From Blastocatellia bacterium (GTDB lineage: Bacteria > Acidobacteriota > Blastocatellia > HR10 > J050): DNA of 64,000 nt. Positions 1 to 64,000 of this stretch are shown here, one piece after another (within the stretch, counting starts at the first letter, position 1; each line of letters opens with the position of its first letter). The notes beneath the pieces were generated by a model. The model saw only the letters and a list, made by a program, of their open reading frames with translations. It made no database searches and was not told the DNA's origin. Where the stretch lies: assembly GCA_026985075.1 (NCBI GenBank), contig JALSQX010000074.1, positions 1 to 64,000 on the forward strand, in the 5' to 3' direction. The position numbers were made by a program, and so were the translations under genes.

Positions 1-738
1 CACTGGCTCATGTGGTACGATTTGCTCCACGGTCATGTCGTCCTCGCTGGACCACCTGACATCCTCACCGCTCATGCGCCGGCTCGGCTCAACGATCCGC
101 CCCCCACTATTGAGGCGACGCGGTTGTTGCTGAATCGTGGGGCCGGATTATTATGGGCCGAGCGCATTGTGCGCCGCATCGAATCTCCGCCCGATGATGA
201 CTTTGTGCGGCGCAATTATTTCAAATGCGCTCTCGCCCTGGGCGACGCTCTCCTCATCGTCCATCGCCGGTTCGCCACGCCCTACCGCGGACGCGACGCT
301 CGATTGGAGCGACTGATGGCCGAACGCTCTGACGTGGCGGCCCTGGAACTGGCGTCCCTCTACCGAGCAGCCCTTCAGTTTAAATTCCGCCCCGATCGCG
401 CACCTGATGGATCGCTTGACCGCACCCGGTTACGCGGTTTAGGGGAGCGCTGGGGAGCCGTTTTCCTCTACGTCGAGCGCCATCGAACGGGACGCGCCTG
501 GTCGACGCTCTCAGACTACGTGCGCTGGTCCGGCTTGCGAGAGCCAGAACAGCACACTCCGGTCAGGTTAGTGCGCAATGTCATACGGAATAGGCAGCTC
601 GGCCTCTGGTCATGGCGATATCCCCGCGAGCAACTCTATCGCCGACTCCCGGTTCTGCTGGGACTGACCGATGCGTCAGTCTCGGATTGGGCGACGGAGA
701 CGGGGCGATTTCTGGACATCTGGCGACGCTTCAACTGA
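1..738 (+). CDS. Uncharacterised protein of the polysaccharide operon, 5' end missing
   Basis: The reading frame is open to the left edge (the first codons read H-W-L before an ATG at 10) and ends at 738, so this is the C-terminal 245 residues of a longer protein. I do not recognise a catalytic motif. The segment RNYFKCALALGDALLI, preceded by LLLNRGAGLL, resembles the C-terminal helical part of uncharacterised nucleotidyltransferase-like proteins often found in polysaccharide loci, but that is a weak recollection, not a proof. No membrane segment is visible. The next gene starts 8 bases after the stop, which implies co-transcription and probably translational coupling with the phosphotransferase downstream. 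Confidence 0.6.
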   Translation, partial: HWLMWYDLLHGHVVLAGPPDILTAHAPARLNDPPPTIEATRLLLNRGAGLLWAERIVRRIESPPDDDFVRRNYFKCALALGDALLIVHRRFATPYRGRDARLERLMAERSDVAALELASLYRAALQFKFRPDRAPDGSLDRTRLRGLGERWGAVFLYVERHRTGRAWSTLSDYVRWSGLREPEQHTPVRLVRNVIRNRQLGLWSWRYPREQLYRRLPVLLGLTDASVSDWATETGRFLDIWRRFN

Positions 739-746
739 GGTCAGCG

Positions 747-1673
747 ATGACGTACCTTCAACATCAATTCAGTCGCGCATTGGGGCTTCCGCTCACCTCG
801 TTGCATCTCATCAAAGAGAACGCCTATTGTTTCATCTATCGCGCCCATCTGGAGGGTCAACCGGTCATCGTGAAAAAATACAAGGGCGCTGATCCTCACC
901 TGGCCGAGACCGAAGCCCGGGCCATCGACTTTTACCACCGCATCGCGCAGCAGCATCAAGAGCTCATCGATTCTCGCACTATCGCCTTCAACCGCGAGAA
1001 TAACATCCTTTGCATCCAATATGTCCCCGGCGAGTGCTTCAGCCGCTTGCTCTACCGCAGCGTGATCGATCGTCGTCAACGCCCGCAGGCGCTGCGCATC
1101 ATGACCATCCTGGGAAAATTTCTGCGGAATCTCTATGAAACGACCCGCCAGCCGGGAGCGGACACCGACGCTTTCATCTTCGAGTACTTCCATTACTGCT
1201 CGCGCCGGCTGGAAACGCTCCCCGTGTTGGGATCGCTCCTCTTCGCCGGGATGGTCGCTGACGCCGAGCAGCTCTCACGCGCCTTTCGCCGGGCTCGTAT
1301 CGCTCCGTCCTTCATTCATGGCGATTTCGTGTTCAAGAATATTCATGTTCTGGGCGAGCGTGTCGGCCTCATCGATTTCGCCAATACCAATGCGCGCAGT
1401 CACGTGCTGAACGACGTGTATAATCTGCGACTGGCGCTGGATAATATGCTCCTTCCCGCTTCGTTCAAGGCGGCCCTGCTCGGCCATTTCTTCGACGGCC
1501 TGGGAGCGCACGCTTTTCCTGAGATCGCCCATCAATTTTACTATGAGTATCATCGCCGCCGCTGGCTCATGCTGAAGATACGCAGTCGCCATCCGTTGGA
1601 CTGGCTTCAGGCCTGGCGCGGTCTGTTCAGCTTTGCTCGTCCATTCACGCCGCAACTCGTTTTCCAATCATGA
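747..1673 (+). CDS. Kinase-fold phosphotransferase (APH / LPS-kinase-like)
   Basis: This 308-residue soluble protein has the protein-kinase-like fold of aminoglycoside phosphotransferases and lipopolysaccharide core kinases. Visible elements are a beta-strand pair with a candidate ATP-binding lysine (PVIVKKYKG, about residue 40), a catalytic loop HGDFVFKNI (about residue 191) and a metal-binding IDFANT motif (about residue 209). A longer frame begins at 612, but the ATG at 747 follows the upstream stop by 8 bases and begins the conserved fold. In a sugar-polymer operon a likely substrate is a sugar hydroxyl of the glycan or its lipid carrier; this is inferred from context. The stop overlaps the start of the next gene (ATGA), indicating coupled translation. 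Confidence 0.75.
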   Translation: MTYLQHQFSRALGLPLTSLHLIKENAYCFIYRAHLEGQPVIVKKYKGADPHLAETEARAIDFYHRIAQQHQELIDSRTIAFNRENNILCIQYVPGECFSRLLYRSVIDRRQRPQALRIMTILGKFLRNLYETTRQPGADTDAFIFEYFHYCSRRLETLPVLGSLLFAGMVADAEQLSRAFRRARIAPSFIHGDFVFKNIHVLGERVGLIDFANTNARSHVLNDVYNLRLALDNMLLPASFKAALLGHFFDGLGAHAFPEIAHQFYYEYHRRRWLMLKIRSRHPLDWLQAWRGLFSFARPFTPQLVFQS

Positions 1674-3145
1674 TGGATCTATGCTCTCATCCAGGAGGAG
1701 AACTCATCAACCTTTCCGGCGTCGCCGCCCTCATCAACGTGCGCCTCGGCGATCTGGTATGGATCGCTTTCTGGTTGATCGGCGTCCCGTTGGTCACGGC
1801 CACGCTCTTCGCCCAGCCGCGCTGGCGGCGACCGCTGCTCGCGCTCCTGGTGTTCAGCACCTGCCACATCAAGAAGCCCTTTTACATGGAGTTGTTCTTC
1901 GAACCGTATCGGGGCGTGGATCGGGGATTCGGCGTCACCATTCCCGATATTCTCTTCTTCGGCTTCTTCTTCTATCTTCTGCTCGGCGGAACTCGCTCCA
2001 GGATCATCTGGTGGCCTTATAATACGGCCTTGTGGCTGCTGCTCATCGTCATCTCGGTCGTCTCGCTCACTGGAAGTCAGATTCCCTATTACGGATTATT
2101 CACCATCCATAAGTTCATCCGCGGATGGATTCTTTACTGGGTCATCGTCAATCTGGTGCGGGAGAAGGAGGATGTTGAAGCCGTCCTCAACGGTCTCATC
2201 GCCGCCGTGCTCTTCCAGGGAGCGATCGTTTTATTCGACAAATACGTGACGCACGCGGTGGTCAATCGCTCGGTGGGAAGCTTTCCCCATCCCAACTCAC
2301 TGGCCATGTACATCGATCTCATCATTCCCATTTTGCTGGCCTTGTTTCTGGCCGGGACGTTGCCCAAATGGAAAGGTCATCTGACGGCACTGGCCATCCT
2401 CCTGGGCATGGTGTGCGTGATCTTCACCAAGTCGCGGGCCGCCCTGGTCATCATGATGGGAGCGCTCGGCCTGGTGACGGGCGTTTCGGTCCTCATCAAA
2501 CCGACGCCGCGCAAATTCGGCATTATCGCCGCCGGGCTGGTGGTGGTGACGATCATCGGCGCTCTGGCGGCACCCCGCATCATTCGCCGATTCCAGAAGG
2601 CCCCCAAGGAATCGGAACAGACGCGGGTCTATTTCAACAATGCGGCGCGGGCGATGGCCGACGAACATCTGTTCGGCGTGGGCATTAACGCCTATTCCTG
2701 GATGCTCGGTCACAGCAAATATTACTGGTACGTCTATCCCGATAAACTCGAAGAGGAGAATCTGGATTTGGACGAATTCAGGGCGAGCAAACAAGGGTCG
2801 AGTCGCCTGGGGACGGCACATCATATCTACTACTTGTTCGCCGCCGAGACGGGCTGGCTGGGTATGTGGGTGTTCATCCTCTACATTCTGCGTTTCTACT
2901 TTCATAACGTGGTGCTATTTTTCAAAGCGCGGGACGACTATTACCGAGCCATCTTGCTGGGGATGCTGGCCGGTTTTGCCACGCTCCATCTACAAGGATT
3001 GCTGGAATGGATTTTCCGGCAGACGCAAGTGTTTTACCTGTTCTTCATTCTCTCCGGCCTCATGGTTGCTATTGGGCGGCATGTGCGGCGCCGGCCGAGA
3101 CGACGGGAGGTGATCGGTTGGCACGCCCAACCGGTCCCTGCCTAG
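1670..3145 (+). CDS. O-antigen ligase / Wzy-like polysaccharide polymerase
   Basis: This is a 491-residue integral membrane protein with about 11-12 hydrophobic segments spread from residue 27 to 470. A large hydrophilic loop lies at about residues 305-385. This layout is that of the Wzy_C/WaaL superfamily, whose members polymerise lipid-linked repeat units or ligate glycans on the outer face of the inner membrane. The loop is unusually rich in Asp, Glu, Lys and Tyr, and it precedes a conserved-looking AHHIYYLFAAETG stretch, which fits the family's H-x-x-Y/E signature. The start overlaps the previous stop by 4 bases. With the flippase and Wzc-like genes nearby, polymerase is more likely than ligase, but sequence alone does not decide. 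Confidence 0.8.
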   Translation: MMDLCSHPGGELINLSGVAALINVRLGDLVWIAFWLIGVPLVTATLFAQPRWRRPLLALLVFSTCHIKKPFYMELFFEPYRGVDRGFGVTIPDILFFGFFFYLLLGGTRSRIIWWPYNTALWLLLIVISVVSLTGSQIPYYGLFTIHKFIRGWILYWVIVNLVREKEDVEAVLNGLIAAVLFQGAIVLFDKYVTHAVVNRSVGSFPHPNSLAMYIDLIIPILLALFLAGTLPKWKGHLTALAILLGMVCVIFTKSRAALVIMMGALGLVTGVSVLIKPTPRKFGIIAAGLVVVTIIGALAAPRIIRRFQKAPKESEQTRVYFNNAARAMADEHLFGVGINAYSWMLGHSKYYWYVYPDKLEEENLDLDEFRASKQGSSRLGTAHHIYYLFAAETGWLGMWVFILYILRFYFHNVVLFFKARDDYYRAILLGMLAGFATLHLQGLLEWIFRQTQVFYLFFILSGLMVAIGRHVRRRPRRREVIGWHAQPVPA

Positions 3146-3200
3146 CGACTGAGGGAGGGGCCGGCAAGAGAGGAGCCTTTCACCAAGGAGAAGCAAAACG

Positions 3201-4676
3201 ATGACATTCATGAACAAGGTAGTGATCATCATTCGACTTTGCATCTCTCTGATGTTCATCGCCGCCGGTCTCACCATCTGGGTGATTCTGTTGCACACGC
3301 TCCAGACGGGCGATCAATCGCGCGAGCTGATCACCATCCTGGGTTTTATGGGTACGGCCTTCTTCGGAATCGGCCTCGGATCCGTCTTGTGGGTGCTTCG
3401 ACGAATGAGCGCCGGGCGGCGGCGCGCGGTTTTACAGAAACAGCATCCTGAGAGTCCCTGGTTATGGCGAGACGATTGGGCGCGAGGTCAGATTCGATTC
3501 AGCGCCACATCCACCATGATGATCGCCTGGCCCTTCGCGCTGCTCTGGAATGGCCTCACGTATGTCACCATGAGTTTGACCTGGGATAACTTGAGCCAGG
3601 ATCTGTTTCAACGGAAGAATCCCGCGGGCTTGATTGCGCTCCTCTTTCCTCTGGTGGGAATGGGCCTCGTCCTGTGGGCCGTTCGGGCGACCCTGCAGTG
3701 GAGAAAATACGGCGTCTCCGTATTTGAGATGGCCGCCGTCCCCGGCATTCTCGGAGGATCATTGCGCGGCGTCGTTCGCACTGGCGCACTATTGTGGCCG
3801 AAGCAAGGAATCCGGACGACGCTCGCCTGCATCCGCCAGACGACGACGGGTTCGGGGCAGCACCGACGAACGACCGAATATATCCTCTGGCAGGATGAGC
3901 GGATCATCGACCGCGATCGGGTGATCCGTGACGCCAGAGGCTCGCTGATTCCGATCGGCTTCGAGATCCCCTCGTACGCTCCGCCGACCGATGAGAGCCA
4001 GCCGCGGGGCCGGATTCTGTGGCGGCTCAGCGTTGCCGCCGACGTTCCTGGCGTCGATTATCGCGCCGATTTCGAAGTCCCCGTGTTCCAGACGGCGTCG
4101 CCGCAAACGATGACCCGGGAAGTCGATGTACAGCTCTCCCAACAACCGATGGAGTCGCCGCCCCCTCGACCGCCCCACACACCCATCCGTATTCGCCCAA
4201 CCCCAAGTGGAGGGATGATGTTCGTTTTCCCCGCCCGCCGACCGCTCAAAATGACGCTCTTGCTGCTCGGTGTCCTCGCAGGATGGAATGGCATGCTCAT
4301 TCTCGCTTGGCGCTCTGGTGCACCACTCATCATTCTGGCTGGCCTCGGCTTCTTTGATGTCACGCTCGTATTCGCTCTGCTCATCGCTCTCTTTCGGAGC
4401 GATCGAGTGACCATAGAGGGGAACGACATCCGCATCGAGCACCGCCTGCTCGGCTTGAAGATCAGGCGCACCGTGCCCTGTCGTGAGATCGTCGATATCC
4501 GACCACTGCCCGTCTCCCGGCTCGGGAAGACTTCTTATTACAACATCAGGATGATCACCAGAGACGGCAAGCAGGTCGAAGCCGGCCACAGCATCACCGA
4601 CTGGCAGGAAGCGGAGTGGATCGCCAGCCAGATGAAGCGGTACCTCCCGGGCCCCGCCGAGGTCTCCTCCGCATAA
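3201..4676 (+). CDS. Six-helix membrane protein, DUF3592-like, function unknown
   Basis: This 491-residue protein has two helices at the N terminus (about 5-30 and 42-66) and two more around 100-165. An extracytoplasmic soluble domain of about 170 residues follows, then two further helices (about 350-400) and a C-terminal soluble tail. The tail (about 400-488) has alternating beta-like character (RVTIEGNDIRIEHRLLG), suggesting a PH-like or bPH2-like fold. The central domain contains proline-rich stretches and a conserved-looking GVDYRADFEVPVF. The ribosome-binding site AAGGAGA lies 9 bases before the ATG. No enzymatic motif is visible. Its position between polymerase and flippase genes suggests an accessory role in envelope polymer assembly. 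Confidence 0.6.
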   Translation: MTFMNKVVIIIRLCISLMFIAAGLTIWVILLHTLQTGDQSRELITILGFMGTAFFGIGLGSVLWVLRRMSAGRRRAVLQKQHPESPWLWRDDWARGQIRFSATSTMMIAWPFALLWNGLTYVTMSLTWDNLSQDLFQRKNPAGLIALLFPLVGMGLVLWAVRATLQWRKYGVSVFEMAAVPGILGGSLRGVVRTGALLWPKQGIRTTLACIRQTTTGSGQHRRTTEYILWQDERIIDRDRVIRDARGSLIPIGFEIPSYAPPTDESQPRGRILWRLSVAADVPGVDYRADFEVPVFQTASPQTMTREVDVQLSQQPMESPPPRPPHTPIRIRPTPSGGMMFVFPARRPLKMTLLLLGVLAGWNGMLILAWRSGAPLIILAGLGFFDVTLVFALLIALFRSDRVTIEGNDIRIEHRLLGLKIRRTVPCREIVDIRPLPVSRLGKTSYYNIRMITRDGKQVEAGHSITDWQEAEWIASQMKRYLPGPAEVSSA

Positions 4677-4702
4677 ATAACCGCGACGGAGCGCGCACCT
4701 TC

Positions 4703-6283
4703 ATGGCCAGCGATCATCGCACCCTGGACATTCATGCTCCGGTGGCCTCTCGGCCCCGAACGAGGGACCGGTCCCGGTATATCCTGCTCAACGCCGTGAC
4801 CAGCTATGGACGGGATATACTGGACACGATCATCTTCCTCGTCCTCATTCCCTTCATCATCAGGACGCTGGGCGAGGCCGCGTTCGGGTTATGGTCATTG
4901 ATCTGGGCGTTCCTCAGTTTGTTCGAACTGGCCGATATGGGACTCGGCACCTCGGTGGTCAAATATGTCGCCGACACCAAAGGGCGAGGCGATGACGAGG
5001 GTCAACGCAGAATCGTGTGCACGCTGTTCTGGATCTACGTCATCCTTGGCGGGCTCCTGATGCTGGGGGTGACGGCCAGCCTGGTCTTCTTCAATCGCCT
5101 GTTCGATATCCCTGCGGCCCAGGCTTCGACGGCCCGAGCGGTGTTGCTCATCCTGGGCGCTCGAGCGGCCCTCAACATGCCGCTGGGGATGTTTCGCGGC
5201 GTGCTCATCGGCTACCAGAAACTGAGCGTCGCCAATGGCTATAAGATGCTGGCTTCGATCTTCTATTTCGTCGCCGTATTGGTTTTGCTCCATCGCATCC
5301 CCGACCTGCGCCTGCTGGCCGGGCTCAACCTCCTGATGGGCGTTCTGCCCATGGCGGCGATGATGATCCATGCCAGGCGGATGATCCCCAGTCTCGCGCT
5401 TCATCCGCGATATTTTGATCGCCGCCTCATCGGCCGCGTCATGTCGTTCTCGCTCTATTTCACGCTCATACAGATTTCCGGTCTGCTGGCTACTCGCGTC
5501 GATTCGATGGTCATCAAGATGTTTCTCCCACTGGAGATGGTCGCCGTCTACGCCATCGCCATGCGGTTGTCGGAGAAGGCCAATCGTTTCTGCTCGCACT
5601 TGATCAAGACGCTCACTCCGGTGGTCGCCGAGTTACATGGAGCGGGCGAACAACAAAACATCCGCGCCGTCTGGTACCGGGGGACCAAGCTCACCGTGGC
5701 CTTCGCCTCGCCATTACTGGTTGGGCTGGCGCTTTTGGCCAAGCCCCTGGTGCTGGCCTGGACGGGACCGAACTTCCAACTCTCCGCTCCGGCACTCCAA
5801 TGGTTGGTGGCGGCGGTGATGGTGAGCATCATCCACGGCAACACGGCCAATATTCTCAGCATGGGAGGACACCAGAAATATCTGGCCTTCTCGCTGCTCG
5901 GCGGTCAACTATTGAATCTGGGATTATCTCTCGTCCTCATTCAGCGTCTGGGCATTGTCGGCGTCGCCATGGCCACGTTCATAGCGGCCCTACCGCTCCA
6001 CGTGGGACTCATCCAGACGCGGGCCGGGCGCCTTCATGGGCGCTCGCACTGGGACTTTTATCGTCAAACGGTATGGCCGAGCGTCCCGCCAACGCTGTTC
6101 ATGGCGGCCCTGCTCTATGTGCTTCAGCGGCGGTGGATGCCCTCCACTCTGTTGGAGGTAGCCGCTCAGGAAATTCTGGCCGTGCTCGCTTTTGGCGTTC
6201 TGTTCTGGTTCATTGGCTTCACGGCTCATGAGCGCGCCTATTTCAAAGCCAAGGTGATCCACCGCATCCTGCGCCGATCATGA
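4703..6283 (+). CDS. Wzx-type polysaccharide flippase (MOP superfamily)
   Basis: This 526-residue protein consists almost entirely of hydrophobic helices (12 or more), with the MOP-superfamily layout of Wzx and MurJ-like lipid-linked sugar flippases. The opening RYILLNAVTSYGRDILDTI, followed by an FIIRTLGEAAFGLWSL segment, is typical of the N terminus of polysaccharide flippases (PF01943/PF13440 type). I place the start at the ATG at 4703, with GGAG 11 bases upstream; a longer frame from 4616 would overlap the previous gene and add a hydrophilic leader. It should move undecaprenyl-linked repeat units from the cytoplasmic to the periplasmic face of the inner membrane for the polymerase encoded upstream. 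Confidence 0.85.
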   Translation: MASDHRTLDIHAPVASRPRTRDRSRYILLNAVTSYGRDILDTIIFLVLIPFIIRTLGEAAFGLWSLIWAFLSLFELADMGLGTSVVKYVADTKGRGDDEGQRRIVCTLFWIYVILGGLLMLGVTASLVFFNRLFDIPAAQASTARAVLLILGARAALNMPLGMFRGVLIGYQKLSVANGYKMLASIFYFVAVLVLLHRIPDLRLLAGLNLLMGVLPMAAMMIHARRMIPSLALHPRYFDRRLIGRVMSFSLYFTLIQISGLLATRVDSMVIKMFLPLEMVAVYAIAMRLSEKANRFCSHLIKTLTPVVAELHGAGEQQNIRAVWYRGTKLTVAFASPLLVGLALLAKPLVLAWTGPNFQLSAPALQWLVAAVMVSIIHGNTANILSMGGHQKYLAFSLLGGQLLNLGLSLVLIQRLGIVGVAMATFIAALPLHVGLIQTRAGRLHGRSHWDFYRQTVWPSVPPTLFMAALLYVLQRRWMPSTLLEVAAQEILAVLAFGVLFWFIGFTAHERAYFKAKVIHRILRRS

Positions 6284-6343
6284 GAGGAGGATACGGCAGG
6301 CGTGTCCTGATGCGTGATGCCCGCATAATGATGAGCAGGTCAC

Positions 6344-8809
6344 ATGGAAGCGAAACCGACCTATAACGATCGCATCGACGAAGCCGACGCGGGGGAGAGC
6401 CTTCCCTTCGATATCCGCACGTTCCTTCTTGGGCTCCTCCGTCGTTGGCCCATCGTCGTCATCAGCACCATCCTGTTCGCCGTCCTGGGCGTGATTGGGG
6501 CACTCCTGTTCGGATCGCGGACGTATAAGGCGGAGACGGTGCTCCTCTATAAACCATCGTCGGTGGCCGGTGCCGAAAGCGATCTGTATGTTCCACCCCC
6601 GCTGCCCACGCAACTCCATTTAGTCAAACTTCAACCTAATCTGGAAGAAGTGCGTCGGCGCTTGAAGCTCCCGGTGACGTTGAAAGCTTTGGGAGCGGCA
6701 TGTGACGTGATCGTGGAACGAAAGACGGATCTGATGATCATTCGCGTCGAATGGGATTCGCCGGATATGGCCGCCGCCATCGCTAACACCCTCAGGGATG
6801 TCTTCCTCGAGAATCAGCGTCGCATTCGTCGAACGGAAGTGGGAAAGGACCTGCGCGATCTGGAGAAGCGACTGGAGGCCATCCGCCAACAACTCAAAAA
6901 AGCCGACGCCGCCCTCAAAGAGTTCACCATGACCCATAATGTGGTCGACCTGGAGCAAGAAACGCAATGGTACCTCGATGAGTTGACGTCCATCGAATTG
7001 CTGCTCGAGCAGGCTCAGGTGGAGAAGAAAACCATCGAAAAGCAGATGAAGAACCTCGATCGCATCATCGAGGATCTCAAAAGACGCGTGGCCCGGGAAC
7101 AGGCTCAGTCGGCCCAACTCGAAGCGCTGAGCGATGTCAATTTGCGGATTCAGCGACTGCGGGAGCTCATTCAGGAAGACAAACAGTACCGGGCCCGATT
7201 GGCCGAGCTCACTCAGAAGGAACTGGAATTGGAACGCGCCAAGCGACTGTTGGCCGAGGGCCTCATCTCTGAAGTCGAGTTCGGCAAGATCAAAGCCGAC
7301 TATGAGCGCCAAAAAGCCCTGACCATCGATACCGATCAGATCAAACAGTGGAAGGCGGAGATGGAGCGGCTGGATCGCATCGTCGTCCCCAATCAAAACG
7401 GCTTGACGCCATCGGGGGAGATTCTTCAAGACATGATGCGCAAGGCCTTCGAGCTGCAACTGCAGCACGTGGCAGTGGCCGATAAAGTCGAGCATTTGAA
7501 CGAGGCGCGCGCGCGCATCAAAGCCCGACTGAACGCCCTTCCCGCTCTCCAGCGCGAGTATGTGGCCCTCAATCGCGAGGTTCAATCGCTGGAGAACGAG
7601 AAACAGCAACTGGAGAATGTCCTGGTCAAAGTCCGGCGCGTCTACGAATCTGAAGCCTCGGATTTCACCATCATCTCTGAAGCTCGCCCTCCGGTTTTCC
7701 CCAGCCAATCGAATCGAAAACTGATTTTCCTGGGCATCACCGCGCTCGGTCCTTTGATGGGCTTCTTCATCATCGTCCTGCTCGAGCTCGCCGATATGAC
7801 CATCAAATCCGGCAGCGAACTCTCGATTCGATTAGGATTACCGGTCCTCGGCGTACTGCCTCGGCTCCCGGCGGGCCGCCAACTCATTCCCGGTAAAGTG
7901 GACTCCGAACTCATCGAAGCCTTCAAAATCATCGCCCGCCGCCTCCGCTATGCCGTGCCCAAACGCGGCGCTCGCCTTCTCATCGTGAGCGCTCAACATG
8001 GGGAGGGAAAGACATCGCTCGCCGCCAATCTGGCCGCTTGTCTGGGGCGTATGGACGAGCGCGTGCTGCTCATCGATGCCCAGGTCAGATCCGGGAGCCA
8101 GCCACCATCGCTGGCCCAGATGATCCTCGCCGGAGAGATTGCCCGGAACGGCAACGGTCAGCGCCCGCTCAGTCCCATAGAAGCCGTCTTTCTCCAGCCC
8201 GTGCAAAACTTCGCCCAGTTCCTCAGACGAATGATTCCCGAAAGGACCCGGCGAGTTCTTCCTCAGATCACCCAACGTCACCCACGCCTGGCGGCCACCG
8301 CCGCTCAGGTGAAGACCTGGTTCCACCATCGATTCGAGCAGATGCGCTCGCTTCATCCCTCTACCGGCATGGCTGGCCAGCGCCACACCTTGCGCGAACT
8401 CATCGCCAACGGCCATCAATCGCTCAAGGGACTGGGCGAATATCTCTCGTTCGAGGCCGATGAGGTTGATGAAGTCATCTGGCCGACCCAGTTGGCGGGC
8501 GTCGAGTGTTTGCCGCGAATCAAGGAACCGGTCATTCCCGATCTCCTCGGTTCACAACGCATGCGGGCACTGCTCGACGAAGTGTCCTCGCGATTCAGTC
8601 TGATCCTCATCGATGCCCCACCTGTTCTCCCCTACGTTGATGCCGAGCTCCTGGCTCAATGGTGCGACGCCGCGATCTTTGTCGTGCGAAGTCGCATGTG
8701 CCGGGTGGGCACACTTCGTCGAGCCCTCGATCGGTTACGGGCCACCGGCGTTCCCATCATCGGCGCTCTCCTCAACGGCGTTGATCCTCTCTATTTGGAA
8801 GAGATGTGA
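6344..8809 (+). CDS. Wzc-like chain-length ATPase, divergent BY-kinase domain
   Basis: This 821-residue fusion has a Wzz domain with two membrane helices (about 35-60 and 460-482), a long periplasmic coiled coil (about 165-440) and a cytoplasmic P-loop domain. Walker A is GEGKTS (553-558) and Walker B is LILIDAPP with Asp757. Walker A' reads LLIDAQVR (Asp578), so the second Asp of the usual DxDxR motif is Gln580. Walker A' and B Asp residues are 179 apart, against roughly 80 in known bacterial tyrosine kinases, so about 100 residues are inserted (about 585-690). The C terminus (LYLEEM) has no tyrosine cluster. It probably controls chain length and export; autokinase activity is doubtful. Confidence 0.85.
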   Translation: MEAKPTYNDRIDEADAGESLPFDIRTFLLGLLRRWPIVVISTILFAVLGVIGALLFGSRTYKAETVLLYKPSSVAGAESDLYVPPPLPTQLHLVKLQPNLEEVRRRLKLPVTLKALGAACDVIVERKTDLMIIRVEWDSPDMAAAIANTLRDVFLENQRRIRRTEVGKDLRDLEKRLEAIRQQLKKADAALKEFTMTHNVVDLEQETQWYLDELTSIELLLEQAQVEKKTIEKQMKNLDRIIEDLKRRVAREQAQSAQLEALSDVNLRIQRLRELIQEDKQYRARLAELTQKELELERAKRLLAEGLISEVEFGKIKADYERQKALTIDTDQIKQWKAEMERLDRIVVPNQNGLTPSGEILQDMMRKAFELQLQHVAVADKVEHLNEARARIKARLNALPALQREYVALNREVQSLENEKQQLENVLVKVRRVYESEASDFTIISEARPPVFPSQSNRKLIFLGITALGPLMGFFIIVLLELADMTIKSGSELSIRLGLPVLGVLPRLPAGRQLIPGKVDSELIEAFKIIARRLRYAVPKRGARLLIVSAQHGEGKTSLAANLAACLGRMDERVLLIDAQVRSGSQPPSLAQMILAGEIARNGNGQRPLSPIEAVFLQPVQNFAQFLRRMIPERTRRVLPQITQRHPRLAATAAQVKTWFHHRFEQMRSLHPSTGMAGQRHTLRELIANGHQSLKGLGEYLSFEADEVDEVIWPTQLAGVECLPRIKEPVIPDLLGSQRMRALLDEVSSRFSLILIDAPPVLPYVDAELLAQWCDAAIFVVRSRMCRVGTLRRALDRLRATGVPIIGALLNGVDPLYLEEM

Positions 8810-8820
8810 CGAGACGAACC

Positions 8821-10110
8821 ATGAAGATCCTGGTCATCTCCAATCTCTATCCGCCGCACGTGTTGGGAGGCTATGAGATCCTCTGCGGTCAAGTGTGCGG
8901 CGAGTTGCAGCAGCGAGGACACGAGGTGACCGTCCTCACCAGTCGATATGGCTGGGACGGCGATGCGCCCACCGGCGATACGTTGGAGCCGCCATCGAGT
9001 CCCCGAATATGTCGAACTCTTCGGCTCTATCTCCCCTTCGATCGTCCTCCGCAACTCCTCAGGCGGCGCCGATGGCTGGTCGGCACGTACAACTATCGTC
9101 GGACCCGGGAGTGCCTGCGGCACGTTCGCCCCGACGTCATCTTCATATGGAGTCAACTTCGGCTCACCGTTGGACCAGCGCGCGCCGCTCAAGCCTCGGG
9201 CTATCCAGTGGTGTACACCTTCAATGACGAAAACATCGCCAGTTATTTCCCCGCTCGTTTCAAGCTCACGCCCCGGGGGCTGATCGCCTACATCCTCGAT
9301 CACTGGGTTGTCCCCAGCATCACGCTCAAGGGATTGAGGTTCGACCATGTCACCTGCATCAGCCGGTGCGTGAAGCGGAATTTGATCGCCAAAGGATTAC
9401 CCATTTCTCACGCTCGGGTCATCTACCAGGGCATTCCCATAGAGCAATTCCCTCCCAAAGCCAACATGGGGCGTATCCACCATCCGGCCCGCCTGCTCTA
9501 TGTCGGACAACTCCACCCCTACAAGGGCGTCCACACGCTCATCGAAGCGGCTCATCGGATAGCAGAAAGCAGAATCGGCGACGCCCGCGCTTCCTCCGTC
9601 CGCTTCTCTGTCACTATCGCCGGCGACGGCCCTGAGCCTTATAAGCGACAGCTCGTCGATATGGCTGCTCATGGAGCGGCGGTCATCGAGTTCAAAGGGA
9701 AAGTCCCCCACGCCGAGTTATCGTCCCTCTATCGGGAACATGATCTTTTCGTCTTCCCCTCTATCTGGCGAGAGGCATTTGGCCTGACCCACCTGGAAGC
9801 GATGGCCTCGGGCATTCCGGTCATCAGCACGGCCAATGGCGGCCAGGGCGAATTCCTCCGACATGGCCACAATGCCCTCATCTTCGAACCGGGGAACGCC
9901 CATCAACTCGCCGAACGCATTGATCAATTGTTGCGCGATGCTACCCTGCGACGGCGACTGGCCGAACGAGCGCGCGCGCTGGTGGAACGCCAGTTCACAC
10001 TGAAACGATATGTCTCGGAGCTGGAGACGTTCCTCCAGGAAGCCGTGGTCGTGGCGAGACGGGAGAGCGTCGCCGGCTTTCTTCCACGCGCCGTGACCCC
10101 CTCAGGATAA
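8821..10110 (+). CDS. Glycosyltransferase family 4 (GT-B fold)
   Basis: This 429-residue cytoplasmic glycosyltransferase shows both Rossmann halves of a GT-B enzyme. The N-terminal motif MKILVISNLYPPHVLGG marks the acceptor domain. The C-terminal domain carries RLLYVGQLHPYKGVHTLIEA and the E-x7-E motif EAFGLTHLE, which contacts the nucleotide-sugar donor. A GTG at 8806 that overlaps the stop of the Wzc-like gene would add five residues. I prefer the ATG at 8821 because it begins the first beta strand as in other family members. Donor and acceptor sugars cannot be read from the sequence. It is the first of four consecutive GT4 genes, which suggests a repeat unit of at least four or five sugars. 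Confidence 0.88.
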   Translation: MKILVISNLYPPHVLGGYEILCGQVCGELQQRGHEVTVLTSRYGWDGDAPTGDTLEPPSSPRICRTLRLYLPFDRPPQLLRRRRWLVGTYNYRRTRECLRHVRPDVIFIWSQLRLTVGPARAAQASGYPVVYTFNDENIASYFPARFKLTPRGLIAYILDHWVVPSITLKGLRFDHVTCISRCVKRNLIAKGLPISHARVIYQGIPIEQFPPKANMGRIHHPARLLYVGQLHPYKGVHTLIEAAHRIAESRIGDARASSVRFSVTIAGDGPEPYKRQLVDMAAHGAAVIEFKGKVPHAELSSLYREHDLFVFPSIWREAFGLTHLEAMASGIPVISTANGGQGEFLRHGHNALIFEPGNAHQLAERIDQLLRDATLRRRLAERARALVERQFTLKRYVSELETFLQEAVVVARRESVAGFLPRAVTPSG

Positions 10111-10120
10111 CGCGTGGCCT

Positions 10121-11407
10121 ATGGATATCGTACACATTCCACGGCGATTCACTCGACAGGACTGGGGTGGAACGGAGACCGTCGTCCTGGAAACCTGTAA
10201 GCGGCTGCTCCGGATGGGGCATCGGACGGAAATCCTCTGCCCCAACGCTCTCGCCCAGAATGACTATGAAGTCATCGAAGGCGTTCCCGTGCGTCGCGTT
10301 CCCTATTTCTATCCCTACTGGCGGCTCCGTCCAGAAGCCAAACGCCAACTCGATAAGAAAGGAGGCAACCTCTTCTCGTTCGCCCTCATGAAGGCCTTGC
10401 GGGACTATCCTCACCTGGATCTCATTCATCTGCACACGATGAAGCGCGTCGGGGGCATCGGTCGATATGTGGCGCGACAACGACGCATCCCCTACGTCGT
10501 CTCGCTTCACGGAGGCGTTTACGATGTTCCCGCCGAAGAGGCCCGGAGTTGGACGGCTCCCACCGAAGGAGCCATCGAATGGGGGAAAGTGCTCGGTTGG
10601 TGGGTGGGCTCTCGCCGCGTTCTGGCGGATGCCGCCGCCATTCTTTGCGTTGGTCAACGCGAGCAAGAAGAAACACAACGCCGCTATCCGCACAAGCGGA
10701 TCATCCACCTCCCCAACGGCGTTGATCCCGATCGGTTCGCCCGTGGCGACGGCGCCAGATTTCGTCGCCATCATGGCATCCCCCCCGCGGCTCGCGTCAT
10801 CTTGACCATGGGGCGCATCGATCCGCAAAAAAATCAACGCCTGGCCGTCCGCGTCTTACCGGAACTCCTCAAGACTGATCCGCATGTGCATCTCCTTCTT
10901 ATCGGGCCGGTGACCAATGAAGCTTATCACCGCGAGCTCGTCGACGAAGTGCGTCAACGGGGTATCGAGCGGCACGTGACCATCATCCCCGGACTGGAGG
11001 CCGGGAGTCAAGATCTGGTCGATGCCTATCACGCTGCTGATGTCTTTCTGTTGCCTTCCATTCACGAGCCGTTCGGCATTGTGATTCTGGAGGCCTGGGC
11101 GGCCGGGCGACCGGTCGTGGCCAGTCGTGTTGGTGGCGTCCCGTCATTCGTCGTTCATGGGCGCGATGGTCTCCTGTTCGATCCTCACGATGAACGGGCG
11201 TGCGGGCAGGCCATCAGCGAACTACTCGCCCATCCCCAACGGCGACGATCGCTCGCCGAAGCGGGCCGAGCGAAAGCTCGACGGGAGTATAGCTGGGACC
11301 GCATCACCGAGCGACTGGTCGATATCTATCAGGAGGTCATCCGTGAGAATCCTCTTCGTCAACGAAAAATGTGGGTTCTTCGGTGGCGTCGAACAGAATA
11401 TTGCTGA
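10121..11407 (+). CDS. Glycosyltransferase family 4 with overlapping 3' end
   Basis: This is a 428-residue GT-B glycosyltransferase. The N terminus MDIVHIPRRFTRQDWGGTE carries the glycine-rich acceptor-side loop. The donor domain has VILTMGRIDPQKNQ (about residue 228) and the E-x7-E motif EPFGIVILE. The frame runs on for about 22 residues, rich in Arg and Trp, beyond the GTG start of the next gene. The family domain appears to finish near DRITERLVDIYQEVI, so the tail is probably a by-product of reading through the next start region. It is transcribed with its neighbours; the specific sugar is unknown. Confidence 0.87.
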   Translation: MDIVHIPRRFTRQDWGGTETVVLETCKRLLRMGHRTEILCPNALAQNDYEVIEGVPVRRVPYFYPYWRLRPEAKRQLDKKGGNLFSFALMKALRDYPHLDLIHLHTMKRVGGIGRYVARQRRIPYVVSLHGGVYDVPAEEARSWTAPTEGAIEWGKVLGWWVGSRRVLADAAAILCVGQREQEETQRRYPHKRIIHLPNGVDPDRFARGDGARFRRHHGIPPAARVILTMGRIDPQKNQRLAVRVLPELLKTDPHVHLLLIGPVTNEAYHRELVDEVRQRGIERHVTIIPGLEAGSQDLVDAYHAADVFLLPSIHEPFGIVILEAWAAGRPVVASRVGGVPSFVVHGRDGLLFDPHDERACGQAISELLAHPQRRRSLAEAGRAKARREYSWDRITERLVDIYQEVIRENPLRQRKMWVLRWRRTEYC

Positions 11408-12539
11408 TACCGTCGAAGGGCTCCGCGCTCGAGGACATCAGTGTTTCCTGGCTTACGCCACGACCACCGATCGTGGCGCGACGACCTACAAGGCGCTGTT
11501 CGATGGCTGCTTCCCTTGCCTCGAGCTGGCTGACGGCCAGAATACCCAGGCTACATACGCCTTCGAAGTGATCCTCAATCGCGTCGCACCGGATGTCGTC
11601 TACATCCATAAGGCAGCGGATGTGGCATTTTGCGAACCGTTTTTCTCTACGGTACGCTTCGTCCGGATGGTCCACGATCACGACCTCTGCTGTCCGCGGC
11701 GGCACAAGTATTACCTGTTGAACGGCCGCGTGTGTCATCACAAAGCCGGCTGGCGATGCTATCTGGACGGCGCATTCCTGGCGCGGACGCCGACGGGCGT
11801 GACGTGGGTCAGCATCGGTCGCAAGCTCAAGGACATGCACCGCCATCGCCGGTTAGATGCGTTACTGGTGGGAAGTCGATTCATGAAGCGAGAGCTGGTG
11901 CAAAATGGATTTCCCGAAGAGAAAGTTCACATCGTGCCCCCCGTCGTTCGCCTGGAGCATCTTCGACCATCTCCCCTTCCCGATGAGCCACGCCTCCTCT
12001 ACGTGGGACAGCTCATTCGAGGCAAAGGCGTCGATCTTCTCCTTCGGGCGCTCACTCACGTCAGATGCCCCTTCACGGCCACCATCGTCGGCACCGGTAA
12101 TGCTGAGCCGCACCTTCGCGCCTTATGCCATCGATTGGGGCTCGACGAACGAGTGCGCTTTCAGGGATGGGTCGATCACGATGATCTCGATCGGTTCTAT
12201 CGCGAGGCCAAGGTCGTCGCCGTCCCCTCGCGCTGGCCGGAACCCTTCGGGTTGATCGGTCTGGAAGCCATGCATCACGGACGCCCGGTCGTCGCTTTCG
12301 CCGTCGGCGGCATCCCCGACTGGCTGGTCCACGACGTGACCGGATTGCTCGTCCCCGAACAAGATGTCGTCACCTTTGGAAAAGCGGTGGAGCGGCTCCT
12401 CACTCATACCGACATGGCGGCCAGCTATGGTCGGGCGGCACGGGAACGTGTGCAAAAGCATTATTCATTCGAGCGATATCTGGATCGACTGGAAATCCAT
12501 TTGAGCGGTCAAACGTCCCGGATCGCGCTGGTCGTGTGA
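11343..12539 (+). CDS. Glycosyltransferase family 4, GTG start
   Basis: This 398-residue GT-B enzyme starts with GTG (VRILFVNEKCGFFGGVEQN), preceded by a strong AGGAGG ribosome-binding site about 6-7 bases upstream. The frame itself is open from 11127, but nothing before 11343 matches the family. The N-terminal domain contains an unusual cysteine-rich stretch (DHDLCCPRRHKYYLLNG, with further Cys soon after) of the kind seen in some GT4 enzymes near the acceptor site. The donor domain shows PRLLYVGQLIRGKGVDLLLR and EPFGLIGLE. It overlaps the previous gene by 65 bases in another frame, which is long for this compact operon. Confidence 0.87.
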   Translation: MRILFVNEKCGFFGGVEQNIADTVEGLRARGHQCFLAYATTTDRGATTYKALFDGCFPCLELADGQNTQATYAFEVILNRVAPDVVYIHKAADVAFCEPFFSTVRFVRMVHDHDLCCPRRHKYYLLNGRVCHHKAGWRCYLDGAFLARTPTGVTWVSIGRKLKDMHRHRRLDALLVGSRFMKRELVQNGFPEEKVHIVPPVVRLEHLRPSPLPDEPRLLYVGQLIRGKGVDLLLRALTHVRCPFTATIVGTGNAEPHLRALCHRLGLDERVRFQGWVDHDDLDRFYREAKVVAVPSRWPEPFGLIGLEAMHHGRPVVAFAVGGIPDWLVHDVTGLLVPEQDVVTFGKAVERLLTHTDMAASYGRAARERVQKHYSFERYLDRLEIHLSGQTSRIALVV

Positions 12540-12555
12540 AAGGAGAGAAAGATCC

Positions 12556-13704
12556 ATGAACATAGGAATCACGACGTTTGGCGCTGATGGAGGCAAGTCG
12601 GGGATCAGCCAATATGTCATCAATTTGCTCAACCAGTTTGCCCGCGCCGAGAATGGGACTCATTTTGAAATCATCGTGTATGAGGATGAGCAGTCGCTCT
12701 TCGTTCCCCCCGCGACGCACTTCACCGCGCAGTGTCTGAGCGGCCGATGGCGTCATCCGGTACTCAATATCGCCTGGCACCAACTGGCGCTCCCGCGGTG
12801 GTGCCGGAAGCGAGGGTACGACGTTCTCTTCCTCCCCGCCGGGAATAGACGGCTCCCATTCTCCGTGCCCTGTCCGACGGTGGGAACGGTCCATGATCTT
12901 TCCAGCCTCCATGTAGAGGACAAGTATGATCCGGCACGCCTGTTTTACATCACCCGCGTGCTTCCTCTCCTCATTCGACGACTCACGCGCGTGCTCACCG
13001 TCAGCGAGAGCAGTAAGCGCGACATCGTTGAGTACGCTGGCGTCCCCGAAGATCGCGTCCACGTGACGCCGCTGGCCGCCAATCGCGATCTCTACCATCC
13101 GCGCGATCGCCAGAGTGCTCTCGCTCGCACGGTCCCTAGATATGGCTTGCGGCCTCCTTACATCCTCTATATCTCTCGAATTGAACATCCGGGCAAGAAT
13201 CACGTTCGTCTCATTCGGGCCTTCGCTCGATTGAAGGAGAGCGAAGCGCTCCCCCACCAACTCGTCCTCGCCGGCAGCGACTGGATGCGCGCCGATGAGG
13301 TGCACCGGGCGGCGGAGATGTCGGGCTACGCCGATGACATCGTCTTCACCGGATTCGTGCCCACGGAAGACTTGCCGGATCTTTACTGTGGCGCTGACGT
13401 CTTCGTCTTCCCCTCTCTTTATGAGGGCTTTGGATTGCCCGTGCTGGAGGCGATGTGTTGCGGCATTCCGGTCGCCTGCTCGAACATCTCGTCGATGCCC
13501 GAAGTCGCCGGCGACGCCGCGCTCCTCTTCGACCCTTACGATGAAGAGGCTATCGAAGAGGCCCTGCGAGAACTCCTCACCGATCCCGAACGGCGAGCCT
13601 ATTACGCGCAGCGCGGTCTGGAGCGAAGCCAGCGCTTCACCTGGTCGGCGACGGCGGCCCGCACACTGGAGGTGCTTCGCGTCGCTGCCGAAGAAGGGCG
13701 GTGA
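12556..13704 (+). CDS. Glycosyltransferase family 4 (mannosyltransferase-like)
   Basis: This 382-residue GT-B glycosyltransferase has a clear ribosome-binding site (AAGGAGAG) ahead of the ATG. The N terminus MNIGITTFGADGGKSGISQY carries the glycine-rich loop. Other family features are TVGTVHDLSSLH in the acceptor domain, LTVSESSKRDIVEYAGVPED at the domain boundary, and SLYEGFGLPVLEAMCCGIPV, which contains the E-x7-E motif. This subgroup (WbaZ-like) contains many mannosyl- and rhamnosyltransferases, but the donor cannot be assigned here. The gene lies 16 bases after the previous GT and 90 bases before the sugar-transferase start. Confidence 0.88.
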   Translation: MNIGITTFGADGGKSGISQYVINLLNQFARAENGTHFEIIVYEDEQSLFVPPATHFTAQCLSGRWRHPVLNIAWHQLALPRWCRKRGYDVLFLPAGNRRLPFSVPCPTVGTVHDLSSLHVEDKYDPARLFYITRVLPLLIRRLTRVLTVSESSKRDIVEYAGVPEDRVHVTPLAANRDLYHPRDRQSALARTVPRYGLRPPYILYISRIEHPGKNHVRLIRAFARLKESEALPHQLVLAGSDWMRADEVHRAAEMSGYADDIVFTGFVPTEDLPDLYCGADVFVFPSLYEGFGLPVLEAMCCGIPVACSNISSMPEVAGDAALLFDPYDEEAIEEALRELLTDPERRAYYAQRGLERSQRFTWSATAARTLEVLRVAAEEGR

Positions 13705-13794
13705 GCGCGTTGATCCCGGAATCGCCGCAACAGGAAATATCCGACCGAGAGCGAGTCGACGAACACCATCAACTGAGTGAAAGGAAAGAGCATC

Positions 13795-14541
13795 ATGGTC
13801 GCGAGAGCTTCTCATACTTTCCCATCGGTGAACCGCATCGAATTGATGGAAGAACTCTATCGCCGGTATGGTCAGGGAAACATCCGCCGTCGCCTTCGCT
13901 ATTGGCGAAAGAAGTACGCCTGGATTCTCGTCGTCGGCGGGGCGCGCGCGCTGAAGCGCCTCATCGACATCGTGGGAGCAGCCGTCCTGTTGGTCGTGTT
14001 ATCTCCGCTCTTCCTGGTCGTCGCCGTGTTGATTAAGCTGACCGATGGGGGTCCGGTGCTCTTCTGGCAAACGCGCGTGGGCCAATGGGGACGAGAATTC
14101 CCCTTCCCCAAATTCCGATCCATGGTCGTCAACGCCGAAGAATTGAAGGATCAACTGTTGGCCCACAACGAGCATCAAGACGGGCGCATCTTCAAGATGA
14201 AGAATGATCCTCGCGTCACCTGGATTGGCCGCATCATCCGTAAGTTCAGCATCGATGAGCTACCCCAATTGTGGTGCGTGCTCAAAGGCGATATGTCGCT
14301 GGTGGGACCACGCCCGCCGGTCCCCCGCGAGGTTGCCGAATATACGCTGGCCGATCGGCGCCGACTGGACGCCAAACCCGGCTTGACCTGCATCTGGCAA
14401 GTGAGCGGTCGCAGCGATATTCCCTTCGACAAGCAGGTGGAACTCGACGTGCAGTATATCGAGAGTCAAAGCTTTTGGCTCGATCTCAAATTGTTGCTCA
14501 AAACCATTCCCGCCGTTCTCCTCGGCAAAGGAGCGTATTGA
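13795..14541 (+). CDS. Polyprenyl-phosphate sugar-1-phosphate transferase, intact
   Basis: This 248-residue monotopic enzyme transfers a sugar-1-phosphate from an NDP-sugar to undecaprenyl phosphate, the first membrane step of repeat-unit synthesis. It has one hydrophobic re-entrant helix (about 57-80), then DGGPVLFWQTRVGQWGREF, PKFRSM, and the catalytic Asp154-Glu155 dyad in FSIDELPQLW. KGDMSLVGPRP and PGLTCIWQVSGRS follow. It is a short form lacking the extra transmembrane domain of WbaP. I chose the ATG at 13795 (AAAGGAAAG upstream) over a GTG at 13777. It is the only one of three sugar-transferase-like domains in this operon that keeps the catalytic dyad. Confidence 0.9.
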   Translation: MVARASHTFPSVNRIELMEELYRRYGQGNIRRRLRYWRKKYAWILVVGGARALKRLIDIVGAAVLLVVLSPLFLVVAVLIKLTDGGPVLFWQTRVGQWGREFPFPKFRSMVVNAEELKDQLLAHNEHQDGRIFKMKNDPRVTWIGRIIRKFSIDELPQLWCVLKGDMSLVGPRPPVPREVAEYTLADRRRLDAKPGLTCIWQVSGRSDIPFDKQVELDVQYIESQSFWLDLKLLLKTIPAVLLGKGAY

Positions 14542-14542
14542 G

Positions 14543-15784
14543 ATGATGAACCGCCAGCGGTCATGGGCTCGGCTCATGGCGGGCCTCATGGGCCTCATCC
14601 TGGTCATCGTCCCACTGAGAGGCGAGACGACAGCTTCGCCGAGGGGATCGACGCCCCTCGATCCTCCAGCCGTCTATCTGACCTGGCAACATGATCCGAC
14701 GAGCACCATGACTGTTCTCTGGCATACTTCGTCAGTGAGTGAGGACGTCATCCAGTATTGCCGGTCTGATGAACGGATGTGGCACACGGTCACGGGCTCA
14801 CACCGTCCTCTCCCCTTCTCCGATCGAATCGTTCACCTGGTGGAGCTCACCAATCTCGAGCCGGCAACGGATTATCGCTTCCGGTTCGGCGATCATTCGG
14901 TGGAGTTCGCGTTCCGTACGCTGCCGCGCACATTGCGCGAACCGATGCGATTCGTCGTCGGTGGAGACACCATGCAGCGTGTCGAGTGGTTTCGGGAGAT
15001 GTGCCGTCGCGCGGCGCAATACGATCCCTGGTTCGCTATCATCGGCGGCGACATCGCTTATGCCGACGGTGATCCAACCAAAGTCGCGCGATGGATGGAG
15101 TGGTTCACTATCTGGAAACAGACCATGGTGACCTCGGATGGGCGACTCATTCCCTTGCTGGCCGTCATCGGTAATCACGAGGTTTCCGGTGGCTTCAATC
15201 AACGGCCCGATCAAGCGCCTTTCTTCTACAGCCTGTTTCCACTGCCCGTATCGCGAAGCTATCGCGTGCTGGATTTCGGAAACTATATGAGTCTCGTCTT
15301 CCTGGATTCCCAGCACACTCAGGCGATTGCCGGCGCGCAAACTGATTGGCTGGCCGAACGACTGGCCGAACGATTCACGGTTCCCCACCTTTTCGTCGTC
15401 TCCCATGTACCCGCTTATCCATCAGCGCGACCTTTCGACTACTGGGTGAGCGTGAAGATCCGCAAATACTGGGTGCCGCTCTTCGAGCAATTTGGCGTCG
15501 ATGTCGTTTTCGAGCATCACGATCACACCTATAAGCGCACTCATCCCATTCTGGCTGGCGCAGTGAATCCACAAGGCATTGTATATCTCGGCGATGGAGC
15601 CTGGGGCGTGCGGACTCGCCCGCCTCGCCAGGACTGGTATCTGGCCGAGACGGTCGCTCGACGCCACTTCATTCTGGTGACGATCGATAATGAAAAGCGC
15701 CGATTCGAGGCCATCGACCATCAAGGGGTCGTATTCGACCAGATGGAGCAAACGGTTGCTTCAGGACTCATGTCCACCCCATAA
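14543..15784 (+). CDS. Secreted purple-acid-phosphatase-like metallophosphoesterase
   Basis: This 413-residue exported protein has an N-terminal signal peptide (hydrophobic core LMAGLMGLILVIV, residues about 13-26) and a fibronectin-like domain (about 35-125, ending in LEPATDYRFRFGD). A calcineurin-like phosphoesterase domain follows. Metal-binding motifs are present in order: VVGGDT, IIGGDIAYADGD, VIGNHE, VVSHVPAY and a C-terminal FEHHDHTYKR in place of the common GHxHxYER. Two adjacent ATGs (14543, 14546) lie right after the previous stop. It sits between sugar-transferase genes. A role in removing phosphate from a periplasmic glycan or lipid-carrier intermediate is possible but unproven. 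Confidence 0.82.
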   Translation: MMNRQRSWARLMAGLMGLILVIVPLRGETTASPRGSTPLDPPAVYLTWQHDPTSTMTVLWHTSSVSEDVIQYCRSDERMWHTVTGSHRPLPFSDRIVHLVELTNLEPATDYRFRFGDHSVEFAFRTLPRTLREPMRFVVGGDTMQRVEWFREMCRRAAQYDPWFAIIGGDIAYADGDPTKVARWMEWFTIWKQTMVTSDGRLIPLLAVIGNHEVSGGFNQRPDQAPFFYSLFPLPVSRSYRVLDFGNYMSLVFLDSQHTQAIAGAQTDWLAERLAERFTVPHLFVVSHVPAYPSARPFDYWVSVKIRKYWVPLFEQFGVDVVFEHHDHTYKRTHPILAGAVNPQGIVYLGDGAWGVRTRPPRQDWYLAETVARRHFILVTIDNEKRRFEAIDHQGVVFDQMEQTVASGLMSTP

Positions 15785-15833
15785 CGTCGATGCGCCGGGG
15801 ATGACGCCATCAGTCATCGTGGGAGAAGATACG

Positions 15834-17258
15834 ATGTCGACTCATCCGATCAGCCGTCCCACCCCGGAGTATGTCAAGGAAGAACTCTACCGGCGTTTCT
15901 CTCGTCGAGGATTACGGCGACAGCGGTTGAGGCGATGGGTGCGCGGGTTGAGTTGGGTCCTCGTCGTTCAGCTCCTCTCCGGCACCAAGCGCATCATGGA
16001 CATGCTGCTGGCCATGAGTGGATTGATCATTCTCTCGCCGCTCCTCATGGTCAGTCTCGTCCTCCTGGCTAGTCACCTCATCGCCCTCGAACGGCGTCCT
16101 CGCGTCGGCCGCTGGTGCCAGACCTTCGACGAATACCGATTCACGTTGCCCGACACGACCTGGGGGCGCCTGTTGAAGCTCGTTCGCTTCCATCGCCTTC
16201 CCGTTCTGCTCAACATCCTCAAAGGCGACATGTCTTTTGTCGGGCCGCGTCCGGTCTCTCCCGGAGCGCTGAGTCCTCGTGAGCGCGCCGTGCGCAAGCG
16301 ATATGACGTGCGGCCGGGACTCGTTTGCCTGTGGTGGATTCGCCGACGCGCCAACATCGATTACGGTACGGAGATCGAAGCCGACGGCGAGTATGTGGAG
16401 ACACAGAGCGTTCTCGGTGACCTGGGCATCGCGTTGCGCGCCATCCCGGCGATTCTCTATGGCGAAGGCGTGGCGACCGCGCCGGATCTGGTGACCATCC
16501 TCAACATTCCCATTGATAACGTGACCATGGCCGAGGCCATCGAAATCATCATGAACCTGCTCGACAGCCAACATGGTCACCAAATCTGTTTCGTCAATGC
16601 CGATTGCGCTAACATCGCCTATCGCGATGAGGAGTACCTCCATATCCTCCGCCGCGCCGATTATGTATTTGCTGATGGGATCGGGTTGAAGTTGGCGGGC
16701 AAGTTGCTCGGTCAAGAAATCAAGCAGAATGTCAATGGAACTGACCTCTTCCCGCGCCTCTGCCAAGCGCTCGCCGACACGGGGAAGAGCGTGTTCTTGC
16801 TCGGCGCTCGCCCTGGGATAGCCGAGCGGGTCCGCGATTGGATCGCCCAATACGCTCCTGGCGTTCGGGTCGTCGGCACGCAACACGGCTACTTCTCGCG
16901 GGAAGAAGAGGCTGCCATCATCAACCGCATCGCCAATTCCCAAGCCGACCTGCTCCTGGTCGCTCTGGGTGCTCCCCGACAGGACAAATGGATTCATCGG
17001 CATCTACACGAGACCGGCGTCAAAGTGGCCATGGGCGTGGGCGGCCTGTTCGATTTCTACTCCGGGCGCATCCCGCGAGCCCCCCTCTGGATGCGCGAGA
17101 TGGGCCTGGAGTGGCTCTATCGGTTCATTCAGGAACCGAGGCGCATGTGGAAGCGATACTTTGTCGGCAACGCCGTTTTTCTCTTTCGCGTCATCAAGGA
17201 ACGATTCACGAACTCGACAATCCGAACCGGTGAGTGGCGGGAAACGATGCCCAGATGA
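15834..17258 (+). CDS. Fusion: degenerate sugar-transferase domain plus WecG/TagA/CpsF glycosyltransferase
   Basis: This is a 474-residue two-domain protein. Residues about 50-215 align with polyprenyl-phosphate sugar transferases: KRIMDMLLAMSGLIILSPL, then KGDMSFVGPRP and RPGLVCLWWIRRR. The KFRSM segment is missing, and the catalytic Asp-Glu is replaced by His120-Arg121 (VRFHRLPVLLN). The C-terminal part (about 225-460) is a complete TagA-type domain with FVNADCANIAY, FADGIGLKL, NGTDLFPRL, LGAPRQDKW and GVGGLFDFYSG. The start at 15834 follows a GGGAG site; a longer frame extends back into the previous gene. The TagA part should add a sugar to a lipid-linked primer, and the dead N-terminal part could anchor it at the membrane. 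Confidence 0.85.
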   Translation: MSTHPISRPTPEYVKEELYRRFSRRGLRRQRLRRWVRGLSWVLVVQLLSGTKRIMDMLLAMSGLIILSPLLMVSLVLLASHLIALERRPRVGRWCQTFDEYRFTLPDTTWGRLLKLVRFHRLPVLLNILKGDMSFVGPRPVSPGALSPRERAVRKRYDVRPGLVCLWWIRRRANIDYGTEIEADGEYVETQSVLGDLGIALRAIPAILYGEGVATAPDLVTILNIPIDNVTMAEAIEIIMNLLDSQHGHQICFVNADCANIAYRDEEYLHILRRADYVFADGIGLKLAGKLLGQEIKQNVNGTDLFPRLCQALADTGKSVFLLGARPGIAERVRDWIAQYAPGVRVVGTQHGYFSREEEAAIINRIANSQADLLLVALGAPRQDKWIHRHLHETGVKVAMGVGGLFDFYSGRIPRAPLWMREMGLEWLYRFIQEPRRMWKRYFVGNAVFLFRVIKERFTNSTIRTGEWRETMPR

Positions 17259-17273
17259 GGGCCGGGACACCAA

Positions 17274-17310
17274 GAAGGTGATCGGACATGAGCGACGTTG
17301 GATCACCTTC
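17274..17310 (+). promoter_or_regulatory. Perfect 10-bp hairpin between operon genes
   Basis: GAAGGTGATC at 17274-17283 is matched exactly by its reverse complement GATCACCTTC at 17301-17310, leaving a 17-base loop. No T-run follows, so it is not a typical intrinsic terminator. It lies in the 184-base gap between the TagA fusion and the three-domain protein, the longest gap within the polysaccharide operon. It could stabilise a processed mRNA end, pause transcription or bind a protein. Confidence 0.5.
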
Positions 17311-17442
17311 GCTTCGACGACATCGTGTTCGGACGCTCTCGCCGCGCCGAACGCCCGATATCGAGGAGTCATTCACCTGACCGCTGCCAGGCGAGTTTGA
17401 TCGCTACGCCATCATGCATTCTGTTTGAGGAGGATTGCTACG

Positions 17443-19017
17443 ATGAGAGCTATTGTGATGGCCACGGGCCTGCATCCTGATATCGCAGCCTTGACCGAAC
17501 GGCATCCGGCACCGATGCTCCCCCTGATCGACCGCCCTTTCATTCAACATGTGGTCGAGTATCTCGTCGATCAAGGCGTCACCGAATTCGATTTCATCTT
17601 GAGTCATCTCCCCGAGCAGATCGAACATCTGCTCGGCGATGGTCGGCGGTGGGGCAGCCGATTTCGATTTCACCTGGCTCGAGATCCAATCCGTCCCTAC
17701 GCGCTACTGAGAATGATCCTCACTGGCGAGCAAAAGGACGAGGAGGATGCCCCTCTTCTTCTCGTCCATGCGGACCGATTGCCTCACGTTCGGGTCGAAC
17801 AGACCACTCCTTCCCCCCCCACCACCCTTCCGGTCCTGTTCACCTGGCGTGATCCCTCACGGTCCGGTCCCGAGGACAAGAAGCCTCAGTGGACGGGATG
17901 GGCCTGGATCTCGAGCCATTTGATGCACCGTCTCCCTGAGGAGAGTGACGAGGAGGCGCTCGAGCAGTACCTTCGGGAGCACATGACCGATGAGGACTCA
18001 CACACTGTAGAGGTCCCCCACTGTCTCAGCGTGCGATCGTTCGAAGAACTGCTGGCCGCCCAGCGCACTGTATTAGACAAAGCCTTCCCCGAGCTCCTGC
18101 TCTCGGGCAGGGAGATCGAACCGGGCATCTGGCTGTCGCGGAATGTCAGTCTTCATCCCACGGCTCGACTCATCCCTCCGGTTTATGTGGGGCGCAATTG
18201 TCGCATCGGCGAGGGGGTACAACTGGGCCCCTACGCTGTTGTCGGACATGATTGTGCACTGGATGCCCGCTGCGTGGTCTCCGAATCGGTCATTTTCCCC
18301 GGCAGTTATGTTGGAGAGGCACTGGAACTCGATCACGTCCTGGTGGACAAGAATCGACTCGTCAATGTGCGCCTGGGGGCGGCCGTCTCGATCGCCGATG
18401 ACTTCATTCTCGGCAGCCTCTCAGAGAGCGCCCTTCACTCCTGGATAGCGGGCCTGCTCTCGCGCCTGCTCGCTGCCAGCATCCTGATCTTCACCTGGCC
18501 GCTTCTTTTGTTGACCGCCCTCTATGTGAAGCTCACGCGGCCCGGAGCCGTCGTACAGAAGAGAGAGGTCGTCGCCCTCCCCACCACTCCTGATGAAGCC
18601 CAATGGCGCACGTTTCCGCTCTGGAGTTTCGCTCTCCCCGCCGATCAACCGGAGCGGCCGCGCGATTGGGGATGGCGGGGGCCGTCGGATCTATTGCTCC
18701 GCGCTCTCCCGGCATTGATCAATATCGCCCGCGGCGAGCTGCGGTTCGTCGGCGTCTGTCCCCGCACGCCGGAGGAGATTCGAGCACTCCCCCACGATTG
18801 GCGAGAGCTTTATTTGCGCACCAAGGCGGGGTTGATCACCGAAGCCTTCGTCCACTATGGCGCTCATCCTGATGAGGACGAACTCTACTCGGCCGAGGCC
18901 TTCTATTCGGTGATGGCCAGCCTGCGCCACGACGTGAGCTTGATACTCGGCGCCCTGGGGCGATTCCTCAAGGGAACGAGCGCTCGCCCCATCGCCCTGG
19001 AGCAACAGGAGAGTTGA
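17443..19017 (+). CDS. Three-domain pseudo-enzyme: nucleotidyltransferase-like, left-handed beta helix, sugar-transferase-like
   Basis: This 524-residue protein starts at an ATG after GAGGAGG. Residues 1 to about 210 follow the NDP-sugar pyrophosphorylase pattern (MRAIVMATGLHPDIAALTE, then HPAPMLPLIDRPFIQHVVEY). The GGxGTR loop is lost and the PKP lysine is Ala. Residues about 225-320 are hexapeptide repeats of a left-handed beta helix (IGEGVQLGPYAVVGHDC). Residues about 335-515 begin with a hydrophobic helix and then resemble the sugar-transferase C terminus (ALPALINIARGELRFVGVCP, then KAGLITE). The catalytic Asp-Glu position is Arg420-Ala421. It is probably non-catalytic and may act as a scaffold or allosteric partner of the intact transferase. 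Confidence 0.75.
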   Translation: MRAIVMATGLHPDIAALTERHPAPMLPLIDRPFIQHVVEYLVDQGVTEFDFILSHLPEQIEHLLGDGRRWGSRFRFHLARDPIRPYALLRMILTGEQKDEEDAPLLLVHADRLPHVRVEQTTPSPPTTLPVLFTWRDPSRSGPEDKKPQWTGWAWISSHLMHRLPEESDEEALEQYLREHMTDEDSHTVEVPHCLSVRSFEELLAAQRTVLDKAFPELLLSGREIEPGIWLSRNVSLHPTARLIPPVYVGRNCRIGEGVQLGPYAVVGHDCALDARCVVSESVIFPGSYVGEALELDHVLVDKNRLVNVRLGAAVSIADDFILGSLSESALHSWIAGLLSRLLAASILIFTWPLLLLTALYVKLTRPGAVVQKREVVALPTTPDEAQWRTFPLWSFALPADQPERPRDWGWRGPSDLLLRALPALINIARGELRFVGVCPRTPEEIRALPHDWRELYLRTKAGLITEAFVHYGAHPDEDELYSAEAFYSVMASLRHDVSLILGALGRFLKGTSARPIALEQQES

Positions 19018-19087
19018 AGAGGATGGAACGAGGCGGACAGCAGCCGAGCGTTCATCGACGCAACCAAATCCGAGGAGCGTGAATCTT

Positions 19088-20086
19088 ATGAGTTCGGTAC
19101 CCTCTCGGCGAACGATGACGACCCTGGAATCCCATCCCACATCGGGTACGACGGATCGGCAAACCGTGCTTCGGCTTCGGCGTCGGGCCATCGAGCTCGG
19201 ACACCTGGAAGCCTGGCTCACTCAAGGGCGAGGCTCATTCCACTTCGAAAATGTGCGCGCCCTCCGATCTCTCCTTCGCTTCGGACTGCGGGTGATGGGA
19301 CTGCTCGCGCGCGGCGAACGAAACGCGCTCCATCCGGTAGTGCGCGAGATTCGACTCGCCTTTCCCCGGCTTCCGGAGGCATTTTGCGGATTCCGACTCC
19401 TCCACCTTTCCGACCTCCACGTCGATGCCATCGCTGGCTTCGCCGATGCCGTTGCTGACCGGCTTCAATCGCTCCAGGTGGACCTCTGTGTGCTGACCGG
19501 CGATTATCGCTTCGAAGTGTATGGTCCCTGTCACAACGTCTACGCCAACATGGAGAAAATTCTCCGCCACATCCGCGCTCGCGAGGGGATCGTCGGCATT
19601 CTGGGTAATCACGACTTCGCCGAAGAAGCCGTCGAGCTGGAACGCATGGGCGTGCGCATGCTGGTGAACGACGCCTGGGAACTCCGACGGCATCAGGAGA
19701 GCCTGTGGTTCATCGGCCTGGACGATCCCCATTACTATGGCTGTGATGATCTGTCCGGCGCCATGACGAGGGTTCCCGACGAGGCGTTCAAAATTCTCCT
19801 CGTGCATACGCCGGAACTCTTCCGAGAGGCGGAAGAGTACGGCATCGACCTCTACCTCTGCGGTCACACTCACGGAGGACAAATCTGTCTGCCGGGCATC
19901 GGCCCCCTGCTCGTCAATGCGAGCTGCCCGCGCAAATATACCCGCGGCGTATGGCGGTATAAAACCCTCACCGGGTACACCAGCTCGGGCGTGGGATCAT
20001 CCCTGCTGCCGGTTCGGTTCAACTGTCCACCAGAAATTGGCCTCATCGAATTACGCTGTCCGCGTCATCATGCTCATCGATTGTGA
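19088..20086 (+). CDS. YkuE-like calcineurin-fold metallophosphoesterase
   Basis: This 332-residue protein has all the metal-binding motifs of the YkuE/LpxH-like metallophosphoesterase group. They are LLHLSDLHVD (about residue 103), VLTGDYRFE, GILGNHD, LLVHTPELF and LCGHTHGGQICLPG. The first 90 residues are basic and poorly conserved, with a weak hydrophobic stretch near the middle, so the protein may associate with the membrane. An ATG at 19088 with GAGGAG about 10 bases upstream is preferred over a GTG at 19079. Known relatives hydrolyse phospholipid-type or isoprenoid phosphoesters; here it ends the polysaccharide operon and may act on a polyprenyl phosphate or lipid, by inference. Confidence 0.82.
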   Translation: MSSVPSRRTMTTLESHPTSGTTDRQTVLRLRRRAIELGHLEAWLTQGRGSFHFENVRALRSLLRFGLRVMGLLARGERNALHPVVREIRLAFPRLPEAFCGFRLLHLSDLHVDAIAGFADAVADRLQSLQVDLCVLTGDYRFEVYGPCHNVYANMEKILRHIRAREGIVGILGNHDFAEEAVELERMGVRMLVNDAWELRRHQESLWFIGLDDPHYYGCDDLSGAMTRVPDEAFKILLVHTPELFREAEEYGIDLYLCGHTHGGQICLPGIGPLLVNASCPRKYTRGVWRYKTLTGYTSSGVGSSLLPVRFNCPPEIGLIELRCPRHHAHRL

Positions 20087-20174
20087 ATGAGAGGGTGAGA
20101 AGGGTGAGGAGAGAGCCGTCATCTCCGCGCCCCGCGGGCCATTCCTCTCACCCCCTCTTCATGAGGAGGTGCCT

Positions 20175-22076
20175 ATGGCGTTAAGGAAAGAGCGCATCCG
20201 TTTCGTGGATCCATTCATGGGTCATCAGGCACGTCGGCTCCATCTGACCGAGCCCGATTACACCCGACCGCTCCTGGAGATGACGCCCGAACAAAAGGAG
20301 CGGATCATGGACAAACTCGCCTTCCTCTATGGCGAGGAGCGGGCGCGCAAATGCTTTGTCGAGCTGGAACGGATCATGCGCGTCTACTACGCTCACAAGA
20401 CGCCGGAGATGATCGAAGAGGACAAAACGTTCGATCCCGCTCAACGCTTCACCGAGCGAGACATCATCCTCATCACCTATGGAGATCTCATTCGCAGTCC
20501 GGGGAAAGCGCCCTTGCGCGCGCTCTCGGATTTCCTCAACGTCTTCATGCGCGGCGCCATCAACACCATCCACATTCTTCCCTTCTTCCCGTACTCCTCG
20601 GATCGGGGATTCGCCGTCATCGATTTCGAGCAGGTTGACCCCCGGTTGGGGAGTTGGGAAGACATCGAAGAACTGAGCCTCCACTTCCGGCTCATGTTCG
20701 ACGGCGTCTTCAATCATGTCTCGTCCAAGAGCCGCTGGTTCCAGGAGTTCTGCAATGGGAACCCCCGCTACCAGAATTACTTCATCAGCTTTTCGACCAA
20801 AGAAGCGATCAGTCCCGATCACCTCAAGCTCATCCTGCGTCCGCGGACCACGGATTTGCTCACCGGTTTCCACACCATCAACGGGATGAAGTACGTGTGG
20901 ACGACGTTCAGTCCGGATCAAATCGACCTCAACTACAAAAACGAAGAGGTTCTGCTCCGCGTGATCGAGATTCTCCTCTACTACGTCCGACGAGGCGCTG
21001 ATATTATTCGGCTCGACGCCGTCACCTATCTGTGGAGCGAATTGGGGACTTCGTGCGCTCACTTGAAACAAACGCACGTCGTGGTTCAACTCTTTCGCGC
21101 CGTCCTCGATGTCGTCGCGCCGCGAGTGGCCCTCATCACCGAGACGAACGTCCCTCATGAGGAGAACATCAGCTATTTCGGCGATGGTCAGAACGAAGCC
21201 CAGATGGTGTATAACTTCGCCTTGCCCCCGTTGGTGCTCTACACTTTCCTGACAGGGAATTGCCGGAAACTTGCCGAGTGGGCGAGCACCCTGGAGAGAG
21301 TCTCCGATACAGCCACGTATTTCAATTTCCTCGATTCGCACGATGGCATCGGCCTGATGGCCGTCAAGAATATCCTTCGGTCGGAGGAGATCGATTTTCT
21401 CGTCGAGAAGGCGCGGCAACACGGGGGACTCGTCTCATATAGACTCGATGGAGATGGCACCCAGAGTCCCTACGAATTGAACATCACCTGGTACAGCGCC
21501 CTGAACTGCGAAGATGCCGATGAGAGCCTCGACCTGCAGGTGGATCGATTCGTCGCCTCTCGCGCCATCGCCCTCGTCCTGATGGGCGTACCGGGCATCT
21601 ATTTTCACGGCTTGTTCGGCAGTCCGAATGACCGAGACGCCATTCTCCATGGAGGCGAACCGCGCAGCATCAATCGCAAGGTCGTCGACGAGCGGGCCTT
21701 GTTCGAGACGTTCTCCGATCCTTCCTCTTCCGCTTACAAGATCGCCAAGCGGTTCGGCGATCTCATCGAAAAGCGCATTCAGATGCCCGCTTTCCACCCG
21801 AACAGTACCCAGCGCATTCTGTTCATTGATGATGCCGTCTTCTGCGTTCTCCGCGAAGCGCCCGACGGCCGCCAAATCGTTCTGGCTCTGACCAATGTGA
21901 CAGCCAGGGAACAGTCGGTGGACATTTCCGGCGAAGAGATCGGCTGGTGGTGCGAGGTCTGGACGGACGTCGTATCCGAAACCGCGTTGACCATGAACAA
22001 CGGCAAACTCTCGGTGAGATTAAAACCCTATCAGGTCATGTGGCTCACTCCTCAGGGCATGGCCGACCAGACATGA
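20175..22076 (+). CDS. GH13 subfamily 18 sugar phosphorylase (sucrose- or glucosylglycerate-phosphorylase type)
   Basis: This 633-residue cytoplasmic enzyme has the GH13 (alpha/beta)8 barrel of the retaining phosphorylases. Catalytic residues are visible: nucleophile Asp281 in IIRLDAVTYLW, acid/base Glu323 in ITETNVPHEENISYFG and Asp390 in FLDSHDG. The EAQMVYNFALPPLVLY segment is characteristic of subfamily 18. The TETNVPH form is, as I recall it, more like glucosylglycerate or sucrose-6-phosphate phosphorylases than classical sucrose phosphorylase, so the acceptor is left open. No signal peptide is present. The ATG at 20175 follows GAGGAGG. About 120 residues precede the barrel core, longer than in the classical enzymes. 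It would yield glucose-1-phosphate, possibly feeding NDP-sugar supply. Confidence 0.85.
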   Translation: MALRKERIRFVDPFMGHQARRLHLTEPDYTRPLLEMTPEQKERIMDKLAFLYGEERARKCFVELERIMRVYYAHKTPEMIEEDKTFDPAQRFTERDIILITYGDLIRSPGKAPLRALSDFLNVFMRGAINTIHILPFFPYSSDRGFAVIDFEQVDPRLGSWEDIEELSLHFRLMFDGVFNHVSSKSRWFQEFCNGNPRYQNYFISFSTKEAISPDHLKLILRPRTTDLLTGFHTINGMKYVWTTFSPDQIDLNYKNEEVLLRVIEILLYYVRRGADIIRLDAVTYLWSELGTSCAHLKQTHVVVQLFRAVLDVVAPRVALITETNVPHEENISYFGDGQNEAQMVYNFALPPLVLYTFLTGNCRKLAEWASTLERVSDTATYFNFLDSHDGIGLMAVKNILRSEEIDFLVEKARQHGGLVSYRLDGDGTQSPYELNITWYSALNCEDADESLDLQVDRFVASRAIALVLMGVPGIYFHGLFGSPNDRDAILHGGEPRSINRKVVDERALFETFSDPSSSAYKIAKRFGDLIEKRIQMPAFHPNSTQRILFIDDAVFCVLREAPDGRQIVLALTNVTAREQSVDISGEEIGWWCEVWTDVVSETALTMNNGKLSVRLKPYQVMWLTPQGMADQT

Positions 22077-22405
22077 TCCATGGCGATGATGGGTGATGCG
22101 CCAGCGCGAGTCGCGATCGGAAACGCTCGTCTCAAGCCGATCCATCCACGCTCTTCTCGTTCGCTGGGGCTTCTGCCCGAGGTGGCATTGGAGGCGTAGA
22201 CCCGCTGACCGGGAACTACTGCTGAAAAGCCCTCGCGATTCATATGTGAACGATCGGTTTCAGAATTGAAACATTCCTGTTTCCCCACTTCTCACCACCC
22301 TCTCTCCGGCGCATCAGGAGTTGCTTATAAACGTCAATTTTTTGAATGACTTACACTTTTATCCCTATGGTATCCCCGCGCCCATTGGCATATGTCGATC
22401 CTTTC

Positions 22406-22421
22406 GGGCACGGGAGTTGCA
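22406..22421 (+). promoter_or_regulatory. Candidate sigma-54 (-24/-12) promoter for the kinase cluster
   Basis: The 16-base element GGGCACGGGAGTTGCA matches the sigma-54 consensus TGGCACG-N4-TTGCA at every consensus position except the first, with correct GG-to-GC spacing. It points toward the hybrid kinase gene at 22855, and a start site would fall near 22432, giving a leader of about 420 bases. No enhancer-binding regulator is encoded in the window, so activation would need one elsewhere. Confidence 0.5.
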
Positions 22422-22788
22422 ATAGTCATCCGGCGAGAGAACGTGAGGCTGGGGAGATCATGTACAGAGGGCGACAGGAAAGTGAGTCAACCGTGACGCG
22501 CTCTCCGAATGCCGCGCTCTCTCAACCATGAACGATGGCCGTCCGACGGGGATGGATGATTCTCGTCGAACGGGCATGGAGGAAAATGAGATGGTATATG
22601 GCTCAAGGCAGGGTCCATACCTGAATGGCGGCAGCCTGCCTGAATGAAGATTGGTGATGCTCGTCGATTCGTGGCGGTCGATCGTATCCCCCAGAGTCGC
22701 TCATGGGCGTGGAAGCGTCACAGTCGAATGAGAAGCATGAGAGATGACCACTCCTTGATCCACCCTGTGTCCTGTCGAGAGGCACGGG

Positions 22789-22805
22789 CCGTTTCTGAGA
22801 AACGG
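22789..22805 (+). repeat. Perfect inverted repeat upstream of the first hybrid kinase
   Basis: CCGTTTC at 22789-22795 and GAAACGG at 22799-22805 form a perfect 7-bp inverted repeat around TGA. It ends about 50 bases before the start codon at 22855. It could be a dimeric regulator site or a small hairpin in the leader; neither can be decided here. Confidence 0.4.
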
Positions 22806-22854
22806 GTAACACCGAGAGCCGGCATGAACGTGCCCATTTATCAGGAGATATAAC

Positions 22855-25800
22855 ATGATGCGAGCCAAGCTTCGCCATAGCCTCATGGGATTAAAACGCG
22901 CCTTATGGGCGCTCTGGGAAGGCGCAGGGAAATATCGCTATCTGGTTGATGCGACGACCGACGCCATCATCTGCGTTGACGAACGGGGACGGATTTGCGA
23001 GTTCAATCGCGCGGCCGAGCAAATGTTCGGCTACGCCAGAACCGAGATCCTTGGAAAGCCTTTGACCGGGCTCATGCCCGAACGGTTCCGCGATCGACAT
23101 CGAGCGGCGTTTGAGCATTATCGGACCACCGGTCAGCGCCGCCTTTCTCACTGGCAGAACATAGAACTCATCGGGCTCACCAAAGATGGGCGAGAGATCC
23201 CTCTGGAAGTTTCTTTTTCTTCCTTTGAAATGAAAGGACGGAGATTCTTCGCCGGCATCCTCCGCGACCTCACCGAGCGGAAACAGACCGAGGAGCAGCT
23301 CCGCAAGCTCTCCCGCGCCGTCGAGCAGAGTCCGAGCATTGTGATGATCACCGATACTCAAGGGCGCATCGAATATGTCAATCCCAAGTTCACCGAAGTC
23401 ACCGGTTACACGTTGGCGGAGGTGGAGGGGAAAAATCCGCGCATTCTGAAATCGGGCGAAACGCCACCAGAGGTGTATGAGCAACTCTGGGAAACGATCA
23501 CCACCGGTGGCGAATGGCGCGGCGAATTCCATAACAAGAAGAAGAATGGGGAACTCTATTGGGTCTCGGCGTCGATTTCACCGGTCAAGGACGCTCAAGG
23601 AGAGATCACCCACTTCATTAGCATTCAGGAAGACATTACCGAGCGGAAGCGCGTCGAGGAAGAACGCGCTCGATTGAGCGCCATCCTGGAATTGACGACG
23701 GACCTCGTGGGAATTGCGACTCCGAAAGGAGAGATCATCTATCTGAATCGAGCTGGCCGTGAGATATTGGGGTGGTCTGAGGATGTCCATCTGCGCACTG
23801 CCGATGCTTATCCTCCCGAAGCACGAGAGTTGATCCTGGAGAAAGCCACATTCACAGCTCTCCATGAAGGTATCTGGCAGGGCGAAACGAGCATGATCAC
23901 GCGAGAGGGAAAGATCATTCCCGTCTCGCAAGTGATCATCGCTCATAAAAATCGCCGGGGTGAAGTAGAATACCTATCGACCATTGCTCGCGATATCAGC
24001 GACCGGAAACGCGCCGAAGAGGAGCTCAAGAAGAGTTACCGCGTGCAATGCTTACTGAACGATCTCCTGAGCATTTCGCTGAAGCAGAGTTCACTCGATG
24101 ACGCCTTGGACCATGCTTTGGATCTACTCCTTTCCGTACCCTGGCTGCCCACGCGACCTCAGGGCGGGATTTTTCTCGTGGACGAGGATGAGCAAACGCT
24201 CGTGCTGAAAGCTCAAAGAGGACTGGCGCCGCCTGTCCTCAAGATGTGCGCCCGCGTTCCCTTCGGACGATGCCTCTGTGGGCGCGCCGCCGCCAGTGGC
24301 CAACTTCAATTTGCTGACTGCCTCGATGATCGTCATGAAACCCGGTATGAAGGGATCACGGGACACGGACATTATAATGTTCCCATTCTGCTCGACGGCA
24401 AGATCCTGGGCGTCATTGTGCTTTATTTGAATGAAGGTCATCGATCCACGGCACAAGAGGTTGCTTTCCTGGAAGCCGTGGCCCACACACTGGCCGGTCT
24501 CATCAACCGGAAACGCGCCGAAGAGGAACTCAAAGAGGCCAAGGAGGCGGCTGAAGCGGCGACCCGGGCCAAGAGCGAATTCCTGGCCAACATGAGCCAC
24601 GAGATTCGCACGCCGATGAATGCTATCATCGGCATGACCGGTCTGTTACTGGATACCGAATTGACGTCAGAGCAACGAGAGTTCGTCGAGACGATTCGCA
24701 CCAGCGGCGACGCCCTGCTCACCATCATCAACGAGATCCTGGACTTCTCCAAGATCGAGGCCGGGAAGATGGAACTCGAACAGCAGCCTTTCGATCTGCG
24801 TGACTGCGTGGAGGAAGCCCTCGATCTGGTCGCCACCAAAGCTGCTGAGAAGAGATTAGACCTGGCCTATCTCATCGATCCATCCGTCCCCAACACGCTC
24901 GTCGGCGACGTGACGCGACTCCGGCAAATTCTGGTCAACCTCCTCAGCAACGCTGTGAAGTTCACCGATGAAGGAGAAGTGGTCGTCTCGGTGACCAATC
25001 GCGGATCGCGACGACCGGATGGCGATTCGCCGGCCGATGACGCAGACCGGAATCGGACTTCGCGCCGCACACCTTACGAGATTCACTTCGCCGTCAAAGA
25101 CACGGGCATCGGCATCCCTCAAGATCGCATGGATCGACTGTTCCAATCGTTCAGCCAGGTGGATGCGTCGACCACCCGTCGATATGGAGGAACTGGTCTG
25201 GGACTGGCCATCAGCAAGCGCCTGGCTGAGATGATGGGAGGCACGATGTGGGTGGAGAGCGAAGTGGGGCGAGGTTCGACGTTTCATTTCACCATCTTGG
25301 CCGAACCGGCGCCCGGTCAATCCCGCCGTTACCTGCATCATAATCAGCCGCAACTGGCCGGAAAACGCGTCCTCATTGTTGATGATAATGCTACCAATCG
25401 ACGCATTCTCACGCTGCAAACGCAGTCCTGGGGCATGATGCCTCGCGCCGCGGCGTCCGGCGCTGAAGCCCTGGAATGGATTCGGCGCGGCGATCCCTTC
25501 GATGTGGCCATTCTCGATATGCACATGCCCGAGATGGACGGGCTCGCGCTGGCCGCTGAAATCCGAAAGTACCGAGATGCCCAGAAGCTCCCCTTGATCA
25601 TGCTCACCTCACTTGGTCCCCGAACGAGCGATGAGGATTCGCCCTATTTCGCCGCTTTTCTGACCAAACCGATCAAGCCCTCGCAATTGTATAACGCGCT
25701 CCTCACCGTGTTCGACGGACAACCGGTTTCGATTACCTCATCGCCCCATCGACCGCAGATCGATCCTCATCTGGCTCAACGACGGCCGCTCCGCATTCTC

Positions 25801-26598
25801 CTGGCCGAAGATAATGTGGTGAATCAAAAAGTCGCCCTGCGCATCCTCGAGAAGATGGGTTACCGCGCTGATGTGGCGGCCAACGGTCTGGAAGTCCTTC
25901 AAGCCCTCGAGCGACAATCCTATGACGTCGTGCTCATGGACGTACAGATGCCCGAAATGGATGGATTGGAAGCCAGCCGTCGCATCTGTCAGCGTTGGCC
26001 GCGCCAACAGCGCCCGCGCATCATCGCCATGACGGCCAACGCCATGCAAGGCGATCGCGAAGAATGTCTGGCCGCGGGCATGGACGATTACATCAGCAAG
26101 CCCGTTCGACCGGAGGAACTCCAAGCGGCCTTAGAACGCTGCCCTTCACGTTCGATGACGGAGCGATGGGCATCTTCCAATGGCGACGCCGACCCCCCGC
26201 TCGATCCGGACACTTTGGATGCACTCCGCGCGCTGCAGGATGACGATGACGAGACCGATCTCCTCTCCGAACTCGCCGGGTTATTCCTCGCCGACGCGCC
26301 GTCTCACCTGACCCGCATCCGCCAGGCTATCGAGCACGGCGATGCGCAGACCTTGGAGCGAGCGGCGCACACGTTGAAAAGCAGCAGCGCCAATCTAGGG
26401 GCCCGGCGCTTCTCGGCGCTCTGTTTTGAGCTGGAGAAGAGAGGGCGCGCCGGGACGGTAGATGATGATGCCGGACGTCTGATCACCGAGCTGGAGGCGG
26501 AGTTCGAACGGGTGCGCGAAGCGCTCACGCAATATCACTTGAACCCTTCAACCATCTCTGGGGAGGATGACGATGACCGACCAACTGGCCTGGCCTGA
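22855..26598 (+). CDS. Hybrid histidine kinase PAS3-GAF-HisKA-HATPase-REC2-Hpt
   Basis: This 1247-residue protein has no obvious membrane helix and is probably a cytoplasmic sensor. In order it has three PAS domains (about 27-140, 150-270, 275-395) and a GAF domain (about 405-550). The HisKA domain has His582 in [17 protein letters not shown], followed by the ATPase domain (about 625-820, [12 protein letters not shown]). Receiver one has Asp888, receiver two has Asp1029 ([13 protein letters not shown]), and the Hpt domain has His1172 ([13 protein letters not shown]). It can therefore run a whole phosphorelay internally. AGGAGA precedes the ATG. The PAS sequences do not reveal a cofactor. It overlaps the next kinase by about 26 bases, so the two are translationally coupled. 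Confidence 0.93.
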
Positions 26599-29317
26599 CC
26601 GAAACGCTCACCTCTCGATGACCATCGATATCGATCCCGAGGAGGCGAAGCGCCACAAGGCTCAGCGAGCTTACGCTCTCCACGCTATTCGCATCCCTTT
26701 ACTGCGGATGTTGGGGGTCGGCATCATCCTCTTGACGGTCTTTCTCCACAATCGCTATCTCCTGCGCTCGTTCTCCTGGTCTGATTTTCTGCAGTTCACG
26801 TCCATTTCCTTTGGTTATGCTTCCCTCTCCTGGTTGATTCTCCATTTGTTCTACGGGCGGGTGAAAAGGGTCGATCTGGGCCTGGTCTTCCTCACGCTCG
26901 ATCTCGTCATTTTCACCCTGGCCATCTATTTCTCCGGAGGCGAGAGAAGCTGGCTGTTTCCACTATTGATGATCCGAGTCGCCGATCAAACGAACACCAC
27001 GTTCAAGCGCGTTCTTTACTTCAGCCATCTGTCCGTTCTGAGTTATGTCCTTCTCATCGCCTATCTGAGCGCCGTGGAACATCGACCCATCGTGTGGAAT
27101 GCCGAACTGGCCAAGATGGTGTTTCTCTATGGCGCCAATCTCTACATCTCGTTAGCAGCCAAGACGGCCGAACAGTTGCGGAGCCGCACGACGGCAGCCA
27201 TTCACACGGCCAGAGATCTCATCCTTCAATTGAGAGAGAAGTCCGAGCAACTGGAGCAGGCCAAGAGGCAAGCCGAGCAAGCCAATCGCGCCAAGAGCGA
27301 ATTCCTGGCCAATATGAGTCACGAGATTCGCACGCCGATGAACGGCGTGATCGGCATGACCGAATTGGCTCTTCAGACCGAGCTCACGCCCGAGCAGCGC
27401 GAGTATCTGGAGACGGTCAAAGCCTCGGCCAATGCCTTGCTGGACATCATCAATGATATCCTGGACTTCTCCAAAATCGAAGCCGGCAAGCTGGACCTGG
27501 AGGCGACCGAGTTCCGCTTGCGCGAGACGCTGGGATATGCCATCAAACCACTGGCCGTGCGCGCTCATCAGAAGGGGCTGGAACTCTCCACCGAGGTGCT
27601 CCCCGATGTGCCCGATGCTCTCATCGGCGATCCCGTTCGCCTGCGACAAATCATCACCAATCTGGTGGGAAATGCCATCAAGTTCACCGAGCGCGGAGAT
27701 GTCGTCCTTCGCGTAGAGAGAGAATCGCAGACCGAAGAGCAGACTCGACTCCTCTTCTCCGTGCAGGACACCGGCATCGGCATTCCTCCGGAAAAGCAAG
27801 ATCTCATCTTCGATGCCTTCACTCAAGTCGATGGCTCATCGACGCGCCGATATGGCGGGACGGGCCTCGGACTGGCCATCACCCGGCGACTGGTGGAATT
27901 GATGGGAGGGCGCATCTGGGTCGAGAGTCATGTTGGTCAGGGGACGACGTTCTATCTCCTCATCCCCTTCAAGCTGTCCAACGAAGGAGAAGATGCGGAG
28001 CCAACCATCACCGGAGCCCTGCGCGGGCTTCCCGTCCTCGTGGTGGATGATAATGCCACCAATCGGCGCATTCTCGTGGGCATGCTCACTCATTGGGGGA
28101 TGAAGCCCGTAGCTGTGGACAGCGGTTCGGCAGCGCTCGAGACATTGAAACGGGCTCAACAGAGGAATCAGCCGTTTCGCCTCATTCTCCTTGATGCTCA
28201 GATGCCGGAGATGGATGGGTTCATGGTCGCCGAGCGAATTCGGGAGATGCCGGAATTGACCGAAGCGACGATCATGATGCTCACGTCCACGAATCAACTC
28301 AGTGGGGCGGCGCGTTGCCGGGAACTGGGCATCGCTGCCTATCTGGTCAAACCTATCACGGCTTCCGAATTGCTGGAGGCGATGACCAAGGTGATGACCG
28401 CGACGTCGCCGCCCACTCTCCATCACGAGGATGGAGAGCGCCGTCCGCTGGCGCGGCGACATCGCCGCTCCCTCCGTATTCTGCTCGTCGAGGACAACGT
28501 CGTCAATCAAAAGTTCATTAAGCGGGTATTGGAACAGTGGGGACATACGGTCATCGTCGCCCATAACGGGCGACAGGCGCTGGAAGCATTCACCAGAGAT
28601 TCGTTCGATCTCATCCTCATGGATGTGCAGATGCTGGAGATGGATGGATTCGAGGCCACTGCCGCTATACGACAGCTCGAGGCCAAACGGCGAACATCTG
28701 GCCGCAAAGGGGCGGACGGTCAGGGTCATCCTCACCCGGGCTCGACGGGAGACCGTCATCCCACGTGCGATGATGCATCGCCCGCTTCTCATACCCCCAT
28801 CATTGCTCTGACGGCTCATGCGATGAAAGGAGATCGCGAACGCTGCCTGGCTGCCGGAATGGATGGTTACCTCTCCAAACCCGTTCAGTTAGAGGAACTC
28901 TTCGACCTCATCGCTCAGTATGCCGATGGGGAGGACGACTTTCGATCGAGGGAGACGCCGGTCGATGAGAGATTAGATGTGACGGCCCTGCTCGAGCGCG
29001 TCGATGGAGATAGAGAACTCCTCGCCGAGTTGGTGGAATTGTTTCTGGAAGATTACCCTGCTCAGCTCGCCGAGATCAAAGCGGCCATCGACGCCCATGA
29101 TCCTGCTCGCCTGGCCCGCGCGGCGCATACGCTCAAAGGCTCGATCAGCAATTTTGCTACCGGCACGGCCTTCGAGGCTGCCCGGCAATTGGAGCTGATG
29201 GGCCGTCAAGGCGATCTGCATGGCGCCCGGGAGGTCTATGCGCAATTGAGCGAGAGTTTGCAACGTCTCCGATCGGCACTCGAGCGCCTCATCGGAGAGC
29301 GAGTGATGCCGGCGTGA
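26573..29317 (+). CDS. Membrane hybrid histidine kinase with 6TM sensor, REC2-Hpt
   Basis: This 914-residue protein begins with about six hydrophobic segments (residues about 40-205) forming a membrane-embedded sensor domain without a sizeable periplasmic loop. A short coiled coil precedes HisKA (His250 in [17 protein letters not shown]) and the ATPase domain ([12 protein letters not shown]). Receiver one has Asp541, receiver two has Asp684 and the Hpt domain has His852. The second receiver carries about 34 extra residues rich in Gly, His, Pro and Asp between helix 3 and the [10 protein letters not shown] strand, absent from the matching receivers of its neighbours. The ATG at 26573 lies 6 bases after GGGGAGG and within the preceding gene; an earlier ATG at 26567 overlaps the ribosome-binding site. 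Confidence 0.92.
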
Positions 29318-29553
29318 GTCCGATCCGGTCACGGGTTCTCTCCCCCGATGGCTCTCGCACGAATCGCTTCCAACGGCATGGGTGATCACCAGCGAGAATA
29401 CGCCGAAAGAGTGGAGAGCTTGAATCATGAGAAATCACCTTATAGCCGTAATCCGTGCTCTCAAAGAAAGAATGAGTGCCGCCGGAGAAGCCGCTGGGAT
29501 CTTCACATCCACGAGCGTTCCGGAAGGCCCTTGATCTCACCGGAGGTGTCCAA

Positions 29554-30189
29554 ATGAGAATTCTCATTGCTGACGATGATCCGGTCTCCCGCCAGGTGCT
29601 GGTACGAGCGCTGGCCCGATGGGGATATGAACTCACCGTGTGCTGTGATGGGGAGGAAGCGTGGACTGTTCTTCAGGTTGAGGATGCTCCGCCGTTGGCG
29701 ATCCTCGATTGGATGATGCCGGGTCTGGATGGCGTTGACATCTGCCGAAAAGTGCGCGAGCAGGAGCGCCCCAATCCCATTTATCTCATCATGCTCACGG
29801 CCAGAAACGAGAAGCAGGATCTCGTTGCCGCTTTGCGAGCGGGAGCCGATGACTATATCACCAAGCCCTTCGACTACGATGAGCTGCGCGTTCGCGTCCA
29901 AGTTGGCGTTCGCATCGTCGGGCTTCAACAGGCGCTCACCGAGCGCGTGAAGGAATTAGAACGCGCCCTCTCTCAAGTCAAGCTACTGCAGGGGCTTCTT
30001 CCCATCTGCTCGTACTGCAAGAAAATTCGCGATGATCAGAATTATTGGCAACAAGTCGAAGATTACATCACCAGTCACTCAGAAGCACAATTCAGCCATG
30101 GCGTCTGTCCGGAGTGCTACGAGACGGTCGTCAAACCCGAGCTCGAAAAGATGAAACAGGCCAGGAGGTTGTTCCATGAACTCTCATGA
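29554..30189 (+). CDS. Response regulator with C-terminal two-CxxC module
   Basis: This 211-residue protein has an N-terminal receiver (residues 1-120, phospho-acceptor Asp52 in LAILDWMMPGLDG). A short coiled coil (about 130-148) follows, then a C-terminal segment with CSYCKKIRDD and, about 30 residues later, SHGVCPECYE. The two CxxC pairs suggest a metal or redox site. The same C-terminal motif occurs after PAS, receiver and GGDEF domains in many bacteria, but I know of no established function. There is no DNA-binding helix-turn-helix. The ATG at 29554 follows GGAGGTG; the frame extends upstream to 29476 without receiver homology. It overlaps the next gene by 14 bases and may be the output of the surrounding kinases. 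Confidence 0.88.
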   Translation: MRILIADDDPVSRQVLVRALARWGYELTVCCDGEEAWTVLQVEDAPPLAILDWMMPGLDGVDICRKVREQERPNPIYLIMLTARNEKQDLVAALRAGADDYITKPFDYDELRVRVQVGVRIVGLQQALTERVKELERALSQVKLLQGLLPICSYCKKIRDDQNYWQQVEDYITSHSEAQFSHGVCPECYETVVKPELEKMKQARRLFHELS

Positions 30190-32569
30190 ACGCCCCACTA
30201 TTGTCGTGGTCAACGATGATGCCGGTCAACGGCGCCTGCTGACGGCCTTGCTGGAGAAGGAGGGCGCACAGGTGCTTTCCTTTCAGAGTGCGGAAGAAGC
30301 GCTTCGTCTCATGAACCGGCGGGCGTCAGTGGATCTGGTGATCACCGATCTCTACATGCCGGGAATCGATGGCTGGCGGTTCTGTCGCCTGCTTCGCTCT
30401 CCAGAATACGCGGCATTCAACACGACTCCCATCCTCGTCGTTTCGGCCACCTACTCGGGCGAGGATGCTGAACGTCTCACCGCCGATCTGGGCGCCAATG
30501 CCTTTCTCTCCATCCCGTATGATCCTCCCGTGCTCTTGGATCGGGTGCGCGCCCTGTTGGCGAAACGCCCGCCTCCACCGACCATTCGCGCCTTGATCGT
30601 TGAAGATGACGAGACGCTCGCCGGACTCCTTCGACAGGTATTCGAGAGACACGGGTATGCCACTTCCGTGGCCGCTACTGGCACTGAGGCTCGTCGCCTC
30701 TACCAAGAACACAAGCCGGAAATCGCCGTCGTGGATTACTATCTGCCGGATACGACCGGTGATCACCTGCTCGAGGAGTTCAAGCGACCTGGATCGTCTA
30801 CCGTGGTCATCATGATCACCGGTGATCAGAATCCGGAACGGGCGGTGCAATTGATGCGAGACGGAGCCGACGATTTCGTCAGGAAGCCGTTCGATCCCGC
30901 TTACCTGATCGAAATTTGTCAGCGCGCTCGCCGTCAGCGGGCGCTGTTACGCGTCGAGGAACTCTTAGAAGAGCGCACCCAGCAACTCCGGGAAAGCGAG
31001 CGGCTGTTTCGAACGCTGGCCGAAACGATCTCGGCCGGCGTGTATATCTATCGCGGCGATCGGTATATTTACGTCAATCCGGCCGCCGAAGCGATCACCG
31101 GATACACCCGGGATGAGCTCCTGAAAATGAAAGTATGGGATCCGATTCATCCGGACTCCCGCCAACTCATCAAGCAGCGCATCGAAGCGCGACAACGCGG
31201 TGATCCCGTCCCCTCCCGGTACGAATTGAAGCTGTTGACCAAGACGGGCGAAGAACGATGGGTCGATGTGACGGCCAGCGTCATTCGATTTCAAGATCGA
31301 CCGGCCGTGCTCGTCACCGCCTTTGATATCACCGATCGAAAGAAGATGGAGGCAGAGCTGCTCAAAGCGCAAAAACTGGAATCGCTGGGGTTATTGGCCG
31401 GAGGCATCGCTCACGATTTCAATAACTTCCTGATGGCCATCCTGGGAAATATTTCGCTCGCCCGCCTGGAAGCCAATTCGCCCGAGAACCTCTCCGAGAG
31501 GCTCATGGCCGCCGAGCGCGCCTGCTTGCGGGCCAAGGATCTCACGCAACAACTCCTCACGTTCTCTAAAGGGGGCACCCCTATCCGCAAACTCGCTTCC
31601 ATTGCCGAACTGATCAAAGAGTCGGCGGAGTTCGTCCTGCGCGGATCGAACGCCCGGTGCCAGTTCTCCATCGCCGATGATCTCTGGCCGGTCGAAATCG
31701 ACGTCGGCCAGATGAGTCAGGTCATTCAAAACCTGATCATCAACGCCGATCAGGCTCTGCCCGATGGTGGGACGATCACCATCCGCGCCCAAAACGTCAC
31801 CCTGGATGAAGGGAACGTCCCTCCACTGAAGGCCGGTCGATACGTGAAAATCTCCATCGAAGACCAGGGCATAGGTATCCCGCGAGAACACCTCTCCAAA
31901 ATTTTCGACCCCTATTTCACCACGAAACAGAAAGGCAGCGGGCTGGGTCTCTCCATCGTCTATTCCATCATCAAGAAGCACGACGGTCACATTACCGTCC
32001 GCTCGGAGCTGGGTCGAGGGACGACATTCACCATCTATCTGCCGGCTTCGGGAGAAGCTCCCACCCGAGAGACACCAGAAACTGTGAAGACAGAGGACGC
32101 GTCCTCCGCGTGCGGCGGGCGCATCCTGGTCATGGATGATGAGGACATCATTCGCGATGTCACCCGCCATATTCTGGAACAACTGGGATACGACGTGGCG
32201 CTCGCCCGAGATGGAGAAGAAGCCATTCAAATCTATCAACAGGCTCAGCAGTGTGGTCGCCCATTCGATGCGGTGATCATGGATCTCACCGTGCCCGGCG
32301 GCATGGGCGGCAAAGAGGCCATCAAGCGGTTGCGAACCATCGATCCTCACGTGAAGGCCATCGTGGCCAGCGGTTATTCCAACGATCCCATCATGGCCCA
32401 CTATCAAGCCCACGGATTCGATGGCGTCATCACCAAACCGTATCGCATTGAGGAACTGAGACAGGTATTGTCTCGGGTTCTGACCTCTACTGACGAGGTC
32501 TCCCCATCTGGAGTTCTTCAATGGCGAGACGATCTATCGGCGAACCACGAGCCGAAGCTCTCCTCATAA
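30176..32569 (+). CDS. Hybrid histidine kinase REC-REC-PAS-HisKA-HATPase-REC
   Basis: This 797-residue soluble protein has two N-terminal receivers (Asp58 in VITDLYMPGIDGW and Asp187 in VVDYYLPDTTG), a coiled coil and a PAS domain (about 280-395). The kinase core is of the HDFNN type, with His413 in AGGIAHDFNNFLMAILGN. The ATPase domain (GSGLGLSIVYSI) and a C-terminal receiver (Asp703 in VIMDLTVPGGMGG) follow. Unlike its three large neighbours it lacks an Hpt domain. The ATG is inside the end of the response-regulator gene, after AGGAGG. Receivers at the N terminus suggest that it takes signals from other kinases of the cluster rather than directly from a ligand, although the PAS domain may sense something. 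Confidence 0.92.
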   Translation: MNSHERPTIVVVNDDAGQRRLLTALLEKEGAQVLSFQSAEEALRLMNRRASVDLVITDLYMPGIDGWRFCRLLRSPEYAAFNTTPILVVSATYSGEDAERLTADLGANAFLSIPYDPPVLLDRVRALLAKRPPPPTIRALIVEDDETLAGLLRQVFERHGYATSVAATGTEARRLYQEHKPEIAVVDYYLPDTTGDHLLEEFKRPGSSTVVIMITGDQNPERAVQLMRDGADDFVRKPFDPAYLIEICQRARRQRALLRVEELLEERTQQLRESERLFRTLAETISAGVYIYRGDRYIYVNPAAEAITGYTRDELLKMKVWDPIHPDSRQLIKQRIEARQRGDPVPSRYELKLLTKTGEERWVDVTASVIRFQDRPAVLVTAFDITDRKKMEAELLKAQKLESLGLLAGGIAHDFNNFLMAILGNISLARLEANSPENLSERLMAAERACLRAKDLTQQLLTFSKGGTPIRKLASIAELIKESAEFVLRGSNARCQFSIADDLWPVEIDVGQMSQVIQNLIINADQALPDGGTITIRAQNVTLDEGNVPPLKAGRYVKISIEDQGIGIPREHLSKIFDPYFTTKQKGSGLGLSIVYSIIKKHDGHITVRSELGRGTTFTIYLPASGEAPTRETPETVKTEDASSACGGRILVMDDEDIIRDVTRHILEQLGYDVALARDGEEAIQIYQQAQQCGRPFDAVIMDLTVPGGMGGKEAIKRLRTIDPHVKAIVASGYSNDPIMAHYQAHGFDGVITKPYRIEELRQVLSRVLTSTDEVSPSGVLQWRDDLSANHEPKLSS

Positions 32570-32607
32570 CCCTGCAGGGTCGCCACCGCCGACCCTCGGC
32601 GCGGACG

Positions 32608-35340
32608 ATGAATGTGAAGAGATGGCTCCATCGCGCGCTCGGGAACGGCTCGAGGATCCTGATCCTCGGAATGGTGACCTCCTGCACGCTGGGACCAGCG
32701 TCCCTATCGAGCGCTCATCGCTGGATTTCAACCAGCACGGGAGCGATGGATGGGGTCATCTTGTCTCCACCACCGGTCGGCACCCATCGTCTTCGCATCC
32801 TCTCTCCCAGCATGTTGGAGTTACTGCTCGTCACGGCCCACTCCACCGGGGAGACGGCACAGTGGGATTTTATTGAAGATGGGTCCGCCGCTCGTCTCCC
32901 TTCGGCGAGCGAATTCGTCGTGACGGCAAACGGTCAACGTCTCGACGTGACGGCTGTGGGTTTCAAACGACGAGTGCTCTATGCGCCGCTGGCCGTACAC
33001 GATGTACGCGTTGGCCATTGGCTCTATTTGAAACTGGCCGATGCCATTCCGGAGGGGGCTACGGTGACCGTCGACAATCCGAGCGGGACGCTCTGGCCTC
33101 CCGATATTCACTTCGCGGCGCGCGCCGAAGCCCTTCGATGGAATCCGGCCATTCACGTGAATCAGGTTGGCTATCTCACCTCCGCGCCCAAGGAAGCGAT
33201 CGTCGGATATTATGTGGGCACCCTGGGAGAACTCGATATTCCGGCTCGTACGTTCAATGTGGTCGATACGCGCAACGGTGAGGTGGTGTTCACCGGTTTG
33301 TTGACTCCTCGCCCGGATCGAGGCTTCACCTATGCAATTCCTCCCTATCAACACGTCTTCGAGGCCGATTTCAGCTCATTCACTGTGCCGGGAGCGTATC
33401 GTCTCGTCGTTCCGGGATTGGGGGCCTCGTTGCCCTTCCTCATCGACGATCGCGTCGCCGCCGCCTTCGCTCGCACCTATGCGTTGGGATTCTATCATCA
33501 GCGCTGTGGCGCGGCGAACCAGCTTCCCTTCACTCGATTCACTCACGGTCCATGTCATACGGTACCAGCCGCCATCCCCACGATGGCGTTCGAGAAGGTT
33601 CAGGAGCTTCTAGAGCGCCTCTCTCGCGGATATGACCGAAATCCGCGCCACACGGCGCCACCACTGAAAAATGTGAAGGCGAGCCTCTATCCATTCGTCA
33701 ATGCGGGGACTGTCGATGTCAGCGGTGGTCATCATGACGCCGGCGATTATAGCAAGTATACGGTGAACAGTGCCCAACTCATCCACTATCTCGTCTTCGC
33801 CGTTGATGCTTTCCCCGGTGTGGTCGAATTGGATAACCTCGGTCTCCCTGAGAGTGGCGATGGCATTGGTGACATCCTCCAACTGATCAAGTGGGAGGCT
33901 GATTTTCTGGTCAAGATGCAGGATGCCGATGGAGGATTCTATTTTCTCGTCTATCCACGAGATCGCGCCTATGAGAGCGACGTGCTACCAGATCAGGGCG
34001 ACCCGCAAGTCGTTTTTCCCAAGACGACGGCGGCGACGGCCGCAGCGGTGGCTGCCCTGGCACAGACGAGCTCCTCTCCATCCTTCAAGCGAGCTTTCCC
34101 CCATGCCGCCAACCATTACCTGGAGGTGGCTGAGAAAGGATGGGCCTTCCTCCAGCGCGCCTTCGCGCGCTATGGGCGCGATGGGTCTTATCAGAAAATC
34201 GGTCATTATGGCGATACCTTCATGCACGATGATGAGATCGCTTGGGCGGCGACCGAGCTTTTCCTGGCCACCGGCGATCCGGCGATTCATGCTGATCTCC
34301 TGAGTCACTTCGATCCCGCCGATCGACGGACGCGGCGTTGGGGATGGCAACGCCTCCCCGAGTCATATGGAGCGGCCATTCGGAGTTATGCTTTTGCCTG
34401 GCGCACCGGCCGAATGCCCAAGAGGAAGCTCAATCTCACCCACTTGAAAAAATGCGTGTGGGAGATACTGGCCAGAGCAGAGGATCTCGTCCGCTACGCC
34501 CAAGATAATGCTTATGCGACGAGCTTCCCCATCGAAAGCAAGCGATACCGGACGGCCGGATGGTATTTTCCCATTGCCGAAGCCTTCGATCTGGCTGTGG
34601 CCTATCAACTGCATCCAGATCCCGAGTTCTTTCAGAGCCTCATCAGCAACATCAACTTTGAAGGTGGCACCAATCCCAATAACATGACCTTCCTCACCGG
34701 TCTCGGATGGAGGCGGCCGTGCGAGATCGTGCACCAGTACGCTCAGAACGATCGTCGCCGGTTGCCTCCGTCGGGCATTCCGCTGGGTAGCCTTCAGCAG
34801 GGTTTTGCTTCTCTGCCTCTGTATGGGGAAGAGCTGCGGACATTGAGCTTTCCCCCGGATGACGACGAAGAGAATCCGTATCCGCTTTACGATCGCTGGG
34901 GAGACACGTTCAACGTGACGACGGAATTCACCGTGGTGACGCTCGCGCGAGGTCTGGCGACGCTCGCTTTTCTCATGGCGCGGACACCACTGAAGGATCA
35001 ACCGTGGCAGTGCGTCCCGGCGCGCATCGTGGGCCTTCCCGAACAGGTGGTAGCAGGAACCCCTATCACTGTTCGGCTGGATGTGAATCGTCTTCCTCTG
35101 GACGACGCCCTTTTGATCTGGGAGGCAAAAGGTCAATCGCCGGCGCTCGGTCATCAGTTCACGTTCACTCCACAAAAGCCGGGCGATGCCTGGGTCGAAG
35201 TCGAAGCGCAATGGCCTGATGGCCGGCGCGCCTTCGCCGCCCGAGCGTTTCACATCACCGGGATGGATGCGCGCCAAGGCCAGCGCCGGATGCCCGCCGA
35301 GGAGATGGACAACGTATCGAGTCACACGGCTCGGCGATGA
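32608..35340 (+). CDS. Secreted glycoside hydrolase family 9 (endoglucanase-like)
   Basis: This 910-residue exported protein has a signal peptide (residues about 5-35, core ILILGMVTSC). An N-terminal Ig-like domain of the CelD type spans about 160-270 and contains NQVGYLTSAPKEA. The GH9 (alpha/alpha)6 barrel spans about 285-810, with the catalytic-base region GGHHDAGDYSKY (Asp377, Asp380). The C-terminal acid region is TFNVTTEFTVV. A beta-sandwich domain closes the protein. The motif reads GHHDAGDY where cellulases usually have GWYDAGDY. An ATG at 32521 would overlap the kinase gene, but the ATG at 32608 gives a proper signal peptide. It likely cuts beta-1,4-glucan or a similar glycan outside the cytoplasm. 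It sits inside the kinase cluster on the same strand. Confidence 0.85.
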   Translation: MNVKRWLHRALGNGSRILILGMVTSCTLGPASLSSAHRWISTSTGAMDGVILSPPPVGTHRLRILSPSMLELLLVTAHSTGETAQWDFIEDGSAARLPSASEFVVTANGQRLDVTAVGFKRRVLYAPLAVHDVRVGHWLYLKLADAIPEGATVTVDNPSGTLWPPDIHFAARAEALRWNPAIHVNQVGYLTSAPKEAIVGYYVGTLGELDIPARTFNVVDTRNGEVVFTGLLTPRPDRGFTYAIPPYQHVFEADFSSFTVPGAYRLVVPGLGASLPFLIDDRVAAAFARTYALGFYHQRCGAANQLPFTRFTHGPCHTVPAAIPTMAFEKVQELLERLSRGYDRNPRHTAPPLKNVKASLYPFVNAGTVDVSGGHHDAGDYSKYTVNSAQLIHYLVFAVDAFPGVVELDNLGLPESGDGIGDILQLIKWEADFLVKMQDADGGFYFLVYPRDRAYESDVLPDQGDPQVVFPKTTAATAAAVAALAQTSSSPSFKRAFPHAANHYLEVAEKGWAFLQRAFARYGRDGSYQKIGHYGDTFMHDDEIAWAATELFLATGDPAIHADLLSHFDPADRRTRRWGWQRLPESYGAAIRSYAFAWRTGRMPKRKLNLTHLKKCVWEILARAEDLVRYAQDNAYATSFPIESKRYRTAGWYFPIAEAFDLAVAYQLHPDPEFFQSLISNINFEGGTNPNNMTFLTGLGWRRPCEIVHQYAQNDRRRLPPSGIPLGSLQQGFASLPLYGEELRTLSFPPDDDEENPYPLYDRWGDTFNVTTEFTVVTLARGLATLAFLMARTPLKDQPWQCVPARIVGLPEQVVAGTPITVRLDVNRLPLDDALLIWEAKGQSPALGHQFTFTPQKPGDAWVEVEAQWPDGRRAFAARAFHITGMDARQGQRRMPAEEMDNVSSHTARR

Positions 35341-35598
35341 CGAAATGAACGATATGATGATCGTCGCTGGGGAAGGATCTCCCCGACCATGGACGTTGTC
35401 TCACTCCCTATTCATCTCGCCCTTTTCCCAGGGAATCGCCCATGACTCCGAGACCACATCGCAAGGATGAATATGAACTCGTTGAGCGAAGTAGCGCAAG
35501 ATGCCATCTGGCGCCACCCTCTATTTTTGAAGGAAGTTCTTTCTTCCAGCGAGGCATGACACTTCAGTCTCATCCAGATGATCAAAGGAGGGGATGAT

Positions 35599-39144
<3,546 letters not shown>

Positions 39145-39252
39145 ACAGGAGGGATGGCGCTCAGCATCTCGCCTCGGACAGTGTCATCTCCCACCTCACC
39201 TCATCGACAACCACCCTACCTCTAGAACCGTACCCTACCTCCTTAGCCACGA

Positions 39253-39286
39253 GGGCCGCCATTGACTCCGGCGGCCCTTTTTCTTT
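39253..39286 (+). terminator. Intrinsic terminator closing the kinase cluster
   Basis: GGGCCGCC at 39253-39260 pairs perfectly with GGCGGCCC at 39270-39277 across a 9-base loop, and TTTTTCTTT follows directly. This is the clearest Rho-independent terminator in the window. It ends transcription about 110-140 bases after the last hybrid kinase. Confidence 0.9.
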
Positions 39287-39491
39287 CCTGTCCGCGACGA
39301 ACGGCAAAGCCGGGATCATCTGCTCTCGGCACGTACCTCCATTCGCCTCAGATGAGCGCTTCCTCTGCTCATCGGCCCGGAGTACCTCTTAATGATGAGT
39401 CGACGAGGATGACGTTCAAAACCGTCACAAACCGTCGGCTCATGATGATCTTTGGTCCCACCATATTTGCCTCAAAGGTCGCCGTCCGGCA

Positions 39492-39500
39492 TGATATAGT
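39492..39500 (+). promoter_or_regulatory. Extended -10 promoter of the M48 protease gene
   Basis: TGATATAGT at 39492-39500 contains the TGn extension plus TATAGT (5 of 6 to TATAAT). No good -35 box lies at 16-18 bases, which is tolerated by extended -10 promoters. The predicted start near 39507 gives a leader of about 60 bases. Confidence 0.5.
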
Positions 39501-39568
39501 TTCTGGTGAGTCATCTCGATGAGCATACTTCGAGCGGCCATCATGATCATCGGGAGACGAAGATCGCT

Positions 39569-41197
39569 ATGAGAGTGATTGTCGCGATCATACTGTCGAT
39601 GGTTCCCACCAGCGCATCGAACAGCGCTCCGTCCCTCGTCCGAGCACTCTCGCTCACGAGACCAATTGAGCGACAGTATCTGCCCGTTCTCTTCTCTGGA
39701 AATGAGCGGCGCGGGATGGCATCCGGCGCGCCATCATTTTCATCATTCGTGGCCGGCCTGTGGCCCAAGCGTGATTCTCGTGAAAGTGAGTTCATTGGAG
39801 GGCGATGCCTTGCCGTCGCCACGCCCTCTTCAGGGCACACCAATGGGCCGTCAACAGTCCTCCTTCGAGGCCAGAGGTCATCGAGCGATTCCCAGAGAGG
39901 ATCTCCCTCCCCTGAGCAACGAGCCGCGCGCCGACGATTGGCCCGGAAGTACATGCACGGCTACTATTGGCTGTATTTCATCGAACAGGGATACACTTTC
40001 CTCATCCTCTCTCTCATCTTGATGTCGGGACTCTCGGCCAGTCTGCGCCAATGGGCTCAGCGGATGAGCCAGCGACGGATCAGCCTCACACTCATCTACG
40101 GGGGATTGTTCATCTCTCTGCTGGCCGTCCTTCGCCTTCCTCTGGAAGCTTATCGCTTCTGGCGAGAGAGACAATATGGATTCGCCACCCAGGATATGTG
40201 GAGCTGGATGGGCGATGAAGGCAAGGAGTTCGTCATCGCGCTCATACTCGGCTCACTCGTCGCGCTCGCCGTTTATACAGTCATCCGCAAGGCTCCGCGC
40301 ACGTGGTGGTTGTGGGCTTCGGGTGTACTCATCGGATGGATCATCTTCATCATGACTATCGCGCCAGTCTTCATCGCTCCGCTGTTCAACACGTTCCGAC
40401 CCCTTGGGGACGAATCATTACGCCAGCGCATTCTGGCCCTGGCTCACGAATATGGCATTCCCGCCGATGAGGTTTATCAGGTCGATGCCAGCCGGCAATC
40501 CCGTCACACCAATGCTTACGTGGCCGGAGTGCTGGGAACGCAACGCATCGTCCTCTACGATACGCTTATAGAGCATTTCGCGCCTGAAGAAGTGGAATTC
40601 ATCATGGGACACGAAATGGGCCATTATGTGTTGCACCATGTGTGGAAGGGCATCGCTTTGGCGAGCGCGCTCATCGTCATCGGCCTGTGGATCATCTTCC
40701 GCCTCGCTCCCTGGCTCATTCGCCGGTATCACCGCCGGTGGAAATTCAGAGAGATATCCGATGTGGCGAGCTTACCTTTACTGCTGCTGCTCGGAAGCCT
40801 CTATGCCTTTCTGCTCAACCCGGTCATCAACGGCTTCAGCCGCCACCTGGAACACGAAGCCGACCTTTTCGGCTTGCGCGTCGCGCCTCATCCCGAGGCC
40901 GCCATCACGGCGTTCGAGAAATTCGAGATCATCGACCTCTCCGAGGCCGATCCTCCACCGTTCATCGAATTCTGGCTCTACACCCATCCCAGCCTCCATC
41001 ATCGCATAGAGACGGTTAAGGCTTTCCTCGCCAAGAGGGAGCGATCATTCACAGGCGATGGTGATTCATCGCGTAGAAGACGATTCTTCGGGGAGATGAT
41101 CAACGAGAGGGGATCATGCGTCCTCTCCATCCGTCGTGGTGAGCTCGCTGCCCATGAGCGATTCCCTCACTATTCTGAAACGCGCTTCTGGCGATGA
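39569..41197 (+). CDS. M48 family (Ste24/CAAX-protease-like) membrane zinc protease
   Basis: This 542-residue protein carries the zinc-protease motif HEMGH (His348, His352) and the downstream EHEAD motif (Glu428 as third ligand). Several membrane helices surround them (about 130-155, 170-190, 220-240, 248-270, 360-380 and 395-415). This is the Ste24-like M48A layout of inner-membrane proteases that degrade or process membrane proteins. The N terminus is odd. Residues 1-20 resemble a signal peptide, followed by about 100 polar, low-complexity residues before the first family helix, so translation could also begin further in. The C-terminal 40 residues are basic and not family-like. Confidence 0.8.
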   Translation: MRVIVAIILSMVPTSASNSAPSLVRALSLTRPIERQYLPVLFSGNERRGMASGAPSFSSFVAGLWPKRDSRESEFIGGRCLAVATPSSGHTNGPSTVLLRGQRSSSDSQRGSPSPEQRAARRRLARKYMHGYYWLYFIEQGYTFLILSLILMSGLSASLRQWAQRMSQRRISLTLIYGGLFISLLAVLRLPLEAYRFWRERQYGFATQDMWSWMGDEGKEFVIALILGSLVALAVYTVIRKAPRTWWLWASGVLIGWIIFIMTIAPVFIAPLFNTFRPLGDESLRQRILALAHEYGIPADEVYQVDASRQSRHTNAYVAGVLGTQRIVLYDTLIEHFAPEEVEFIMGHEMGHYVLHHVWKGIALASALIVIGLWIIFRLAPWLIRRYHRRWKFREISDVASLPLLLLLGSLYAFLLNPVINGFSRHLEHEADLFGLRVAPHPEAAITAFEKFEIIDLSEADPPPFIEFWLYTHPSLHHRIETVKAFLAKRERSFTGDGDSSRRRRFFGEMINERGSCVLSIRRGELAAHERFPHYSETRFWR

Positions 41198-41290
41198 CAC
41201 GTCACTCCTATGAAGGCGGCTACCCTGAAGCGCGGTCTGAGATCATATATCAGCTCTGGTTGGCGTCTCTGCAAATGTTCTCGGTTCTCT

Positions 41291-41318
41291 CTGAAATCCG
41301 GCAGTTTTCGTGTATAAT
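41291..41318 (+). promoter_or_regulatory. Sigma-70-type promoter of the pantothenate operon
   Basis: A perfect TATAAT at 41313-41318 has CTGAAA (4 of 6 to TTGACA) 16 bases upstream at 41291-41296. The predicted start near 41325 gives a leader of about 53 bases before panD, which has GGGAG ahead of its ATG. Confidence 0.65.
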
Positions 41319-41377
41319 GACTTCTTTTCCAAACCGAACAGAAATGAGCATCTGGGTCAGAGGGAGATGGGAGAGCT

Positions 41378-41755
41378 ATGCAGCGGATCTTATTGAAATC
41401 GAAAATCCATCGGGCCGTGGTCACTGAGGCCGATCTGCACTACGAAGGGAGCATCACCATTGACCGAACGCTCATGGAAGCGGCGGATATCATCGACCAT
41501 GAACAGGTGCAGATCTACAATATCAGTAATGGCGCTCGCCTGACGACCTACGCCATCGGTGGCGAGGCAGGTTCGGGTCAAATCAAGATCAACGGGGCGG
41601 CAGCCCATTTGGCCAGACCTGGAGACCTGATCATCATTGCGTCCTACGCGACTTACCAGGCGGAAGAGGCGGTCCACCATCATCCCAAGATTATTCTCGT
41701 CGATGCCGAGAATCGCATCATCGCCCGGCAACCCGAAGTCGACGTTCGCGCATAA
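41378..41755 (+). CDS. panD: Aspartate 1-decarboxylase
   Basis: This 125-residue proenzyme makes beta-alanine from aspartate for pantothenate and coenzyme A. The self-cleavage site is Gly24-Ser25 in YEGSITID, where Ser25 becomes the pyruvoyl cofactor. Other family features are [20 protein letters not shown] at the N terminus and [17 protein letters not shown], then KINGAAAH near the active site. The length equals the usual bacterial enzyme. It is the first gene of the pan operon, directly after a TATAAT promoter, and panB follows 26 bases later. It may need a PanM/PanZ-type maturation factor in some bacteria; none is seen here. Confidence 0.96.
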
Positions 41756-41781
41756 CGGATGAACAGCGAGGGGAGAGAACC

Positions 41782-42648
41782 ATGGCCGCGCCTGAGAAAG
41801 TTACGCCGCAAACTCTTGGAGAGCTCAAACAGCGGGGTCAAAAGATCACTGCTCTCACTGCCTATGACTATCCCATGGCCCGGCTCATGGACAAAGCGGG
41901 CGTTGACGTCATCCTGGTGGGCGATTCCCTGGGCATGGTCGTACTCGGATATGACTCGACGTTGCCGGTGACCGTAGACGACGTCATTCACCATTGCCGG
42001 GCTGTGAGGCGGGCCGTCCAGCGCGCGTTGGTGGTTGCTGATATGCCGTTCGGCTCGTATCAGACGAGCACCGATCAGGCCGTAGAGAACGCCATTCGAC
42101 TGATCAAAGAGGGAGGGGCGGAAGCCGTCAAGCTGGAAGGAGGTGTAACGTGGGCGGCGACCATCGAACGTATCCAACGGGCGGGCATCCCGGTCATGGG
42201 ACACATCGGCCTCCTGCCTCAGTCGGTGCTTCTCTCCGGCGGTTACAAAGTTCAAGGACGGGAGATCGACGATATTGAGAGGCTCCTTCAAGACGCCGAT
42301 GCTGTTCAAGAAGCCGGCGCGTTCTCCATCGTCTTGGAGGGCATCCCGGCCCCGGTGGCGAAACTCATCACCCGGAGAGTGACCATCCCCACCATTGGCA
42401 TCGGTGCCGGCGTCGACTGTGATGGACAAATCCTCGTCGTTCATGACCTGCTGGGACTCATCTTGAATCACAAACCCAAATTTGTGCGGACTTATGCGCA
42501 TCTGCGCGAGGAGATGGAGAGCGCCTTCGGTCGATTCATCGAGGATGTTCATCGCGGCGACTTTCCCTCGCCGGAAGAATCTTACACGTTGACCGACGAC
42601 GTCAAACGGCTGCTGGAGGAGCGATATGGAGGTCATTCACACGATTGA
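41782..42648 (+). CDS. panB: 3-methyl-2-oxobutanoate hydroxymethyltransferase
   Basis: This 288-residue cytoplasmic enzyme adds a hydroxymethyl group from methylene-tetrahydrofolate to alpha-ketoisovalerate, giving ketopantoate. Conserved motifs include [38 protein letters not shown] with metal-binding Asp, [20 protein letters not shown] and [19 protein letters not shown]. Length and motifs are normal. Its 3' end overlaps panC by 23 bases, so the two proteins are translationally coupled. It provides the substrate for the DUF2520 oxidoreductase two genes downstream, if that enzyme is the ketopantoate reductase. Confidence 0.96.
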
Positions 42649-43471
42649 AGAGATGAAGGCGCGAACCCGCGCTCATCGTGCTCGAGGAGAGCGCATCGGT
42701 TTCGTCCCCACCATGGGCGCGTTGCACGACGGCCATTTGAGTCTGGTGCGCGCGGCTCGCCAGCAGTGTGATATCGTCGTCGTCTCCATATTCGTCAATC
42801 CTACGCAGTTCGGGCCTCAGGAGGATTACGACCGGTATCCCCGCGACCTCGCCGGCGACGTGAATGCGCTCACCGCCGAGGGCGTCGATTACGTCTTCGC
42901 TCCAACAGTGGAAGAGATGTATCCGCCCGGATTCGCGACCTATGTGGAGGTCGAAGGGTTGAGCGAGCGGCTGTGCGGGCGCTCCCGGCCGGGGCATTTC
43001 CGGGGCGTGGCCACGGTGGTGATGAAACTGTTGGCCATCGTCGCTCCGGATCGCGCTTACTTTGGTCAAAAGGACGCTCAACAGGCGGTCATCATCAAGC
43101 GCATGGTGCGCGACCTGAATCTGGATCCGGAAATCGTCGTCTGCCCTATCGTTCGCGAAAAAGATGGCCTGGCCATGAGCTCGCGAAATCGTTACCTCTC
43201 GCCCGAGGAACGGAAAGCGGCCACCGTCTTATATCGAGCCCTTCGACGGGCCCAAGAATTGATCGATGCCGGCGAAACGGATGCCGCGACAATCATCCGG
43301 GCGATGCGCGATATCCTCGCTGCCGAACCACGCGCTCGCATCGATTATGTGGAGATCGTTCATCCGCAGACGCTCGATCCCCTGTCCATCATCGCCGATG
43401 AATGTCTCATCGCTTTAGCCGTGTATATCGGGAGCGCGCGCTTGATTGACAATGTGCTCATCAGGAAGTAG
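42626..43471 (+). CDS. panC: Pantothenate synthetase (pantoate-beta-alanine ligase)
   Basis: This 281-residue ATP-dependent ligase joins pantoate and beta-alanine through a pantoyl-adenylate. It is a nucleotidyltransferase-fold enzyme with the HxGH motif in [13 protein letters not shown], the [10 protein letters not shown] pantoate loop, the FRGVATVV segment and the KMSKS-like [12 protein letters not shown]. The ribosome-binding site GGAGGAG lies inside the end of panB, and the ATG at 42626 overlaps it. All expected catalytic elements are present. Confidence 0.96.
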
Positions 43472-43522
43472 CTCTCATGAGATGACCGATGTGCTGAAAC
43501 GATCAACTCTCCAGAGCGTGTC

Positions 43523-44416
43523 ATGAGAACAGGGACTCGCCTTTCCATCATTGGACCGGGGCGCGTTGGACGGACGCTCGGCTGGGCATTGGCTCGACGC
43601 GGATTCCAGATCGTCGATGTGCTCGGCCGCGACGGCCAACGAACCGAGAACGCCGTGGCGTTCATCGGGAGTGGCCGAGGGTGTACCCGTTGGGACGAAC
43701 TTTCTGGAGAGTGGGATCTTCTTCTGGTGAGCGTGAGCGACGATGCGTTGACCGAGGTCGCCGAACGAATCGCTCATCGGTTCCCGTCGCTCCAGGGGAA
43801 GACGGCTCTTCACACCAGTGGTTTCCATTCGTCCGATGTCCTTCGCCCCCTCAAAGATCGCGGCGCCACCATCGGCTCACTCCACCCCTTGATGACGTTT
43901 TCGGAACCCGCTGTGGCCAGAGAGCGCCTCTCGGGGATCTATTACGCCGTGGAGGGAGATCCGCCAGCCGTCGCTCAGGCGCACCGCCTGGTCATCGCCC
44001 TGGAAGGACGCGCTTTCTCGATCAGCCCGGAACAGAAACCTCTCTATCATGCGGCAGCCGTACTGGCTTGCGGACACGTGGCTGCTCTTCTGGAAACGGC
44101 TTTCGCCGTACTCGATGCCATCGGTCTGGAGCCGGAATCGGCGCGCCGGGCATTCGATCCGCTCATTCGAGAAACCATCGAAAATGTCCTCCGAGAGGGC
44201 GGACGGCGCGCGCTCACCGGACCATTCGCCCGCGGCGATGCCCGGGTCATCGCGGCGCACCTGGCCGCTCTCGCCGACGTGGATCGAGATGGTGAATTCG
44301 CCAATGTATATGCGTGCCTGGGACGACGAGCGCTCCACCTGGCATCGTTACATCCTACACGCCGAGCAGCTATCCGAGCGATGTTGACGTCGGATGCGAC
44401 GAACCTCCCTCGATGA
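43523..44416 (+). CDS. Rossmann plus DUF2520 oxidoreductase, candidate ketopantoate reductase (PanG-like)
   Basis: This 297-residue protein has an N-terminal Rossmann domain (LSIIGPGRVGRTLGWALARR, residues about 6-25) and a C-terminal helical domain of the DUF2520 type (about 130-285). The latter contains FSISPEQKPLYHAAAVLACG and the following helices. The pan operon here has no PanE, and this is the fourth gene, 51 bases after panC. Proteins of this kind are associated with pantothenate genes in several bacteria, and the alternative ketopantoate reductase PanG is, to my recollection, of this family. Function is therefore inferred from context plus NAD(P)-binding fold. It could instead be an unrelated dehydrogenase carried in the operon. 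Confidence 0.75.
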   Translation: MRTGTRLSIIGPGRVGRTLGWALARRGFQIVDVLGRDGQRTENAVAFIGSGRGCTRWDELSGEWDLLLVSVSDDALTEVAERIAHRFPSLQGKTALHTSGFHSSDVLRPLKDRGATIGSLHPLMTFSEPAVARERLSGIYYAVEGDPPAVAQAHRLVIALEGRAFSISPEQKPLYHAAAVLACGHVAALLETAFAVLDAIGLEPESARRAFDPLIRETIENVLREGGRRALTGPFARGDARVIAAHLAALADVDRDGEFANVYACLGRRALHLASLHPTRRAAIRAMLTSDATNLPR

Positions 44417-44565
44417 TGGCCCCTTATGCTGAGGATGTCATCCCTGCCTGTGGTCACAGAGGATGGGAGAGGGCCAGCCCGCCGGGTTGTGGCCGACATC
44501 AAGGACATGAGATGGACCCTCCTCATCTCAGCGCGGGAATTCCCGGGATACGACACAGGCTCGTC

Positions 44566-45774
44566 TCACATAACGAGAAGAGGTGAGCAATGCGTTCCCG
44601 CTCTCACCCATTGATCCGCCAGAACGGTTATCAGGCCGTGGAGGTGCTCTGAGTGATGTCTCGCGCTGAGCGAGATGCGCAACCGAGCCGTCCCCGGAGG
44701 AACCGTGGGAGGACGGATAGCCGGAACGTGGTAGCCCGCTTCAAGGAGTCTCTCGCTGAGGGCGAGGGCGATGGCAGCATCTCCAACGATGAGGGGAAAG
44801 ATCGGACCTTGGAGTCGGGAGTCTTTGTCGGTTTTCACCCGACCGGAGAACGATGTGCGACGAAGGAGCTTGGAGAACAGTTCGATGTTCTCGCACAAAG
44901 CCGCATGGAGCGTTGGGTCGGCTCTGAAGACGTCCAGAGCGGCCAAGGCGGCCACAACGGCGGGCAGGGGAAGCGACGTGGTGAAGATGAAACTCCGAGC
45001 GCGATTCAGAAGATACGCCTTGAACTTCCGGCTCGTCGCCACATATCCGCCGAGCGAACCGAACGCTTTACTCAATGTCCCCATCTGGAACTCCACGCGA
45101 TCGCTCACACCGAAATGCTCGGCGACGCCTTTACCAGTGCGTCCAAAAACGAGAGTGGAATGTGCCTCGTCGATCAGAAGCAAGCAGCCGTACTTTTCTT
45201 TGAGCGCGACAATCTCCGCCAGCGGCGCAACGTCTCCATCCATGCTGAAATAAGCGTCAGTGACGATGATTTTCCGTTGAGCTCGCGATGAGCGCAGGAG
45301 CGACTCCAGGTGATCAACATCGGCATGGCGATAGACGTGAACGTGGGCTTTAGCCAATCGACAGCCATCGATGAGGCTGGCGTGATTCAGTGCATCGCTG
45401 AAGATATGGGCCTCATCCGTTCCCAGCGCCTGGAGAATGCCCAGATTGGCCATATACCCAGTCGGGAATAACAATGCCGCTTCCGTCCCTTTGAATCGCG
45501 CCAACTCCTGCTCCAATTGTTCGTGAATCTCGGTATATCCACTGAGCAAAGAGGCGGCGCGCGGACCGAGCCCCATGCGCGCGGTGAATTCGAGCACTCG
45601 CTCAATCACTCGGGGATGCTGAGAGAGACCCAGGTAATCATTGGTCGAAAAGAGCACGACACGATGGCCGAAGATGAGCGCCTCGACGGGAGAGAGGGGG
45701 CGCAGGGCGGTCAGCCGCCGCCGAAGACGAGACTGATCTAACTTCAGGAGTGCTTCTTCCACCCACTCGGTCAT
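44566..45774 (-). CDS. bioF: 8-amino-7-oxononanoate synthase
   Basis: This 402-residue PLP enzyme condenses pimeloyl-ACP or pimeloyl-CoA with alanine in biotin synthesis. The lysine that binds PLP is Lys236 in GTLSKAFGSLGGY. Other motifs are NDYLGLSQHP, GPRAASLLSGYTEIHEQLE, ALNHASLIDGCRL, VTDAYFSMDGDVAPL and LIDEAHSTLVFGRTGKG, all as in BioF. I chose the ATG at 45774 (GAGGG upstream), 13 bases after bioD; upstream ATGs would overlap bioD. It is the last gene of a bioB-bioA-bioD-bioF operon and converges with the pan operon. 2-amino-3-ketobutyrate ligase is the main alternative, excluded by context. Confidence 0.93.
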   Translation of the reverse strand: MTEWVEEALLKLDQSRLRRRLTALRPLSPVEALIFGHRVVLFSTNDYLGLSQHPRVIERVLEFTARMGLGPRAASLLSGYTEIHEQLEQELARFKGTEAALLFPTGYMANLGILQALGTDEAHIFSDALNHASLIDGCRLAKAHVHVYRHADVDHLESLLRSSRAQRKIIVTDAYFSMDGDVAPLAEIVALKEKYGCLLLIDEAHSTLVFGRTGKGVAEHFGVSDRVEFQMGTLSKAFGSLGGYVATSRKFKAYLLNRARSFIFTTSLPLPAVVAALAALDVFRADPTLHAALCENIELFSKLLRRTSFSGRVKTDKDSRLQGPIFPLIVGDAAIALALSERLLEAGYHVPAIRPPTVPPGTARLRISLSARHHSEHLHGLITVLADQWVRAGTHCSPLLVM

Positions 45775-45787
45775 CCGGAGAATTCCC

Positions 45788-46471
45788 TCACAGGAACCAC
45801 TCATAGGTCTGCGGGACGAGTGTTCGAGCGGTGTCCCATGTATTTTCACTCGAACAGGCCGGGAGAGTGAAAATGCGATCGACGTTCAAGAAGCGTCGCA
45901 GGGCATCGGGATTTGTTCTCTCCGCCCATCCAGGATGCGGAGGATAACGATTGAGGACGACGGCCCAGATGTTCATGCCACGAGCCCGGAGCGCCGCGTA
46001 CGTCAGCGCCGTATGATTCACCGTTCCCAACCCGGCCCGGGCAACGAGTAACACGGGAATGCCCAGTTCAGCGATGAGATCGAGCACAGAGTAATCCCAT
46101 CGAATCGGCACCATCACTCCACCGACGCCTTCGACGATGACCCCATCGCTCCGACGCCGTAAATCATGAAAGCGCTCGACGAGATGATGAACATCTATAT
46201 CGACGTCCTCCAATTCCGCTGCCACGGCCGGAGCCAGAGGATGAGACAAGCGGTACACATTCACCTCGTCCGGAGAGAGAAAGCCAGAAGCTCGACACAA
46301 AATAGCCGTATCACTGGTCTGCGTCTCCCTCGAATCAACACCGGTTTCCACCGGCTTGAATGTGGCCACGCGCCACCCCTTTTGGCGTAAAGCCAGCGTG
46401 ACGGCCGCGGCCACGACCGTCTTCCCCACTCCCGTATCGGTGCCAGTGACGAACAAAGCTTCAGGAAACAT
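45788..46471 (-). CDS. bioD: Dethiobiotin synthetase
   Basis: This 227-residue ATP-dependent carboxylase closes the ureido ring of dethiobiotin from 7,8-diaminopelargonate and CO2. It has the P-loop GTDTGVGKT near the N terminus, FKPVETGVDS with the substrate-binding lysine, and VEGVGGVMVPI and GTVNHTALT as expected for BioD. The ATG at 46471 overlaps the end of bioA by 11 bases; an ATG at 46507 would add 12 residues with no family counterpart. Tight packing within the bio operon supports coupled translation. Confidence 0.93.
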   Translation of the reverse strand: MFPEALFVTGTDTGVGKTVVAAAVTLALRQKGWRVATFKPVETGVDSRETQTSDTAILCRASGFLSPDEVNVYRLSHPLAPAVAAELEDVDIDVHHLVERFHDLRRRSDGVIVEGVGGVMVPIRWDYSVLDLIAELGIPVLLVARAGLGTVNHTALTYAALRARGMNIWAVVLNRYPPHPGWAERTNPDALRRFLNVDRIFTLPACSSENTWDTARTLVPQTYEWFL

Positions 46472-47843
46472 GTTCCGTAACTGATCGAATCGAACGGCGA
46501 ACAGCATCGGTGAGAAGATCGATTTGAGATCGGGTGATGGAAAGAGGCGGCATCAGGACGACGACGTCGCCCAATGGACGAATGAGGACGCCATGCCGCC
46601 GGGCCTCCAGACACACGCGATGACCGATGCGGCGCCCTGGCGCATAGGGCGTTTTCGTCTTCTTATTCCGTACTAACTCGATACCGACCATGAATCCCAT
46701 CTGTCGAACGTCGCCCACATGCGCGAGGTCGGCCAGCGATTGCAGTTTTCGCCGCAGATACGCGATTTTGCCCGGGAGCTTGTCTAAGATGCGATCTCGC
46801 TGGAAAATGTCGAGCGTCGCCGAAGCGACGCGGGCAGCGAGTGGATTCCCCGTATAGGTGTGCCCGTGAAAGAACGTTTTGAACTCCTCGTATCGCCCCA
46901 GGAATGCCTCAAATACCCGGTCCGTCGTCAGCGTGGCCCCCATAGGCAGGTAACCGCCCGTCAGCCCTTTGGAGAGGCAGAGGAAATCCGGCTCCACGTT
47001 TTCATGTTGGCAGGCAAAGAGTCGACCCGTTCGCCCAAAGCCCGTGGCGACTTCATCCAGGATCAGAAAAATGCCGTATCGAGAGCAAAGGTCGCGGAGA
47101 CGCCGCAAGTATCCCGGCGGATGGACCACCATTCCACCGGCCGCCTGAACTTTTGGCTCCATGACCAAGGCGGCAATCCGCCGCTGATGTCGTTTCAAGA
47201 TGTTCTCCACCTCATCAACACATTCCATGTCACATCGATCAGGACGGAGCCCCAACGGACAGCGATAACAGTGAGGAGAAGGGGCCTTGTACGTTTTGAA
47301 GAGAAGTGGTCGATACAGACTGTGAAAGAGATCGACCCCTCCGAGGCTGACCGATCCAATCGTATCCCCATGATAGGCGTCGTCCAATGTGAGAAACGTT
47401 TGCCGGCTGGCCCACCGCTTTCCTTCGGCTTGTTGCCAGTACTGAAAAGCCATCTTCAACGCCACTTCCACGGCGGTGGAGCCATTGTCCGAATAAAACA
47501 CCTTCGTCAAACATGACGGCGTCACGGCGACGAGTTTTTCGGCCAGTTCCACAGCCGGCACGTGGGTGATCCCTAATAATGTTGAATGGGCGATCCTCTC
47601 AAGCTGATGATGGATGGCTCGATCGAGCTCTTTTCGTCGATGGCCGAAGAGGTTGCACCAGAGCGAAGAGACGCCGTCAAGATATTTTCTTCCGTTCACA
47701 TCATAGAGGTAATTTCCCCGCCCGCGCTCGACGATGATGATGTCTTCGTTCGCGTATTCCTGCATCTGAGTGAACGGGTGCCAGATGAATGTCTTATCCC
47801 CGATCACCCACCGATCTCGCCGTAATTGACGACGCGAACTCAC
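46461..47843 (-). CDS. bioA: Adenosylmethionine-8-amino-7-oxononanoate aminotransferase
   Basis: This 460-residue class III aminotransferase makes 7,8-diaminopelargonate using S-adenosylmethionine as amino donor. Motifs are FIWHPFTQMQEY, GVSSLWCNLFGHRRKELD, FYSDNGSTAVEVALKMA, DAYHGDTIGSVSLGG, LILDEVATGFGRTG and the PLP lysine in LCLSKGLTGGYLP. The WHPFTQ and YSDNGSTA signatures distinguish BioA from other class III enzymes. The GTG start at 47843 overlaps the bioB stop (GTGA) and is preceded by GAGGAGG. The frame is open much further upstream, but only because it runs antiparallel-free through bioB. Confidence 0.94.
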   Translation of the reverse strand: MSSRRQLRRDRWVIGDKTFIWHPFTQMQEYANEDIIIVERGRGNYLYDVNGRKYLDGVSSLWCNLFGHRRKELDRAIHHQLERIAHSTLLGITHVPAVELAEKLVAVTPSCLTKVFYSDNGSTAVEVALKMAFQYWQQAEGKRWASRQTFLTLDDAYHGDTIGSVSLGGVDLFHSLYRPLLFKTYKAPSPHCYRCPLGLRPDRCDMECVDEVENILKRHQRRIAALVMEPKVQAAGGMVVHPPGYLRRLRDLCSRYGIFLILDEVATGFGRTGRLFACQHENVEPDFLCLSKGLTGGYLPMGATLTTDRVFEAFLGRYEEFKTFFHGHTYTGNPLAARVASATLDIFQRDRILDKLPGKIAYLRRKLQSLADLAHVGDVRQMGFMVGIELVRNKKTKTPYAPGRRIGHRVCLEARRHGVLIRPLGDVVVLMPPLSITRSQIDLLTDAVRRSIRSVTEHVS

Positions 47844-48817
47844 TGGACGACCTCCTCGATCTCGAATCCCAGGTCTTCGATCATCTGATACACGTCTGGC
47901 ATCGCCTGTCCACCAGTTGTCAGATAGCCACCGGCAAAGAGAGAGTTCGCGGCGTAGAGAGCCAGCGGTTGTAAATGCCGCAAATTGATCTCCCGTCCCC
48001 CGGCGACGCGGATATCCTTCTGCGGATTCAAAAAACGAAACAGAGCCAGCACCTTGAGACATCGCCCAGGCGTCAGTCGGCGACAACCGCTGAGCGGTGT
48101 TCCCTCAATGGGATTCAGAAAATTGATGGGGATAGAATCAATGTCTAACTGACGAACGGCGAATGCCAGGTCCACAACATCGTCATCGCCTTCTCCCATG
48201 CCGATGATCCCGCCCGAGCAGGTCTCCAGGCCCGCTTCTTTGACAACCTCGAGCGTCCTGACGCGATCGCGATAGGTATGTGTCGTGCAGATCCGGGGAA
48301 AGAAGCGCTCCGATGTTTCCAAATTATGGTTGTATCGATCAACCCCCGCTTCCTTCAACCAGCGCGCCTTCTCTCGCGTCAGAAGGCCGAGCGAACAACA
48401 GATTTTGATGGGCACGCGATCTTTAATCTCCCGAACAGCCTCGACGATCGTCTCCAACTGGTGCCACGTTGGTCCCCGCGTGGCCGTCACAATACAGTAT
48501 GTCCCAGCGCGCGCCTCATAGGCTCGGAGCGCTCCTTCCACGAGATCCTCTTTGGGTAACAACGGATAACGGTTAATGGATGCCGATGAAATGGACGATT
48601 GTGAGCAGAAGGTGCAATCCTCGGGACATCCTCCACTCTTGGCATTTCTTAACACGTGAATGCGCACGTTGAGACCATGATAACGCTGGCGAATCCGGAA
48701 AGCAGCGCCAAGGAGTTCGAGCAATGTAGTATCCGGCTCCTGCAACACCTGGAGCGCTTCTTCCCGGGTGGGAACTCTTCCAGCCAGAATTGCTTCAGCA
48801 AATGCCGCCCAGTCCAT
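47840..48817 (-). CDS. bioB: Biotin synthase
   Basis: This 325-residue radical SAM enzyme inserts sulfur into dethiobiotin. The [4Fe-4S] motif is Cys64, Cys68, Cys71 in GGCPEDCTFCSQS. Ligands and motifs for the [2Fe-2S] cluster follow: CCSLGLL, YNHNLETSERFFP, CSGGIIGMGE, INFLNPIEGTPL and the Arg in DIRVAGGRE. The ATG at 48817 with GGGGGG upstream begins a family-like N terminus; an ATG at 48862 would add 15 residues. It is the first gene of the bio operon and lies about 100 bases downstream of a strong promoter. Confidence 0.95.
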   Translation of the reverse strand: MDWAAFAEAILAGRVPTREEALQVLQEPDTTLLELLGAAFRIRQRYHGLNVRIHVLRNAKSGGCPEDCTFCSQSSISSASINRYPLLPKEDLVEGALRAYEARAGTYCIVTATRGPTWHQLETIVEAVREIKDRVPIKICCSLGLLTREKARWLKEAGVDRYNHNLETSERFFPRICTTHTYRDRVRTLEVVKEAGLETCSGGIIGMGEGDDDVVDLAFAVRQLDIDSIPINFLNPIEGTPLSGCRRLTPGRCLKVLALFRFLNPQKDIRVAGGREINLRHLQPLALYAANSLFAGGYLTTGGQAMPDVYQMIEDLGFEIEEVVQ

Positions 48818-49141
48818 TCCTGATGCCCCCCATCGGCGTCGCCGCAAGTTTCGGCTACGCACGCTTTGTCATCCCGTCTCTCGATCTTCCTTTCACCAAG
48901 AGAAGCCGGGAAAGCCGAGGATTATAATAACTCCGATTTCGGTGCTGCAACTCCCGCCGTGATCGGCGAGCCGCCCGAAAAACAAACGTCACGTCAGCGC
49001 ACGAAGATGCGATATCTGCCGCTCGCGCCTTCAAGGAAGCGCTCCTGAGCGCTGAGCCCACCCATGACCACTGACCTTCGATGGCTCATGACGTTTTATC
49101 CGCGGCGCGGGGAGGCGGCAATGGAGCATTCGACCACAGCC
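48818..49141. other. 324-base gap between bioB and the HepT-like gene
   Basis: It contains the minus-strand bio promoter at 48921-48950 and the 3' flank of the HepT-like gene. I see no gene and no terminator-like hairpin with a T-run after the HepT stop at 49142. Plus-strand open frames here are antisense to real genes. Confidence 0.6.
48921..48950 (-). promoter_or_regulatory. Sigma-70-type promoter of the biotin operon
   Basis: On the minus strand TTGCAG (48950-48945) and a perfect TATAAT (48926-48921) are 18 bases apart. The predicted start near 48914 leaves a leader of about 97 bases before bioB. I see no palindrome resembling the known BirA, BioR or BioQ operators around it. Confidence 0.75.
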
Positions 49142-49564
49142 TTATTCTTCAAGGAGCACAACCGCCATCGCGTCGGCGAACGCGGCGAAGTCATCCAATC
49201 GGGCGGGTACCCAGGCACGCACCGCTTCGGCCGGGATTTCTCCGTATCCATGAGCGAGCGACATTCTGAGCACGGCGACGTCGCGCAGTCGCTCGGCCAA
49301 GGCGCTGGGAAGAAGGTCAGCATCAGCGAGGACGGCGAAGACGTCACGGGGGTCATCGGGCGTGGGCAGTCGCCAGCGGGCGATGAGATGATTGGCCAGA
49401 TTCGTCGAAAGAACGACCAGTCGTCGGAATGTATACTCGACCGGCTCTGGAATCTCTCCCTCCCACGCAGCATCACCTTGGGATCGGGAAACCGCTTCCA
49501 GACGATGAATATAGCGTCGAAGTTTCTTTATGCCGATCTCGAGAACGTGACGTTCGGCGACCAT
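49142..49564 (-). CDS. HepT-like (DUF86) protein, orphan
   Basis: This 140-residue all-helical protein carries the R-x4-H-x-Y motif (Arg100, His105, Tyr107 in LRMSLAHGYGEI) that defines the HepT/DUF86 HEPN-type toxins. These act as RNases or as targets of AMPylation by a partner MntA nucleotidyltransferase. Length fits the family. No minimal nucleotidyltransferase gene lies on either side, so the usual antitoxin is missing and the gene may be an orphan or have another role. The start at 49564 is only about 5 bases from the predicted transcription start. Confidence 0.78.
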   Translation of the reverse strand: MVAERHVLEIGIKKLRRYIHRLEAVSRSQGDAAWEGEIPEPVEYTFRRLVVLSTNLANHLIARWRLPTPDDPRDVFAVLADADLLPSALAERLRDVAVLRMSLAHGYGEIPAEAVRAWVPARLDDFAAFADAMAVVLLEE

Positions 49565-49575
49565 ACGAGCGCCTC

Positions 49576-49604
49576 ATTATAGCCAAGATGTCGACTGCAG
49601 GACA
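49576..49604 (-). promoter_or_regulatory. Promoter of the HepT-like gene
   Basis: On the minus strand a perfect TATAAT (49581-49576) has only a weak -35 (TGTCCT, 49604-49599) at 17 bases. The predicted start near 49569 is about 5 bases before the ATG, so the transcript would be nearly leaderless and the GAGG at 49574-49571 would lie upstream of it. Confidence 0.45.
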
Positions 49605-49606
49605 GG

Positions 49607-49636
49607 CTGACAGATGTTCGTTTCATGGACTATAAT
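49607..49636 (+). promoter_or_regulatory. Promoter of the E1-alpha gene
   Basis: CTGACA (5 of 6 to TTGACA) at 49607-49612 and a perfect TATAAT at 49631-49636 are 18 bases apart. The predicted start near 49643 leaves about 5 bases before the ATG at 49648, and no ribosome-binding site is present. The -35 box lies 2 bases from the -35 of the divergent HepT-like gene. Confidence 0.7.
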
Positions 49637-49647
49637 ATGCCCTCGCT

Positions 49648-50895
49648 ATGAAACGCTACGCCGCCTATGACCCACCAGAGTATGTGAATTGGACGCCCGA
49701 TCCCGAGGTCATGCGCACCTATCGACGCACGCTTCGCCGTCATCGGGAACGCCGCGCCATCATCGAGCAGTTGAGCGTGGAGACGTTGCTCGGACTCTAT
49801 GAAGGAATGCTCCGGCATCGACTCCACGAGATCGCGCTCAAACGCTGGGTCCGACAAGGAGTGATCACCAAAGCCTGGTTGGGCACGGGCGAAGAAGCGG
49901 TGACCATCGGCTGCGTCCATGCGCTCAATCGTCAACCGTTCGAGGACGGGTTGCCGCATGACATTGTGGCTCCCCTGATCCGTAATGCCGGGGCCTGCCA
50001 TGAGATGGGCATGCCGGTATCGGCGATCTTCAAGACGTATCTGGGAACGGCCGACTCGCCCATGCGGGGACGCGATCTCCATCTGGGCGACGTGAACAAG
50101 GGCGTCATCCCACCAATCAGTCACATGGGCGACATGGTACCGTTCTGCGCGGGCATCGCCCTCTCTTTCAAGTATCGTCAACAGCCACGCGTGGTGCTCA
50201 CCTGGACGGGCGACGGCTCGACCAAAACGGGCGCGTTTCATGAAGGGATGAGTCTGGCCGCTGCTCTGCGCGTTCCTCTCATCGTCGTCATCCAGAATAA
50301 TCAAGTGGCGTTAGGGACGCCCGTCGAGTACCACCATAAAGGGGATTTCGCCGTCTGGCCCAAAGCCTACGGCGTCGAAGGAGCCGTCATGGATGGCAAT
50401 AATGTGCTCGATGTCTACGCGGCCGCGCGATGGGCCGCCGATCGCGCGCGTCAGGGACATGGTCCGATTCTTCTCATTGCGGAAACATTTCGCATGGGCG
50501 GCCACGCCACGCACGATGAAGCTGATGCGCGACGGCTCTTTCCACCGGAGGTCTTCGAGTACTGGGGCAAACGCGATCCTATCGGCACGTACGAAACCTA
50601 TCTCATCAAGAGTGGCATCGATCTGGCACAAGCCAATGATGGATTGAAAGGAAAGAAGCTGGAGGAGCGGAATGCAGCCGTCTTAGAGGCGATCGAAGAG
50701 CGCGTCATCGCCGAAATCGACGCCGCCTGTGAGGAAGCTCTCCAGAGCCGGAAAGAACGGATGCCTCGCCCCGACGACCTCCTGGAAGGCGTTTACTGTG
50801 AGGAGCCCTCTGTATCTTTCCCATCGTCCACCGTGACAGCTGGAGCATCAGCGACGGGCGATGGGTTCTCGGCGACCGAGGCGAAAAGGAAGTGA
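49648..50895 (+). CDS. Thiamine-dependent 2-oxoacid dehydrogenase E1 alpha subunit
   Basis: This 415-residue protein matches the alpha subunit of pyruvate or branched-chain 2-oxoacid dehydrogenases. The thiamine-pyrophosphate motif is TGDGSTKTGAFHEGMSLAA, ending in VIQNN about 10 residues later. Other features are WLGTGEEAVTIG, GRDLHLGD, PPISHMGDMVPFCAGIA, FRMGGHATHDEAD and a variable C-terminal tail of about 40 Ser/Thr-rich residues. The beta subunit, E2 and E3 are not encoded nearby, which is unusual. Transcription appears to start almost at the ATG. The substrate cannot be set; a branched-chain substrate would fit the isovaleryl-CoA-dehydrogenase-like gene about 5 kb downstream. Confidence 0.85.
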   Translation: MKRYAAYDPPEYVNWTPDPEVMRTYRRTLRRHRERRAIIEQLSVETLLGLYEGMLRHRLHEIALKRWVRQGVITKAWLGTGEEAVTIGCVHALNRQPFEDGLPHDIVAPLIRNAGACHEMGMPVSAIFKTYLGTADSPMRGRDLHLGDVNKGVIPPISHMGDMVPFCAGIALSFKYRQQPRVVLTWTGDGSTKTGAFHEGMSLAAALRVPLIVVIQNNQVALGTPVEYHHKGDFAVWPKAYGVEGAVMDGNNVLDVYAAARWAADRARQGHGPILLIAETFRMGGHATHDEADARRLFPPEVFEYWGKRDPIGTYETYLIKSGIDLAQANDGLKGKKLEERNAAVLEAIEERVIAEIDAACEEALQSRKERMPRPDDLLEGVYCEEPSVSFPSSTVTAGASATGDGFSATEAKRK

Positions 50896-51207
50896 TCGAG
50901 AAGATGGACACAGGATGTCCGATGGCTGTTTCCCTCTCTTCGAAGTCCGACATCTCCCTATCGAGTTTCGCGCTGGCATGGTCTCTCCGGCGGCGCGAGC
51001 CAGGCTCGGTGGCGTATCGGCGTAGCAGTCGCGCGCTGGTTGAGACTCAGCGACAGCCACCCATGGTCCACCCACTCGGATCTGGTGAAGATGAGTGACC
51101 GGCGTCTTTCCGGCGCGGGCCCTCGGGACGCGCAACGAGCAGCAATATACAGCACACTGCATGACCATATTCCGAAGTGCGGGCTCCCTGGGCATTCATC
51201 CTCTCCG

Positions 51208-51290
51208 CGATGTGCCGGAGCGAGGATGTGGCGCACATCGTCAATCTGCGGCCATGCTTCTCGGAGCATCCACACCTCCTGGCGATGTGC
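51208..51290 (+). repeat. Three octamer copies (CGATGTGC) ahead of the TonB receptor promoter
   Basis: CGATGTGC occurs at 51208-51215, its exact reverse complement GCACATCG at 51233-51240, and CGATGTGC again at 51283-51290. The start-to-start spacings are 25 and 50 bases. The first and third copies sit in a longer identical 11-mer (GCGATGTGCCG at 51207 and 51282). The last copy ends 8 bases before the -35 box, a placement typical of regulator sites. Confidence 0.5.
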
Positions 51291-51298
51291 CGAAGCCG

Positions 51299-51327
51299 TT
51301 GACAAGCATCTCGGAAATTGATTTAAT
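51299..51327 (+). promoter_or_regulatory. Near-consensus promoter of the TonB receptor gene
   Basis: TTGACA (6 of 6) at 51299-51304 and TTTAAT (5 of 6) at 51322-51327 are separated by 17 bases. The predicted start near 51334 gives a leader of about 53 bases before the ATG at 51387. It is the best promoter match in the window. Confidence 0.8.
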
Positions 51328-51386
51328 AGTGCCGGGTTTACATGGCGTCTTCGTGTTCAATCTTTCCAACGCGGGGGAGTATCACG

Positions 51387-54300
51387 ATGGGGGATCTCGG
51401 ACGTCTGTCCGTCTGGTCGATTTCTCTGCTCATCTTCATGCTGATCTTCATCGCCGACGCCGATGTCTGGGCGCAGTCCAGCGGCTCGACGACGGCGTCG
51501 GTGACCGGCGTGGTCAGGGATCAGGCCGGCGCGGTCATTCCGGGAGCTCACGTCACGGTGAAGAACACAGCCACCGGCCTCGCCCGGAGTGCCGCAACAG
51601 GGGAAGATGGGACATATCGGATCCTTCTTCTCCCGCCGGGAACGTATGATGTCTCGGCTGAGAGTCCCGGTTTCGCCACGCAGACGGTGCGCCAGGTGAC
51701 GTTGACCGTCGGCCAAACGGTGGAACTCGATTTTTCGCTGCGGCCCGGTCACATCACCGAGGTCATTGAGATCAGCGGTGACATTCCGTTACTCGAACCC
51801 ACCCGCACGGAGTCCAGTACGACCATTGACCAGCAGAAGATCGACAACCTTCCCATCAATCGACGCAACTTCCTGGATTTCACGCTCACCACGCCGAATG
51901 TCACTGTCGATCGCATGCCCGCACAGGGGGCGGCCGCGACGAGCGGTCTCAGTTTCAACGGTCAGAGTGCGCGGCAAAACAATATCACCATTGATGGGCT
52001 GGACAATAACGACTATGGTTCCAGTTCCGTGCGCGCGACGTTCAGTCAGGAGGCGGTGCAGGAATTTCAGGTCGTCAATAACAGTTACTCGGCAGAGTTT
52101 GGTCGAGCGCTGGGTGGCATCATCAATATCGTGACGCGCCGGGGGACGAACGAGTTTCACGGCTCGACGTTCTTTTTCGTTCGCAATGACGCCCTGAACG
52201 CCCGGAATGCCTTCGCCGAAATGATCCCTCCCTTCGAACAATACCAGTTCGGCGGGACGCTCGGCGGACCCATCGTGAAAGACAAGCATTTCTTTTTCGG
52301 GTCGTTCGAGCGATTGAGCTTGAAGGATACCAACGTCGTCACCATCAGCGATGCCATCGTAGCCGCCGCTCGCCGTCTGGGCTTTTCTTCGGGGACCATT
52401 CGCAATGGAGCGATCCCCTTCGGCGAAGGCCTCACCATGGTGCTGGCGCGTGGCGACGTCAAGCTCGCGGAGCGAGACATGATGTGGATCCGATACACGT
52501 TCGCCGGATCGGTCAACGAGAATCTGGAGCCCTGGGGCGGTCTGTTCGCTCAGTCGTTCGGCGGTGTGGGGCGATTGACTGATCACAATCTGGCCATCGC
52601 CAACACGTGGATCATCTCGCCAACGTTGATCAACGAAACGCGTTTCCTGTTCGGCCGACGGCGGCAGGAGGTCGATCCCATGGATCCCGCCGGCGGCCCA
52701 CAGGTGCGGATTTTCGCCGGCAGCGATCAAATCGTCTTCGGTCGCAATGAACTCCTCCCACAACCGCGCACCGAGAATATCGTCGAAATGGTCAACAACG
52801 TCTCCATCACCCGCGGCAAACATGCCATGAAAGTCGGAGCCGATATCTACTATGCCGAAGCGCCACCGGGGACGACATCGATTCCTATCCTGTTTGGCGC
52901 TCAGGTTCGATTCAGCGATCTCGAGCTCCCGGGCATTCCGCCGCTGACGGCGCTGCAGGCTTTCGATCCCACGCTGAGGACGGAAGAGCAAGCGCTCTTT
53001 CTGGACTTCTTCGGCCAGGATTTCGGCATCCCCGACCTGGGATCTCGTCCCATCCCTCAAGCCTTCATCCAGGGTTTCGGGAACGCCGAAGACAGCATCA
53101 GCACGAGCTACATCTCGGCATACATTCAGGATGACATTCGCCTCGGACTCCATTTCACGCTGAAGGCGGGCCTCCGCTACGATGTGAACACGTTGCCCGA
53201 ACCATTCCCCTCCAATGGTGGTCACAATTTTGGTCCTCGCATCGCCTTCGCCTGGGATCCGACGGCTCGAGGGAAATGGCTCATTCACGGGGCCTATGGC
53301 ATATTTTACGGCACGACCCAACTGGGCCCGATGTTCGCCGTGCGCATCGTCGATGGGACGAAGATTCAAACGCCCGTTCTCCCCTTCCCCTTCTCGCTGA
53401 GCGCCTTCGACCAACCCGGCCATCGGTATCCGGAATCGCCGACCGTGCCCGAAGGAGTTCCGGTGGTCAATCAGCTCTCGCGCATTTTCGATGCCGATCC
53501 TGAGTTCAAAATTGGCTATACCCATCAAGCGAGTTTTGGCTTCGATGTTCTGGTGACGTCGAACATGTCATTCTCGGTGAATTATCAAATGACACGAGGA
53601 TTGCACCTGTTCTTGAGTCGCAACATCAATCCGGTGGTCAACCTCGACTGCGCCCGCCAGGGCATCGTTCCCGAGAATCTCCCCGCCGAATTTCGCAATC
53701 CCAATCTGATGCAAGTCCTTCCCGCCCTCTGCGGCCGCGTGGTCAACACCGAGCCGGAAATCTTTCGCTTCGAGAGTTCGGGCGACAGTTATTATCATGG
53801 CGTCACCTTCTCGCTGAATCGCCGATTCAGTCGTCATATCAGCTTCCTGGCCCACTACACGCTGTCCAAAGCGATTGACGATTTCATCGACTGGCGCGTG
53901 GAGAACCAGGAGACGGGGAATCCGCTCAACCTGCGCGGTGAGCGCAGTCTCTCCCTTCAAGACGCTCGCCATCGATTCGTGTTCAGTGGTGTGTGGGAAC
54001 TCGATTATTGGAAGCACTGGCTGGTGCGCGGCTTCGCGCTCTCCAGCATCATCACGCTCAATAGTGGCCGCCCTTGGAATCTGCTGGCCGGCGTTGATCT
54101 GGACGGCAACGGCGACAATCCCCCGGGCGATCGGCCGGCCGGATTGGGTCGGAACGCGGGCGTCTCGCCCGGTTTCGCCAATGTGGATCTCCGGTTGACA
54201 CGCACCATCAGATTGAACGAACGGGCGGAAGTGCAACTCTTCGCCGAAGCATTCAATCTTTTCAATCGGGTGAATGTCACCGACTTCGGGAGAGTCTTCC

Positions 54301-54416
54301 CTCCGGGTACATCGCTCCCTCCCAAGAAGGGAGGACGATTCATTGTGACGCCCGATCGGTTTCGCGAGGCGGCTCACGCTCGGCAGATTCAATTTGGTTT
54401 TCGACTGCGATTTTGA
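51387..54416 (+). CDS. Oar-like TonB-dependent outer-membrane receptor
   Basis: This 1009-residue outer-membrane protein has a signal peptide (residues about 1-29, ending in DVWAQ). A carboxypeptidase-regulatory-like beta-sandwich follows (about 35-118, TGVVRDQAGAVIPGAHVTVK), then a plug domain (about 130-250, with IDGLDNNDYGS and GRALGGIINIVTRRGTNEFH). The rest is a large beta-barrel ending in QFGFRLRF with a terminal Phe. This OmpA-related Oar type is expanded in Acidobacteriota and probably takes up glycans, peptides or metal complexes. The ATG at 51387 follows GGGGAG; an in-frame ATG at 51342 would precede the signal peptide. No TonB, ExbB or ExbD gene is nearby. Substrate unknown. Confidence 0.9.
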   Translation: MGDLGRLSVWSISLLIFMLIFIADADVWAQSSGSTTASVTGVVRDQAGAVIPGAHVTVKNTATGLARSAATGEDGTYRILLLPPGTYDVSAESPGFATQTVRQVTLTVGQTVELDFSLRPGHITEVIEISGDIPLLEPTRTESSTTIDQQKIDNLPINRRNFLDFTLTTPNVTVDRMPAQGAAATSGLSFNGQSARQNNITIDGLDNNDYGSSSVRATFSQEAVQEFQVVNNSYSAEFGRALGGIINIVTRRGTNEFHGSTFFFVRNDALNARNAFAEMIPPFEQYQFGGTLGGPIVKDKHFFFGSFERLSLKDTNVVTISDAIVAAARRLGFSSGTIRNGAIPFGEGLTMVLARGDVKLAERDMMWIRYTFAGSVNENLEPWGGLFAQSFGGVGRLTDHNLAIANTWIISPTLINETRFLFGRRRQEVDPMDPAGGPQVRIFAGSDQIVFGRNELLPQPRTENIVEMVNNVSITRGKHAMKVGADIYYAEAPPGTTSIPILFGAQVRFSDLELPGIPPLTALQAFDPTLRTEEQALFLDFFGQDFGIPDLGSRPIPQAFIQGFGNAEDSISTSYISAYIQDDIRLGLHFTLKAGLRYDVNTLPEPFPSNGGHNFGPRIAFAWDPTARGKWLIHGAYGIFYGTTQLGPMFAVRIVDGTKIQTPVLPFPFSLSAFDQPGHRYPESPTVPEGVPVVNQLSRIFDADPEFKIGYTHQASFGFDVLVTSNMSFSVNYQMTRGLHLFLSRNINPVVNLDCARQGIVPENLPAEFRNPNLMQVLPALCGRVVNTEPEIFRFESSGDSYYHGVTFSLNRRFSRHISFLAHYTLSKAIDDFIDWRVENQETGNPLNLRGERSLSLQDARHRFVFSGVWELDYWKHWLVRGFALSSIITLNSGRPWNLLAGVDLDGNGDNPPGDRPAGLGRNAGVSPGFANVDLRLTRTIRLNERAEVQLFAEAFNLFNRVNVTDFGRVFPPGTSLPPKKGGRFIVTPDRFREAAHARQIQFGFRLRF

Positions 54417-54488
54417 TGATCCCGAATAGGCGGAGCGATGCGAACCGGATGGGCGGCGGTTCGCTTCCTCCGCAGGCTGAGAGGGAAC

Positions 54489-55661
54489 ATGGATTTTGCC
54501 ATTCCCGATGAATACATTCAATTCCGCGACTCGGTGTATCAGTTCTCCCGAGATCGCCTCGCGCCCCGAGCCGAGGCGCTGGACCGGGAAGGCGCGTTCG
54601 GGTGGGACAATTGGCGCGACATGGCTGAGATGGGTTTACTCGGTCTCCCGTTTCCCGAAGCGTATGGCGGCAGTCAGGCCTCGCCGCTGGCCACCTGCCT
54701 GGCCATGGAAGCGATGGCCCATGCCGGCGTGGACTCGGGAACGACGCTCTCCTGGGGCGCGCACACCATCCTCTGCGGCGTCCCCATCTGGCTCCTGGGA
54801 AGCGAAGAGCAGAAGAAACGGTACCTGCCCAAACTGGCCTCCGGGGAGTGGATCGGAGGATTTGGTCTCACCGAGCCGGGATCGGGATCCGATGCGGCGG
54901 CGATGAAAACGACGGCCGTGAAGCGAGGGGACCGGTGGATTGTGAATGGCTCCAAGATGTTCATCACCAATGGGCCCATCGGGCACGTGTTCATCGTCTT
55001 CGCCGTCACCGACAAGGCGGCGGGCAATAAAGGCATCAGCGCGTTCATCATCGAAAAGGGCTTTCCCGGCTTCAGCGCTGGCAAGGAACTCAAGAAGATG
55101 GGGCATCGAACGTCGCCCACTTCCGAACTCGTTTTCGATCAGTGTGAGGTCCCCGAAGAGAATCTGCTCGGTCCCCCCCATCTCGGCTTCCTGGCCGTGG
55201 GCAAAGAAACGCTGGAGTGGGAGCGCAGTTGCATGATCGCGCCCATCGTGGGCGGCATGGAATTCCTGCTCGAGCAATGCATCGCCTACGCCAAGCAGCG
55301 CCAACAATTCGGTCAACCCATCGCCCATTTCCAAGCCATTCAACAGAAACTGGCCAACATGAAAGTCGCCCTGGAAGCCTCGCGATTGCTCATCTACCGC
55401 GTGGCCTGGTTGAAAGAGCAAGGACGATCGGCGATGCTGGAAGCTTCCATCGCCAAGCTGTTCGTCACCGAGCGCATGCTCAAAGTCGTCGATGATGCCG
55501 TACAAATCTTCGGCGGCTATGGCTATATTCACGAGTATCCGGTCGAACGCGCCTACCGTGATGCGAAGTTGGGAACCATCGGTGCGGGGACATCGGAAGT
55601 CCAGAAGATGATCATCATCCGAGAGATGATGAAGCGCTACGCTCAATCACTTCCCCGATGA
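54489..55661 (+). CDS. Acyl-CoA dehydrogenase (isovaleryl-CoA-dehydrogenase-like)
   Basis: This 390-residue flavoenzyme oxidises an acyl-CoA to the trans-2-enoyl-CoA. It has the three-domain architecture with MDFAIPDEYIQFRDSV, FGLTEPGSGSDAAAM (flavin site), KMFITNGPIGHVFIV, RQQFGQPIAHFQAIQ and IFGGYGYIHEYPVERAYRD. The usual C-terminal catalytic Glu position is Ala (IGAGTSEVQ). Glu245 in ETLEWERSCM takes the alternative position used by isovaleryl-CoA dehydrogenase, so a branched substrate is plausible. The ATG at 54489 follows GAGAGGG. It overlaps the MaoC-like gene by 4 bases. Confidence 0.9.
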   Translation: MDFAIPDEYIQFRDSVYQFSRDRLAPRAEALDREGAFGWDNWRDMAEMGLLGLPFPEAYGGSQASPLATCLAMEAMAHAGVDSGTTLSWGAHTILCGVPIWLLGSEEQKKRYLPKLASGEWIGGFGLTEPGSGSDAAAMKTTAVKRGDRWIVNGSKMFITNGPIGHVFIVFAVTDKAAGNKGISAFIIEKGFPGFSAGKELKKMGHRTSPTSELVFDQCEVPEENLLGPPHLGFLAVGKETLEWERSCMIAPIVGGMEFLLEQCIAYAKQRQQFGQPIAHFQAIQQKLANMKVALEASRLLIYRVAWLKEQGRSAMLEASIAKLFVTERMLKVVDDAVQIFGGYGYIHEYPVERAYRDAKLGTIGAGTSEVQKMIIIREMMKRYAQSLPR

Positions 55662-56125
55662 ACGAGACGGATATGAAAGAAGGAAGAACCATTCATGAGA
55701 TCGCTCTCGGCGACCGGGCGTCGTTTTCCAAAACCATCACCGAGACGGACGTCACGCTCTTTGCCGGCATCACCGGCGATTTGAATCCTCTCCATATTGA
55801 CGAAGAAGCGGCCAAGCGATCGCGCTTCGGCCGGCGCGTCGCTCATGGCGCGCTCACCGCTTCGTTGATCTCTTCGGTCCTGGGGATGAAGTTACCGGGA
55901 TGGGGAACGATTCTCCTGGAAACGAAACATCGCTTCCTGCACCCGGTGTATATCGGGGATACCATCACCGCCACGGTGGAGGCGACCCGAAAAATCGAAG
56001 AGAAAAATATCGTCGTTTTCAAATGCACCTGGTCCAATCAGGATGGGACGCTCGTCGCCGAGGGAGAGGCGGTCGTCATGCCCCCCTCGTCATTCAGCCC
56101 GGAATCCTCGCCAAGGAGGAGCTGA
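55658..56125 (+). CDS. MaoC-like (R)-enoyl-CoA hydratase
   Basis: This 155-residue hot-dog-fold protein carries the hydratase-2 signature GDLNPLHID (Asp and His catalytic pair) and RVAHGALTASLISSVLG. Family members hydrate trans-2-enoyl-CoA to (R)-3-hydroxyacyl-CoA. The ATG overlaps the stop of the acyl-CoA dehydrogenase gene (ATGA), which couples an enoyl-CoA producer and a consumer in one transcript. An internal ATG at 55673 is an alternative start. Length is typical of single-domain R-hydratases such as PhaJ. (R)-3-hydroxyacyl-CoA could go to polyhydroxyalkanoate or a degradation route; this is not resolved. Confidence 0.9.
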   Translation: MNETDMKEGRTIHEIALGDRASFSKTITETDVTLFAGITGDLNPLHIDEEAAKRSRFGRRVAHGALTASLISSVLGMKLPGWGTILLETKHRFLHPVYIGDTITATVEATRKIEEKNIVVFKCTWSNQDGTLVAEGEAVVMPPSSFSPESSPRRS

Positions 56126-56127
56126 TC

Positions 56128-57828
56128 ATGAACAGAACGATGATCATTGGAGGAATCATCCTCACTCTGCTCGCCAGCATTCCATCCCGCCATCCGGCTC
56201 AAACCGTTCAAGTGAGTCGGGAGCGTCATGTCATTCCCGGAGCCATAGAGCCGAATACGCCGGGCGCGCCGGGCGTCGAGGTCGATCCCGCATTGGCTGC
56301 CGCCATCACCGATCCGGCGGCATTTGACGAAGATGGATCGCTCAACCTCAACAAGGCGATCTATGTCCGTTTCTTCGATCGGCAGCGAATGGGCCCTCCG
56401 GACGCCATTCTGGTGATGATTCCGGGAGTCGTGGCCGGGGCCAACAGTTTCAGGATCGTGGCCACAGAAATCGTTCGCCTCACAGGAGGACGATTCGAGG
56501 TCTGGGCGATCGATCGTCGCTCGAACCTGTTGGAGAACCTCGATCCCATGGTCCGGGCCGAGAATGCCATGACGCGCGAGGCGACGTTGGCCGCTTTGGA
56601 GGCGTATGTGAATGATCCTGCTGGGCGGGGCGGTTTCATCTTCGCTCATCCCTTCTCGGTGAGTAGCTTCATGTCCGAATGGGGATTAGACGTTCACCTG
56701 CGCGATGTCCGGGCCGTCGTCGATCGCGCGCGCACCATCACCGACAACGTCTTCCTCGGCGGACACTCTCTGGGCGCCATTCTCACGCAGATGTTCGCCG
56801 CCTACGATTTCGGCGATGTGGCCGGTTTTGAGCTGCTGAAGGGCATCATCATTCTCGATGGGACCGCGGACCCCAGCGGTTTGGGCGCCGTTCCCATCTC
56901 CGACGATGTGTATTTGAACGGCGGCGAGGGTCCATTAGGCCCGTTGGCCGGACTGAACGAGTTACGCCATCCGATGGAGCCCGATGACGCGCCCTTCGTC
57001 ATTGAACCATTCAATCCATTCCTGTTCGAACTGGTAGAGATCGGGGCGCAGATGGCGCTCATCGATCCCGATGGCCCTTCGATCCTGCGACCCGTGATTC
57101 CGGAACAAGTTCCCGTCCCGGCGACCAATGCGGCGGCGCTGGGGATGAATCTGGATGACGAATTCCAGGAACAGATCTTCGCCCGATTCTCTATCGGATT
57201 CTTGAGCGTCCCGCCAGGGGAGCGGGCCGAGGACGTAGCCATGCGTCAGGATGATCCTGCGGGCGCCAACCCCAATGGGCTCTGGTCTCCGCGCGATCTC
57301 AGTCCCGCACTTCAACAGTGGGCTCCTTTGAATGACATCAGTCCTCTCGGTCTGCGTTCGGGTCCGGAGCCCTCTGCGTTCGAGACCGTGGCTCGCGCCT
57401 TTCTGCTCGGCGAAGGAAATCAAACGGCGGCGGTCAGCGATACCAACTTCATCGAGTGGTACATGCCCAGCCGATTGGTACTCGACATCTCCAAGATGAT
57501 CGATCTCGGGCGGACGCCGCTCTCGCCCGAGATCATCGCGGCGCAGACGGCCCGCGGCGGGAATCCCATCACGCTGACCGAGAATAGCCGCGTGAACGTC
57601 CCCTTGTTAGCCATTCGCGCCAACGAAGGGGGATTCGTCCCGTCCAATGCCGCCTTTCTGCTCTACAGCCGAAGCACGAGCATTCCGTTCAGCAAAGTCA
57701 CGGTGAACACGATGCAGAATTACGCTCACGTGGATTTGTTGACCAGTCTGGAAAGACGGTCGGTGCGCCCTGCCAATAAGAATGTGCCCGAGTTGATCGT
57801 TGATTTCGTGGAGGAGGTGCTGCCCTGA
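56128..57828 (+). CDS. Secreted alpha/beta hydrolase
   Basis: This 566-residue protein has a signal peptide (core MIIGGIILTLLASI, residues about 5-18) and an alpha/beta-hydrolase fold. Residues about 90-105 (AILVMIPGVVAGANSF) form the oxyanion strand and loop. The nucleophile elbow is GGHSLG (about residue 212), and the C-terminal His is probably in the NYAHVDLLTS segment near residue 535. It is larger than a typical lipase because of an insertion of about 250 residues between the elbow and the last strands. No lipobox is evident. A ribosome-binding site AAGGAGGA precedes the ATG, 2 bases after the MaoC-like gene. It probably acts on an extracytoplasmic ester, substrate unknown. Confidence 0.8.
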   Translation: MNRTMIIGGIILTLLASIPSRHPAQTVQVSRERHVIPGAIEPNTPGAPGVEVDPALAAAITDPAAFDEDGSLNLNKAIYVRFFDRQRMGPPDAILVMIPGVVAGANSFRIVATEIVRLTGGRFEVWAIDRRSNLLENLDPMVRAENAMTREATLAALEAYVNDPAGRGGFIFAHPFSVSSFMSEWGLDVHLRDVRAVVDRARTITDNVFLGGHSLGAILTQMFAAYDFGDVAGFELLKGIIILDGTADPSGLGAVPISDDVYLNGGEGPLGPLAGLNELRHPMEPDDAPFVIEPFNPFLFELVEIGAQMALIDPDGPSILRPVIPEQVPVPATNAAALGMNLDDEFQEQIFARFSIGFLSVPPGERAEDVAMRQDDPAGANPNGLWSPRDLSPALQQWAPLNDISPLGLRSGPEPSAFETVARAFLLGEGNQTAAVSDTNFIEWYMPSRLVLDISKMIDLGRTPLSPEIIAAQTARGGNPITLTENSRVNVPLLAIRANEGGFVPSNAAFLLYSRSTSIPFSKVTVNTMQNYAHVDLLTSLERRSVRPANKNVPELIVDFVEEVLP

Positions 57829-57878
57829 GCGACCGACGGCGAGGTCCTCCCGGCAATTTTCGGAGACCGGCGGGTCGA

Positions 57879-57907
57879 TTGACTCCTGGCCGAAGACGGG
57901 CCATACT
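57879..57907 (+). promoter_or_regulatory. Candidate promoter of the HAD phosphatase gene
   Basis: TTGACT (5 of 6) at 57879-57884 and CATACT (4 of 6) at 57902-57907 are 17 bases apart. The predicted start near 57914 falls after the first candidate GTG (57910) and just before a second in-frame GTG at 57916, which would then be a leaderless start. Confidence 0.45.
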
Positions 57908-57909
57908 GA

Positions 57910-58566
57910 GTGAACGTGAAGGACATACAGACGGTTCTTTTCGATCTGGATGGGACGATCATCGATGCCCGAGATCGCCTGCTGGCCAGTTGCCGGCGAG
58001 CCTTGCGCGAATTGGCCGTGGAGATTCCCGATGAGGCCGATTGCTGGCAAGCATTTCGAACCCTCGACGCTGGGCGACTGGTTCCCGCTCCGTTGCGCGA
58101 ACGATTCTATGAACTCCTCATGAGGGAATACATGGCCTATACGGGCGAGATCCGCCTCATCCCTGGAGCACATGAGACGCTGGAATACTGTCGAGCGCAT
58201 GGCTATCGGACGGGCATTATCACCGGCCGCCCTTCTTCTCCCGATCGGGTTCGCGCCGAACTGGATCGACTCGGCGTGTTGCCGTTCATCGAGGTGATCA
58301 AGACGCAAGCCGGTACCCCTCTCAATGACATATTGAGCAAGGAACAACAATTACTGGAAGCCGTCGCAGAGTTGCGCGCCAAACCCGAACAGAGCCTCTA
58401 TGTGGGCGACCTGCCCAATGATATCGTCAGCGGTCGCCGCGCCGGATTGAGAGCGTGCATAGCCGTTCTCTCGGGAGGGGTTGATCGGGAACTCCTGGTC
58501 GCCTGCCAACCGGACGCCCTGTTGAACTCCATCGGCGAGTTACCCGAATACTTGCGCGACCCATGA
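57910..58566 (+). CDS. HAD-superfamily phosphatase (Gph/PGMB-like)
   Basis: This 218-residue haloacid-dehalogenase phosphatase has motif I VLFDLDGTIID (nucleophile Asp), a helical C1 cap (about 20-90), motif II GIITGRP, a lysine region near FIEVIKTQAGTP and motif IV YVGDLPNDIVSGRRAGL. It resembles phosphoglycolate phosphatase and beta-phosphoglucomutase relatives, without a clear substrate. The GTG at 57910 is the first start codon; the GTG at 57916 fits the predicted promoter better. No ribosome-binding site is present before either. It follows the hydrolase gene by 81 bases. Confidence 0.85.
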   Translation: MNVKDIQTVLFDLDGTIIDARDRLLASCRRALRELAVEIPDEADCWQAFRTLDAGRLVPAPLRERFYELLMREYMAYTGEIRLIPGAHETLEYCRAHGYRTGIITGRPSSPDRVRAELDRLGVLPFIEVIKTQAGTPLNDILSKEQQLLEAVAELRAKPEQSLYVGDLPNDIVSGRRAGLRACIAVLSGGVDRELLVACQPDALLNSIGELPEYLRDP

Positions 58567-58909
58567 AGTCCACTCGGCGAATGGCAGCGAGCCAAACGAT
58601 GCCGGATAGCATGATGGCCTGTTCCATCTTCTTTCGAGGTGGAGAGCGCGAGACCGGCTTCCTCTCGTGCGTTGGCCAATCCGAATAGGCCAATGCTCTC
58701 CGGAAAAGACCGGGTGGCTCATGCTCGGGCACGAAGTCAGCGCGTATGGAGACGGCGAACGCCTTTCTGAAAATACCAAGCGGCCGGCGCGATCTCTCGG
58801 CGCTGTTCCGCATCAGCTCTCATCCTTGGTTCAACGCTTTACGTTCTGCGCTTCCCGTTTTACCCTTCACGTTCTACTTTTTAAAGAACACCTTTGAGGG
58901 AGCCAACGC
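58567..58909. other. 343-base intergenic region
   Basis: No gene is supported; minus-strand open frames here are low-complexity and antisense. It contains an imperfectly flanked inverted repeat, TTGGCC at 58672-58677 and GGCCAA at 58688-58693 with a 10-base loop. A pyrimidine-rich tract lies around 58840-58880. A ribosome-binding site GAGGGAG precedes the dehydrogenase gene. I see no convincing promoter. Confidence 0.5.
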
Positions 58910-60130
58910 ATGGGATTCATCACTGAGAACGAACCACTTCGTCATGATCTGGCCTTTTATCTTCCCACCGAGATCGTCTGTGGCCGGGGGAAAGTTCGAA
59001 AATTAGGTGTGGAGCTTCACATCGACTCCGACCTGGCCGATCGCCGGCGCGTGATATTGGTCACGGATGAGGGAGTGGCGGCAGCCGGACTGGTTGACGA
59101 GGTTTTGGCCGGATTGGCCGATTCACCATACGAGGTCACCACTGTGTTCGATGCCGTGCCGCCGGACTCCGATCTGGCGACGGTGCATCGTTTGAGCGAA
59201 ACCATCCGACGGGAAGAGGCACAGTTGATCATCGCCCTCGGCGGGGGAAGTGTGATGGATACGGCCAAGGCCGGATCGCTCATCGCCACCCACGGCGGCG
59301 AGATCAGAGATTATGTTGGTGGCTTCATGGTGCCCGGACCGTGCCTCCCCGTCATCGCCATTCCCACCACCACGGGGACGGGCAGCGAGGTTTCGTTGGG
59401 AGCGGTGGTCAAAGATCATGAGGCGAACGTCAAGATCACCATCGCCAGTCCCTTTCTCTATCCCCGCATGGCCGTCCTCGATCCGGAGATGGTGAGGACG
59501 TTACCCGCCCGATTGGTCGCCTGGACCGGCATGGATGCCCTCACCCACGCTATTGAAGCATACGTCTCCAGCGATCATGATCCCATCTCTGAAGCCCTCG
59601 CGTTTCGCGCCACGGAGATGATCTTCGATAATCTGGAAGCGGCGGTGACCGAGAGCGATCAGGTGGAGGCGCGCGCGCGACTGCAACTGGCGGCGACCAT
59701 GGCGGCCATGGCCTTCAACAGCGCGGGACTGGGAGCCGTCCACGCGATCAATCACACGGTGGGAGCGATGTTTGGTATTCATCATGGACTGGGAAATGCC
59801 GTCGCGCTGCCGATGGTGATGGAGTATAATCGGCCAGCCTGTCCAGCTCGCTTCGCGGCGCTCGCCCGGGCTATGGGTATGGGTCGAACCGATCTCTCCC
59901 AGGAAGAACTGGGGCGATGGGCCATCGAGCGCGTGCGTCGGCTTCGGCGCGCACTCGGTATTCCCGAATGCTATGGCGATCTGGGCGTGCCGACCGATGA
60001 GGCGACCATCTCGGCCATTGCTGAAGGCGCCATGAATGATATGTTGCTGGCCTTCAATCCCCGCAAGATGTCGATCGACGAGATGAAGGCGCTCGTCGCC
60101 AGAGTCGTCCGTGGAGCAGAGAGCGAATGA
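58910..60130 (+). CDS. Iron-containing alcohol dehydrogenase
   Basis: This 406-residue group III alcohol dehydrogenase has an N-terminal Rossmann-like NAD(P) domain with GGGSVMDTAKAGSLIA and PTTTGTGSEVS. A helical metal domain follows, with the ligands in WTGMDALTHAIEAYVS, AVHAINHTVGAMF and GIHHGLGNAVALP. These Asp and His residues fit a complete Fe(II) site. Family members oxidise or reduce alcohols, lactaldehyde, glycerol or 4-hydroxybutyrate; the substrate is not predictable. The stop overlaps the next gene by 4 bases. Confidence 0.9.
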   Translation: MGFITENEPLRHDLAFYLPTEIVCGRGKVRKLGVELHIDSDLADRRRVILVTDEGVAAAGLVDEVLAGLADSPYEVTTVFDAVPPDSDLATVHRLSETIRREEAQLIIALGGGSVMDTAKAGSLIATHGGEIRDYVGGFMVPGPCLPVIAIPTTTGTGSEVSLGAVVKDHEANVKITIASPFLYPRMAVLDPEMVRTLPARLVAWTGMDALTHAIEAYVSSDHDPISEALAFRATEMIFDNLEAAVTESDQVEARARLQLAATMAAMAFNSAGLGAVHAINHTVGAMFGIHHGLGNAVALPMVMEYNRPACPARFAALARAMGMGRTDLSQEELGRWAIERVRRLRRALGIPECYGDLGVPTDEATISAIAEGAMNDMLLAFNPRKMSIDEMKALVARVVRGAESE

Positions 60131-60834
60131 CCTGGATATCGGGCGCGTTCCTGATCGTGCTCATCACCGTTCCCTTGCTCTCCTGGTGGTCGGCTCGAAA
60201 ACACGGCGCCGATGTCGTCGAGCAACTCTGCGGGCACCGCATTCAGTTCTATGCGTTCAGCGCGCTCACCCAATGGGCGCTGACCGGCCTGAGCCTCCTC
60301 GTCATCTGGCATGATGGTCAGACGGTGGCCGATATAGGACTCCATCCCTGGCGCTCCTGGATGGCCACGGTGAGTCTGGGCTTGAGGCTCATGGTGGCTC
60401 TGGGGATGATCATGGCCGCCATATTGTGGATGCAACGAAAGCGCCGCTGGTCGGAGACGCATATCCTGATGGCCATCCTGCCCGAGACGAAGGTGGAGAA
60501 AGGAGCGTTCGTTGCGCTGGCGGCCACGGCCGGTTTCTGCGAAGAGATGCTCTACCGGGGGTTCGTCATCACGCGGCTCATCCAGGCGACGGATCACCCC
60601 CCGAGCGCCGTCATCCTGGCGGTGATCATCTTTTCGCTCGGTCATGGGTACCAGGGACTCATCGGCCTGCTGCGGGCGGGTACGCTCGGCGCGGTGCTGG
60701 CGGCGACGTTCGTCTTGACCGGAAGCATGGTCCCCGGTATGATTTCTCACTTCCTGTTCGATGCTCTGGCTGGATTCTGGGGTCGAAAGCTGCTGGGGAG
60801 CGATGAATTCCAGACGATGGCATGCGGAAAATGA
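60127..60834 (+). CDS. CPBP-family intramembrane metalloprotease
   Basis: This 235-residue membrane protein has about 6-7 helices and the CPBP (Abi, CAAX-like) motifs. EE-x3-R appears in FCEEMLYRGFVIT, a FSLGHGYQG histidine motif follows, and a third motif SHFLFDALAGFW is near the C terminus. Such proteins are related to the Rce1 prenyl protease. In bacteria they can process peptides, confer bacteriocin immunity or have unknown roles. The ATG overlaps the dehydrogenase stop (ATGA), so it is co-translated with an apparently unrelated enzyme. Confidence 0.88.
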   Translation: MTWISGAFLIVLITVPLLSWWSARKHGADVVEQLCGHRIQFYAFSALTQWALTGLSLLVIWHDGQTVADIGLHPWRSWMATVSLGLRLMVALGMIMAAILWMQRKRRWSETHILMAILPETKVEKGAFVALAATAGFCEEMLYRGFVITRLIQATDHPPSAVILAVIIFSLGHGYQGLIGLLRAGTLGAVLAATFVLTGSMVPGMISHFLFDALAGFWGRKLLGSDEFQTMACGK

Positions 60835-60904
60835 GGGAGAGAGGACCGTCAGCTCACCCTGACGCCTCATCGCGTTCACCGTCTCTCATCGATGGAGGTT
60901 GGAG

Positions 60905-61348
60905 ATGCTCAAATATTACACGAGAGCGTGGGTGGAGGAGGTCGCCCGACGCTTGAAGACGGACGAAAAGTTCGCCCGCGACGGACGGCGACTCAATGGC
61001 ACGTTCGCCTTTCGCATCTACGATTGCCCCGACGGCAAAGATCGCTCGGTCATCTGGACGTTCCGAGATGGACAGGTCGTCGACTGGTCATACGAAGCTC
61101 GAAAAGCTCCCTGGGAGGAATTGCGAACGGCTCCGTTCAACCCTCAGTGGGTCATGCGGGCAACGGCCACTTATGAGATGAGCGCGGAATTGAACAAAGG
61201 AAACATCACGCCAATGCGCGCGCTCACCTCCCCTCAGTATCACATCGAAGGCAGCAAGCTGATGCTCATGCAATTGATGAAGGCACTCAATGCCTGGAAC
61301 GAAGTCGCCGCCAGTATCGAGTGCACGTATGAGTACACGCAAGAATAG
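60905..61348 (+). CDS. SCP2-like sterol/lipid-carrier domain protein
   Basis: This 147-residue protein resembles the SCP2 sterol-transfer fold, with GTFAFRIYDCPDG, then WVMRATATYEMSAELNKG, then KLMLMQLMKALNAWNEV. The family lines a hydrophobic tunnel that binds acyl-CoA, fatty acids or sterols. The ATG at 60905 follows GGAGG by about 7 bases; a TTG at 60899 would add two residues. It stands 75 bases before the second acyl-CoA dehydrogenase, consistent with a lipid-handling role. The match is moderate. Confidence 0.65.
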   Translation: MLKYYTRAWVEEVARRLKTDEKFARDGRRLNGTFAFRIYDCPDGKDRSVIWTFRDGQVVDWSYEARKAPWEELRTAPFNPQWVMRATATYEMSAELNKGNITPMRALTSPQYHIEGSKLMLMQLMKALNAWNEVAASIECTYEYTQE

Positions 61349-61423
61349 GAACGAGTCATTCTCGATGATGGACCGAAGGAGGTCGATCGCCGATACCGGA
61401 CCCCCATCGGTTCATTGAAGATC

Positions 61424-62569
61424 ATGGATTTCAGCTTCACCGAGGAGCAACAACAGTTTTTCAAGAGTCTGCGGCAGTTTCTCCACGCCGAAATCGCACC
61501 GCACGCCGCTGAAATGGATGTTCGTGGCGAATTGCGCCGCGAGAACCTGCGCGCACTGGCCGAGTTCGGATTGCCGGGGCTTCCCTTCCCCGAAGAGTAT
61601 GGGGGGAGTGGCGCCGATACAGTCACTCACACTGTGGCATTGATTGAACTGGCCAAGGTCTGTCCCGCCACCATGCTGTCGATGGGAGCGAGCGTCGGAT
61701 TGTGCGGGATGGCTATCCTGAAATATGGAACGCCGGAGCAAAAACAACACTACCTGCCCAAACTCATCAGCATGGAATGGATTGGGGCACTCGGCCTGAC
61801 GGAGCCGGACGCCGGATCCGATCTGGCCTCCATCCGCACGCGGGCCGAGAAACGCGACGGATCATACATCATCAATGGGACCAAAACGTTCATCACCAAT
61901 GCCCCCATCGCTGACGTGGCCGTCGTGCTCGCGGTGACAGATCCTCGGGCTGGTCGGCGCGGCATGAGCCTTTTGATCGTCGATGGCCCGCGTCCCGGTT
62001 TCCTGCGCGGACGGCCCATGTCCAAGTTAGGAGTGAGAGGATCACCAACCGGCGAACTCGTGTTCGATGACTGTCGCATCCCAACGACCAACCTTCTGGG
62101 CACCGAAGGACGCGGATTCCAGCATACGATGCAACTGCTGGTGAACTACCGCATCGGCATGGCGGCATTCTGTTTAGGCATCGCCCGCGCCTGTCTCGAT
62201 GAGGCCTTCGCCTATGCGCTCCAGCGGCGCGCCTTTGGCGCTCCGTTGATCACCTTCCAGGAAGTGAGTTTCAAAATCGCCGAGATGAAAGCGAACATCG
62301 ACGCCGCCGAGCTGTTGACGTTGCGCGCCGCCTGGGAATACGATCAGGGGAAGGACGTGAGCCTGTTGGCTTCGTGTGCCAAGTTGCTCGCTTCCGAAGT
62401 CGCCAAACAGGCTGCCGATTGGGCGCTCCAGATTCACGGCGGCTATGGCTATATCCGCGAATATCCCGTGGAGCGTCTCTACCGCGATGCACGGCTCGGC
62501 GAGATCGGCGAAGGAACCTCGGAGATTCAGCGAATGATCATCGCGCGCCATCTTTTATCAGAGCGATGA
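61424..62569 (+). CDS. Acyl-CoA dehydrogenase
   Basis: This 381-residue flavoprotein has the motifs of medium/short-chain acyl-CoA dehydrogenases: [67 protein letters not shown] and [19 protein letters not shown]. The catalytic base is Glu363 in [11 protein letters not shown], the common position, in contrast to the homologue at 54489. So the two enzymes use different base positions and probably different substrates. An upstream TTG at 61415 could add three residues, but the ATG at 61424 matches the family. Confidence 0.92.
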
Positions 62570-62665
62570 CCGCATCGACCAATGGCCCGAAGAGGCATCG
62601 ATGAGCTGAGCCCGGTTCGGTCAGACAAGTTTGAAGAGGTCACTCCTATCGAGGAGGAGGTGCTT

Positions 62666-63832
62666 ATGAGCGAAAGAATTCCATGGAGTCGCGATGACAA
62701 CTACTCAGAAGAGATCATCGCCGCCCGGCAGCGCTTCGTCGAAGAGAAAACCGGCGTCAAGCTCCAACATCTCAAAGCCTATTCTTTCGATCCCAATGTG
62801 ACGAGAGGGAATATCGAGAACTTCACCGGCGTCGCTCAGGTCCCCATCGGATTCGCCGGCCCTCTCCGGATTAACGGCGAGTACGCCCAGGGCGAGTTCA
62901 TCATCCCGCTCGCCACAACCGAGGGGACGCTGGTCGCTTCGTACAATCGAGGCATGAAGGTCCTCAATCTGAGCGGTGGCGTGAAGACGACGGTAGTGAT
63001 GGATCAAATGCAGCGCGCGCCGGTATTCGTCTTCGATTCGGCCCGGGAGGCGCGAGCCTTCTGGCGGTGGATTGACGATCATTTCAATGAGATCAAGGAG
63101 ATTGCCGAATCCACGACCCGTCACGGGAAGCTGAAAAGTATCGAGCGCTACCAGGCGAACAAGTTCATCTATCTCCGATTCAATTACACGACGGGAGATG
63201 CGGCCGGGCAAAACATGGTCGGGCGCGCCACCTGGGTCGCGTGTATGTGGATTGCCAGTCAAAATCCTACGGTTCGGCGCTGGTATCTGGAATCGAACTT
63301 CGCCACGGACAAGAAGGCCTCCCAGATCAACATGATGATGACCCGGGGCAAACGCGTTACCGCCGAAGCGCTCATTCCTCGAGACGTCCTCATCGAGCAC
63401 CTGCGCGCCACCCCGGAAAGCTTACATTATCACTACATGGTGTCCAACGTGGCCGGATTCGTCTCCGGCGTGAACAACAATGGATTGCATTCGGCCAACG
63501 GCATCACCGCCATGTTCATCGCCACCGGCCAGGATGTGGCCTGTGTGTCCGAATCTTCGGCCGGCATTCTCTACGCCGAGATCGTGCCCACCGGCGACTT
63601 CTACCTGTCCATCACCATCCCTTCGCTCATCGTGGGCACGTATGGTGGAGGAACGGGATTGCCCACGCAACGCGAGTGTCTGGAGATTCTCGGGTGTTAT
63701 GGGAAGGACAAAGTCTACAAGTTCGCCGAGATCGTGGCCGGCGTCGTGCTCGCCGGCGAACTCTCGTTGGGAGCGGCGATCAGTTCCCAGGATTGGGTGA
63801 CCAGCCATGAACAGTACGGGCGGAACCGTTGA
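62666..63832 (+). CDS. HMG-CoA reductase, class-I-like
   Basis: This 388-residue protein has all four catalytic residues of 3-hydroxy-3-methylglutaryl-CoA reductase. They are Glu86 in LATTEGTLVASYNRGM, Lys216 in NFATDKKASQIN, Asp290 in IATGQDVACV and His381 in WVTSHEQYGR. The ENFTGVAQVPIGFAGPL and GGGTGLPTQ segments resemble the eukaryote/archaea-type class I catalytic domain rather than class II degradative enzymes. There is no membrane anchor. GAGGAGGTG precedes the ATG at 62666. It makes mevalonate from HMG-CoA; no other mevalonate-pathway gene is in the window. Confidence 0.9.
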   Translation: MSERIPWSRDDNYSEEIIAARQRFVEEKTGVKLQHLKAYSFDPNVTRGNIENFTGVAQVPIGFAGPLRINGEYAQGEFIIPLATTEGTLVASYNRGMKVLNLSGGVKTTVVMDQMQRAPVFVFDSAREARAFWRWIDDHFNEIKEIAESTTRHGKLKSIERYQANKFIYLRFNYTTGDAAGQNMVGRATWVACMWIASQNPTVRRWYLESNFATDKKASQINMMMTRGKRVTAEALIPRDVLIEHLRATPESLHYHYMVSNVAGFVSGVNNNGLHSANGITAMFIATGQDVACVSESSAGILYAEIVPTGDFYLSITIPSLIVGTYGGGTGLPTQRECLEILGCYGKDKVYKFAEIVAGVVLAGELSLGAAISSQDWVTSHEQYGRNR

Positions 63833-63933
63833 CCGCTCGGCAAAGCGATTCGCGATCCGGATGATGAGGCCGATGGTTCAACATCTCCCGTTCGTCGAAA
63901 TCCGAGATGTGGAGCGAGAGAGGAGAGAGGCCG

Positions 63934-64000
63934 ATGAAGATATTTAAAGTGGCGGCTGTCCAGACGGCTCCGGTGTTCTTGAATCTGAGAGCCACAGTGG
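63934..64000 (+). CDS. Nitrilase-superfamily carbon-nitrogen hydrolase, 3' part cut off
   Basis: An ATG at 63934, preceded by AGGAGAGAGG, opens a frame that runs to the right edge (22 residues). The sequence MKIFKVAAVQTAPVFLNLRA is the characteristic first strand and loop of the nitrilase superfamily, whose catalytic Glu, Lys and Cys lie further downstream and cannot be checked. It may be an aliphatic nitrilase, amidase or cyanide hydratase. Confidence 0.65.
   Translation, partial: MKIFKVAAVQTAPVFLNLRATV

Follow-up and report, generated by a model that had tools for sequence, protein, structure and literature searches.

Phosphoglycosyl transferases (PGTs) commit the limited pool of undecaprenyl phosphate to each surface polysaccharide. 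In WbaP, one of the large monotopic enzymes of this class, a bundle of four transmembrane helices and a DUF make the homodimer (PMC10942596), and in Myxococcus xanthus the initiating PGT EpsZ is activated through direct contact with the phosphorylated protein EpsW (PMC12802240). Control by a non-catalytic paralogue is known from GMPPA, which binds GDP-mannose and regulates GMPPB (PMC11228364). Lastly, a STAS protein (SypA, HmpV), a kinase and a phosphatase are tied to a polysaccharide locus in the SypE-SypA system of Vibrio fischeri, where SypA acts via a protein target (PMC10120452), and in HmpU/V/W of Nostoc. Our search of the literature, whose coverage of work on PGT networks was incomplete, found no paper on catalytically dead PGT subunits; judged by the literature covered, a conserved set of them accompanying a single active PGT would represent the first case of initiation being controlled by pseudoenzymes.

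The locus considered here lies in a 64,000-nucleotide stretch of DNA (the window) from a Blastocatellia bacterium (contig JALSQX010000074.1), all the features being on the plus strand. Pfam and profile matches identify a polysaccharide context at 1670..13704, comprising a Wzy_C/O-antigen-ligase-type gene (1670-3145), a Wzx-like flippase (4616-6283), a Wzc-like co-polymerase/kinase (6344-8809) and GT4-type glycosyltransferases (8806-13704). Next come three neighbouring genes each carrying a PGT (Bac_transf) domain, namely ST1 (13795..14541), ST2 (15834..17258) and ST3 (17443..19017). A purple-acid-phosphatase-like gene (14543..15784; Pfam PF16656, PF00149) intervenes between ST1 and ST2, but falls outside the conserved cassette, being present in the window and in a genome of the same genus (G001) and absent from all other cassette loci; neither this gene nor the partner-switching neighbours discussed below were mentioned in the original prediction. 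Directly downstream of ST3 is a YaeI-like metallophosphoesterase (19079..20086, from profile matches), relatives of which (40-43% identical) adjoin the cassette in three Desulfobacterota loci (L109, L117 and L119).

ST1 (248 residues; Bac_transf E 6e-68 over the whole profile) is a predicted active monotopic PGT of the short form, with an N-terminal extension and with neither the four-helix bundle nor the DUF of the WbaP type (its match to EPS_sugtrans is limited to the C-terminal positions 252-445), and it belongs to a separate clade in the tree (SH-aLRT 96). Alignment with WbaP places its catalytic dyad at Asp154-Glu155 (codons at 14254..14259), and its KFRSM motif, the UDP-sugar site, is intact. 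In ST2 (474 residues, the start codon being set by the G001 orthologue; Bac_transf E 2.7e-28, Glyco_tran_WecG E 3.6e-68) a pseudo-PGT domain (residues 1-215) is followed by a TagA/WecG/CpsF glycosyltransferase domain (residues 218-460; PDB match TagA 7mpk), and H120-R121 (16191..16196) replaces the Asp-Glu dyad, the Glu being missing in 16/16 ST2. In ST3 (524 residues; Hexapep E 6.4e-11, Bac_transf E 4.8e-8) a single chain combines an N-terminal domain resembling sugar nucleotidylyltransferases (residues 1-215, 17443..18087; model pLDDT about 80-90), a left-handed beta-helix of hexapeptide repeats (18088..18417; Pfam Hexapep, LbH_EIF2B) and a pseudo-PGT domain (18424..19014) having R420-A421 at the dyad. 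The original prediction of one active and two inactive PGT domains, the latter fused to a TagA domain and to a nucleotidyltransferase-like plus beta-helix module, is thus borne out by the alignments and by Pfam, PDB and fold matches, and it extends beyond the window: across two phyla the dyad is intact in 32/32 ST1 and dead in 16/16 ST2 and 34/34 ST3. The KFRSM motif, whose Met has a role in nucleotide binding (PMC12550135), is missing from all ST2 and ST3 aligned. With dyad and motif both lost, these domains should be unable to prime, and to judge by their residues they are PGT homologues, not PGT enzymes. At the level of sequence the re-entrant-helix proline is retained (31/31 ST1, 15/16 ST2, and 34/35 PGT domains of the ST3 set, in which L066 is included). 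Weak or degenerate PF02397 domains in 20 relatives comprise the ST2 and ST3 of five cassette genomes and one short fragment in G003.

Within the two phyla searched, Acidobacteriota and Desulfobacterota, the cassette recurs at about 35 loci, its carriers including some soil and sediment bacteria; this spread is a lower bound, as the only contig scan relied on short exact peptides. Full-length ST2 occurs in 11/396 Acidobacteriota genomes, and all 11 belong to the 13 genomes in which ST3-type matches occur (P 9.5e-20), and among 98 relatives an ST1-type PGT is found in exactly the 8 genomes that have ST3 (P 6e-12); the trio is therefore neither absent from other genomes nor made up of members that come and go at random. 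ST2 is rare in Desulfobacterota (2/395 genomes) and missing from many of the cassettes there, ST1 and ST3 alone being a common arrangement. There are also exceptions of other kinds: L109 has ST2 and ST3 with no ST1 adjoining, and in L043/L120 and L111 there is an ST3 for which no ST1 was seen, L111 lying at a contig edge. The conserved core is consequently the ST1-ST3 pair, which in Acidobacteriota is commonly joined by ST2, and an obligate ST1-ST2-ST3 trio is ruled out. The hetero-oligomeric complex originally proposed would hence stand as a complex, on the strength of co-occurrence together with the coupling and fusions described below, while its obligate three-member form does not.

Genes of a partner-switching system adjoin most cassette loci. 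At least one of SpoIIE phosphatase, HATPase kinase and STAS genes is a neighbour at 22/36 distinct loci but at none of the 20 PGT loci used as controls (P 1.8e-6), and SpoIIE lies less than 5 kb from the cassette in 15/26 genomes where 0.47 would be expected (P 1e-20). Because of this adjacency, their presence points to phospho-regulated gating. A possible objection is that STAS/RsbW/RsbU-type modules classically act on sigma factors, so that these genes might serve transcription control as an anti-sigma system and have no tie to the cassette other than their position; the STAS proteins carry the usual serine motif for phosphorylation, which would suit such a role, every stand-alone one in the relatives having it as DS[SAM]G. 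However, in L113, L114 and L119 TagA itself is fused to two STAS domains (each fusion having DS[ST]G in one or both of these domains, the first STAS of L113 and L114 being without the motif), in L032 a fused SpoIIE-HATPase-STAS chain overlaps ST1, and SypA of V. fischeri affects biofilm below the level of transcription (PMC10120452). We therefore regard purely transcriptional control as somewhat unlikely, though of all the alternatives it is the one to be taken most seriously. In the 64-kb window there are no SpoIIE, HATPase_c_2 or STAS genes, nor is there any partner-switching gene in the DNA read around G001, L035, L037, L045, L064, L065, L067, L109, L112 and L118; in the window genome a switch would have to operate from a distant site, or something else would have to take its place.

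The genes of the cassette are also often coupled to one another. Overlaps of 4 bp join ST2 to ST3 in L034, L061 and L063, and both ST1 to TagA and TagA to ST3 in L113 and L114. In L118 a single ORF comprises pseudo-PGT, TagA and active PGT (an ST2-ST1 fusion), and in L066 a single ORF comprises the nucleotidyltransferase domain, the beta-helix and an active PGT. The trees of the cassette genes co-vary (r 0.82-0.91, or 0.81-0.91 with rpoB distance removed; the 14-genome set is the more trustworthy, as the rpoB of G657 forms an aberrant branch when 23 genomes are used), an outcome also to be expected if the operon moves as a block, and with a patchy distribution they do not track rpoB (r 0.25-0.35, trio set). 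Taken together, gene order, overlaps, co-varying trees and the ST2-ST1 fusion favour a hetero-oligomer. It could instead be supposed that the dead PGT domains are mere membrane anchors for TagA and for the nucleotidyltransferase/beta-helix module, with no specific ST1 complex and no allostery, as would fit both the retention of the re-entrant-helix proline where the catalytic motifs are gone and the membrane association of TagA-family enzymes (PMC6493773). A generic anchor, however, would have no need of strict co-occurrence with one ST1 clade, of 4-bp coupling or of fusion to ST1, and TagA has a membrane-binding C-terminal appendage of its own (PMC6493773), residues of which are kept in ST2; anchoring as the sole function accordingly seems unlikely.

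As regards the TagA half of ST2, comparison with the catalytic residues of TagA (PMC6493773) finds Asp65, Asn39, Gln167, Arg214 and Arg221 conserved in 10/10 ST2 (ST2 D281, R430 and R437 corresponding to Asp65, Arg214 and Arg221). In the same 10/10, however, Thr37 is replaced by Phe and Arg83 by Asn, so that ST2 does not class as TagA proper (the ManNAc transferase) and its donor and acceptor probably differ from those of TagA. For ST3, fold comparison of the model links residues 1-323 to MurU, GMPPA/GMPPB and eIF2B-epsilon (VIA-align Z about 21; rmsd up to about 7 Å with both domains aligned), while the pseudo-PGT parts of the AlphaFold models of both ST2 and ST3 are of low confidence and give no reliable fold. 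The profile of the ST2 pseudo-PGT scores 133.8 on ST1 against 108.9 on other PGTs; that of ST3 scores unrelated PGTs (median 45.8) above ST1 (33.8), and a recent duplication of ST1 is not favoured as its origin.

Between two congeneric genomes every dead domain of ST2 and ST3 is under purifying selection, dN/dS being 0.136 for the ST2 pseudo-PGT and 0.269, 0.039 and 0.120 for the nucleotidyltransferase, beta-helix and pseudo-PGT domains of ST3 (for comparison, ST1 0.032 and TagA 0.103). That no part of ST3 is under tighter constraint than its beta-helix, a class of domain that is often an acyltransferase, might suggest that ST3 is itself an enzyme, either an acyl- or acetyltransferase acting on the first sugar or a nucleotidyltransferase with a rearranged loop. 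This appears quite improbable, since it is residues 1-323 together that match GMPP and eIF2B-epsilon best, whose helix is not known as an acyltransferase, and since the GxGTR loop and the PKP lysine are absent from every ST3 N-terminus listed (2/24 sets being cut off at the loop by domain cutting) but kept by ordinary neighbours such as L040 and L064. With these motifs lost, the precursor sensing included in the original prediction stands as a conjecture. Least tenable of all is the notion that ST2 and ST3 are decaying, functionless duplicates hitch-hiking in a mobile polysaccharide operon, which the lost catalytic residues, patchy distribution and divergence from rpoB might suggest, but which is ruled out by dN/dS values of 0.04-0.27, reading frames intact in all loci read and non-catalytic motifs invariant across two phyla.

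On balance we think it fairly probable that the products of the cassette form a regulated, membrane-bound hetero-oligomer which initiates the synthesis of a Wzx/Wzy-type exopolysaccharide. We infer its physical assembly, stoichiometry and allostery from the genes: the dead PGT domains of ST2 and ST3 would dock with ST1 and regulate it, ST2 would bring its intact TagA-type glycosyltransferase to the newly made Und-PP-sugar so that a second sugar is added (the sugar identities being likewise conjectural), and ST3 would hold its dead nucleotidyltransferase and beta-helix close to the active site, where they would have a regulatory function and may bind some metabolite or a further protein. STAS, once dephosphorylated, could then bind its presumed target, ST3 or ST1 within the complex, and switch initiation on or off. 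A more tentative proposal is that such a partner switch acts as a direct gate on the step that commits the cell to exopolysaccharide synthesis, through binding to the hetero-oligomer of active and dead PGTs; this we rate as possible with the balance somewhat against it. If true, it would make of the cassette a dedicated pseudoenzyme-regulated initiation machine, and the architecture would offer a candidate for the protein on which STAS regulators such as SypA act. The conserved gene set, often lying next to an on/off protein switch, points to regulated machinery for initiating sugar chains of a kind not described before, and the recurrence of STAS, HATPase and SpoIIE neighbours makes the targets of polysaccharide-linked STAS proteins (SypA, HmpV) directly testable with small proteins that can be expressed.

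Each of the closest known systems is matched in part. Among the large monotopic PGTs (WbaP, WcaJ, EpsZ), the catalytic domain of ST1 aligns over 200 residues with WbaP, and the C-terminus of the EPS_sugtrans/EpsZ models aligns with ST1; but where WbaP pairs with a second copy of itself, the likely partners of ST1 are dead paralogues. As in EpsZ-EpsW, an initiating PGT would be turned on by a contacting partner protein, although EpsW consists of one receiver domain whereas here the partners would be dead PGT subunits, with STAS, HATPase and SpoIIE in addition at many loci. With GMPPA/GMPPB and eIF2B-epsilon ST3 has in common the fold of nucleotidyltransferase plus beta-helix, but ST3 has a dead PGT domain in the same chain, and its GxGTR loop and PKP lysine are gone. 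The C-terminal half of ST2 belongs to the same fold family as TagA/WecG/CpsF enzymes, EpsA included, and has most of their catalytic residues, the differences being its fusion to a dead PGT and the replacement of Thr37 and Arg83. Finally, in contrast to SypE-SypA and HmpU/V/W, the switch is here encoded with the initiating PGT and its dead PGT subunits, and at some loci its STAS component forms one chain with the second glycosyltransferase.

The Bac_transf (monotopic phosphoglycosyl transferase, PGT) domain is present in three plus-strand genes of the window. The first, ST1 (13795–14541, +), is a short PGT covering the full profile, and aligns with Salmonella WbaP over 200 residues such that D154-E155 falls on the catalytic dyad. 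In ST2 (15834–17258, +) the PGT domain, which lacks both the dyad and the KFRSM motif, precedes a complete TagA/WecG domain for which the nearest solved structure is T. italicus TagA. The N-terminus of ST3 (17443–19017, +) resembles sugar nucleotidyltransferases, and the chain also has hexapeptide repeats and a PGT domain with a very weak match; confidence in its structure model is confined to the first 210 residues, and model residues 1–323 match MurU, GMPPA/GMPPB and eIF2B-epsilon. Given the Wzy_C-, Wzx- and Wzc-like genes and GT4 glycosyltransferases lying 5′ of these genes, this is a polysaccharide operon of Wzx/Wzy type. A purple-acid-phosphatase-like gene (14543–15784) separates ST1 from ST2, in the window and a same-genus genome only. 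A YaeI-like metallophosphoesterase adjoins the cassette in both phyla (window 19079–20086 and, in other genomes, L109:9305–10228, L117:9260–10120 and L119:4845–5705).

The dyad is intact in 32/32 ST1, 0/16 ST2 and 0/34 ST3 sequences, so that the original prediction of one active and two inactive sugar-transferase domains was correct. Its expectation that the trio forms a unit needs amending: the trio does recur, in order, in most Acidobacteriota with the cassette, but the core is the ST1–ST3 pair, with ST2 optional. Full-length ST3 chains occur in 7/97 relatives, in nine contigs of a public species collection (Deltaproteobacteria records among them), in about 10/396 Acidobacteriota genomes (13 having any ST3-type match) and in about 14/395 genomes of the Desulfobacterota-like phylum to which L043 belongs. 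ST1 adjoins ST3 in conserved order, as does ST2 in most Acidobacteriota, and among 98 relatives ST1-type PGTs and ST3 occur in the same eight genomes. This match is not an artefact of cut-off, since ST1 groups as a single clade to the exclusion of 30 other PGTs from Acidobacteriota (SH-aLRT 96, in a tree computed without the L066 chain described below) and scores 294–460 bits against its own profile, other PGTs reaching at most 236. Full-length ST2 was found in 11/396 Acidobacteriota genomes, every one with an ST3-type match (hypergeometric P 9.5e-20).

That the three proteins form a hetero-oligomeric initiation complex, as was also proposed, is partly supported by this co-occurrence, by gene coupling and by a fusion. 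There are 4-bp overlaps between ST2 and ST3 at L034, L061 and L063, and at both junctions at L113 and L114, while at L118 a single 663-residue ORF joins pseudo-PGT, TagA and active PGT. Pairwise tree distances for ST1, ST2 and ST3 in 14 genomes correlate at r 0.82–0.91 (0.81–0.91 once rpoB distance is removed), against only 0.25–0.35 with rpoB; this shows joint inheritance, in part by horizontal transfer, and is not in itself proof of contact. At L109:1476–9198 (+), in a Desulfobacterota-assigned genome having two further ST1–ST3 pairs, three glycosyltransferases are ordered as in the window (gt_b 63% and gt_d 61% identical), followed by a PRK/uridine-kinase-family gene at the expected place of ST1, then ST2–ST3; this looks like transfer of a whole operon, or mis-binning.

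All the dead domains are under purifying selection (window versus same-genus genome), and the breaking proline of the re-entrant membrane helix is retained almost throughout. ST2 looks like a duplicate of ST1 joined to TagA, as the two have a common N-terminal extension and the PGT profile of ST2 gives higher scores for ST1 than for other PGTs. Its TagA domain retains the catalytic Asp65, Asn39, Gln167, Arg214 and Arg221, but Thr37 and Arg83 are replaced; it is therefore likely to be a functional glycosyltransferase of distinct specificity. In the ST3 nucleotidyltransferase both the GxGTR loop and the PKP lysine, present in ordinary neighbouring enzymes, are gone, and the PGT domain of ST3 bears no special resemblance to ST1. 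The sole ST3-like chain with an intact dyad, counted apart from ST3, is at L066 (8740–10473, +), where nucleotidyltransferase, beta-helix and an active PGT form one chain with GGQDTHL in place of GGxGTRL and PKP retained; it is possibly an ancestor-like form of ST3, whose PGT domain may descend from such a chain.

Annotation of flanking genes placed SpoIIE phosphatases beside several cassettes, and profiles built from these genes found SpoIIE, HATPase_c_2 and STAS genes at 22/36 distinct cassette loci, whereas 20 PGT genes outside cassettes, from related genomes, had none within about 8 kb (Fisher P 1.8e-6). SpoIIE lies within 5 kb of the cassette in 15/26 genomes, where genome-wide density predicts 0.47 (P 1e-20). 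The usual order in one operon is SpoIIE/HATPase, STAS, ST1, (ST2), ST3, and the STAS proteins have the serine motif that can be phosphorylated. At L032:5676–8081 (+) SpoIIE, HATPase and STAS form a single 802-residue chain overlapping the ST1 gene by 4 bp, and at L113:7448–8998 (−), L114:5078–6628 (−) and L119:1608–3155 (+) the place of ST2 between ST1 and ST3 is taken by a fusion of a TagA/WecG glycosyltransferase with two STAS domains. At L043:10001–13270 (+) ST3 has its own SpoIIE/HATPase and STAS genes with no adjoining ST1, the next gene being sulfate adenylyltransferase-like by eye; ST1, TagA-STAS and a second ST3 lie on a separate contig (L119) of that genome. No partner-switch genes were found near the cassette in the window, the same-genus genome or more divergent loci. 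At 22855–32569, starting about 4 kb 3′ of ST3, lie the window's nearest regulators: two hybrid histidine kinases bearing Hpt domains, together with a protein that has a receiver domain and a third kinase with multiple receivers. They are possibly a stand-in for the absent switch.

The reading thus becomes one of an ST1–ST3 core, optional ST2 and, probably, partner-switching input. In the best supported mechanism ST1 primes, ST2 would deliver the second glycosyltransferase to its product, ST3 would act as regulatory subunit and, in many genomes, the STAS switch would gate the complex. Established biochemistry of the families underlies priming by ST1 and glycosyl transfer by TagA; assembly of the complex, the ligand of ST3 and the target of STAS we infer. 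Known parallels are the SypE/SypA switch, whose target is unknown (PMC10120452), WbaP homodimers (PMC10942596), activation of EpsZ by EpsW (PMC12802240) and regulation of GMPPB by GMPPA (PMC11228364).

Follow-up and report, generated by a model that had tools for sequence, protein, structure and literature searches.

A double pseudoenzyme paired with a small PGT as a probable non-catalytic subunit of polysaccharide initiation

The gene at positions 17443–19017 (+ strand) of the stretch of Blastocatellia DNA analyzed here (64,000 nucleotides, referred to as the window) encodes a 524-residue protein, NT-LbH-pseudoPGT, in which a nucleotidyltransferase-fold (NT) domain is followed by a left-handed beta helix (LbH) and then by a monotopic phosphoglycosyl transferase (PGT, Bac_transf) domain, and in which the catalytic signatures of both enzyme folds have been lost. 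This protein is probably a non-catalytic, membrane-anchored scaffold or regulatory subunit of a PGT complex that initiates a surface polysaccharide. The observations that bear on this reading are the loss of the sites, the folds, the selection acting on the domains, the gene cassette, an exact co-occurrence with an intact PGT, the regulatory neighborhood, and a set of related gene fusions. An earlier note on this DNA had suggested that the protein serves polysaccharide initiation as a scaffold, a sensor, or an allosteric partner, and this is supported by the universal loss of the motifs and by the co-occurrence with the intact PGT.

Domain architecture and the lost catalytic signatures

The reading frame is genuine, with an ATG start preceded by a good Shine-Dalgarno sequence (GAGGAGG), and the gene is present as one copy in its own genome of 5.2 Mb. 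The NT domain occupies 17443–18087 (residues ~1–215), followed by the beta helix at 18106–18417 (residues ~222–325), and the pseudo-PGT domain at 18421–18978 (residues ~327–512), all on the + strand. The beta helix is recognized by the Pfam Hexapep profile PF00132 (41.9 bits, against a cut-off of 27), and the C-terminal domain by the Bac_transf profile PF02397 (33.2 bits, against the same cut-off), while a profile of the C-terminal domain matches PglC (8e37) with E = 7e-19. Residues 1 to ~110 match sugar-1-phosphate nucleotidyltransferases in NCBIfam and PDB sequence searches, and the matches of the NT domain are to archaeal profiles of the GlmU/RmlA/MurU type. The NTP_transferase profile PF00483 matches 14 of 27 family members at E ≤ 0.001, with P0001 not among them.

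An AlphaFold2 model of the monomer, built from an alignment of 27 sequences, reached a mean pLDDT of 77.5, with low values in part of the beta helix. In this model, the fold of the NT-LbH portion matches tlr0611, MurU, GMPPA/GMPPB (7d72–7d74 among the top matches), and RmlA, with tlr0611 (8x7s) being the best match in both sequence and fold. The C-terminal domain, modeled separately with a pLDDT of 89, had no Foldseek hits below E = 0.001 other than PglC and WbaP, with TM values of 0.65–0.70 for PglC (8e37, 8g1n). Both enzyme folds are thus confirmed by the match of the predicted models to known structures, and the three-domain layout described in the earlier note, with a beta helix between two enzyme folds, agrees with the Pfam, NCBIfam/PDB, and fold matches alike. 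The pseudo-PGT domain has retained a putative membrane-helix segment, a hydrophobic stretch with a conserved Pro353 that forms a long helix in the models and is a candidate for the re-entrant membrane helix of monotopic PGTs.

The positions of the lost motifs were also as previously read from the sequence. The GGxGTR loop of the NT domain is replaced by ATGLHPDIAAL (17461–17493, + strand), the PKP lysine aligns over Ala23 (17509–17511, + strand), and the catalytic Asp-Glu dyad of PglC aligns over Arg420-Ala421 (18700–18705, + strand), preceded by a stretch that is shorter than in PglC. Full-length relatives were gathered from genome collections in the Acidobacteriota and the Desulfobacterota, the two phyla to which the genome searches refer, and yielded 29 members that share 20–88% identity with the window protein. 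The loop, the lysine, and the dyad are missing in 29/29, with no GTR and no lysine at the respective positions, no glutamate at the dyad in any member, and an aspartate alone, at position 420, in two of the 29. The loss is thus broader than the earlier note could state for a single protein, and its account has to be qualified by these two aspartates and by one distant fusion, at locus L078 of genome G250, which keeps the PKP motif and the Asp-Glu pair.

No close homologue with intact sites was found, and the L078 gene is the only, and distant, architectural analogue. This gene (G250:C26:64000-82000, 6879–9476, + strand) joins an NT-LbH portion to a live PGT from another lineage, with a complete Asp-Glu site. 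Its NT loop is partly decayed, reading GGQDTHL, and the listed reading frame begins far upstream of the likely initiating methionine (MKAVILAGG).

Purifying selection acts on each of the three domains. In the comparison with the orthologue from the same genus, dN/dS is about 0.27 in the NT domain (0.083/0.309), about 0.13 in the pseudo-PGT domain, and about 0.03 in the beta helix (0.018/0.589), which is the most constrained of the three. A pseudogene, a sequencing error, or local decay can be ruled out with near certainty by the existence of 29 relatives in two phyla, their open frames, and dN/dS values below 1 in each domain. Acyltransferase activity of the beta helix is also rejected, given that the LbH columns of the family alignment contain no invariant histidine.

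The gene cassette and its small PGT

The gene lies in a cassette that has the same order at most loci, with an intact small PGT followed by a WecG/TagA glycosyltransferase bearing an N-terminal dead PGT, and then the NT-LbH-pseudoPGT gene. In the window, the small PGT, termed here the obligate partner, is found at 13777–14541 (+ strand), with the motifs SIDELPQ and GPRP, and the second pseudo-PGT, with His-Arg in place of Asp-Glu, is joined to a WecG/TagA glycosyltransferase that appears intact, at 15834–17258 (+ strand). The small PGTs that adjoin a family gene have kept Asp-Glu in 24 of 24 cases, whereas the dead PGT of the WecG fusions lacks the dyad wherever it is readable, with an aspartate alone in two. 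The loss of the dyad in the second pseudo-PGT is thus common to its relatives, and the cassette consists of two dead PGTs and a live one. At locus L036, the family gene does not adjoin the PGT, and a small PGT is located on another contig.

A metallophosphatase resembling purple acid phosphatases (14543–15784, + strand), which lies inside the cassette, is found only in this genus, where the cassette is also followed by a YaeI/LpxG-like metallophosphatase (19079–20086) and a GH13 sucrose-phosphorylase-like enzyme (20169–22076). Two long hybrid histidine kinases in tandem (22855–26598 and 26567–29317) lie downstream of the cluster, and L033, L037, L038, L043, and L044 have similar kinases close to the family gene. 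Upstream, the sequences of the frames read as four glycosyltransferases of the GT4 type (starting at 8806, 10121, 11127, and 12556; 8806–13704, + strand), preceded by frames resembling an O-antigen ligase or polymerase (1670), Wzx (4616), and Wzc (6344), over 1670–8809 (+ strand), which likely represent a Wzx/Wzy-type context. As the window begins at base 1 of contig C74, the polysaccharide cluster may be truncated on the left.

The association with the small PGT extends well beyond this locus. Among 297 genomes of Acidobacteriota, the small-PGT profile gave full-length matches (398–445 bits) in nine, the same nine that carry the full-length pseudo-protein, and the next-best matches, below 295 bits, were large PGTs aligned over the catalytic domain only. 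The same coincidence (9/9) was found in 297 genomes of Desulfobacterota, in one case as a fused chain, so that the specific small PGT is present in exactly the 18 pseudo-protein genomes of the 594, based on the top 5–9 candidates scored per genome. The probability of such a match by chance is near 2e-17 per phylum at face value, in a test that ignores shared ancestry, which makes the true figure weaker. The expectation that the gene would accompany an intact sugar transferase is thus borne out exactly in both samples, mostly with the two as operon neighbors. The distances among the pseudo-proteins are correlated with those of the PGT (r = 0.70) and the WecG fusion (r = 0.90), without correction for ancestry. 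Plasmids yielded no full-length match to the pseudo-protein and no match to its partner.

Gene fusions provide a further view of these components. At L084 (10958–13036, − strand), a dead PGT, WecG, and a live PGT form a single chain of 693 residues. A WecG-type glycosyltransferase is fused to tandem STAS-like domains at L079 (1530–3155, + strand), L081 (7448–9046, − strand), and L082 (5078–6664, − strand), with the STAS assignment being confirmed by a profile for G366/L079. A STAS-glycosyltransferase protein of Anabaena, all4160, is mentioned in PMC8256260.

Regulatory neighbors and competing explanations

At many loci, the cassette is adjoined by SpoIIE phosphatase/HATPase proteins, single STAS proteins, and hybrid histidine kinases. 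Of 16 carrier genomes, 13 have a STAS gene no more than 6.5 kb away, whereas the density of STAS genes predicts 0.38, in counts of Pfam hits that are not corrected for ancestry. In the window, no STAS gene was found near the cassette, and the STAS genes of its own genome are located on other contigs. One of these contigs (C31, locus L121, 6096–10322, + strand) carries an RR, a SpoIIE/HATPase gene, a STAS gene, and a live NT-LbH gene of the tlr0611 type in a row.

Single-domain STAS proteins may act directly on the pseudo-protein, or on its complex with the live PGT, with partner switching toggling the initiation of polysaccharide synthesis post-translationally, although this is tentative and rather doubtful. 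The link is of interest because published accounts give the targets of SypA and HmpV as unknown (PMC10120452, PMC4517449, PMC8256260), and, if true, it would suggest a possible kind of target for SypA-like and HmpV-like STAS proteins.

The classical role of STAS systems is in the control of sigma factors (PMC8256260), which favors an account in which the gene is only inherited along with the cassette and has its function elsewhere, with the STAS and SpoIIE neighbors controlling transcription. Linkage and co-occurrence do not, in themselves, separate physical from genetic association, but a mere passenger is quite unlikely when set against the exact co-occurrence in two phyla, the uncorrected correlation of distances with both the PGT and the WecG fusion, and the finding of the cognate parts as fused chains. 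It is very unlikely, in turn, that one of the domains has acquired a new active site and catalyzes a new reaction. Strongly conserved non-canonical residues (GDGxRWG, HADRLP, and WxGWA) would fit such an enzyme, but loops similar to GDGxRWG are also found in live NT relatives, HADRLP is not invariant, the beta helix lacks an invariant histidine for acyl transfer, and the acid dyad is kept in the PGT-like domain of no member.

A further possibility, which is unlikely, is a bridge similar to GMPPA, in which each dead half would assemble with a live counterpart, the NT-LbH portion with a pyrophosphorylase of the same layout and the PGT domain with the live PGT, coupling the supply of nucleotide sugars to initiation. 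In both sequence and fold, the best matches are to NT-LbH enzymes acting as oligomers, including the GMPPA/GMPPB complex, and in G155 (L033) the genes for STAS and a live tlr0611-type NT-LbH protein are found directly upstream of the cassette. This type is present in just two of 199 Acidobacteriota, both of which carry the cassette. These are only two of the nine sampled Acidobacteriota carriers, however, and L033 is the only carrier locus with a live NT-LbH neighbor.

The non-catalytic subunit remains the best explanation, with linkage, co-occurrence, and the related fusions pointing to the small PGT as its partner. The dead PGT domain would be seated on the inner membrane next to the live small PGT, which the same cassette encodes. 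This live PGT lacks the regulatory and dimerization DUF found in WbaP and other large PGTs, and the pseudo-protein may fill a comparable scaffold or regulatory role in trans. The beta helix would oligomerize and expose the dead NT domain as a surface for docking or sensing, and the pseudo-protein may tether the live PGT to the WecG/TagA enzyme, which is itself borne by another dead PGT, and decide whether initiation is on. A physical complex, together with its oligomeric state, stoichiometry, effect on activity, and regulation, is what this arrangement would imply. The likely input in most relatives would be a SpoIIE/HATPase/STAS partner switch or phosphorelay encoded next to the cassette, which would make the subunit a frequent candidate target of STAS partner switching. 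Small monoPGTs are stated to be functional monomers (PMC12802240), so that they do not generally require a partner, and this counts against the subunit reading, as do the lack of a STAS gene near the window cassette, the non-adjacent PGT of L036, the disregard of shared ancestry in the co-occurrence tests, and their scoring of the top 5–9 candidates per genome.

Known systems and significance

Both non-catalytic regulatory paralogues, such as GMPPA, and the control of a PGT through protein contact, as by EpsW, are already known. GMPPA, the eukaryotic non-catalytic regulator of the pyrophosphorylase GMPPB, has the same NT-LbH layout, has lost catalysis, and is paired with a live enzyme. The window protein, by contrast, is bacterial, adds a dead PGT domain, and has a PGT, rather than a pyrophosphorylase, as its obligate partner. 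A dead paralogue does accompany a live counterpart in the same genomes for the PGT half, whereas for the NT half a live relative of the tlr0611 type is present in only two carriers. Unlike the window protein, tlr0611 (8x7s), a UTP-glucose-1-phosphate uridylyltransferase, is an annotated enzyme that has kept the catalytic loop and PKP and has no PGT domain, and PglC (8e37, 8g1n), a small monotopic PGT, shares the fold of the C-terminal domain, which lacks its Asp-Glu.

In WbaP (8t53), a PGT is also coupled to a non-catalytic domain, a DUF that senses UMP and stabilizes the dimer (PMC10942596), but the cassette has a small live PGT with no such DUF, its candidate regulator being encoded as a separate protein. 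In Myxococcus xanthus, the initiating PGT EpsZ is activated through contact with the protein EpsW (PMC12802240), but EpsW is a response regulator of one domain and EpsZ is a large PGT. The SypE-SypA system of Vibrio fischeri and HmpU/V/W of Nostoc tie STAS proteins and a serine kinase/phosphatase to the production of polysaccharides (PMC10120452, PMC4517449, PMC8256260), with no link to a PGT or pseudo-PGT being reported in the literature searched. This literature, from which key subscription papers were absent, contained no papers on pseudo-PGTs or on STAS together with PGTs, and no double-dead protein with a PGT domain that is tied one-to-one to a live PGT.

Knowledge of how bacteria control the initiation of Wzx/Wzy-type polysaccharides is only beginning to accumulate. 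A conserved double pseudoenzyme, paired one-to-one with a small PGT and encoded beside a dead PGT that is fused to the next enzyme, would represent a new way of building and switching this initiation. The frequent STAS and SpoIIE neighbors of the cassette also make the targets of STAS proteins in the regulation of polysaccharides directly testable.
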